Below, piece by piece: positions 1-33,295 of a DNA stretch of 33,295 nt (positions within the stretch are counted from its first letter, which is position 1; every line of letters starts with the position of its first letter). The stretch comes from a virus, in the IMG/VR virus record IMGVR_UViG_3300030328_002917, positions 1-33,295 of that record. One strand, given 5' to 3'. Under the pieces are notes generated by a model that saw only the letters and a program-made list of their open reading frames with translations, was not told the DNA's origin and made no database searches. A program made the position numbers and the translations under genes.

Positions 1-3000
1 AACTTGGAAAGCCAGAAGCCCAGCACTGAGTTTTCAGACGAGGTCAAAGACGCTATCACGAAACACGCCAACTTGGTAAATGGAGGTGACGTGGGGGCGA
101 CAGTTACAGCATATGTCAACCTTTCAAAGATGCTGGGCGGAGTAGTTGAGACCGTTAAGGGAGTCGATAAACCCGCAGTCGCCATCGCCCGGTTGTCCGA
201 TGCGTTGAGGCTAACAGAAAACGCCGAGGTGGAGTTAGACCGGAAGGGGAATGATGAAGGTGGTCAGGACGATAGTAGTACCTTAAATAAAACTGTTAAG
301 TACAATGCGGTAATTGAGGGTAAGCCGCAGGAGCTAGAGCTTAACGAAAATGCGGTAGAAATTATTAACAGTGCCGCGGCTTCGTTAGCCGTGGACGCTA
401 ATAAAGGACTATCTGAAATAGAAGACAGGGAAGCTTTAGTTACAAGGCTGCGTGATCTGGCGCAGAATTTTAGGAGTGGGTTTTTAGGTCAAATGGAGGG
501 ATTAGGGGTTAGAGAAGACAAAGAACTGCAGAGGGCGGCACAAGCCTACTTTCAATCCGTAGCGAGTTTACCTCTTTTTAACCTTGATGTGGTGAATACT
601 TTGGCGGGAGACCCCGCAGAAGAACTCACTGATATTGAGGAAGCTGACGCCCTTAAGGAGGCGCTAGAGGACGCCCGAGGGTTAGTTGATCAGCTGATGG
701 AATTTAACCTTGTTCCTGTAGAAGAACAGAAACAAGCGGCAAAACCGGAGTCAATGGAGGAAAGGGAAAATAACCTACCCCCACACCAACAGCTTACCCC
801 ATATGGCGGGACGCAACGTTCGTGGGGAAGTAGGCAGACCCTTAAAGATGTCCGGGAAGGGGGAGAGAACGTGGGTGACATTAAAGGCTACAGCCTTGAT
901 CCCCGCTTCCACGCATCCCCCGAGCATAAACATAGAGTGCAGATCTACAAGAAGGGGAAATCTTGGGTCATTAACTACCAAGGGGAGCTAGAACCCACTA
1001 CTTATGGCACATTGGGAGCGGCTAAGACGGCTGCAATGGCGTTACTTAAAGGACAAGCCCCCCAAAAACCTCAGCAAGTCTCTCAGCCGGAACTCACCCC
1101 ACTGGAGAAGACTCTTAAGGAGGCACTTGCAAAAGACCTCGGAAGGGAGCCCACTCAAGTGGAGTTGGATGAAGCGGTTGACCTCAATACTGGTTTCGAG
1201 ACAAATTCTTATTCTAATGATCGCCCCGGTATACATCCTCATCCGCTGGATAAGTTTATAGATAAGCTGAAAAGTGAACGTCTTAAGAGCGGGGTGTATA
1301 TAACTATGCAGGATTGGCTAATCCCGGACAGGCAGAACCGGGATAAGATCAGCACCCCGGAGTGGCGTGCGGTGCACCCTCTCATGCATGAGTCTAGGCG
1401 GATCCACCCCATGCGCCCTCCGGGCGACTGGTCCCGCCAAGTCTTGATACGCCCTGCTGCCGGGGGCGCTATAGGTCTCCGCACCCGGTTTAATAGCCTT
1501 AAATCGTTGGATAAGTTTGGCCTAGAAAGTGGGCAGTTCCGGAAGGTGACGTTGCAGGGCAATAATAAGTACGACGACCTCTATGCGAAGGATAAAAAGG
1601 ATGCTGGGGACGTAGATATCTCAGATAAACCTATTACAGTACAAGTTTGGGAGCACTCTCCGGGGATAACGAGACGTATCCCGACATTCAAGGGCACGGT
1701 ACGTGAATATAATAAATGGCGTAAAAAGGCCACTGCGGACCATAAAAAGGCCACTGGGGACGAGTTAAAGTTGGTGTCTGATGTGAACGAGCCTGGAGAC
1801 TATTGGGTAGAACAGATACAAGAGGAGGCAGCAACCCCCATCAACAGCTTCCCGGATCTGCAGAAGTATGCAGTTCCTTATGACCCAGAGGAGCCAAACA
1901 AGTTTATATTTACTAATAACCCATTCCACGTTGCCGCTTATTTCTCCGAAAAAGACGAAAAGACAGAGACTTTGAGGGGCCCCGTGCCTCTTCCAGAGGA
2001 GTACGCACCCAGTACAAGCCAAATAAAAGATGCAGGTAATGTGGGCACTAAAGCGGGGCAACTTAATCCGGGCATTATAATAGCTAAGGATACTAACAAT
2101 AAGTTTTGGATTATAGGAGCTAAAACCAATTTCCCCCTTAGGCCCGGGGACGAACAGTCCCTAGCGCCCGACGTTAAAGAGGTGGCAGGCGTACTCAATA
2201 CATGGGCAGTCATGGCGGGGAGCGTAAACAAAGGTAAAATTAGTGCCTACGACTCCAGCCAGCGTGAGACCTTAGCGACTCTTCAAGAGAAGTTTAAATC
2301 CAAGGCGCGACAAGAACGGACGGAAACTGAGGAGGATGACGATGACGGCTCAGGCTTCACGAAAGCTTCCGAGGCCCTCATGGCCGCTGTGAACGAGTTT
2401 GGGGGTAAGCAAGTCCCAGCTGGCTGGTTTACTGAACAAGAGAAAGCTTTTTTCGGGGTTACAGGAGAAGAGGGCTCCGTTTTAGAGGTTTTGCAGAACG
2501 CATGGGTTAGTTCAACCCAAACAAAGCTGCAGGGGTCAGCGGCAACAGAGAGCCCACTTGACCAGTTTAACTTTATCGCCAAGTCTTTGTTGGCTATTTT
2601 AAAGACTAGGATAGAGAACCACCGAGGCCCCGACGGCAAGTTGGTTGATACCGAAAATGACCTACAGTCGGTCAGGGATATTTGGAAGCAGTATGTCAGT
2701 GGAAGCCCTGTAATTTCAAAATTCTCCAAAACAAAAGAGCGTAAAGCGACCAAAGAGGATGACCCCGAGACTTTTCAGGCTAACGACCCCCTACGCGGCG
2801 CTTTCAATGGGCTTTTGGATGCTTACCGATACACAAAAAGCGGGGGCATTACCGCCCTCTTCGGTGGCCACAAAGACACCAAAAAAGCCATTAGGAACCT
2901 GAAGAAGTGGGGGTCAGTGGGGGCCATCGTCAAGAAGACACTTGATACAACCCGCAAGGGGGTAAGTATAGGGTCCAAAGAAAGTAAGTTCACTAAGGCG

Positions 3001-6000
3001 GATCCTACGGAGAAAAATCAAGACGTTTTAGGTACAATAAAATCTGAGGACGTCTTAGAGTCTCCAGATAGGCTCCCCGGCACGGGAAATCCCACGCAGG
3101 TGGGGGAATCCGCAGAAGCTTCTGACATCTATCAAGGCGGGGAAGCATCTCCTTTCGACGGCTTAACCCAGAAAACCCGGGACGAGATTGCTAGGATTAT
3201 AAAACAGCAGATGGACGTGCTGGAAATTAAGGACGGGGACACGGAGTCTGCGCGTAAAGCCCTAGTCAAAATAGAAGAAGGCTCAAAAGACGGGACTTAT
3301 CCTCCACACTACGGGGAGCTAGCTGGGTTATTATTGTCGAGCGGCAACATCAATTTTGATAAAGTTAAGTTCCGCATCGATTCAAACATCGCTGTAGCAG
3401 CATACTTCCAGAAGGTTGGGGACGAGAGCCATATCACCATAAGTGACAAAAAGACCAACAATAGGGGAGTCCATGACCTGTTAGTCCACGAGTTTTTACA
3501 CGCCGCGTTGGACGAACTTGTCACTAACCCCAAGACAGAAGCCCAACGATTGGCAGTCGAGGCTATAGATGCCATGGTTGACCGGGGACGAATCCACTTC
3601 CCCATGCTTAAGCGTAACCGGGCAGGAGCCCAACGACGTGCGGAAGATTTAGCTAGGTCAGAGTCGACCATGTATGACCTTGAGGTCATCAAGCAATTAG
3701 TTACAGAGAGTGATTCTCCCATAGCCGCCGAATATGACCCCAACTCCCCTCGCTTCGAAGAGATTGAACTTGGGGGAGAGATGGAAAGCCCAGAGTTGAG
3801 GAATTTGTTCTACCAGATTCGACTGGAGGAGTACAGGGCCGGGGAGTATCAAGATGATGTAACCCACATGCGCTCGGCGTTCGGCATAAACCCTGACGGG
3901 TCTTTCCGAAATGTGGAGAGCACTAGAAAAGAATTTTTGGTTCAGTTCCTTACAGACCCCACGACTCAGTGGTATCTGAAGGAGATTGACAAGCTCTCAG
4001 AGTCTGGGTCTCTTTGGAAGAGGCTTATAAGGGCCCTTTCACGGGGAATTACAACAGAAGCTCCCGATGATAAGGAGATAATCTTGGATACTTTCCTCAC
4101 ACTTGATGGTACCGAGAACTATATAGATAAAGCCGCCCTCAACAGGCTTCGTGAGTTGGCAGGGTCTTCTGCCGCTGAAGTGGAGACCGCAGAAGAGTTC
4201 AGGGCGAATGCCCCAGCGTTTTCTGAAGGTGGCGGTGGCTATCACGAAACTCTCGCAGAAGAAGAGTTCTGGGAGAGTTATGGCAAGGGCTCACCTGCTC
4301 GGCAGGCTGTTAATGCTTTGGGGGTCACTATATCAGTGGATGACTCTGCTGACATCCCGCGTATTGGCAGCACTGCGGGAACCGTGTTAGTTCCTTCTAC
4401 GGGGGACTATTCTGAGAAAGACCTTATTGCGGCCGCTATTGGATCTTCCTACACCGCGGGGTACTCTAAAGGAGCCCGTATGAATGCCCTTAGGGGGTTG
4501 ACTGAGGTTCCGGGGGAGATGGCGGAAACCCTACCCACCTTGGTGGCAGAAGCGGGTAACTTTGAGTCTTTGGTCGGGGACATGGTGGCAGATGCGTTTT
4601 ATGACCCCAAAGATGTCGCAGAGGCTCCTAAGTATTCCCTCGGCTTACAAGGACTGAGAAACAGTATTCTGTCAGGGAATTTTGGAGCATATGCGGCTAG
4701 GCAGATGGATACCATGATGGACGCAGCTAACCGGGCGTTCCCCAATAGGAGAGACCTCCGTAGGGAGACCTACAGTGACGATGTTTTTATTGGAGACCGG
4801 GTTACAGCGGCTCGCGCACTCAGGAAGTTTGTGGAGTTTTCTGGGATGGGTTCAACTGAGGCGGAAGTATTTCCAGAGATGTACGCTGGGCTAGTGGAGG
4901 CATCTGCAGACTTAGGAGTCCCCGTTCAGGTTATGTTGGACTCTGGGGATGAGATTGCCGGGGAGTTTAGGGAGCAAATAGACCAAGTCTTGCAGTTCCA
5001 GAGGGATGAATTCGAAGAGTTTAAGAAAAATCCGGACCCAGATAACCAGATAGCCACAAAACTTCGCGAAGAGGTATTGTTCGGACCTTCTGAAGCCTCA
5101 GCCGCTGAAGCTTCAGCGGAATTCGACGAGTTCGATGATGTGGAAGACGTCGAGGGGGAACCCCCTAGGAAAGGGATAATATCGCGGGGATGGCGTAAGG
5201 TTGCGAAGCAGTTCGTGAGGACACCAGATCCAGACCGAGAAGGCACCTTGTTAGAGGGGGATACTCTCGACGAGATGTTGGATTTTCTGGAAGTGGCATA
5301 TTTGGGCAGGTCCATACCTACCCCAATGTTCACACCTACTGACGAAAACACCCGTCGCTGGTTTGAGTCCAAGAAAAGTATAGAGAAGCGTGTAGGGGCC
5401 AAAAGGTATAGAGCGCGTAAGAAAGCCATCAAGGCGAAAGTCCGTACAGGCCGACTGAATGCCGAGGGAGCCGCTAAAGAACTCCAAAAACTTGAGGAGG
5501 AGTGGAAAGAAGGACTTGAGTGGGTCTCTCGTAGACAGCGAGGAAAGGGGTGGCTCAGGGATATGTCGAAGATGTTTCCGGGCATTAAGGTGGACCGACT
5601 TATCCAGATGGCCTCAGTTTCCGGGAAAGGTGGAGCTAAGTTTAACGAAATGGCTATGGAGCTTAGGGGCAAGATCTCTAAGGTAAGAGCCCAAGCCACG
5701 TCTTTTACCGCGAACATCAACGAACAGATGTTCCGGATGTTTAAGATAGAAGACCCCCGGTCCGGTAAGTTACGGGGCGTGGAAGGGCTGCCAGACCTCA
5801 GGTTGTGGCACGACGACGAACTGGCCCGTGAGTTCTCAACCCCCGACAACGAGACGGTGGGTCAGCAAATCGAACGAGATATAAATATGCTCTTAGGCGT
5901 GGTCGAAGACGACGTCATGATGGACAGGTATGTCCCCGGAGCTAGGGCTAAAATCCTACAAGAAATGGCAGAAGCCCAATCGAAGGTTCGCAGTCTGTAT

Positions 6001-9000
6001 GCTACCAAGATGGCGGAGGGCAGGAGGCTGATGAAGAGTGACAATGAGACCGAGCGCATGGACGGCGCTGAGATTGTTCGTCAGGGGGAAGCAGAAAGAG
6101 CGGCATCATTTAGGCCTCTCAAGGACGAGTATATGGCTAAGCTGACCAAGGTATACGAGGAAGCGTCCACTAAATTTAGACAAGACCGGGAGTGGGCTAC
6201 AATACGATTAAGGAGGTTGGATGAAATAGCGGCAAAACAAGAGGGCAGGGAAGACCCGACTGAAATGGGCAAGTCACTGGTGACTGGACTACTGGGCATG
6301 AGGGGAGCTATTAACGACCTGCAGAAGGAAATCATCAATAATGGCATCTTAGACGACCAGATGACCAGCACTACTAGTGGGCTGTTCAAGAACCTTAACG
6401 CTAAGATAAAAGCCAGTTTTGGGATTTACCTGTCTAGTTCCTACCAAGGGATAGACGAAAGAGAATACGCCCGTTGGCTGGAGTCTGAAGATCCTTCTTC
6501 CATGGATCCAGAAGCTAAAAGGCGTTGGCAGATGGGGTATGATTACTTTGAGAATGAGGTATTGGAAGACTACGCCAAAAGGATCGTCAAGGCCGACAGC
6601 AGCCACACACTGGGGTCTGCTAAGGCTTTAGCTAAGCGGTTAGGCATGGCCAAAAAAAGTGAGGTGGTGACTAGGTTGAGCAGGTTTGTTAACGCGTTCA
6701 CCACTAAAGGAGTGGGAAGAGGCCCCACAGTCGGTGCCATGAACTCCAAAGTTCTGGAACCCAAGGTCGCTATTGACCCCAAACTGAGGGAGGTGATGGG
6801 CCTTTACCAAGATAATATTTACAATGCTGGACGCACCTTGATGAACCTCGGGGCCATGGTGTCCAACCACAAATTTTTACAATCCATTAAAGACACTTTA
6901 GAGGGGCTGCAGAAGTTAAGTGAGGAGCAGTTTAGAGATCTATCCCCCCAAGAACGAGGTGGACTAGCTCGACAAGCTTCAATGGTCTTTATAACCTCTA
7001 ATGGGGATGAAGCCCGGAGACTGGGGTTACGTTCGTTTGTCCCCGAAAGAGGAAAAACATCTGTAACAGGAGAACACTTTGGACCATTAAGGCATTTTTA
7101 TGGCCCTAAACATATAGTTGAGGCCCTACATGAGATGGTAGAGACCCGTCAGAGTGGTGGGGCTGTAGGAGACTTCATGATGATGATCGCCTCCCAATCG
7201 ATGGCGAACCTCACAACGAGGAGATTCAGGACGCACGTCCGCAACTTTGTAGGAAACACGGCGTTATTATTTGGCGCGGGGATGCCCGTTACAGCGGGCC
7301 AGACACTATTCAACGCCCTTGCTACGGGAACGACAAACCTGTTTACTCGGGGCAAGGACGTCCCCGGCTTAACTAAAAGGATGGCAGGAAGCCTCGCATT
7401 CCGAGACGCAGCGAGAACAGGGTACGCTCGGGGGCTGAAGAGGAGCTACGACGAAGTATTCGGGTGGAAGGGAGATGACCTTTCCGTGTATTCCGAGCCG
7501 GATGCAGAACTTCGGGAAGAGTATGCGGAGATGCTTATCACAGGACAGGACGTCCGGACTAATATCATTGAGGAGATACGGAAGTCACTAGAGTTTGGAG
7601 GGTTTGCAGACCCCCTCCTTTCCATGAAGGGGGTTCCGGGACCAACCGGAATGTGGTTGAAAGACTTAGGGGATAACTTAGACGAAATTGCCACCCTGCT
7701 TTATGCGGCGGAAGATGATTTTTGGAAGATAACTAACTATGAGGGGCAGTTGGTGAAGCTGGCCAAGGTTTTCGGGTTTGGGACGCCCCACCAAGACACA
7801 AAGATTATTGGACCTTTTTCAGTACCCTTTAAAAAGGGCCGAACCCGGGTGGGCGCAGCCCCACACGAAGTGCGGGACAGTATTGGTCGGGTGGATAAAG
7901 GGACTGGAGAGTACGTGGGCCCCATGACCGATGAACAGGCCGACGCGATACTTAAAATGTTCCCGCCCCGGACTCCACTTCAAATGGAGTTACTTAACAC
8001 ATCGGGCAAGAAGGTTGCAGCCTTGGCCGCTCTTAAGCGTCAGGCATCCCATCGTGTCAATATGACGATGCCTAATTACTCCAATACGATTGACCTTATT
8101 AAACAACTCAAGAGAGCGAAACTCACAACAGTGGGTTCTCCTTTCATTTCGTGGCACGGGGAGATTGCCCGGATAATGAAGGACACACCCAAACTGGCCT
8201 TGGAGGAGATTGCTATGGGGCTGGGTAGAAACCCATCCGAGTTTGATCCTAGACTATTGGCTAATGTCAAGAATGTAGGTTCTGCCCTTTCCGGAGTATT
8301 TACAGGTACTAGAGAACCTGAGCAAAAAGAGATGCTCAAGATGGGCATAACCAGACTCCTTAACTACACATTTGCCATAACGGCGCTACCTGCGTTTTCG
8401 GTGGCTACTGTGGCCCTCACTGCTGCGGCCTTGGCCGCTCTTACAGGAGACGAGGAGGACGATGAAGAGAACTTTTATGAGACGGTTCGGGCAAGGTTCA
8501 AGGACGTAAACGACACAAAAAGATTCTTGTCTGAATGGTACCAGACTGGAACTATTGTTGTGTGGGACACGGACAACGAATCGGGAAATGTCACCTTCAT
8601 GGATATATCTCACCTCTTGCCCCACTCCACTATCACGGACCCCATTAAAATATTCACGGGCACTTTTGCCGATATAGTCGCCCCCGACTCCGCAGTCAGT
8701 CGGGCTCTAGGGGCTCAGGGGGATGATCGACATAGATCTGCCGCAGCCCGTATGTGGACTGCAGCCGAGCGGTCCTTTATAGATTTGTTTGACCCCTTCC
8801 TTACCCCCCAGATGTGGGTGGATGAGTTTAAGAAAACTACGGAGGAACGAGACCCGCTTAGAGAGCAGGAATCTTCTCCATTCATGAGTAGGGTATTCCC
8901 TACAGGGCTGTTGCCCGGGGGTAAAAGCCCCGAAGCGGGGCTGTTGGCCCGTTTAGCTGCTCTAGCCGCTGTACCGGGAACTTTAACAGACTTAACCGAC

Positions 9001-9528
9001 ATAGCTAAAAGAGCTATCGGAGGACCTACAACTGTAAGGGGGCGGGAGATGACCTTAGGTCAGTCCGTAATGGGTGGATTATTAGGGCAAAAGGTTATTA
9101 CAACAAACATACCAGATAAATATGAGCGGAAACTGAAGTTCCGAGGCCAACAGCTTTTCCAAGCTGGACAGAACTTGAGAAGGGCCATCCGAAGTGGGTC
9201 TACCGTTACAAAGCAACAAGCCCGCAACGCCTACGAAAACTATTATGACAGCGTAAAGCAGTCTCTTATAAGTGCTCGTCTGGATTACTTGGCGGCAGGG
9301 GGCTTAACCCGCCCCGGAGAAAACGCAGCCATACTTCAGTCGTCGAGCCTACCTAGGTCGATCCAGAGACAGATAGCTTCCGGTGTTATGGAGAGGCCAT
9401 CACCATCTCGTCGTGACTTTGAGATTACGTATCGAGAAGGGCTTAAACTCAACAACCCGGGCCGGGTAGAGTCCCTGCTCGACGCTATGTCTAAAGTCCC
9501 CAACGTAGAGCTGCTGGACATCGACTAA
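1..9528 (+). CDS. Giant virion-associated (internal/ejection-type) protein with zincin motif, 5' end open
   Basis: The frame is open from the first base, so the true start may lie upstream; the TTG at position 4 is only the first possible start codon here. At least 3,174 residues. A zinc-metallopeptidase signature HEFLH lies at residues 1162-1166, followed by helical sequence (about 1280-1350) of the kind that surrounds zincins embedded in very large phage proteins. Residues about 1780-1860 are charged and coiled-coil-like. A hydrophobic stretch follows the RNFVGN motif near residue 2412, and a clear Ala/Leu-rich membrane segment lies near 2785-2815 next to an acidic patch. The C-terminus is basic and helical. 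Size, mixed domains and membrane segments match polyvalent phage proteins carried in the virion and ejected with DNA (LPD-type architectures). That role is inferred; a fused peptidase plus membrane-active region is what is seen. Confidence 0.85.
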   Translation, partial: NLESQKPSTEFSDEVKDAITKHANLVNGGDVGATVTAYVNLSKMLGGVVETVKGVDKPAVAIARLSDALRLTENAEVELDRKGNDEGGQDDSSTLNKTVKYNAVIEGKPQELELNENAVEIINSAAASLAVDANKGLSEIEDREALVTRLRDLAQNFRSGFLGQMEGLGVREDKELQRAAQAYFQSVASLPLFNLDVVNTLAGDPAEELTDIEEADALKEALEDARGLVDQLMEFNLVPVEEQKQAAKPESMEERENNLPPHQQLTPYGGTQRSWGSRQTLKDVREGGENVGDIKGYSLDPRFHASPEHKHRVQIYKKGKSWVINYQGELEPTTYGTLGAAKTAAMALLKGQAPQKPQQVSQPELTPLEKTLKEALAKDLGREPTQVELDEAVDLNTGFETNSYSNDRPGIHPHPLDKFIDKLKSERLKSGVYITMQDWLIPDRQNRDKISTPEWRAVHPLMHESRRIHPMRPPGDWSRQVLIRPAAGGAIGLRTRFNSLKSLDKFGLESGQFRKVTLQGNNKYDDLYAKDKKDAGDVDISDKPITVQVWEHSPGITRRIPTFKGTVREYNKWRKKATADHKKATGDELKLVSDVNEPGDYWVEQIQEEAATPINSFPDLQKYAVPYDPEEPNKFIFTNNPFHVAAYFSEKDEKTETLRGPVPLPEEYAPSTSQIKDAGNVGTKAGQLNPGIIIAKDTNNKFWIIGAKTNFPLRPGDEQSLAPDVKEVAGVLNTWAVMAGSVNKGKISAYDSSQRETLATLQEKFKSKARQERTETEEDDDDGSGFTKASEALMAAVNEFGGKQVPAGWFTEQEKAFFGVTGEEGSVLEVLQNAWVSSTQTKLQGSAATESPLDQFNFIAKSLLAILKTRIENHRGPDGKLVDTENDLQSVRDIWKQYVSGSPVISKFSKTKERKATKEDDPETFQANDPLRGAFNGLLDAYRYTKSGGITALFGGHKDTKKAIRNLKKWGSVGAIVKKTLDTTRKGVSIGSKESKFTKADPTEKNQDVLGTIKSEDVLESPDRLPGTGNPTQVGESAEASDIYQGGEASPFDGLTQKTRDEIARIIKQQMDVLEIKDGDTESARKALVKIEEGSKDGTYPPHYGELAGLLLSSGNINFDKVKFRIDSNIAVAAYFQKVGDESHITISDKKTNNRGVHDLLVHEFLHAALDELVTNPKTEAQRLAVEAIDAMVDRGRIHFPMLKRNRAGAQRRAEDLARSESTMYDLEVIKQLVTESDSPIAAEYDPNSPRFEEIELGGEMESPELRNLFYQIRLEEYRAGEYQDDVTHMRSAFGINPDGSFRNVESTRKEFLVQFLTDPTTQWYLKEIDKLSESGSLWKRLIRALSRGITTEAPDDKEIILDTFLTLDGTENYIDKAALNRLRELAGSSAAEVETAEEFRANAPAFSEGGGGYHETLAEEEFWESYGKGSPARQAVNALGVTISVDDSADIPRIGSTAGTVLVPSTGDYSEKDLIAAAIGSSYTAGYSKGARMNALRGLTEVPGEMAETLPTLVAEAGNFESLVGDMVADAFYDPKDVAEAPKYSLGLQGLRNSILSGNFGAYAARQMDTMMDAANRAFPNRRDLRRETYSDDVFIGDRVTAARALRKFVEFSGMGSTEAEVFPEMYAGLVEASADLGVPVQVMLDSGDEIAGEFREQIDQVLQFQRDEFEEFKKNPDPDNQIATKLREEVLFGPSEASAAEASAEFDEFDDVEDVEGEPPRKGIISRGWRKVAKQFVRTPDPDREGTLLEGDTLDEMLDFLEVAYLGRSIPTPMFTPTDENTRRWFESKKSIEKRVGAKRYRARKKAIKAKVRTGRLNAEGAAKELQKLEEEWKEGLEWVSRRQRGKGWLRDMSKMFPGIKVDRLIQMASVSGKGGAKFNEMAMELRGKISKVRAQATSFTANINEQMFRMFKIEDPRSGKLRGVEGLPDLRLWHDDELAREFSTPDNETVGQQIERDINMLLGVVEDDVMMDRYVPGARAKILQEMAEAQSKVRSLYATKMAEGRRLMKSDNETERMDGAEIVRQGEAERAASFRPLKDEYMAKLTKVYEEASTKFRQDREWATIRLRRLDEIAAKQEGREDPTEMGKSLVTGLLGMRGAINDLQKEIINNGILDDQMTSTTSGLFKNLNAKIKASFGIYLSSSYQGIDEREYARWLESEDPSSMDPEAKRRWQMGYDYFENEVLEDYAKRIVKADSSHTLGSAKALAKRLGMAKKSEVVTRLSRFVNAFTTKGVGRGPTVGAMNSKVLEPKVAIDPKLREVMGLYQDNIYNAGRTLMNLGAMVSNHKFLQSIKDTLEGLQKLSEEQFRDLSPQERGGLARQASMVFITSNGDEARRLGLRSFVPERGKTSVTGEHFGPLRHFYGPKHIVEALHEMVETRQSGGAVGDFMMMIASQSMANLTTRRFRTHVRNFVGNTALLFGAGMPVTAGQTLFNALATGTTNLFTRGKDVPGLTKRMAGSLAFRDAARTGYARGLKRSYDEVFGWKGDDLSVYSEPDAELREEYAEMLITGQDVRTNIIEEIRKSLEFGGFADPLLSMKGVPGPTGMWLKDLGDNLDEIATLLYAAEDDFWKITNYEGQLVKLAKVFGFGTPHQDTKIIGPFSVPFKKGRTRVGAAPHEVRDSIGRVDKGTGEYVGPMTDEQADAILKMFPPRTPLQMELLNTSGKKVAALAALKRQASHRVNMTMPNYSNTIDLIKQLKRAKLTTVGSPFISWHGEIARIMKDTPKLALEEIAMGLGRNPSEFDPRLLANVKNVGSALSGVFTGTREPEQKEMLKMGITRLLNYTFAITALPAFSVATVALTAAALAALTGDEEDDEENFYETVRARFKDVNDTKRFLSEWYQTGTIVVWDTDNESGNVTFMDISHLLPHSTITDPIKIFTGTFADIVAPDSAVSRALGAQGDDRHRSAAARMWTAAERSFIDLFDPFLTPQMWVDEFKKTTEERDPLREQESSPFMSRVFPTGLLPGGKSPEAGLLARLAALAAVPGTLTDLTDIAKRAIGGPTTVRGREMTLGQSVMGGLLGQKVITTNIPDKYERKLKFRGQQLFQAGQNLRRAIRSGSTVTKQQARNAYENYYDSVKQSLISARLDYLAAGGLTRPGENAAILQSSSLPRSIQRQIASGVMERPSPSRRDFEITYREGLKLNNPGRVESLLDAMSKVPNVELLDID

Positions 9529-9668
9529 TGGCTAGCTTTAGATTCGCCACGGTTCTCTTGACCATAAGTCTGGCCTTCCAGAGCCCCATTGTATACACTG
9601 TAGTAGTGTTGATGTTGATGTATCTCAACTTTGTACGGCCTGAGGACGGAGCCTCAATTGATGTGTGA
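9528..9668 (+). CDS. Small single-span membrane peptide, translationally coupled
   Basis: A 46-residue reading frame starts at an ATG that shares its A with the stop codon of the giant protein (TAATG), the classic arrangement for translational coupling. The sequence is hydrophobic from about residue 6 to 34 (Phe, Val, Leu, Ile, Met-rich), then ends in a short acidic tail containing RPEDG. It is the last gene before the hairpin at 9699. A one-span membrane peptide next to a virion/lysis boundary could be holin-like or an accessory of the ejection protein, but no family is recognised. Coding status rests on the coupling and the coherent membrane segment. Confidence 0.55.
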   Translation: MASFRFATVLLTISLAFQSPIVYTVVVLMLMYLNFVRPEDGASIDV

Positions 9669-9698
9669 TCCTAACCACCCCGCGGGGTGCGGCCTAGT

Positions 9699-9731
9699 TC
9701 CGGTGATGTGCTACCGGATAATTTTTATTTT
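9699..9731 (+). terminator. Hairpin plus T-rich tail between convergent blocks
   Basis: TCCGGT (9699-9704) pairs with ACCGGA (9713-9718) across an 8-nt loop and is followed by the T-rich run at 9719-9731, a rho-independent terminator shape for the plus-strand block. A second short hairpin follows, TTACGG (9730-9735) with CCGTAA (9739-9744) around a 3-nt loop. A 12-bp palindrome ACCCCGCGGGGT sits upstream at 9677-9688. The position between a plus-strand and a minus-strand gene end fits a transcription boundary. Confidence 0.6.
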
Positions 9732-9757
9732 ACGGATGCCGTAATGGTTTAGGGAAG

Positions 9758-10414
9758 TCACTCCCAGTTGTTTATCCCAGCAAGACTTTTGAGTTGGATT
9801 AACCGCAGGGACATATCTCGTCCCGGCACATGGGCGGTAAACACTCCGGGGAACCAGAGTCCTTCCTTCCCTTGGTCTGCTGGAAAGCGACCAACAAACC
9901 CTTGTATAGGGTACATGGGCACAATCCTGTAGAATTTGTCGTTTATGTTTCTGTGAAAAAAGTCCATACCACTTTGCTCCCACATGGGCTCTTGGTGGAA
10001 CTTCTCCAATTCGGGGTATTTTTCAGCCAGATCGTATATGTAGTCGAAGTGGTCTCTTACCTCATCTGTGTTCTTACAGAATATTATTCCTGAGTTAAAC
10101 GCGCTCCAAGGCCCCGAGTCTTCTGTCATTAAGATTCGATCAAATGGAGTGGTTTCCACTAACGAGTCTAGAGTCATGGATGGGTTAGTTATGTACTGAT
10201 CATCATCAATCCAAACCACCATGTCTGCCGACTCTTGACCCAAGGCCATTCGTATGGCCAGTAGTTTACTCCACGCAGGGTGCCTAGTAACGTCCAAGGT
10301 GTCCTTTATGGTCGTGAAACTATAGCCGTGTTTACTGCAGTACTTCTGCATTACGGGCCACGTAATGTCCGATATGACTGCTCGGTTGGATAAAGATACT
10401 ACAGCTATTTCCAC
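9758..10414 (-). CDS. Glycosyltransferase, GT34-like (galactosyltransferase GMA12/MNN10 type)
   Basis: 218 residues. A short N-terminal beta strand (EIAVVSLSN) is followed by helices. The DxD metal/nucleotide-sugar motif is WIDDDQ (D70-D72), preceded by a hydrophobic strand. FNSGIIF (106-112), HQEPMWEQSG (140-149) and HVPGRD (195-200) occupy the places expected of the acceptor/donor loop and the C-terminal metal-binding His in GT34-type enzymes. The predicted reaction is transfer of a hexose from a nucleotide sugar in the host cytoplasm; the acceptor is unknown. The GTG start overlaps the preceding stop by one base (TAGTG), so it is probably coupled to the membrane-protein gene upstream. It is the last minus-strand gene before the convergent terminator. 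A host surface or virion glycan modification role is inferred. Confidence 0.8.
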   Translation of the reverse strand: MEIAVVSLSNRAVISDITWPVMQKYCSKHGYSFTTIKDTLDVTRHPAWSKLLAIRMALGQESADMVVWIDDDQYITNPSMTLDSLVETTPFDRILMTEDSGPWSAFNSGIIFCKNTDEVRDHFDYIYDLAEKYPELEKFHQEPMWEQSGMDFFHRNINDKFYRIVPMYPIQGFVGRFPADQGKEGLWFPGVFTAHVPGRDMSLRLIQLKSLAGINNWE

Positions 10415-10731
10415 TATTCGTGTGAGGGGCTATTACTACCGTTATACAGCTTGGACATCACTTTGTCCATATCTAGTTCCAACATCGAGATTTTAAGGTT
10501 CTGCTTAACGTCGTCTGGGAGACTCCCGCTCCCCCATTTTCCTGCAGGCCAGTCTCTGACAAAAATTGTGTGTTTCTCCACGTCCTTTGCCATCATTTGG
10601 ATTTGAAAGTTGTTATGTGCGACTGAGCTTTGCAGGTTACTAGCCCACCAGATTATACCCGCCGCTTGAATGGCTAACCCCACCCCCAAGGAGATAAGGA
10701 ACTTAGGGTCGATGGAATTTTTAGTGGACAT
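10414..10731 (-). CDS. Single-span membrane protein, possible lysis component
   Basis: 105 residues from the ATG at 10731. The N-terminus MSTKNSIDPK is followed by one membrane helix (about residues 11-30, FLISLGVGLAIQAAGIIWWA), then a hydrophilic helical region and a C-terminal tail rich in Asp, Lys and Ser. An upstream in-frame GTG at 10812 would add 27 residues and overlap the preceding gene by 31 bases; the ATG is preferred because the added residues are polar and resemble no leader. The topology (one N-terminal helix, soluble C-terminal domain) fits a holin- or inner-spanin-like protein, and the neighbour upstream is secreted. No family motif proves this, so a lysis role is a context guess. 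Confidence 0.7.
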   Translation of the reverse strand: MSTKNSIDPKFLISLGVGLAIQAAGIIWWASNLQSSVAHNNFQIQMMAKDVEKHTIFVRDWPAGKWGSGSLPDDVKQNLKISMLELDMDKVMSKLYNGSNSPSHE

Positions 10732-10781
10732 AGTCTTAAGTTCTTCGTGGTAGTCTGTATTAGATATGTGATCTGAGGGCA

Positions 10782-11153
10782 TTAGAATTGCACAGGTGAC
10801 AAGATTTTCCACCTCGCATTGTCTCTAGGTGTCGGAGCGGGGGGAGCTAGGTATACTCTCACACGGGCGATGGCTGAGTTATCCCATTGAATGTACGTGT
10901 AGCCAGACATTACAGAGTTCTTCGCAGGCCCAAGCCACGTGGCTACAGTAAACCAACCAAACCCATCGAACTCGTTAACCTCCAAAACATAATTGTATTC
11001 TGACCCAGCACTCGTCCACCACATCCCAAACACTTGCTCGTTGTAGTCATAAAAGGTCGTTAGTGTTGGTGCGGGGGGTTCCTCCGCCTTACACACAACA
11101 GACAGTACCCAGAGCCATATGACTGTGTATAATAGTAAAGATGTCGCTCTCAT
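10782..11153 (-). CDS. Secreted protein with signal peptide
   Basis: 123 residues. Residues 1-22 form a typical Sec signal: a short basic start, a hydrophobic core (LLLYTVIWLWVLSVV), then a polar region with likely cleavage near CKA/EE. The Cys at residue 22 is preceded by Val, so a lipobox is poor. The mature part begins with a Pro-rich segment and continues as aromatic-rich beta-type sequence (WWTSAGSEYNYVLEV, RVRVYL) reminiscent of a small Ig- or fibronectin III-like fold. The start overlaps the preceding stop by one base (TAATG) and has a good ribosome binding site GGAGG four bases upstream. Function unknown; a periplasmic or outer-membrane partner of the adjacent membrane protein is possible. 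Confidence 0.75.
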   Translation of the reverse strand: MRATSLLLYTVIWLWVLSVVCKAEEPPAPTLTTFYDYNEQVFGMWWTSAGSEYNYVLEVNEFDGFGWFTVATWLGPAKNSVMSGYTYIQWDNSAIARVRVYLAPPAPTPRDNARWKILSPVQF

Positions 11154-11428
11154 TAATCCTCCGGAGTTGAGATGAACAAAGGGTACCCCGGTCCGCTTGT
11201 CCCCGCCACGTTATACCAAAAGTATTCCTCAGCTTCATCCGCAGACATATCTTTGCGCAGGATGTGGACACACTTCTCTATGGAATACACGGCACGTGGA
11301 GGGTCTTCCTCTACGCTGATGCCCAAGAAAGCCTCGTCGAACCCGTCTGGGACCATTATGTCCTCGTCGGGGGCCACAGAATCCGCAAAATTATCTATAT
11401 CATCCCGATCCATGAGAAAATCTAGCAC
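11153..11428 (-). CDS. Small acidic phage protein of unknown function
   Basis: 91 residues from a GTG at 11428, or 86 from the ATG at 11413; neither has a good ribosome binding site. The sequence is acidic at the N-terminus and contains DEAFLGI, AVYSIEKCVHIL, SADEAEEYFWYN and a C-terminal PLFIS segment. This order of motifs resembles a small uncharacterised protein seen in many tailed phages, in which a conserved Cys-containing helix and an E-A-E-E-[YF]-F helix precede a hydrophobic end; this is from memory of the pattern. It is the first gene after the minus-strand terminator at 11438-11472, with only about 10 bases between the U-tract and the start codon, so expression may depend on read-through. 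Confidence 0.7.
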   Translation of the reverse strand: MLDFLMDRDDIDNFADSVAPDEDIMVPDGFDEAFLGISVEEDPPRAVYSIEKCVHILRKDMSADEAEEYFWYNVAGTSGPGYPLFISTPED

Positions 11429-11437
11429 GCTCAGGGG

Positions 11438-11472
11438 AAAAGAAAACCCCCAGCCCTGAAAAGGGGCTGGGG
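11438..11472 (-). terminator. Strong rho-independent terminator on the minus strand
   Basis: A 9-bp G/C-rich stem, CCCCAGCCC (11448-11456) with GGGCTGGGG (11464-11472), encloses a 7-nt loop. In minus-strand RNA it is followed by a UUUUCUUUU tract (11438-11446). This is a textbook terminator shape. It separates the zincin gene and everything upstream from the glycosyltransferase/membrane cassette downstream, so that cassette is either expressed by read-through or from an unrecognised promoter. Confidence 0.8.
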
Positions 11473-11546
11473 ATTCCTCTATACCTTATGAGCAAGGCGT
11501 CCTAGCCGTACGCCCAGAATACATGTAGAACCTCCCTTGTAGTTAT

Positions 11547-11882
11547 TCAAGCACTATCTGGCCCGGAGGAAAAGATCCAGTTACATAGCATGGGATTGTT
11601 CACCAAAACGGTGCGGAGCCCCGTAGCCGTACGGGATGTGAAACTCTCCTCGCTGGACTCATCCACCAATTCCATGTGGAAGTGGATCGCGTGCATCATT
11701 TCATGGAGAAGCACATCCTTCATGGCGTCCGGGGGGAGGTCGTCCCTAAGGAATATTACGTTTTCTGTGGTGTGGCACCGCCCCAGCTCCTCATCTGACA
11801 TAACTCCAGACCTAGTAGACTCCACCTTTATGGTGTATCTGTGGGCCAAGATGTTTACGTGTCTGGCAGGGGGGAGGGACAT
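11547..11882 (-). CDS. Small zinc metallopeptidase-like protein
   Basis: 111 residues. The motif LLHEMMHAIHFH carries HExxH at residues 60-64, preceded by an Asp/Pro-rich loop (RDDLPPDAMKD) as in small phage metallopeptidases that start with a strand-rich N-terminus (HVNILAHRYTIKV here) and then a zincin helix. A third zinc ligand is likely in the C-terminal helix; an Asp/Glu-rich segment follows the motif. Substrate unknown. The gene starts five bases after the HNH-like gene's stop and is the last gene before the 11438-11472 terminator. The interval 11473-11546 holds no other convincing gene. Alternative reading: an ImmA/IrrE-type peptidase, though no HTH-like partner is adjacent. Confidence 0.8.
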   Translation of the reverse strand: MSLPPARHVNILAHRYTIKVESTRSGVMSDEELGRCHTTENVIFLRDDLPPDAMKDVLLHEMMHAIHFHMELVDESSEESFTSRTATGLRTVLVNNPMLCNWIFSSGPDSA

Positions 11883-11887
11883 GGAAT

Positions 11888-12133
11888 CTATGCCCAGCGT
11901 TTCATGCGCTTGCTTATCCGCTTCGCAGTAGCTTTCCTCGCGCCGTCAGCCAAGTTTTCTCGTTTATTACCAAGACCTACTATTTTCCCATTTTTGTGTA
12001 TTAAATGGGTCCCCGGGGGTGTCTTGCCATAGTGACCATCTCGACGGGCCCTTCGGTTCAACTCAGCCCTATAAGCCCGCCGTCGAGGAGACCGCTGATA
12101 CTTGGCGTACTCTTCCTTATAGTTTCTGGCCAT
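11888..12133 (-). CDS. Small basic HNH-like protein
   Basis: 81 residues, very basic. The N-terminus has NYKEEYAKYQ followed by a run of Arg (RSPRRRAYRAELNRRARRDG), then GTHLIHKNGKIVGLGNKRENL and a basic helical end. The order 'Y-x-x-Y-Q ... basic helix ... H-x-x-H-K-N/D-G ... N ... N-L' is characteristic of small phage HNH-type proteins often found near packaging or structural genes. The HLIHKNG here keeps one HNH-like His pair but the classical C-terminal Asn/His is not obvious, so nuclease activity is uncertain; it may serve DNA binding only. One base separates its ATG from the preceding stop codon. Confidence 0.7.
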   Translation of the reverse strand: MARNYKEEYAKYQRSPRRRAYRAELNRRARRDGHYGKTPPGTHLIHKNGKIVGLGNKRENLADGARKATAKRISKRMKRWA

Positions 12134-12134
12134 C

Positions 12135-12317
12135 CTAGTACTTTTTATTCCTGTAGGAGTTGACCATTTTGGCCTTTAGGGGGTCCCGTGGCGTGTGTGA
12201 CCAGCCTCTATTCTTAAGGGCTAGGTGGTCCGCGTAGGATTTAGTCATACGACCCGCCCCAGTTCTAGGGTCATACATCATGTGGTCTTGTTTATAATTC
12301 TTGTTGGTAGCGGCCAT
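12135..12317 (-). CDS. Small hypothetical protein, basic
   Basis: 60 residues from the ATG at 12317 (MAATNKNYKQD...). A TTG at 12350 in the same frame would add 11 residues but starts inside the hairpin that follows the upstream gene, so it is less likely. The protein has a GAGRMTKSYADHLALKNRGW core and a basic C-terminus rich in Asn, Lys and Tyr, consistent with nucleic acid binding or a small structural role. It is not recognised as a family member. It lies between the 124-residue gene upstream and the HNH-like gene, in the same direction and with minimal spacing. Confidence 0.6.
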   Translation of the reverse strand: MAATNKNYKQDHMMYDPRTGAGRMTKSYADHLALKNRGWSHTPRDPLKAKMVNSYRNKKY

Positions 12318-12340
12318 ACAGAAATTTACCACATTTATGG

Positions 12341-12360
12341 GGGCCTGCAAAGCCCCCCAG
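12341..12360 (-). terminator. GC hairpin just after a stop codon
   Basis: GGGGGC and GCCCCC pair across a short CTGCAAA loop, three bases beyond the stop codon of the 124-residue gene. No U-tract follows in the minus-strand RNA, so this is more likely a 3'-end stabiliser or weak pause than a full terminator. Confidence 0.4.
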
Positions 12361-12362
12361 CC

Positions 12363-12737
12363 CTAGATATCAGACTCTTCTGGGGAGCCCGAGTCGTCTT
12401 CCAGCCCCATAATCAAGAGGTCGGATATATCAATCCCTTTATCTAGGGCATCCCGGTGATCGAAGTTCAATTCTATATTCCTCATTAGAATCTCCCTGAA
12501 CTCCATGGGTATGTCTGCTCTCTCTATGGTTTTCACGGTTGTGACAAAGAACTCTGCCAGACATTGCATAAGCTCAATTGGGTTCATTTCCTTATCCTCA
12601 AGGGCCTTAGCAAACGCGTACACAAGTGAGTTAGCTATTTCTGAGGCTTTTTTAGAGGATTTTATGTTCACGTGCCCCTTCGACAGTCCGGGGCCGTGCT
12701 TACCTGAGGGTATTTCGTCTAGTCTATTATGTTTCAT
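12363..12737 (-). CDS. Hypothetical helical protein
   Basis: 124 residues. A basic Gly/Lys-rich N-terminus (PSGKHGPGLSKGHVNIKSSKK) leads into a mainly helical middle (IANSLVYAFAKALEDKEMNPIELMQ), ending in a very acidic tail. No catalytic motif was recognised. Its ATG overlaps the stop of the upstream 62-residue gene by four bases (ATGA), showing a co-translated pair. The family is not recognised. Confidence 0.7.
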   Translation of the reverse strand: MKHNRLDEIPSGKHGPGLSKGHVNIKSSKKASEIANSLVYAFAKALEDKEMNPIELMQCLAEFFVTTVKTIERADIPMEFREILMRNIELNFDHRDALDKGIDISDLLIMGLEDDSGSPEESDI

Positions 12738-12922
12738 TTGGTGTAAATGTTCCGTTTAAGTTTATCAGAGGCGATTAACCTCCTCATGATGAGTCGAGCC
12801 ACTTCTGACCCGTCCCCGAGGACGGTTAACTTCCCCTTGTAGCTCCAGCCGTCCTTGACAGGTTCCCACCCCTCCCATCGGAGCAGGAACCTGAACAAGA
12901 ACAACATTATTTTTTCTTTCAT
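12734..12922 (-). CDS. Small hypothetical protein with amphipathic N-terminus
   Basis: 62 residues. The N-terminus (KEKIMLFLFRFLLRW) is hydrophobic with interspersed basic residues and could be an amphipathic membrane-associated helix; the rest has WSYKGKLTVLGDGSEVARLIMRRLI. Both ends overlap neighbours by four bases (ATGA at 12922 and at 12734), a chain of coupled genes from the HD hydrolase downward. No family recognised. Confidence 0.65.
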   Translation of the reverse strand: MKEKIMLFLFRFLLRWEGWEPVKDGWSYKGKLTVLGDGSEVARLIMRRLIASDKLKRNIYTK

Positions 12923-13488
12923 CAGTCGGGAAGGACTATGGCAGCTTTCTCTTCTTCTTCCTGCTTCTCGGCTCCGGGTTCCTCCCCCGGGTAGTCTTCT
13001 TCTGCAGGGTCCGGAAATACGACATTATTCCAGTGATCAAGGATGATTTTCTTGGCTTTGTCATATCGGCTCTTAAGGGAAGGGATTGCAGTTTCGTAGT
13101 TATCCTCAAGATCGGCCAGCTTCACTAAAGAAGCCAGTGGATTACTGAGAAGTTCTTTGATGTAATCAAAGTATTTCTGCTCTTCGCTGCGTGTTAACGC
13201 CTTTACGGCGTCCAGCGCGAACACATTCAACACTCCTGCCAGCTCATCTTCGGTCACTTCCGTGTCTTCAAGGATGTCATGAGCTAGAGCTACATCCAAC
13301 ATTATGGGAGTAGCGTTCTGTCTGACAATCTTCAAGGACTTGGGATAATGATCACAAGGCTGAAGGAGCTTGGTGAACACCCTAAATAGGTGCTCTATCT
13401 GTGGGTCAGGTCTTCCGTCTTCACGGTTTCCCTTACGCAGTTGACCTGCGTGGTACTTAAGGACCAGTAATAACAGTTCAGTATTCAT
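12922..13488 (-). CDS. HD-domain hydrolase of the RelA/SpoT (MESH1) type
   Basis: 188 residues. The motif order matches the (p)ppGpp hydrolase fold: H13 with Arg-Lys (YHAGQLRKG), H33 in PQIEHLFRV, the HD pair and following Glu-Asp in LAHDILEDT (H70-D71, E74-D75), and KLADLEDN (D126, N130) near the end of the domain. Family knowledge: these residues bind Mn and hydrolyse the 3'-diphosphate of ppGpp or related nucleotides. No synthetase domain follows, so this is hydrolase-only. The last 20 residues are Glu/Pro-rich and acidic. In the host cytoplasm it could lower alarmone and delay the stringent response during infection; this is inference. It heads a chain of ATGA-coupled genes. Confidence 0.8.
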   Translation of the reverse strand: MNTELLLLVLKYHAGQLRKGNREDGRPDPQIEHLFRVFTKLLQPCDHYPKSLKIVRQNATPIMLDVALAHDILEDTEVTEDELAGVLNVFALDAVKALTRSEEQKYFDYIKELLSNPLASLVKLADLEDNYETAIPSLKSRYDKAKKIILDHWNNVVFPDPAEEDYPGEEPGAEKQEEEEKAAIVLPD

Positions 13489-13529
13489 ATTCGTTTCTAA
13501 CCCTATAGGAGTATTGAGTCAACTCCGTT

Positions 13530-13563
13530 GGGTTTTGGGTTTTGGGTTTTGGGTTTTGGGTTT
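13530..13563 (+). repeat. Heptanucleotide (GGGTTTT) tandem repeat, G-quadruplex type
   Basis: Almost five copies of GGGTTTT run directly up to the stop codon (13562-13564) of the Gp88-like gene. On the plus strand there are five G3 tracts with 4-nt loops, a canonical G-quadruplex pattern. In minus-strand RNA it is an unstructured (AAAACCC)n spacer just after the UAA. Confidence 0.9.
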
Positions 13564-14431
13564 AGTGAGTTCCTATGGCGATATTGACTTCAGAGAATGA
13601 GTCAAGGCCACAGGCATGCCCTTTAGGGGTGCATGTCCCACACTGACCGGGGCACACAAAGACCTTACCGTACCCTGCCTCTTTGGCAGCTTCCCTTACG
13701 GCCCTTCGGTAGTCATTGGTGCGAGCCCCAATAGGAGCGTCTACTTCCTTGGGGATATCAACGACCACGAAGTTTCCTCGCGTGCATGACAACTTCTCTA
13801 CCTTCTCGCGCATTTCTTTGCTGTATATAGATCCGTTGCTCAGGTTTAGTTTGTAGTTATCTGGGAAGTCTCTCCCCAAGGCATCCCAGAGCAAGAACAA
13901 CTCCCAAGACTTACTATAGCCGTAGCATTGTATGTCTGGGCGTTCCTCTAGCAGGTCAAACCAGAACTTTAGGACGTCCATATTGTGGAAGTCTCCATCC
14001 ACATAGAGTCGGAAGGTGATCCCTTTTTCAAACTCCATAAAGGCGTCCCTAATGACTGAGGGCACGTGGCGCAACAGCCATAGATTCTGGCACTGTCGGA
14101 AGAATGCAGCTGGGTACCGCCAAGCCTTCAGGCTGTAACAGTAATCCTTACATTCCCCCGCGCCGGGGCAGGTGACAATGGGCAGATTGCTGTACGCCTT
14201 GAATGGCAGCTTCATATTACCCTCCGCAAAGATGGTAAACTGCGGTATCTTGTGTACCAGCACTCGGTCCATGCGATGTGCGAAATACCCCCACGTTCCG
14301 CGCTTCCTAGGGTCGCGCCAGTGGAAGTGCTCGTGAAGATACTCGCAAGCATCTGTTATCTTGGAGTCCTCCCGCATCATGCGGGCGAACTCCATTTGAA
14401 TGGGGCGTGTAACCCCTGTTTTGGTTCTCAT
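13562..14431 (-). CDS. Gp88-family Cys-rich phage protein
   Basis: 289 residues. Ten Cys residues cluster in two places: CPGAGECKDYC (C88, C94, C98) with C114, and CPGQCGTCTPKGHACG (C260, C264, C267, C274). Between them are VDGDFHNMD (144-152) and YGYSKSW (170-176). The CP-x-AG-x-C-x3-YCY pattern and the later D-G-D-F motif fit the phage Gene 88 (Gp88) family, whose biochemical role is unknown. The Cys sets suggest a bound metal or Fe-S centre. The start has the AUACCUAUG context with a purine-rich GAAAGGAAAC segment just upstream. The stop runs directly into the GGGTTTT repeat. Confidence 0.75.
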   Translation of the reverse strand: MRTKTGVTRPIQMEFARMMREDSKITDACEYLHEHFHWRDPRKRGTWGYFAHRMDRVLVHKIPQFTIFAEGNMKLPFKAYSNLPIVTCPGAGECKDYCYSLKAWRYPAAFFRQCQNLWLLRHVPSVIRDAFMEFEKGITFRLYVDGDFHNMDVLKFWFDLLEERPDIQCYGYSKSWELFLLWDALGRDFPDNYKLNLSNGSIYSKEMREKVEKLSCTRGNFVVVDIPKEVDAPIGARTNDYRRAVREAAKEAGYGKVFVCPGQCGTCTPKGHACGLDSFSEVNIAIGTH

Positions 14432-14449
14432 AGGTATGTTTCCTTTCTA

Positions 14450-14605
14450 TTATTCTCCATCCTCATCTCTCATTTCTTCCTTGGCTAAGGCGAGAGGATA
14501 ATCACCATTGACCAAGTCGGCCACTACTTGCGCCAGCTCCTCAATGTCATGGTCGGAGCCATGCCAATGCAAGACTTCTTCTGCTGTTAGTTTTTCTTCT
14601 TTCAT
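14450..14605 (-). CDS. Small acidic hypothetical protein (51 aa)
   Basis: ATG at 14603-14605, stop TAA at 14450-14452. The protein begins MKEEKLTAEEVLHWHGSD, is strongly acidic and helical, and ends KEEMRDEDGE. A purine-rich ribosome binding site (AGAAAGGAAAC) lies a few bases upstream and is nearly identical to the one before the next two genes, which supports translation. It lies between the Gp88-like gene and a 50-residue gene in the same direction, and the reading frame exactly fills the gap. No family recognised. Confidence 0.65.
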   Translation of the reverse strand: MKEEKLTAEEVLHWHGSDHDIEELAQVVADLVNGDYPLALAKEEMRDEDGE

Positions 14606-14617
14606 TTTGTTTCCTTT

Positions 14618-14770
14618 CTATTCTTCTCCGTCCACATAGGCAATGTTGTAGTCAGCATCGTCCAGTGTTTCATGGGCACTGAGTTCTCTGACTTTATCTT
14701 CTGCCTCCTGTTTTGAGTCTGCTTCAACGCTGAAGCAGTTGTATATCTTGATTCCAACTTGGTATTTCAT
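14618..14770 (-). CDS. DpnD/PcfM-like small protein (50 aa)
   Basis: ATG at 14768-14770, stop TAG at 14618-14620. The sequence MKYQVGIKIYNCFSVEADS followed by KQEAEDKVRELS has the strand-strand-'VEADSxxEAExK' helix seen in DpnD/PcfM-type small proteins and again in the 110-residue gene at 15394-15726. The two share the VEADS core and are probably paralogues. The leader contains GAAAGGAAAC a few bases before the start. Function unknown; a nucleic-acid or protein-binding accessory is possible. Confidence 0.65.
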   Translation of the reverse strand: MKYQVGIKIYNCFSVEADSKQEAEDKVRELSAHETLDDADYNIAYVDGEE

Positions 14771-14786
14771 ATGTTTCCTTTCTTGG

Positions 14787-15347
14787 TTATTCGTCTACGG
14801 AATGTTTCCGTAGATCTTTCACATCGACGCCGTATCCGATATCGGACACGTCCATATCGGGGGCGTCGAATATTTGTACTCTTCCTTTGTAGTCCCTTGC
14901 CATCAGCCCATTCTCATCTTCAAGATAGAACAAGACATCCCAGACACGGACAATGTTCTTGGGTTTAGGGTGGGCTTTCGCGTGAAGCATTTCACACTCC
15001 CAACCGTTGGGTGTGGGAACTTCGGGAACACAGGTTTTGTGTTCCTTATCTTCCCAGTCGATGGAGACGGCGAGGACGAGGAGGTCTTCCTCCAAGTTCT
15101 TGGGATGGTTGTAATTACCCTCCACTGAATGAACCCCAGTGCCGCAACGTATCTTCAGGATCATGTTGGCACCTTCGTCATTCAGCTCCCCTCCATCGTC
15201 GGGGCTCCATATGTACTCGACATCAAGAGTCGGGGTATGCTTTATATAAAAGCATTCTCCAGTCCTTGTGTCCCACACTGGGGGCATCTCTTCTTTCTGC
15301 AAGTCCTCACGGATTTGCATTGGGTGGTTATTTATTGGTTTATTCAT
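14787..15347 (-). CDS. Hypothetical protein
   Basis: 186 residues from the ATG at 15347. A longer frame to 15455 would read through the G/C hairpin at 15360-15379 and overlap the upstream gene, so the shorter start is chosen; the same leader (hairpin, then CACNTTTANACAAATG-like sequence) precedes the gene at 15975, which confirms it. The protein has mixed alpha/beta character with an aromatic, Asp-rich middle (YIWSPDDGGELND) and Trp/Asp motifs (VRVWDVLFYLEDE) but no recognised catalytic motif. Function unknown. Confidence 0.7.
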   Translation of the reverse strand: MNKPINNHPMQIREDLQKEEMPPVWDTRTGECFYIKHTPTLDVEYIWSPDDGGELNDEGANMILKIRCGTGVHSVEGNYNHPKNLEEDLLVLAVSIDWEDKEHKTCVPEVPTPNGWECEMLHAKAHPKPKNIVRVWDVLFYLEDENGLMARDYKGRVQIFDAPDMDVSDIGYGVDVKDLRKHSVDE

Positions 15348-15359
15348 TTGTTTAAAGTG

Positions 15360-15379
15360 CCCCCCTCCGAAGAGGGGGG
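15360..15379 (-). terminator. Hyperstable UUCG hairpin between genes (copy 1)
   Basis: CCCCCCTC (15360-15367) and GAGGGGGG (15372-15379) form a perfect 8-bp stem around a 4-nt loop that reads C(UUCG)G in minus-strand RNA, one of the most stable RNA tetraloops. It follows the stop of the 110-residue gene and precedes the next ATG (15347). A C/A-rich stretch precedes it and no U-tract follows, so RNA stabilisation or processing is as likely as termination. Confidence 0.6.
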
Positions 15380-15393
15380 ACTTGGTTTTTGTT

Positions 15394-15726
15394 TTATCCA
15401 AACAAGGCTGTCCACATTTTGCGGATTTCGGCATCATCCGTTTGATTATAGCCATCGCAACCGTCCATTAATATGTCGAGGATTTCTCCTTCATTTAGGT
15501 TCTCACGCTCCCTCTCGGCAAGCTCTAGCCTCATCTGATGATGCTGATTATCTTCAGGGTCTTCGGCCATGCAAATAATCTTGATTAGCTCGAACTCCTT
15601 AGCCCGATAGGATCGGGACAGCTCCTCCCCAGCTTTGCTCTCTGCTTCGGATTCGCTGTCCGCTTCAACTATGAAGCTAAGGCTAGGGATCTCGTTGGAT
15701 GTGTATGTTACTTCGTATTCAATCAT
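15394..15726 (-). CDS. DpnD/PcfM-like protein with acidic C-terminal extension
   Basis: 110 residues. MIEYEVTYTSNEIPSLSF leads to IVEADSESEAESKAGEEL, paralogous to the 50-residue protein at 14618-14770, followed by RSYRAKEFELIKI and then a separate helical, Glu/Asp/His-rich C-terminal half. The family pattern (antiparallel strands, then an Ala/Glu-rich helix with VEADS) is seen; the extension is not recognised. The gene lies between two UUCG hairpins. Confidence 0.65.
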   Translation of the reverse strand: MIEYEVTYTSNEIPSLSFIVEADSESEAESKAGEELSRSYRAKEFELIKIICMAEDPEDNQHHQMRLELAERERENLNEGEILDILMDGCDGYNQTDDAEIRKMWTALFG

Positions 15727-15759
15727 GGTTTATTAGTCTTTCTATTTTGGTGTTTTGTT

Positions 15760-15975
15760 TTACTGTATATTTACAGTGACTTCGTTGTGGGTCTTAGACG
15801 CGATGTCGTCGAACTGCACAGTAGAGAAATAGTCTCCTACTCCTTTCATGATGTAGTCCCCACCGGGTTCCCGCACCTTCAGGAACTTGTCTCTCTTAAC
15901 AGGCGTAGCCCGAGTGAGTCGGTAGTTTGAGGGTGCAAGGGATTTCGATTTACTAAACGTTAGTTTTGTTGTCAT
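15760..15975 (-). CDS. Small hypothetical protein (71 aa)
   Basis: The basic N-terminal half (MTTKLTFSKSKSLAPSNYRLTR) is followed by a Gly/Asp-containing segment and a short beta-like end (NEVTVNIQ). No motif recognised. Start context: the UUCG hairpin at 15989-16008, then CACCTTTATACAA before ATG, matching the leader at 15347. Confidence 0.65.
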   Translation of the reverse strand: MTTKLTFSKSKSLAPSNYRLTRATPVKRDKFLKVREPGGDYIMKGVGDYFSTVQFDDIASKTHNEVTVNIQ

Positions 15976-15988
15976 TTGTATAAAGGTG

Positions 15989-16008
15989 CCCCCCTCCGAA
16001 GAGGGGGG
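15989..16008 (-). terminator. Hyperstable UUCG hairpin between genes (copy 2)
   Basis: Same 8-bp stem and C(UUCG)G loop in RNA as the copy at 15360-15379, with the flanking sequence conserved on both sides. It sits between the stop of the VWA gene (16023) and the ATG at 15975. Confidence 0.6.
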
Positions 16009-16022
16009 ACTTGGTTTTGTTT

Positions 16023-17399
16023 TTATATGACAAGCTCACGCATGTCGATTACTTGGCTGTTAGGCCATTGGGGGTATTCTTCGGGGTCGAGCCCGAAGGT
16101 CATCCACAGCACTGGATATGGCGGGGCCTCTTCAGGGAAAGGACCGTAACCATCAGTGAAGTAGACCATTGCCTTAGGTGTGGTAGGGCAAGGTGGGTCA
16201 CCTGCTCCGCCTTTAGCCCACTCAAAAGGTGGGCGGAAGTCGGTGCCTCCACGACCATGTGCAGAGAAGTCGATCTTATCATTGGGTCCATACTCTTGTA
16301 TGAGCCCACTAAGATCGGTGTCTATGTCGAGCACCCAGAGGCGCTGTATCTTGACCGTCTCCATCGCTGCCTGAATTTCAGAGCAGGACTGCGACAGCCA
16401 ATCTGTGTACATCGATCCTGACGTATCTTTAGAGAAGACGATGTCTAGGACCACCGGGGTTTCGATGGCCTCAATAAACATGTCGTCGCCTACGAAGCGT
16501 CGGTCAAATGCGTCCTCGGAGATGTCCGTAGCTGAAGTATTGAGGATGAACCTTTGCAGGATAGACTTCCAGTCCACCCCTGCGCGGGTACGCTCAAGTT
16601 CCTCCACGAGGTTACCGGGAAAATCCCCCTTCAGTCTAGCCACTTGGGCAATAGACTGCTGGGTTCCTTCCCATTTATCCCGCAGCTCCTTTAAGGCTTC
16701 TGCAGGAGTACGGGACTTGGACTTACTTTCATCCTCATCTTCGTCCCCGTCTTTAGGGGGAACGGCTGGGGGTGCGGTAAATCCGCCCGGAGACTTGAAC
16801 TTACTCCACTTTGCTAAGGAGCCCTTTCCGGTACCGGGCTTAGAGCCCTTCCCGTCCTTGGATCCATCTCCGGATTGGTTCCCGTCTTTTTCCTCGTCGT
16901 CTTGCTCCGTCATCAGCTTATTATAGATCACCTCTTCTGAGTCGTTGCCGAACTTATTAGAGGTGATTATTTCCGCCCCGGGAGGGTTAGCGGGCAGCTG
17001 AATGAACGCGGAGGATGCAGACAACTTAGAGATAAAGGCATTGATACGAATGTCCGTAGCAATGTTAGCGACCATATGGTCTGCGCCTTTGAATCTCCAG
17101 AAATGCAGCCATAGGCAGTGGAACATTTCATGGAACATTAGCCCGATCTTTTGGTGATCGTTATTAATATTCCAGAAGTCTGGGTTCACCCATACTGAGT
17201 ACCCATCCGTACAAGCTGTATCGCCTGCGTGTTTCCCCTTGAGATCAAGGATATATCGCACACATATACAGCCTGGTAGGAATGTACTAAGCACATTACA
17301 CGTGGCAATGTGCTTAGAGAGGCGGTTGATATCGGCATCTAACTCTTCTTGAGTAGAGACGATTCTCTTGTTGGTTTGGTATAACGTAGTGTTATTCAT
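16023..17399 (-). CDS. DUF2201-like protein: metallopeptidase-like N-terminus plus VWA domain
   Basis: 458 residues. The N-terminal domain has MFHEMFHCLWLH (HExxH at residues 90-94) followed by NIATDIRIN (112-120), the hallmark of DUF2201-type putative metallopeptidase domains. A Lys/Asp/Ser-rich linker (about 165-235) leads to a VWA domain with a MIDAS motif DTSGS (325-329) and VLDIDTDLSG further on. The family architecture (zincin-like + VWA) typically works with a MoxR-type AAA ATPase, which is encoded immediately upstream here at 17720-18874 with one small gene between. The role is inferred to be an ATP-driven protein remodelling or metal-insertion module; the phage substrate is unknown. 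Confidence 0.85.
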   Translation of the reverse strand: MNNTTLYQTNKRIVSTQEELDADINRLSKHIATCNVLSTFLPGCICVRYILDLKGKHAGDTACTDGYSVWVNPDFWNINNDHQKIGLMFHEMFHCLWLHFWRFKGADHMVANIATDIRINAFISKLSASSAFIQLPANPPGAEIITSNKFGNDSEEVIYNKLMTEQDDEEKDGNQSGDGSKDGKGSKPGTGKGSLAKWSKFKSPGGFTAPPAVPPKDGDEDEDESKSKSRTPAEALKELRDKWEGTQQSIAQVARLKGDFPGNLVEELERTRAGVDWKSILQRFILNTSATDISEDAFDRRFVGDDMFIEAIETPVVLDIVFSKDTSGSMYTDWLSQSCSEIQAAMETVKIQRLWVLDIDTDLSGLIQEYGPNDKIDFSAHGRGGTDFRPPFEWAKGGAGDPPCPTTPKAMVYFTDGYGPFPEEAPPYPVLWMTFGLDPEEYPQWPNSQVIDMRELVI

Positions 17400-17408
17400 T
17401 TGGTAGTT

Positions 17409-17430
17409 TTGGCGGTTTACGATCCGCCAA
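17409..17430 (-). promoter_or_regulatory. Leader hairpin before the VWA gene
   Basis: TTGGCGG (17409-17415) pairs with CCGCCAA (17424-17430) around an 8-nt loop, 10 bases before the ATG at 17399. It shares the GGTTTACG/ATCCGCCAACG framework with the leaders at 18872 and 20350, so it belongs to the same leader family but with altered, still-paired stem bases. Confidence 0.5.
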
Positions 17431-17439
17431 CGGTTTGTT

Positions 17440-17733
17440 TTAGGTTGTCATTCGTTTATGCATCTCGGCTGCAATGACAAGCAGCGCGGGATTGTGTTTT
17501 GCTACTTCCACAAGTACGCGGGTGTATAGCCAGCGTTGGACATCACGAGGATGGTCAAGTGTGGAGCGGCGAACGTGTCCGAGGTAAATTCCAGCCTCCA
17601 GCTCCCATCGGGAGAGTGACCAGATGGAGAAGTTAACGGACACGAAGAATTCCCTCCCGGGGACCTTTTCAGGGTCCCCGGGGGGAACTAAGAGCGCCTC
17701 TAGTAAGGCTTCGTCTGACTTAGCCACGGCCAA
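17440..17733 (-). CDS. Hypothetical protein between MoxR and VWA genes
   Basis: 97 residues from a TTG at 17733, or 95 from the GTG at 17727; the start overlaps the end of the MoxR gene by up to 14 bases. The middle has VSVNFSIWSLSRWELEAGIYLGHV and a helical Val/Ala-rich C-terminus ending HKRMTT. No family recognised. Its position inside the MoxR/VWA pair suggests an accessory of that module. Confidence 0.65.
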   Translation of the reverse strand: MAVAKSDEALLEALLVPPGDPEKVPGREFFVSVNFSIWSLSRWELEAGIYLGHVRRSTLDHPRDVQRWLYTRVLVEVAKHNPALLVIAAEMHKRMTT

Positions 17734-18874
17734 TGATGTCCATGGCGTTAGCAGCCATCCACTTTACCATGCGGGGCTCGCTCTTTAGTTTAGGCTTCTG
17801 GTTGCAGATGGACTTGGCAACGAATGTTCCCAAGAATCCGCCCCTACCAGTCAGGCGTTCCGCTACGGTCATAACGGCTTCCAAGTTGGACTTGGTGGCC
17901 TCTCCCGCTAACTTGCAGGCAATGACCCAGATCTTGGTCACTTCCTTCGGGAGCTTACAACCTTTTGGATCCTTCAAAAGGTCTTCGATGGATCCAATAG
18001 CTTCGAAGATCTTGAGAAACTCAAGAGCCTTCCCTGTAGCCTTGTAGCCCAAGATGGCGTTGACCTTGGCCTTGAACAGGCGGTCAGACTCCACGGGCTT
18101 GAGAGTGCGACGATCTCCATCGACCTTTACAAGGTCGGTGTTGATCAGCTTTCCAAACTCCTCCAGCGATCTGAAGCTGGCGTAGTTGGACTTACCATCC
18201 CACTTGCTGGGCTCAATATCGAAGGGCACGTCATTGTTTGACCTCATGAAGGCAAACAATTCCGGATACAGCCCCACTTCAGCGAGCCAGTTCTGGAACG
18301 TCTCCATGTCTGGCTGAACCCTGTAGAACGCCATTCTGTTGGCATTCGACAGAGGCATACGCTCAGACATGCAACCGTCGTCAAGGCCGTTGGCCACGGC
18401 AATGTGCAGGGTATTCTCCGGAAAGTGGAGGCTACCGATGCTATTGTCGTTCATAGCCTGCTTGCACATCTTGAACATGGGCAAGCTTGCATCCAACAGT
18501 TCCTCCCAGTTAATGCAGATGGCATCATCTTCATTAATGCCCGGGAGGGCCTTGAACGGGAACTCATCGTTACCGTAGTAGCGAGAAGAACCAACTTCGC
18601 GGTCAATGGCAGGGATTCTGACATCCGAGGGCAGATAACTGCCTGCACGTACGTCAAAGTACTTCCTGCCAAGCTTGCCTGACACAAGCAACGCAATCTC
18701 CGACTTTCCTACACCCGGAGGTGAGAGGAAAAGCGGGGTCGTAAGACCACGGCGATGCCCTTTGTTTTCAAGTGACCACCGAAGGCGGTTGTCGTGAGAC
18801 TCAATTATCGCGGAGATGTCTCCGGGAGTAATTGTGATAATCTCGTTCTCTTTGTTGTCGTTTTTGGTACTCAT
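17720..18874 (-). CDS. MoxR-type AAA ATPase
   Basis: 384 residues. Walker A is SPPGVGKSE (51-59). The Walker B segment reads ICINWEELLDA (119-129), with the usual Asp-Glu partly replaced (W in place of D, E-E following), so hydrolysis may be slow or use an adjacent Glu. HIAVANGLDDG (157-167) matches sensor 1, and NANRMAFY (177-184) the Arg-finger/NR region typical of MoxR proteins. It most likely drives the VWA protein (16023-17399) as in MoxR-VWA systems. The start has the AUACCUAUG context and the leader shared with 20350. Function in phage unknown. Confidence 0.8.
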   Translation of the reverse strand: MSTKNDNKENEIITITPGDISAIIESHDNRLRWSLENKGHRRGLTTPLFLSPPGVGKSEIALLVSGKLGRKYFDVRAGSYLPSDVRIPAIDREVGSSRYYGNDEFPFKALPGINEDDAICINWEELLDASLPMFKMCKQAMNDNSIGSLHFPENTLHIAVANGLDDGCMSERMPLSNANRMAFYRVQPDMETFQNWLAEVGLYPELFAFMRSNNDVPFDIEPSKWDGKSNYASFRSLEEFGKLINTDLVKVDGDRRTLKPVESDRLFKAKVNAILGYKATGKALEFLKIFEAIGSIEDLLKDPKGCKLPKEVTKIWVIACKLAGEATKSNLEAVMTVAERLTGRGGFLGTFVAKSICNQKPKLKSEPRMVKWMAANAMDIIGRG

Positions 18875-18909
18875 AGGTATGATTGCGGTTTACGTTCGCC
18901 AACGTTTTG
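18872..18909 (-). promoter_or_regulatory. Conserved 5' leader, type 1 (copy 1)
   Basis: The 38 bases 18872-18909, including the start codon and AUACCUAUG, are identical to 20350-20387. Between them lies a small hairpin, ACGTT (18892-18896) with AACGT (18901-18905) around CGCC. A GGTTT-rich run precedes it in plus-strand sense (C/A-rich in mRNA). Identity of a noncoding leader before two different genes points to a shared translation or RNA-processing signal. Confidence 0.7.
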
Positions 18910-18968
18910 GTTTGGTTTGGTTTGGTTCGGGGGATTTTACTCTGGTTTAGGGGGATTTGGGTTTTAAA

Positions 18969-18986
18969 GGGGGTCTAGCGACCCCC
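18969..18986 (-). terminator. GC hairpin after stop codon
   Basis: GGGGGTC (18969-18975) pairs with GACCCCC (18980-18986) around TAGC. In minus-strand RNA the stem is followed by UUUAAAACCC. It sits 10 bases after the stop of the 451-residue gene and may terminate or pause transcription. Confidence 0.55.
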
Positions 18987-18996
18987 CGTGATTTGG

Positions 18997-20352
18997 TTAG
19001 GCTTGATCCCTCATATAGAGGGAGGCAGCCATCTGCTCGTACTTCCACTCATCGGGGTATTGCCCGAAGAGCTTAGGTAAGTTGCAGCCAATTTGACCGA
19101 GGACATTCTCATAATGCTCCTTGTTCCTGCGGGCCCAATAAAAGCTGAAAGACCTAATGTTGTGGTCTACAAACTTAAAGGGCACGTAGTTGAACTCAGC
19201 CTTCATGTTATGTCCAACCAGCCAGTCTGACTCAGGTGACTCCCACTTCAGCAGAATCTCCTTATGTTCGTCAGACAGCTCACTGTTCACCGCAAAGGTG
19301 CTGTTTGAGTGGTGGTAGCTCCAAGTGTTGTGTACAGCAATACCCCTGCGTCTAATGGAGTCGCCTACATCAACCCAGTCGCTCTTTTGTCCGACGTCCT
19401 CAATGTCCCCTATAGTGTCCTTATACCGGACATTCCAAGCTTCATCGGCCGGGGTCGTCACAGACGCGCAGATACTATCTGGAGCAGCCGCCAAGTTTTG
19501 GAACACATTAGAGGCTACCTCCAGCTGATGGGACTTCATGTTGAAGTCCGCCATGTATGCGAGGAGATCCTCCAGTGGCGTATAGGCATGTCCCGCCTCC
19601 TCTAAGGAGGTAGGGGCAAAATACCCTTCTGCCTGTTTTTGGATCTCTTCAACCATGTTGTGTGCGCTTGTGTCAAAGGCCTGCTTAAGCTGACCTAAGG
19701 CCATAGTCATGGACCCCAATACCTGCTCTCGCTGGACAGCCCCATAAGCCAGAGAGGTTATTACCCTCTCAAATGGCTCAATGAAGCCGTTCTTGTAGAC
19801 GTCGGGGATTCCGCAGTCTTCCGCCTTCACATGCTTGTGCATGCTCCGTGCCCAGTCTGTGTTGGAACGGGACGTGTGTAAACACCAGTCTAAACGGGTT
19901 GTACCGTTTTCGGGGTGCTTACCCCGCACAAGGCACTTAGTCGCGAGTGCTGTAGGCTTTTCCACAGCGATCTTACGCTTCTGGTTGAACTTCATCATCA
20001 CCCTTACTGCCGGGAAAGGGCAGCAATGGGTATCAGACTCATGGGCCGACAACTTATGGCCGTTTTCGTCGAATTCGACGCCTCCCAGCTCCTTTACCCA
20101 TCTCCACATCACATTGTTGTGAATACGTTCACAATCATTGAATGTGCGAGAGGGCATATGCCGAGACATCCCATTTCCATTGTATGGATTTCCCCAGTCC
20201 ACAACGAAGTTGTTGCAGTGAGAAATAATAGGATGGAACAGCTTATCGTTGTCCTTGAACCATAAGGTTCTACCAGCCAAACGGAAACGGGCTGTTGAGG
20301 CCCGTCCATCTGGATCTTTACACGCGGTGTCTATTAGTTTTTCTAGTTTCAT
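18997..20352 (-). CDS. Hypothetical protein (451 aa)
   Basis: No family recognised. The N-terminal third is rich in Arg, Lys, His and Trp with several Cys/His (HESDTHCCPFP about 106-116), the middle is helical (MALGQLKQAFDTSAHNMVEEIQKQ), and the C-terminal third is aromatic and His-rich (NTWSYHHSNSTFAVN, WARRNKEHYENVLGQ). It could be a nucleic-acid-associated protein, but no motif decides this. It is between the MoxR gene and a gene pair led by a DUF3150-like protein, so it may belong to the same module. Start context AUACCUAUG supports the chosen ATG. Confidence 0.75.
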   Translation of the reverse strand: MKLEKLIDTACKDPDGRASTARFRLAGRTLWFKDNDKLFHPIISHCNNFVVDWGNPYNGNGMSRHMPSRTFNDCERIHNNVMWRWVKELGGVEFDENGHKLSAHESDTHCCPFPAVRVMMKFNQKRKIAVEKPTALATKCLVRGKHPENGTTRLDWCLHTSRSNTDWARSMHKHVKAEDCGIPDVYKNGFIEPFERVITSLAYGAVQREQVLGSMTMALGQLKQAFDTSAHNMVEEIQKQAEGYFAPTSLEEAGHAYTPLEDLLAYMADFNMKSHQLEVASNVFQNLAAAPDSICASVTTPADEAWNVRYKDTIGDIEDVGQKSDWVDVGDSIRRRGIAVHNTWSYHHSNSTFAVNSELSDEHKEILLKWESPESDWLVGHNMKAEFNYVPFKFVDHNIRSFSFYWARRNKEHYENVLGQIGCNLPKLFGQYPDEWKYEQMAASLYMRDQA

Positions 20353-20387
20353 AGGTATGATTGCGGTTTACGTTCGCCAACGTTTTG
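20350..20387 (-). promoter_or_regulatory. Conserved 5' leader, type 1 (copy 2)
   Basis: 38 bases identical to 18872-18909, again ending in AUACCUAUG at the start of the next gene (451 aa), with ACGTT (20370-20374) and AACGT (20379-20383) forming the small hairpin. Confidence 0.7.
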
Positions 20388-20410
20388 TTTTGGTTTGGTT
20401 TTTGGGGGGT

Positions 20411-20800
20411 TTATTCAGGAAGGGCTACGCCCTTCTTCTCAACTTCCTCATCTGATAAGTCAGATGCGAGGACGTTGACCTCAAAGATATCGCGTACGAT
20501 CTCCTTGAGAGGTTCGGCTTCCTTCGACCGAAGTCCGCCTAGTTTAGACATGATGTCCGTATAGGAGATCATGTCGTGATAGTGAGCCGGGGCTTCTTCC
20601 TTAGGAGACTCCTCTAGGAGGTCCTTAAGGGGGAACCCGAGGGGAGTCCCCCTGCTACCCTTCTTTCGAAGGGTAACAAGGGGGTCACCGTAGAGGATAC
20701 CGTCCCCTCCAGCTACATCGGTCATAGTGAGGGTTACTATATAGTCTTCCCCACTAATCTCGGTTTCCCTGACTATTGGCTTGGTTAGCTTAGTTGCCAT
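20411..20800 (-). CDS. Hypothetical protein (129 aa)
   Basis: The ATG at 20800 lies one base after the upstream stop codon (TAA T ATG), so it is preferred over an ATG at 20836 that would overlap the upstream gene by 35 bases. The protein starts MATKLTKPIVRETEISGEDY and has a strand-rich first half (YIVTLTMTDVAGG) and an acidic helical end (ASDLSDEEVEKKG). No family recognised; probably coupled to the DUF3150-like gene. Confidence 0.7.
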   Translation of the reverse strand: MATKLTKPIVRETEISGEDYIVTLTMTDVAGGDGILYGDPLVTLRKKGSRGTPLGFPLKDLLEESPKEEAPAHYHDMISYTDIMSKLGGLRSKEAEPLKEIVRDIFEVNVLASDLSDEEVEKKGVALPE

Positions 20801-20801
20801 A

Positions 20802-21737
20802 TTAGAAGTGAAGTTTGCTGAGGATTTCTTCAGCATTCGACTTTACTTCAACGCGGGCCTCCTCGTTTCCTTTGAGGATGTCCACGTCCCAGTGGCCCAG
20901 AGTCCTAATTTCAGCGCAGAGTTCGACAAGCCTGTCGCTCTCTCCGATGATCATATCGGGGACTCTTTCTGCAAGATCCATAACGTTGCCGAGGATTGAG
21001 TCATGCATTCTATTGCCTGAACCCTCCTCGTACGTCTTCATCTTGTCCCTGAGCTTTGTCAGGGCATCGACGATGCGCTCCTCAAGCTGCTGGTTGGCAG
21101 CAGACATGATGTGGGCTTCGTCCTGTTTGATGCGCTCACGGATACCTTTGATGATGTCCGTGGAGACACCCCGAAGATTGCCCGAAGGCAAGCTGTCCTC
21201 CTTAAAGTCAAAGACATAGAAAGGAGACATGTCTTCCGCAGACCGGGAGAACCACTTGAGTTGACTAGACGTAAGCTGGTCAAACAAACACACTCCCTGC
21301 GAGTTACGCTGATTGCGTAACGCCTTTTCGGATTCCGGGCGGATCTCAGATTCCCATTTGGACAAGAACTCAGACTTGAGGTTGTCAAACTGGGGAACCG
21401 CCTGCGCAACAAACTCCTGAACACGGAAGTAGTTTCCCGAACTGATCAACGTCTTCTTATCCAGATTGGATGTATTCTTGGCGAAGAACGTTCGGATTTC
21501 TTTTTCTATGTCCAGTAGCGGCTTAAGGTAACTCTGCTCCAGTAGATAAGTCCCGCCTGTGGTCTTATCCATGTCGCATCCGAACTTTTCGGCTACGGCA
21601 CGTTGGGCAGCTTTAACCTTTCCCGTCGGGTTCCTAACAGCAACGCTCATGCGATAGCTGATTGCGAACTCCGACAGGCACACCGGATTCTCTTCCAGTG
21701 CAGGCTGTTGGTCTTGGTCAAGAGTAGTATTACTCAT
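20802..21737 (-). CDS. DUF3150-like protein
   Basis: 311 residues, soluble and mostly helical, with a Lys/Asp/Glu-rich N-terminal half and a C-terminal coiled-coil-like region (QLEERIVDALTKLRDKMK). It shows the general look of the DUF3150 phage proteins that commonly lie beside MoxR and VWA genes: an early strand-plus-helix segment (VCLSEFAISYRMSVAV), a long helical middle and a conserved aromatic/Asp segment (SPFYVFDFKEDS). The assignment rests on gene neighbourhood and overall pattern, so it is moderate. The start lies next to the divergent regulatory region at 21738-21855. Confidence 0.6.
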   Translation of the reverse strand: MSNTTLDQDQQPALEENPVCLSEFAISYRMSVAVRNPTGKVKAAQRAVAEKFGCDMDKTTGGTYLLEQSYLKPLLDIEKEIRTFFAKNTSNLDKKTLISSGNYFRVQEFVAQAVPQFDNLKSEFLSKWESEIRPESEKALRNQRNSQGVCLFDQLTSSQLKWFSRSAEDMSPFYVFDFKEDSLPSGNLRGVSTDIIKGIRERIKQDEAHIMSAANQQLEERIVDALTKLRDKMKTYEEGSGNRMHDSILGNVMDLAERVPDMIIGESDRLVELCAEIRTLGHWDVDILKGNEEARVEVKSNAEEILSKLHF

Positions 21738-21855
21738 GGGTATTATGACGGTGTTTAATGACCTGTCTCGTCAGTTTGGTTTAGAAAGGTAGTATTTTAT
21801 ACTACCGGTATTCTACTCCCTTGCAAGTTGGGAGAAGAAAATTATATTAAAAAGC
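21738..21855. promoter_or_regulatory. Divergent regulatory region with operator palindrome
   Basis: A palindrome GGTAGTAT (21788-21795) / ATACTACC (21799-21806) with a 3-base centre sits between divergent genes. TTGCAA (21821-21826) is itself palindromic and can serve as -35 in both directions: on the plus strand TATATT (21843-21848) follows after 16 bases, and on the minus strand TATAAA (21801-21796) lies 19 bases away, inside the palindrome. The plus-strand -10 is only 7 bases from the ATG at 21856, so its mRNA would be almost leaderless. Promoter calls are by eye and modest. Confidence 0.5.
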
Positions 21856-22449
21856 ATGGCAAAACGTGGTCGTCCCCCAAAAGATGATGTCCCATGGGAA
21901 GACATAAAGAACGCTTACATGCTCGGTGAGCCTTGTGGCGTGATTTGTGAGAGATACCCAGGACTAAAACCCGGTACCTTAAGGTCTCGCGCTTCACGCG
22001 AAGGCTGGACTACTCCGCGCAACATTAAACAGAAGTTGGCGGAGAGGGTAAATGCGGTAAAAGTAGCTGAGCTTACGGGGGAGTTAACCCCCACCCAAGC
22101 TAATGGCCAGATTAACCAGCTTGATGCCGTTGTAGAAACGCTGGCCGAGCGCCAAGCTGAGCACCGTAAAACGATAGCCCGTATTACGGAGAAAAAGTTT
22201 AACAAACACAAATTACCTCCAATTAAGACGTGGAGGGATGCCGACATTGCCGACAAGATGGCGCGTCGGGCGCTCGAAATGGATTCCGATACGCCCGACG
22301 CAGTCATCAATGTCGGTGTACTAGGTGGGGGAGCCGTCGTAGACGAATACCCCCAGCCTGAGGTATCACCAGCCGGGATACATGGAGATTCCGTGCATCA
22401 CATAGCAGAGGCCTCCGAAGAGGAGGACCATACCGCCAATAACGACTAG
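21856..22449 (+). CDS. DNA-binding protein, small-terminase-like or regulator
   Basis: 197 residues. It begins MAKRGRPPKDD, containing an AT-hook-like RGRPPK, then a helix-turn-helix-like segment (DIKNAYMLGE ... RYPGLKPGTLRSRASREGW, about 16-51), followed by a long helical region (ELTPTQANGQINQL, VETLAERQAEHRKT) and an acidic, His-rich tail. This layout (HTH plus coiled-coil linker) is shared by small terminase subunits and by some phage regulators. It is one of only two plus-strand genes in an otherwise minus-strand block and sits on its own divergent promoter, which favours a regulatory role; no large terminase is adjacent. Its last 84 bases overlap the minus-strand gene at 22366. Confidence 0.6.
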   Translation: MAKRGRPPKDDVPWEDIKNAYMLGEPCGVICERYPGLKPGTLRSRASREGWTTPRNIKQKLAERVNAVKVAELTGELTPTQANGQINQLDAVVETLAERQAEHRKTIARITEKKFNKHKLPPIKTWRDADIADKMARRALEMDSDTPDAVINVGVLGGGAVVDEYPQPEVSPAGIHGDSVHHIAEASEEEDHTANND

Positions 22450-22704
22450 GTAGTATAGGGCAGCTTTTACGCAGTCCCATACAGGCGTCTCTTCCTTGAC
22501 GCCGTAGAGCCTGAGGATCCTCTTAAGCTCTGAGGCTTTAAGGTTTGGGGGACAGTGTCCGAAGTAATCGGATAGCTGATCCTGCAACTCCTTTCGGTCC
22601 CGCCTCAGGTAGTCCGTGCGTTGGGCATACATACGATGCCTAACATCTTCCCAAGGACAATCCTCTAGGTCTGGTTCTATTTGGTATTCTAATGGGTTAC
22701 TCAT
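22366..22704 (-). CDS. Single-span membrane protein
   Basis: 112 residues. The first 80 are charged and helical (HRMYAQRTDYLRRDRKELQ), then a membrane helix runs from about residue 81 to 104 (ALYYLVVIGGMVLLFGGLCY), leaving a short tail ending PGW: a tail-anchored type II-like topology. No motif assigns a function. Its 3' 84 bases overlap the plus-strand gene ending at 22449, an antisense arrangement. Confidence 0.7.
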   Translation of the reverse strand: MSNPLEYQIEPDLEDCPWEDVRHRMYAQRTDYLRRDRKELQDQLSDYFGHCPPNLKASELKRILRLYGVKEETPVWDCVKAALYYLVVIGGMVLLFGGLCYVMHGISMYPGW

Positions 22705-22707
22705 AGG

Positions 22708-23148
22708 TTAGTCCTCCACTAGTTCTAGGGTTTCTACCGCACTGGTGGCGGCATCCTCCACAGCACCTCCAAGGAACTCCAGCAAGTCCTTGTCAGGACC
22801 CTTGCCATACTCCCATTGGATCATTGTGGAGCACCATGTCCCCATAGCCTTCGCCATTAGCTCCCATATAGCGGGAGGCAGGGTGCGAAGTGGGGGCATA
22901 TCTACGTGACAGAAGAGCCCGTCCCCAAACTCGGGGTTAAGGACTTCTTCATAGGGGACACCTCTTGCCAGCTTTTGCAGGCCAGCTAGGTAGTGTTCCC
23001 GATACGCGTTGATGCGCCTGTCTAAGACGCCCTCTTCCATCCCCCACTTAATGTAGTCCTTCAGTATTCGAAGGAAGCGGTCATGTTCAAAGACCATGTT
23101 CTCCGTTAAACGGAGGGATGCTTCGGTTTCGTTGAGTTCTTTGCTCAT
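22708..23148 (-). CDS. Hypothetical protein (146 aa)
   Basis: Helical, with EHDRFLRILKDYIKWGMEEG early and LPPAIWELMAKAMGTWCSTM late, ending acidic (ETLELVED). Three bases separate its stop from the next gene's start. No family recognised. Confidence 0.65.
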   Translation of the reverse strand: MSKELNETEASLRLTENMVFEHDRFLRILKDYIKWGMEEGVLDRRINAYREHYLAGLQKLARGVPYEEVLNPEFGDGLFCHVDMPPLRTLPPAIWELMAKAMGTWCSTMIQWEYGKGPDKDLLEFLGGAVEDAATSAVETLELVED

Positions 23149-23180
23149 ATGTATATGTGACAGTATTTAATAAGACCTGT

Positions 23181-23792
23181 CTAGTCTGTTTTGTTTTCTT
23201 CCCCGTGGAGGTTAAGTACCTCTTGGAGACGTTTGTCGAGTTGCCACAAAACGGTTTTCACCGCTGTTTTCCCTTCAAGCTCCCGTGCCGCATCCTCAAT
23301 GGCATACTGAGCAAGCTCACGTAAGCTTGTGTCGGCATCAAGGAATGCTTGAGCCTCCCTTGCCATGTCTACTAGTCCAACTGCTTGGACCCGCAGAACT
23401 GCATCAATGAGCACCTCCACAGGATTAGGCTCCCTAGGCTCCTCATCCTCTTCTAGCTGATCCGCGAGGTCGGCAAACTCGGCGGGGGATAACTCCGCTG
23501 TAGGATCGGCAAAGTCATCCGTTCGGGAGCCATCCAAACCATAGAGATCCTTACACTTCCATATCTCAGGGTCGTTAAGAACGACCTGAAGGTCTGGAGT
23601 CTGAGTCTTCCCCGGTGCAGGAGGGGCCTCCTTAGGAGGAGTATTGAACGTGCTGGACGTGTTAACGCCGCACTGTTCAGTCAGCTCATCTTCTTCCATG
23701 ATTATAAGAAGGTTCACTAAAGAGTTAATCCCTTTAGCTCCCTGTTCTATATTCTCACGGAGTGCTATTATTTGTTCTATCGGTATGTTCAT
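23181..23792 (-). CDS. Hypothetical protein (203 aa), acidic
   Basis: N-terminal helix (NIPIEQIIALRENIEQ), a Pro-rich linker (PPKEAPPAPGKTQTP, about 51-66) and a long acidic helical second half (SPAEFADLADQLEEDEEPRE). It looks like a flexible adaptor or regulator with no enzymatic motif. Start context AUACCUAUG-like (AUUAUACCUAUG). No family recognised. Confidence 0.65.
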   Translation of the reverse strand: MNIPIEQIIALRENIEQGAKGINSLVNLLIIMEEDELTEQCGVNTSSTFNTPPKEAPPAPGKTQTPDLQVVLNDPEIWKCKDLYGLDGSRTDDFADPTAELSPAEFADLADQLEEDEEPREPNPVEVLIDAVLRVQAVGLVDMAREAQAFLDADTSLRELAQYAIEDAARELEGKTAVKTVLWQLDKRLQEVLNLHGEENKTD

Positions 23793-23840
23793 AGGTATAA
23801 TTGGCTCTTTTAAGACCAGCCAAGTCTGTTTGGTTTGGTT
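23790..23840 (-). promoter_or_regulatory. Conserved 5' leader, type 2 (copy 1)
   Basis: The 42 bases 23799-23840 are identical to 25769-25810. In minus-strand RNA it contains a C/A-rich stretch, then TTGGC pairing with GCCAA around an inner TCTT/AAGA-containing loop, followed by AUACCUAUG at the start codon. It overlaps the stop codon of the upstream gene at 23839. Confidence 0.7.
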
Positions 23841-24222
23841 AGTCGTCTTTAGGCATGATTAGAAACCCCTGAACGCCCGCTGTTTGCTGGGCATCTATGC
23901 GTTTCTCAAACTCATCTAAAAGACTTGCTTCGTTGGTGTACAGTTTAGTGATAGCGCCCACAAATTGAGGGAACTCTGTTTGGAAGGCTGAAGCAAACTC
24001 AGCAAGGACGTCGTCTTTTATCTCGACTCCGTCATCGCGGAATGCCCAGCCCCATGTTTTATAGTCCTCTCCGAACCATATGATGCCCTTCATGTCATTA
24101 TTATCCATGAATTCCATCTTACGGTCAGCCGACTGCTCAAGGAAGTTCTTTCCTGAGTCATTGGATTCGGGCTTCTCATACCCTGCGAAGGATATGAGCC
24201 ACCCGTTTTGGTTGTCTAACAT
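23839..24222 (-). CDS. Hypothetical protein (127 aa)
   Basis: Contains a mixed, aromatic-rich sequence (LISFAGYEKPESNDSGKN, IIWFGEDYKTWGWAF) with a helical, acidic second half (LAEFASAFQTEFPQFVGAI). No motif recognised. Its start follows a long leader hairpin (24243-24280). Confidence 0.6.
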   Translation of the reverse strand: MLDNQNGWLISFAGYEKPESNDSGKNFLEQSADRKMEFMDNNDMKGIIWFGEDYKTWGWAFRDDGVEIKDDVLAEFASAFQTEFPQFVGAITKLYTNEASLLDEFEKRIDAQQTAGVQGFLIMPKDD

Positions 24223-24242
24223 AGGTATTTACTTTCTAAGCC

Positions 24243-24281
24243 CAAGCAGGGCACCCAGTGTTGAGTGCCCTGCTGTTGGGC
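24243..24281 (-). terminator. Long spacer hairpin (stem 6 + 9 bp)
   Basis: GCCCAA plus GCAGGGCAC on one side pairs with GTGCCCTGC plus TTGGGC on the other, with one 2-nt bulge and a 10-nt loop: the longest stem among these spacers. No U-tract follows in minus-strand RNA. It is located between the heptad repeat after one stop codon and the leader of the next gene. Confidence 0.5.
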
Positions 24282-24297
24282 GTTGGGTTTTGGGTTA
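24275..24297 (+). repeat. Heptanucleotide repeat at a stop codon
   Basis: GTTGGGC, GTTGGGT and TTTGGGT run in register into the stop codon (24295-24297) of the 137-residue gene; in mRNA this is UAA followed by C/A-rich heptads. Confidence 0.75.
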
Positions 24298-24708
24298 GAG
24301 TAACTCTCTTATGTCGTCAACTGTGAAGCTAACGTGCCTAGAGCGAAACTCTGAGCCTACGTGTTGTGGGATGTAACAAGCCGCGTAGCTTGCAACCTTG
24401 TCGAAGTCTGGTGCAACTATGCTCAACTTCTTGGCAATGTTGAGAGTGGCATTATCCCACTCATTGACTAACTCCATGTAGTTGGAGTGGCGGTCAGGAA
24501 ATTCCCGCCGCAACAGGTAGTCATTCACGGGTAGCCCCAACTCCTTGAGGTCATCCTTGGCCATCTTAGCAAGGATGTTGTGCTTCCCACGATATTCCTG
24601 CGCTTCCTGTAGGGTGTTAAACCACACAGTAAGGTTGTCAGGATATTCAGACTCACGTATATACTGAGGCTCAAACCCCCAGTATGTATGCTCTATTGGT
24701 TCTTTCAT
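24295..24708 (-). CDS. Hypothetical protein (137 aa)
   Basis: Basic/aromatic first half (EHTYWGFEPQYIRESEY, VWFNTLQEAQEYRGKHN) and a helical second half ending DDIRELL. The start sits in a shifted version of the same context (CATACCTAAGTTATG). No family recognised. Confidence 0.6.
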   Translation of the reverse strand: MKEPIEHTYWGFEPQYIRESEYPDNLTVWFNTLQEAQEYRGKHNILAKMAKDDLKELGLPVNDYLLRREFPDRHSNYMELVNEWDNATLNIAKKLSIVAPDFDKVASYAACYIPQHVGSEFRSRHVSFTVDDIRELL

Positions 24709-24762
24709 AACTTAGGTATGTTGTGCCCTCGCTTGTTGATAGGGGGAGGGCATTCCCTTAGT

Positions 24763-24783
24763 GTTGGGTGTTGGGTGTTGGGT
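24763..24783 (+). repeat. Heptanucleotide (GTTGGGT) repeat at a stop codon
   Basis: Three perfect GTTGGGT heptads end at the stop codon (24783-24785) of the basic 86-residue gene. Together with an upstream G-run (GGGGGAGGG) they give four G3 tracts on the plus strand. Confidence 0.8.
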
Positions 24784-25043
24784 TACTTGCGTTGGGAACG
24801 CTTTGCCTTCACCGCAGCCTTCCTCTCCTTCTTGGAAAGGGAGAGCTTATCTTTCTTTGGAGAGGACTCCTTCATCTCTTTGCTATACTTAGCAACGAGC
24901 CTGAGGACCTTCTCCATGTGTCCGGGGGAAGCCTCAGTAAACTGAGATGCTTCCTCTACGATTTTAGCCAGCTCCTCGGTGGAGGTGGCTTTCTTGATAC
25001 GGGTAAAGCACCCGTCGTTGGTGTTTATGGTTAATGTAGCCAT
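24783..25043 (-). CDS. Small basic-tailed protein (86 aa)
   Basis: Helical middle (TSTEELAKIVEEASQF, MEKVLRLVAKYSKEMKE) followed by a strongly Lys-rich C-terminus (SLSKKERKAAVKAKRSQRK), typical of nucleic-acid-binding tails. No family recognised. The start is preceded by the GCCCCC hairpin at 25076. Confidence 0.6.
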   Translation of the reverse strand: MATLTINTNDGCFTRIKKATSTEELAKIVEEASQFTEASPGHMEKVLRLVAKYSKEMKESSPKKDKLSLSKKERKAAVKAKRSQRK

Positions 25044-25075
25044 ATGTATTTTTGGTTTATTAGGTTTAATTAAGT

Positions 25076-25098
25076 GCCCCCTGTTCAGGGGAGGGGGC
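25076..25098 (-). terminator. GCCCCCT/AGGGGGC spacer hairpin
   Basis: GCCCCCT (25076-25082) pairs with AGGGGGC (25092-25098). Inner CCCCTG/CAGGGG repeats allow an alternative stem. It lies 15 bases after the stop of the 215-residue gene. Confidence 0.5.
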
Positions 25099-25112
25099 GA
25101 CCCCGTGGTTGT

Positions 25113-25760
25113 TTAGCAACAGCTTTTAGCTAAGCGACGCTCGCCATTCAGGTACTTGTTTCGCAGGATTTCCATATGATCCTCAATGGGCCTGATGATC
25201 TTTTCGATCAAAGGCTCAAGATTATCAATGAAACTGCTAAACGCGGCCTCTCCATGTCCCTCGGCAATAAGCCTACGGGCGTGTGTGTACTGTTGGAATA
25301 TCACCGTAGCGAGTGTTCCACTCTGGTAGTCCCCGAATGGGTGCTTCATTGTGGAATTACGCGAGGCGTATACGTTGTAGTAGTTAAGACCACTGAAGGC
25401 CTCGTCTACCATTAGGTGCAAGGCGTGTGCCTCTTCCTCAGCCTGCTTGAGCGCAGGCAGCTTCTCCTTGTTGATCAAAGATTCAAAGAGAACCTTTGTG
25501 TAAGGAGCCCCACAGTCCATCGACGCCCAGTTACTCTTGGAGTAAGGGCTCTCAGGCCTCCCCATCTTTGCCTCAGAGAAGTCCTCGTAGAGGCGCTCAA
25601 TGGAGTGATATGGGTGGAACCACACGCGCGGATGCGCAGGGTGCACGTAGGATTTCTCGGCCACTTGCAGCTTGGTAACCACAATGTCGAGAACAGTCGC
25701 GTGCAGCTCCTTATAGAGCTGCCTGCGAGTTTCGCTGTTGTTTAGGGCTTTTTTAGCCAT
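25113..25760 (-). CDS. Hypothetical protein (215 aa)
   Basis: The ATG at 25760 (MAKKALNNSETRR) is preferred over one 33 bases upstream because it carries the AUACCUAUG context and the type 2 leader. The protein has a helical N-terminus, an aromatic/His-rich middle (SYVHPAHPRVWFHPYHS, SKSNWASMDCG) and a helical second half (KQAEEEAHALHLMVDEAF) ending in KSCC. The His-rich middle could bind metal but no catalytic pattern is clear. Confidence 0.65.
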   Translation of the reverse strand: MAKKALNNSETRRQLYKELHATVLDIVVTKLQVAEKSYVHPAHPRVWFHPYHSIERLYEDFSEAKMGRPESPYSKSNWASMDCGAPYTKVLFESLINKEKLPALKQAEEEAHALHLMVDEAFSGLNYYNVYASRNSTMKHPFGDYQSGTLATVIFQQYTHARRLIAEGHGEAAFSSFIDNLEPLIEKIIRPIEDHMEILRNKYLNGERRLAKSCC

Positions 25761-25768
25761 AGGTATGT

Positions 25769-25810
25769 AATTGGCTCTTTTAAGACCAGCCAAGTCTGTT
25801 TGGTTTGGTT
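25769..25810 (-). promoter_or_regulatory. Conserved 5' leader, type 2 (copy 2)
   Basis: 42 bases identical to 23799-23840, with the same small hairpin and C/A-rich approach, just before AUACCUAUG at 25760. Confidence 0.7.
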
Positions 25811-25827
25811 GGGTCTCTTGACCCCTC

Positions 25828-25863
25828 CTGCCAACGAGAAGCCCGAAGGCTCCCCGCTGGCAG
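25828..25863 (-). ncRNA. Structured intergenic RNA element with C(UUCG)G loop (copy A)
   Basis: CTGCCA (25828-25833) pairs with TGGCAG (25858-25863); inside, AGCC (25840-25843) pairs with GGCT (25848-25851) around a loop reading UUCG in minus-strand RNA. The element at 26816-26847 keeps the same outer frame but swaps the closing A-U for U-A, preserving the pair. It lies between gene 25915-26136 and gene 25113-25760, with a GCCCCCT hairpin (25870-25892) beside it. Confidence 0.55.
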
Positions 25864-25869
25864 ACTGGG

Positions 25870-25892
25870 GCCCCCTTTTCAGGGCAGGGGGC
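25870..25892 (-). terminator. GCCCCCT/AGGGGGC spacer hairpin
   Basis: GCCCCCT (25870-25876) pairs with AGGGGGC (25886-25892); same stem sequence as at 25076, after the stop at 25915. Confidence 0.5.
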
Positions 25893-25914
25893 GGTCCCGT
25901 GAGGTTACAGGTGA

Positions 25915-26136
25915 TTACTCACACCCATACATGTGGAGGGAGGGGGAGAAGCCGATGCGATCTATGAGCTGCTCGCGCAGGGCACATACATCAACAGGCT
26001 TTTCCATGGTGTCCACCTCTCCCTTGGGGAGGACGAACACACAACCATCCACTTCTACCATGGCGTCTCCTGAAGGAAGCACTTCCATTGAGGGAGTGCT
26101 GGAGGGCCATTCCGTTCTAGTTTCGAAGTTAGGCAT
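25915..26136 (-). CDS. Small hypothetical protein (73 aa)
   Basis: A Pro/Ser-rich N-terminus (RTEWPSSTPSMEVLPSGD) leads to a strand-rich middle (MVEVDGCVFVLPKGEVD) and a helical end. It contains two Cys. No family recognised; consistent spacing and hairpins at both ends support it. Confidence 0.55.
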   Translation of the reverse strand: MPNFETRTEWPSSTPSMEVLPSGDAMVEVDGCVFVLPKGEVDTMEKPVDVCALREQLIDRIGFSPSLHMYGCE

Positions 26137-26141
26137 TTGTC

Positions 26142-26363
26142 TTACTTGTTGGTTCCGTTAGAGTTACCGACGTTATCAAACGCCGCCGACATACAACCGA
26201 AGGAGCCACCTTGGCGGCTCTTCCGGTTGTTGAATGAATTGACGCGTGCCTGTTCTTCAGCACGGTCAATGTCTTCTTGGGAGTAGTTACCCCCAAGTAT
26301 CTCGTTAGATGCCCGCATTGTGTCTGGGTCACAGGCACGACGGGTGTTTTTGTGTTTAGCCAT
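26142..26363 (-). CDS. Small hypothetical protein (73 aa)
   Basis: MAKHKNTRRACDPDTMRAS followed by an acidic helix (SQEDIDRAEEQARVN) and an Asn/Ser/Gly-rich C-terminus. The chosen frame matches the spacing of its neighbours and starts after a GCCCCC hairpin. No family recognised. Confidence 0.55.
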   Translation of the reverse strand: MAKHKNTRRACDPDTMRASNEILGGNYSQEDIDRAEEQARVNSFNNRKSRQGGSFGCMSAAFDNVGNSNGTNK

Positions 26364-26380
26364 AGCTATTGGTATAGATT

Positions 26381-26403
26381 GCCCCCTCTCAAGGGTGGGG
26401 GGC
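26381..26403 (-). terminator. GCCCCC/GGGGGC spacer hairpin
   Basis: GCCCCC (26381-26386) pairs with GGGGGC (26398-26403), with an inner CCCT/AGGG alternative. It lies between stop 26420 and start 26363. Confidence 0.5.
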
Positions 26404-26419
26404 GTTACCCTAGGACACC

Positions 26420-26746
26420 TCAGCTCTTCTTCCGGGTGAAGGGGAGGATACGGCGGAGGAAGGACTCAGCCTTCTTTTCTTCCGTGCTGGTCACGTCGGT
26501 GACCTTCGCAAGCTTCACAGGCTCCTTGCCCATGTTTGTAGCCAGCTGGTGACGCCTACGCATCATCTCAGCCCTGTAGTTGGCCTGCTCCTTGGCCAGT
26601 GCCTTACGCTCCCGGATAGCCCGGAGCTTCTCAGCCTTGTCCTTGTCCCTGTTTTCCTGCACCTTCCGCTTGGCGACGATGCGCCTAGCAGCCTTCTTTT
26701 CACCAACGCGCACAGCGTGCTGGTTCTGTTGGGTTTTTGTTCTCAT
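26420..26746 (-). CDS. Basic coiled-coil protein (108 aa)
   Basis: Highly Lys/Arg-rich, with long helical stretches (EKKAARRIVAKRKVQENRD, KAEKLRAIRERKALAKEQA) and a C-terminal basic/Phe end (RRILPFTRKKS). It probably binds nucleic acid. The start has the AUACCUAUG context; its first codons MRTKT match those of the Gp88-like gene at 14431. Confidence 0.6.
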   Translation of the reverse strand: MRTKTQQNQHAVRVGEKKAARRIVAKRKVQENRDKDKAEKLRAIRERKALAKEQANYRAEMMRRRHQLATNMGKEPVKLAKVTDVTSTEEKKAESFLRRILPFTRKKS

Positions 26747-26765
26747 AGGTATCTATGGTTTTTGC

Positions 26766-26787
26766 CGGGGGGCTCGGTTCCCGGCGG
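26766..26787. terminator. GC hairpin in spacer
   Basis: GCCGGG pairs with CCCGGC across about 10 bases, shortly before the ATG of the basic protein in minus-strand RNA. It is followed by T-rich sequence on the plus strand and A-rich sequence in the minus-strand RNA, so it is not a clear minus-strand terminator. Confidence 0.35.
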
Positions 26788-26815
26788 GTATTTTATTTAG
26801 TTTAATAAGCCCATC

Positions 26816-26847
26816 CTGCCTACGGAGAATCTCTCCCCCATAGGCAG
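26816..26847 (-). ncRNA. Structured intergenic RNA element (copy B)
   Basis: CTGCCT (26816-26821) pairs with AGGCAG (26842-26847), with GGAGA (26824-26828) and TCTCC (26832-26836) forming an inner stem around three bases. The framework CCTGCC-ACG-AGAA...CCCC...GGCAGACTGG is shared with 25828-25863, but the stem bases differ while staying paired, which is the signature of a selected RNA structure. Confidence 0.55.
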
Positions 26848-26861
26848 ACTGGACCCATTAT

Positions 26862-26889
26862 GTTGGGTGTTGGGTGTTGGATGTTGGGT
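26862..26889 (+). repeat. Heptanucleotide (GTTGGGT) repeat at a stop codon
   Basis: Four heptads (GTTGGGT, GTTGGGT, GTTGGAT, GTTGGGT) end at the stop codon of the 124-residue gene (26889-26891). Confidence 0.8.
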
Positions 26890-27263
26890 TAGTTACAGCA
26901 CGTATCCTCCTCCTCGTACTCGTCATTTGTAGTCAGAAAGCCCGATTCCTCAAGCTTTGTCAGGACTCTGTTGTGCATGTCTTCAAACTCATATTTACTG
27001 GTATTCGTGTAAATATGGGGGCTTGCCATGCGCTGGAGTTCGGCAATGTCTCCGAGGAGTTCCCTTATGGCTGGGATCCTCTTATTCGCGCCGTCCACCA
27101 TCCACTGAGTTTCTACAATCTCTTGCGCTAACGCGTCAAGGTCTGTAGACCCGTCAGTGGGACAATTCCGTAAGTGCCGGAGGTGACATTCGTTCTCACG
27201 AAGCTCTCCCCGGCACTCTACGAGCTGCTGGTTCAGTTCATCTTTACATTCATCTATTGTCAT
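26889..27263 (-). CDS. Hypothetical protein, Cys-rich ends (124 aa)
   Basis: A helical, charged protein beginning MTIDECKDELNQQLVECRG and containing CHLRHLRNC; it ends EEEDTCCN. The N-terminal C-x8-C and H/C-rich segment (about 19-34) could form a small metal site, but spacing is not that of a known zinc finger. Start context is a variant (AACCUAUG). No family recognised. Confidence 0.6.
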   Translation of the reverse strand: MTIDECKDELNQQLVECRGELRENECHLRHLRNCPTDGSTDLDALAQEIVETQWMVDGANKRIPAIRELLGDIAELQRMASPHIYTNTSKYEFEDMHNRVLTKLEESGFLTTNDEYEEEDTCCN

Positions 27264-27380
27264 AGGTTTATTATGTTTTGGTATAGTTGCCGGGATGGCC
27301 TCCCAGCGGGGGTTTGTCCAAGTGTAAGGACATTGAGGAGGCCCACATCGCTTGCGTGATAGTGGGCCCCCGTGATGTCA
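27264..27380 (-). promoter_or_regulatory. Spacer with two hairpins
   Basis: TGTCC (27315-27319) pairs with GGACA (27328-27332), and GGCCCAC (27340-27346) with GTGGGCC (27362-27368). No gene fits this interval. Confidence 0.4.
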
Positions 27381-27674
27381 CTACTCGTGGTTGGGGCCTC
27401 GGTAATGAACGGTATCGTATCCGATACGCTTCAGGGCTGCATGGCTGAGCTTGGACTTGGTCTGGTAAACAATGCCGACATTGGTCATAGACAATCCCTT
27501 GCTGGCATTATAACCAGTCCAGCCGCTCGGCTGTACATCCCGGCGGTCCTTGACCTCGCCCTCCTTGCGCTTCTTCGCCTCAAAGCGTGCGACAGCTAGT
27601 TTCTGCCGTGCTTCGGGAGATAGAGACAAGAGGTGTGGGCTAAGAGTCCGCCTCTTCTTATTACGTTTAGACAT
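27381..27674 (-). CDS. Basic hypothetical protein (97 aa)
   Basis: Very basic N-terminus (MSKRNKKRRTLSPHLLSLS), a helical Lys-rich middle (RFEAKKRKEGEVKDRRD) and a Gly/Tyr-rich C-terminal half (SGWTGYNASKGLSMTNVGIVYQT). Likely a nucleic-acid-associated protein. It is the first gene downstream of the large structured RNA region on the same strand; the RNA could be its very long 5' leader or an independent transcript. Confidence 0.6.
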   Translation of the reverse strand: MSKRNKKRRTLSPHLLSLSPEARQKLAVARFEAKKRKEGEVKDRRDVQPSGWTGYNASKGLSMTNVGIVYQTKSKLSHAALKRIGYDTVHYRGPNHE

Positions 27675-27689
27675 AATGGTTCATGGTTA

Positions 27690-28905
27690 AGGTTAGAATG
27701 GTATGGGGGTTTGAAATTGGATTAGCGATGTTGCTAAATCGGTTATGCAACGCTCCTGTTCTGGAGTCCGTTGCGGTGTAAGGTTTGTGTATCCTAGACC
27801 GCACCCAATCGCGGCCGTCACCTCTGCTTGTATTGACGGTAGTCTAAGCAGAACTCAACTCTTCTTTACCCGTAGATCGTCATTACCAGTCGTTTCGTCC
27901 TTCGGTAATGCCCCTCAGTGCCCTGTAGATGCAGGGATCCCCAACGTTGGGTGTTGGGTTCCGGGTGTTGAGTATTGGGTGCGGGTGGTTAGGATCACAC
28001 ATCATCCACCTTGGATGATGTCAACTGCACTACTATCGTGCAGGTTAAGGTTATGTTCGTGCCGACCATGGAAGCAAACCAAACTTCCGTTCATCAACGC
28101 CAAGCGGGTCTTTCCCGCCTAAAGGCTAATTGATCCGTATACTAGCTGAATCATCTCTCCCCAGAGATGACGCCACTTTTCCTGAGTCGCCTAGCGACTG
28201 TAACCCCGTCTAAGGGCCAGGAGGCGTAGAGTATTCACGCCTAGACAAGCATAGTAGGACTAAGGAGACACACGGTTCCCTACCCAGAGCGTATTCCAAC
28301 GCCCAAAGAACTTAAATCCTAAGTCCAATGCTTCTTCCACAATGGCACTCCCTTGCAAGGCTTCGCGGGATGCTACGCCTCTAGGCTTTGCTTAGTGTGC
28401 TCAGTCGCACGTGATAGTGACGTGCGAAAGGTGGGTTATGGAGGATGTCCAATCCCTTGATTGTGAGTTTGAACTGTGAGCACGCAATGGCTCTCCGTAG
28501 AGTTCTCCGGGGCAGGTAGATGGATCAACAATACCTCCATAGCAACGCCTATGAGGTTGTAGAGTTAATTGCAACGTTTGGTGTTTGTTAGGGTCGAAAA
28601 GTCCTAGCCAACACTCAAAGCCGAGGTTTCCCTACAGCTCCGCCCCAATACCTCCGCTTCCAAGGTCATGCAGTGTTGTATCGCGCGTAATCCATGCCCA
28701 ACCCGGCTCGCGTGATAGGGTTCCCCTATACAGGCCGAATGGCAGTTCAAAACTCAGGTTCTGTAAGTTCTCAAGGTTTCGCTAATCAATCCCGGTTAGA
28801 CTTATCCGGCTGGGATGATTGCGCTAGTGGGGGCAATCGCCCGGTAATGCTTTCCGCATTCCACTGGTCAAGCGCTGACGTATCAACGGGAATCTTGACA
28901 ACAAA
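27690..28905 (-). ncRNA. Candidate large structured noncoding RNA (about 1.2 kb)
   Basis: No convincing protein frame runs through this 1.2 kb, but inverted repeats fill it. Clear stems (plus-strand coordinates): 27747-27774, 27823-27829/27846-27852, 27881-27887/27904-27910, 27999-28007/28013-28021 (9 bp), 28025-28030/28038-28043, 28104-28118, 28151-28158/28163-28170 (8 bp, loop 4), 28185-28190/28194-28199, 28222-28227/28237-28242, 28405-28412/28420-28427 (8 bp), 28538-28553, 28581-28592/28603-28614 (12 bp, one mismatch), 28680-28687/28709-28716, 28817-28822/28833-28838 and 28846-28860. Hairpin loops are purine-rich on the minus strand (GGAAA, AAAGA, GGGG), the usual sign of the transcribed sense. 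A terminator at 28906-28935 ends the upstream gene. A heptad array (27946-27980) lies inside. Size and setting recall phage-borne GOLLD/ROOL-class RNAs, without a verified match. No tRNA is evident. Confidence 0.65.
27946..27980 (+). repeat. Degenerate heptanucleotide repeat inside the candidate RNA
   Basis: Five in-register heptads (GTTGGGT, GTTGGGT, TCCGGGT, GTTGAGT, ATTGGGT), the same unit as after the stop codons at 24783 and 26889, here not near a gene end. A 12-bp palindrome CCCAACGTTGGG (27940-27951) overlaps the first unit. Confidence 0.7.
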
Positions 28906-28935
28906 AAGGGGTGAACCGTTTCCGGTTCACCCCTT
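28899..28935 (-). terminator. Strong rho-independent terminator, minus strand
   Basis: A perfect 13-bp stem, AAGGGGTGAACCG (28906-28918) with CGGTTCACCCCTT (28923-28935), has a loop that reads GAAA in minus-strand RNA. The stem is followed by UUUGUUG, giving a run of five U with the stem end. It ends the transcript of the gene at 28960-29250. Confidence 0.9.
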
Positions 28936-28959
28936 GCCATAGTGGCGTTTCAGTTTGCT

Positions 28960-29250
28960 TTACTTGGTAGCAGTCTTATCCAGCTGGGTAACGACTTCCT
29001 GTGCCGACTCAAGCGCCTTGAACAAGGCGCTAACTGGGGCAATATCACTGGCCTTAAAGCCCGCATCACGGCAAGCCTTGAATCCAATGAACTTGAAACC
29101 GTCTCCATGCTTACCCTTCTTCCGGGCAATGCCTTTGGCCTGTATACCCTTGACTGGGGCAATCATGTCCTTGGTTTCAGTTTTCTCTGCTACGATATTG
29201 ATATTGCTTTCAATATCATTTACTACGTTTTGTGCTTTTTCGCTTTTCAT
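28960..29250 (-). CDS. Small basic hypothetical protein
   Basis: 96 residues from the ATG at 29250 (MKSEKAQNVVNDIESN). A TTG start at 29286 would add 12 residues. The protein is Lys-rich with a Gly-containing middle (GIQAKGIARKKGKHGDGFKFIGFKACRDAGFK split across two strands) and a helical end (ALFKALESAQEVVTQLDK). No family recognised. A promoter whose -10 overlaps this ATG (29249-29254) would make a transcript starting inside the frame; then the next ATG (residue 29, MIAPVKG) would be the start. The strong terminator shows it forms its own transcription unit. Confidence 0.65.
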   Translation of the reverse strand: MKSEKAQNVVNDIESNINIVAEKTETKDMIAPVKGIQAKGIARKKGKHGDGFKFIGFKACRDAGFKASDIAPVSALFKALESAQEVVTQLDKTATK

Positions 29251-29276
29251 TATATATAGGACGCTACTAGCGTCAA
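29249..29276 (-). promoter_or_regulatory. Sigma70-like promoter with embedded operator palindrome
   Basis: On the minus strand TTGACG (29276-29271) and a perfect TATAAT (29254-29249) are separated by 16 bases. A 15-bp palindrome GACGCTA-C-TAGCGTC (29260-29274, plus strand) overlaps the -35 end and fills most of the spacer, a typical repressor site. The -10 overlaps the start codon of the gene at 29250. Confidence 0.6.
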
Positions 29277-29392
29277 TATAGTGCAAACCTAGAAAACCGG
29301 AACACCACCACGGGGGGAGGGGGGTGTCCCCGCGCGACGCGCGTGACAGGGAATGATGGTATGTAAAATTTTCCGGGATTTATACCCTATAC

Positions 29393-29403
29393 GTATTTAA
29401 TAC
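29393..29403. repeat. Palindrome GTATTTAATAC (left copy)
   Basis: The 11-bp palindrome GTATTTAATAC occurs here, upstream of the lone plus-strand gene, and again at 30062-30072 just downstream of it. The downstream copy extends to 17 bp. The surrounding 29287-29441 also has a CGCGCG-A-CGCGCG repeat (29331-29343) and a G-run, but no clear plus-strand promoter. Confidence 0.5.
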
Positions 29404-29441
29404 CCCTACACACCCTAAGACCCTACCAATAGAGTAATTGT

Positions 29442-29993
29442 GTGCTAAATTTACTCATGGGACTTGGCGAACAATCAAACAAATTTAAACTCAGCCCTTC
29501 CGGGTATAAAAAGAATCAAAAATCTTGGTCCCAGAAGTGGGAGGATCGGGCGTCGCGTGCAGGACCCGGATCAGAACATCTAATGGGCCCTCCTCCGGGC
29601 ATTCCTGTAGGGAGAACTGGTGGGGGAACAAAACCTGCAGGGTTAGGAGATCTCGACGAGGGTAAACTATTCCCCCATCAATGGTGGACTAAACAACACG
29701 AAGCTAAATACCGACTAGGTCAAATGGGGGCTAGAGGAAACCCATTAAGGCCGAAGCACGGCGCAGCCCCTTCCAGACCTTTGGGAGGGCCTAGGGATCT
29801 AAGTCTCCTACTCGGAACTACCGTGGGGCGTGAAATATACACAGAAGAGGCCGAAAAAGAGCGAGCCCAACGTGAACACGACCTAAACCTCCAAAACCTA
29901 AAAGCCCTCGAAAACGAACCGCGCGTTGAGCAGGAGATGGATCGACTGAAGCGGAGGATGCAATTAAAACACTTTAGAGACACAACAAGCTGA
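29442..29993 (+). CDS. Hypothetical protein on the plus strand (183 aa)
   Basis: From a GTG at 29442, or an ATG at 29457 (MGLGEQSNKF). The first two-thirds are Gly/Pro/Arg-rich with low complexity (SEHLMGPPPGIPVGRTGGGT, GAAPSRPLGGPRDL); the last third is a charged helix (EEAEKERAQREHDLNLQNL) ending basic. No family is recognised; the composition resembles disordered virion or scaffold-like proteins. It stands alone on the plus strand between two minus-strand blocks, bracketed by copies of GTATTTAATAC. Confidence 0.6.
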   Translation: MLNLLMGLGEQSNKFKLSPSGYKKNQKSWSQKWEDRASRAGPGSEHLMGPPPGIPVGRTGGGTKPAGLGDLDEGKLFPHQWWTKQHEAKYRLGQMGARGNPLRPKHGAAPSRPLGGPRDLSLLLGTTVGREIYTEEAEKERAQREHDLNLQNLKALENEPRVEQEMDRLKRRMQLKHFRDTTS

Positions 29994-30327
29994 GTCTCAG
30001 GGGGAAACACCAACTAGAGGCAAGCGTTGAGTGGTGGGGATGGTGGAGATGTGGTGTAGATGTATTTAATACATCCACACCACGGCTAATTTTTTCGGTT
30101 TCAACGAGTTATAGATGGGGGTGGAGATGGTGGAGATGTTTTTCTCTAAAAGTATAGAGAGATAAGGGGATCCCCCAAAACCACCACTTTTTAACCCTAT
30201 GTCCGCGGCCCACGGAACTTTGTCAAAAACATCCCCACCATCTCCACCACTTTGGGTTAACTCCCTGACCTTCAACTACTTAAGGTGGTGGAGATGCCTA
30301 AATACTATCCCCACCATCTCCACCACT
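29994..30327. repeat. Iteron-like origin candidate (GTGGAGATG repeats in both orientations)
   Basis: This 330-bp region between convergent genes holds no gene. Repeats: 30030-30051, the tandem pair GTGGAGATG at 30121-30138, GGTGGTGGAGATG at 30284-30296, and the inverse unit ATCCCCACCATCTCCACCACT at 30231-30251 and 30307-30327 (the latter overlaps a stop codon). A 15-bp inverted repeat with one mismatch (GTGGTGTAGATGTAT 30051-30065 / 30069-30083) carries a 17-bp palindrome. GGGGATCCCC (30166-30175) and AT-rich stretches lie between. Adjacent primase-helicase and polymerase genes favour an origin or replication-control site. Confidence 0.6.
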
Positions 30328-30517
30328 ACCCCAACCAAGGGTACTTGCTCTTGCCAGATCCGATGAATTCTAGGTAAACATACCTAATAGCGGAGTCTAG
30401 ACTAGGGAACAGGGCGACTGGCCGCTTGCTCCAGAATAACACCACACCATCTTCTGCCTCGTACATACGCGCTTTGTTAAACGCACACAATAACTTCGGC
30501 ATACCTGAATCGGCCAT
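30326..30517 (-). CDS. Small hypothetical protein (63 aa)
   Basis: MADSGMPKLLCAFNKARMY then EDGVVLFWSKRPVALFPSL and an aromatic end (YVYLEFIGSGKSKYPWLG). No family recognised. It lies at the 3' end of the replication operon, with its stop inside the last iteron-like repeat. Confidence 0.55.
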   Translation of the reverse strand: MADSGMPKLLCAFNKARMYEAEDGVVLFWSKRPVALFPSLDSAIRYVYLEFIGSGKSKYPWLG

Positions 30518-30525
30518 GCCTTAAT

Positions 30526-30921
30526 CTACCCTACAAACTCCTTCGACGCAGCTGCGATTGTCTGCTGATTTTGTTCAAACACCTCCGCGGTTATGCGTTT
30601 AGCTAGGTCTTCAAGGACAGTCGCGTGGATCAAACCCGTCATGTCCTTAGGACCTTCTATAGAGTTCATGTTGATCCGGGTCCTCAGTATACGCTTCTTA
30701 CCGTTGATCCTGTAGTATATGCGGACGATGTACTCCCACTTGTCTGTGTCAGAGCATATGTCGGCCCTCACTTTGAGGTCATTATCTATTTCGACACTCC
30801 CTATGTGAGTCGTGCTAAACTTGTCTTCGAATTCCCGCAGCCTCTTGGCATGCTCAGCCTTTTCCCGCTTTTTTAAGGTCTTCTGTACGTGTTCTTCTAT
30901 GGCTTCTTTGTATGCATTCAT
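30526..30921 (-). CDS. Hypothetical protein with coiled-coil start (131 aa)
   Basis: The N-terminal 40 residues are highly charged and helical (EAIEEHVQKTLKKREKAEHAK in two parts), followed by a strand-rich domain (VEIDNDLKVRADICSD, YIVRIYYRINGKKRILRTR) and a helical end. It may bind nucleic acid. Its ATG overlaps the stop of the primase-helicase gene (TAATG), so it belongs to the replication operon. Confidence 0.65.
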   Translation of the reverse strand: MNAYKEAIEEHVQKTLKKREKAEHAKRLREFEDKFSTTHIGSVEIDNDLKVRADICSDTDKWEYIVRIYYRINGKKRILRTRINMNSIEGPKDMTGLIHATVLEDLAKRITAEVFEQNQQTIAAASKEFVG

Positions 30922-33044
30922 TACATACTTATATTATACGTAACTGCGCCCCTGACAAGTCTTTTCGAAATTTTTGAGGGGTATTGGGAGGCCATCTTCG
31001 ACATCGTCCGCCCAAACACGATTTTGTTCAGGTTCCGGGTGAACACCCTCAACTCGTCAAAAGTCTCCATATTGCCCATCAACTCACTAACATTCCCCTC
31101 CCAAGCGTCCGCACCGGACCTCAGCTTCCACCAAAACTGCAACATCTCCCAATCTCGCTGTTCTGCCGACAAGTCTTTGGCCATCGAAATAATGTCCGGA
31201 TGGTGGTAAGTGTTGATTCCAAACCTTCCAGAAGCGCCCTCAGTTACGTGCTCAGGTGGGGTGTACTCCTTTAAAAGCCACTGCAGAGCGTGTGGGAGTT
31301 CCTTGTTTATGACCAACTCAATTTCCCGATGGGTTTTGCCCCGGAACCACGGTTGGTACGAACTAGACATTTTGAGGATCATTAGTTTGTCCAGAATAGT
31401 CCCATCCAAGTTGGGGAGAACGGCTAAGGAGTCTGCGTCCGTGTTCGTGGTGACAACAACTCGCCCCCGCCGTTCTATATCTACGGGCTCCCGGTACATT
31501 GCTCGCACAGTCATCTTGGGTGACGCTGTAAGCTTCTTAACCATCTCACTAAACCTACGATGCTCCGAAATAGACGCGGCCGAAGTATTGTCATCCACAT
31601 ACCAAACAGCCGACTCAGCCAACTCCTTGTTAAAGTTCTCTTTACCCATTAAAAACGGACCTGCATCGGCGCCCCCATTAAATATCTTGGGTAATATATG
31701 TGTCGAGAACAGGGATTTACCGAAGTCAGCATCTCCTGCAATTATTATAGAATGTCCCGCGCGGACATCCCCCGTCAGTGCAGACTCATAGAACCGCTGT
31801 AACCATGCAAGCAGGTAGTGGGTAGACCGGGGGTCTGCCATCCACTCATTCCACCAGTCATATAAAGTCGGCCACTCTGAAGGGTCCGGATTTTCTGCTG
31901 GAGCCAACACACGCACATGCGCATGGGTGTTTATATACCTCTTAGCCCCGACATTGACCGTCTCACTGAAATTAAACAAGAAGGGGGCCGCGCCATGAAT
32001 GCGACGCTCATCCTGCACGTAAATGAGCACCTCATCAATTTCTGACGCGGGATCCCCCTTCTTGCGAGGCTTGTTGGAGAATCCAGCCAAGCGAAGCCTC
32101 GTTACGAAGTCCTCCTTCAATACAGGACTCCAAACTTTTCTGCCGTCCTTAACCCAATACTTCTGACCGTCGAACCAAGTGTCCTCGACTGCGTCAGCCA
32201 ACTTCTTCTCGCGGTAGCTTTCCACGAACTGCTCCCCCAGAATTTCACTCCACGAAACAAAACTCTTACCCGCCCGAGTCGAGTAACTCCACACACCACC
32301 TTGCTGGACAATACACCCAACCCTGTCCACACCATCATCAATCCAAAACAGCGGACCACGACACCCAATATCAAACTCCCCGTGCCACCTACCCGGGAAC
32401 ATATCTTCCACCTTGTCAGCAACCACCTCCATAGGTATTGTGACCTTTCCCCTAGGTCCCGATGTCTTTTTCGCACAATCAAAGAACAGAGTTTCCAGCT
32501 TGGGAGCAGCCAGTGGATCAGCCACCTTTATCCAAGATGAACCTAACTCCCAATACATGGCAGGGTTCATGGATGCATTATCAAATCCCTTCAAAAGAGT
32601 CTTGGCTTTCGTACCCGACGCCAAAGAGTCATAAAGTTTCCCTAGAAGGACCTCATCATCAGCGGGGAGCGATTTCTCAAATTCCCAAACCGCCCGGATC
32701 TTTCCTGAGTAGGTTTTTGAAATCCAAGTCGGGGCCCAACCGCCCGGAGATTTCTTTAAAACCTTCGCGACAAGCTTCTTCATATCCGAAGCATCAATAT
32801 CCCCATCGTAGTCTGCGACGAACCCGTGCATACGAAACGGAGGGTTGGAAGAACCCACCCGGTCATGGGGGTTAACTCCCTCTATAGTTGAGTAAAACGT
32901 GTGCTTTGTCGATGAGTCGACGCACCATTCCCGGAATCCCTCCTTCGTGGAGAATGTAGGCACCTTTCCCACTAGGGCAGATGGATGCCTGTTAATTTTT
33001 GAGGCCGATTTTGAGCTAAGGTTATCTAGAGTGTAGTATTTCAT
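30921..33044 (-). CDS. Superfamily 3 primase-helicase (D5-like)
   Basis: 707 residues. The C-terminal helicase domain has Walker A GDADFGKS (437-444), Walker B AVWYVDDN (479-486, D484-D485), a motif C-like VVVTTNTD (529-536) and, later, an aromatic helical end. These fit SF3/D5-type phage DNA helicases. The N-terminal half has FVADYDGDID (75-84), an Asp-rich strand plausible as the metal site of an AEP-like primase or prim-pol domain, but key residues are not certain. The start ATG directly follows the DNA polymerase stop (TAAATG) with no Shine-Dalgarno, so it is coupled. An internal AUACCUAUG start (residue 205) would give a 503-residue helicase-only product. Confidence 0.85.
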   Translation of the reverse strand: MKYYTLDNLSSKSASKINRHPSALVGKVPTFSTKEGFREWCVDSSTKHTFYSTIEGVNPHDRVGSSNPPFRMHGFVADYDGDIDASDMKKLVAKVLKKSPGGWAPTWISKTYSGKIRAVWEFEKSLPADDEVLLGKLYDSLASGTKAKTLLKGFDNASMNPAMYWELGSSWIKVADPLAAPKLETLFFDCAKKTSGPRGKVTIPMEVVADKVEDMFPGRWHGEFDIGCRGPLFWIDDGVDRVGCIVQQGGVWSYSTRAGKSFVSWSEILGEQFVESYREKKLADAVEDTWFDGQKYWVKDGRKVWSPVLKEDFVTRLRLAGFSNKPRKKGDPASEIDEVLIYVQDERRIHGAAPFLFNFSETVNVGAKRYINTHAHVRVLAPAENPDPSEWPTLYDWWNEWMADPRSTHYLLAWLQRFYESALTGDVRAGHSIIIAGDADFGKSLFSTHILPKIFNGGADAGPFLMGKENFNKELAESAVWYVDDNTSAASISEHRRFSEMVKKLTASPKMTVRAMYREPVDIERRGRVVVTTNTDADSLAVLPNLDGTILDKLMILKMSSSYQPWFRGKTHREIELVINKELPHALQWLLKEYTPPEHVTEGASGRFGINTYHHPDIISMAKDLSAEQRDWEMLQFWWKLRSGADAWEGNVSELMGNMETFDELRVFTRNLNKIVFGRTMSKMASQYPSKISKRLVRGAVTYNISM
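32430..32438 (-). promoter_or_regulatory. Possible internal start motif AUACCUAUG in the primase-helicase
   Basis: The same nine bases used at several gene starts here occur in frame within the primase-helicase gene, ending at Met205. The position lies between the putative primase half and the helicase half. Chance occurrence cannot be excluded. Confidence 0.3.
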
Positions 33045-33295
33045 TTATTTTGTGTATCTCTCCATTTGTTCAACGTCAGTCCCGAGGGGCAGAGAGGCGC
33101 ACCACTCAGGGGGTTCAGACATGATCCTGTGAATATCTTCAGCGGCTTCTTTTGCGTTATCCAGATCAGTCTCAATTACAACTTCGTCGTGCACCCGCAG
33201 GATAACACTGTGTCCAGCTTTCCTCAGGGCTAGAACCCTGTCCATGAAGACGTCTCTCGCAAATGCCTGAGTGGCATTCTCAATCAACGTCCCCT
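33045..33295 (-). CDS. DNA polymerase family A, C-terminal fragment (cut by window end)
   Basis: The open frame runs off the right edge of the window; no start lies inside it. The visible C-terminus begins GTLIENATQAFARD, the conserved family A 'ENxxQAxARD' region, then VILRVHDEVVIE containing the motif C VHDE with its catalytic Asp. This is the end of a replicative DNA polymerase I-like enzyme, with 3'-terminal acidic helix and no extension. It is directly followed by the primase-helicase (TAAATG). Confidence 0.93.
   Translation of the reverse strand, partial: GTLIENATQAFARDVFMDRVLALRKAGHSVILRVHDEVVIETDLDNAKEAAEDIHRIMSEPPEWCASLPLGTDVEQMERYTK

Follow-up and report, generated by a model that had tools for sequence, protein, structure and literature searches.

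The minus strand of this viral DNA carries a real gene-free, hairpin-rich stretch, which is probably (at roughly 55%) an untranslated leader, or a processed non-coding RNA (ncRNA), heading a globally folded operon transcript. The window is the whole stretch of DNA that was analysed (33,295 nucleotides), taken from a parent virus record of 53,292 bases. The reading is built on the computed position of the gene-free region, its lack of genes, its recurrence in relatives, the folding of the operon together with its strand, and the open start codons. The gene-free region is not alone in its folding excess, and the operon-wide folding, which lay beyond the view of the first-pass annotation, is the more surprising fact of the two.

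A long polycistronic minus-strand transcript would run from 28.9 to about 12.9 kb, with the gene-free region at its head. We infer that leader and operon are one transcript, in which the leader would end in a conserved structured domain of three helices (P1-P2-P3) immediately upstream of the first start codon. The whole transcript, coding genes included, would be selected at the RNA level to fold everywhere except at the ribosome entry sites. Most likely this would serve to keep a long phage RNA from single-strand-specific RNases, of host decay or of an RNA-targeting defence, or to keep it off the DNA template. The main features are as follows.

28960..29251, minus strand: small upstream gene, non-homologous between relatives
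28906..28935, minus strand: intrinsic terminator of the upstream small gene (13-bp stem, GAAA loop)
27675..28905, minus strand: gene-free hairpin-rich untranslated region (putative leader or ncRNA), between the terminator and the operon's first gene
27381..27674, minus strand: first gene after the gene-free region (97 aa, basic), with its start codon at 27674
12900..27690, minus strand: coding operon, transcribed strand globally folded by prediction (-8.4 kcal/160 nt vs dinucleotide shuffles)

Gene content, hairpins and borders of the stretch

The stretch had been described as gene-free and as packed with hairpins, and both descriptions hold. Coding potential was scored by the codon usage of the phage's genes, a hexamer coding model having been dropped as overfitted. 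None of the ORFs in 27600-28960 has an appreciable positive coding potential (the highest codon score is 1.9), and the 125-aa ORF at 27745-28122 scores -19.8. There are 3 perfect stems of at least 8 bp, against 0.10 expected, and 9 of at least 6 bp, against 2.4 expected; 0 of 100 dinucleotide shuffles reach 3 of the former and 0 of 100 reach 9 of the latter. The folding z-score of the region as a whole is -5.1 for the minus and -3.8 for the plus strand.

As had also been noted, the region begins right after a strong minus-strand terminator, the 13-bp stem of which lies at 28935-28906. At the other end, no terminator-like site was found on the minus strand between 28906 and the start of the 97-aa gene, which leaves an independent ncRNA with no advantage over a structured leader. 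The promoter proposed earlier for the stretch, TTGATA-17-TGGAAT, fails the consensus scan, in which the lone minus-strand promoter-like site is TTGACG-16-TATAAT at 29276-29249, over a palindrome. Furthermore, a conserved AT-rich element that is promoter-like in appearance lies upstream of the non-homologous small gene, at window positions 29328-29402 (TATTTAATACGTA...AAAATTTTACAGACA in relatives). A conserved non-coding block at 30031-30326, with inverted GGTGGAGATG/CATCTCCACC repeats and 72-78% identity in relatives, is strongly folded and possibly a replication origin or a regulatory site.

The region appears not to belong to a known RNA family. Membership of GOLLD or ROOL had been raised, but neither these nor any other Rfam covariance model, at gathering and at permissive thresholds (to E 5), gave a match in the window or in the L003, L005 and L007 regions of related contigs. 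No tRNA was found in the window. Compared with phage records by blastn, the region of the window and those of L005, L007 and L003 gave no match either, and the DNA motifs of the region were found in the same few contigs only in IMG/VR and in none of the bacterial genomes.

The same locus in relatives and a likely RNA domain at its 3' end

A search with the primase led to ten contigs at 71-86% protein identity. Where the contigs reach, they share the order of primase, small genes, a repeat-rich stretch, a small gene, a strong terminator, a gene-free 0.8-1.2 kb and the operon. The gene-free region is found at the same position in L005, in L007/L009, in L003 (partial) and in L004/L008 (5' end only), and strong terminators stand at the matching place in L003, L004, L005, L007 and L008. 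Folding z-scores of four homologous gene-free regions range from -3.3 to -6.1. The strand bias of these regions is inconsistent (sense/antisense -5.5/-6.0 in the window, -5.3/-1.8 in L005 and -5.8/-4.2 in L007), which we counted against a leader heading the folded operon transcript.

Besides the aligned 3' end, there is little sequence in common: L003 and L005 have 53 nt in common at 81% identity, and L007 and L008 have short hairpin segments in common. The locus appears to be fast-evolving, since the small gene is non-homologous and most of the gene-free sequence is unalignable. In L004 the variable locus ahead of the small gene holds an inserted gene (13240-14022) that looks, by eye, like a glycosyltransferase carrying a DXD motif. 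Gaps of 3-4 kb that seemed gene-free in the distant primase relatives L019-L026 were rejected, as the coding model fails there; the L019 stretch, as read, holds small genes and about 1 kb of non-coding DNA. This non-coding part (L019 12720-13810), with (GGC)n and TCTCCACTTCC repeats and 76% conserved among the distant relatives, is perhaps the counterpart of the window block 30031-30326.

The last 280 nt of the gene-free region align in three phages (the window, L005 and L007), and the three-sequence alignment places the following elements in the window.

27990..27998, minus strand: P1, 5' strand (GTG-ATCCTA)
27975..27984, minus strand: P2, 5' strand (CCGCACCCAA), which runs into ACCCAAC heptamer repeats
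27799..27808, minus strand: P2, 3' strand (TTGGGTGCGG)
27787..27796, minus strand: P1, 3' strand (TAGGATACAC)
27747..27774, minus strand: P3, terminal hairpin GCAACG...CGTTGC, before the conserved AGCAACA

P1 and P2 build a long closing helix around variable sequence, which is followed by P3, AGCAACA and the first start codon. Over the 25 pairs of P1-P2-P3, 97% of the cells are paired and five pairs are changed on both sides among the three sequences, while sliding the partner by 1-3 columns leaves at most 51% paired and zero double changes. Column shuffles come out as high as the alignment in 17 of 500 cases, so the support is moderate, drawn from three sequences, the same in which the helices were first seen. 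A conserved RNA domain at the 3' end of the region is thus likely.

Tandem ACCCAAC heptamers (on the transcribed strand; GTTGGGT on the plus strand) are found at further, mostly intergenic places. They lie in the window at 9659-9680, 24760-24785, 26861-26892 and 27940-27975 and in L005 at 16225-16258 and 18079-18109, and one set belongs to P2.

The earlier reading of the stretch as a large ncRNA can be weighed at this point. An independent, ornate phage RNA analogous to GOLLD or ROOL, with its own promoter or processed from the operon RNA, seems to us possible but doubtful. It would fit a gene-free, structured 0.8-1.2 kb that recurs at one locus in several relatives, and a conserved 3' domain with compensatory pairs beside a variable 5' part, as described for GOLLD (PMC12286853). 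On the other hand, the absence of Rfam matches to E 5 in the window and the relatives would make it at best a new class, neither a tRNA nearby nor a 3' terminator was found, and the folding of the operon equals or exceeds that of the region. The recurrence and the paired domain support part of the earlier reading, but not the idea of the region as an island of structure.

Predicted folding of the downstream operon

All structures reported here are predictions, and most tests used few shuffles (4 to 40 each). The folded block was first noticed in the window, and the tests in G003, G005 and the cultured phage Littlefix came afterwards. In the first scan, run as a control over the rest of the window, the transcribed strand lies about 6 to 11 kcal/160 nt below shuffles over 12.9-27.7 kb, the gene-free region 4.1, the replication genes 0.4 and the 3174-aa ORF about 2. 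In the operons of three phages the folding excess is -8.4, -6.7 and -9.2 kcal/160 nt, against -1.1 in a control region of the window's phage. In full-contig profiles each phage has a single folded block, in the syntenic position (12.8-29 kb in G000, 1-14 kb in G003 and 20-33 kb in G005).

When codons were shuffled synonymously, with protein and codon usage kept, 28 out of the 30 operon genes from three divergent phages folded better than their own shuffles by 4 kcal/160 nt or more. The averages elsewhere in the three genomes are -0.5 to -1.9 for late genes and -2.2 to -3.1 for replication genes. Folding in excess of shuffles had been named as a test of the ncRNA reading. The region does pass this test, but nearly all downstream coding genes pass it too, and more strongly, because of which excess folding over shuffles alone cannot nominate an ncRNA in such genomes.

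Moreover, the long unpaired runs in the operon are 30% fewer than in synonymous shuffles, and the controls have no such reduction. Start codons are open, with a mean 50-nt energy of -4.0 at the AUG vs about -12 elsewhere. Many operon genes have a common leader without Shine-Dalgarno sequence, in which an A/C-rich stretch is followed by a small hairpin with a UAAA-type loop and then AUACCUAUG. It is found at the window starts 18874, 20352, 21737, 23792, 17399 and others, and in L005 around 17890. In 8 of the 9 completed comparisons of orthologues, the predicted shared base pairs do not exceed the null expected from codon identity; the ninth concerns two genes with 93% identity. What is conserved may, on these predictions, be foldedness and not specific stems, as in genome-scale ordered RNA structure.

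The signal is one of RNA rather than of DNA. The sense strand folds more strongly than the antisense strand in the three operons (p 6e-4, 3e-4 and 8.5e-7), and the difference is gone when G-U pairs are forbidden; counts of stems of at least 8 bp failed to separate RNA from DNA, which the energies with and without G-U pairs did. GNRA loops on stems of at least 5 bp are found 25 times on the sense strand vs 9.4 expected and 9 times on the antisense strand vs 8.7 expected, and for UNCG loops the counts are 12 vs 2.0 and 3 vs 4.6. In terms of a GORS-type criterion, the energy is below both dinucleotide and synonymous-codon shuffles across the coding sequence of three genomes, and the effect belongs to the RNA sense strand and not to DNA palindromes, as seen from the G-U dependence and the tetraloops. 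Strand bias, tetraloops and open starts are together what one would expect of a translated RNA under selection for folding.

These results also bear on a DNA-level element, such as cruciforms, a replication origin or N4-type hairpin promoters for a virion RNA polymerase (vRNAP), which we regard as very improbable. Relatives of N4-like gp24/gp25 in the operon and a giant ORF convergent to it, in the manner of the N4 vRNAP, would be in line with such an element. Yet the strand bias of the operon depends on G-U pairs, the tetraloops are sense-only, and neither vRNAP nor RNAPII homologues were found in any ORF of the clade (hmmsearch, and hhalign vs the N4 and Littlefix vRNAP). The giant ORF itself (3174 aa, window 4-9528, plus strand; 3750 aa in G005) does not match vRNAP in sequence and lacks RNAP motifs B and C. 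N4-type polymerases as the cause of the folding are likewise unsupported, as neither vRNAP nor RNAPII was found in the clade.

Cells in general select for folded coding sequence, though more weakly, with little folding at starts and more in gene bodies (PMC7063772), and the operon may thus be the extreme of a known tendency. Ordinary translation-related selection on the coding sequence at an extreme value, with the gene-free region as a long 5' UTR, is in our judgement improbable. Its direction and shape, open starts and folded bodies, do fit the general profile, and in 40-nt windows the excess comes to about -1.2 to -1.7 for the operon, compared with -0.7 to -1.1 for other genes in these phages. 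Against this, the folding is confined to one operon per phage, reaches MS2-like values and includes an untranslated region.

No dinucleotide, UpA or other, stands out as specially hidden in the operon fold, so a specific RNase target gains no support. Under the preferred reading of a leader heading a folded operon transcript, we infer a shield against single-strand-specific RNases as the simplest gain.

Comparison with known systems

RNA viruses are known for global RNA folding encoded at synonymous sites. Open-literature searches gave no report of such folding in one operon of a dsDNA phage. If the folding is real in cells, it offers a handle on why RNA viruses fold globally, because a laboratory phage would allow the question to be put to one gene at a time. 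We suggest only tentatively that a lineage of dsDNA phages, with N4-like cousins in which the trait is weaker, makes globally ordered operon RNAs with a kilobase structured leader and so survives RNA decay or RNA-targeting immunity.

GOLLD is often found near a tRNA island, and GOLLD and ROOL assemble into RNA nanocages. The gene-free region resembles both in being large, phage-encoded, structured and without genes, and resembles GOLLD also in its conserved 3' and variable 5' parts. Unlike them, it has no covariance-model match, no tRNA island and no 3' end signal, and the flanking coding RNA is equally folded.

The N4-like phages (Schitoviridae) have a virion RNA polymerase of about 3500 aa and a heterodimeric RNAPII (gp15/gp16), neither of which is detectable in this clade. 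They share with it the pair of a gp24-like ATPase and a VWA protein, the best phage matches of the operon ATPase gene being in N4-like phages, and a raised folding of early and middle genes. In the cultured Pseudomonas phage Littlefix (MG775260, 33.9-63 kb), early genes have -6.2 and middle genes -6.5, with strand bias (p 2e-5 and 1e-6), and late genes have -4.1 without strand bias, which points to a weaker form of the operon folding. N4 (L054/L053) has -5.6 in early and -3.9 in late genes, with a strand bias that is not significant, and -4.4 over the first 20 kb; LP14 and CB1 have -4.0 and -4.9 in their early/middle regions.

With the general selection on mRNA folding (PMC7063772), the operon has open start codons and more folded gene bodies in common, but its folding is much larger and restricted to one operon per phage. 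In the same folding test T7 has -1.5, the lambda late genes -2.5, T4 -3.1 and P-SSP7 -2.4 kcal/160 nt, and the RNA of the ssRNA phage MS2 has -13.0 on the sense and -10.5 on the antisense strand. By these predicted energies the operon looks nearly as folded as the genome of an RNA virus, which would be unusual for a virus with a DNA genome. Like MS2, it folds on the sense strand beyond shuffles across the coding sequence; unlike MS2, this concerns one operon of a dsDNA phage, at about two thirds of the MS2 strength at 160 nt, and the RNA is a message and not the genome.
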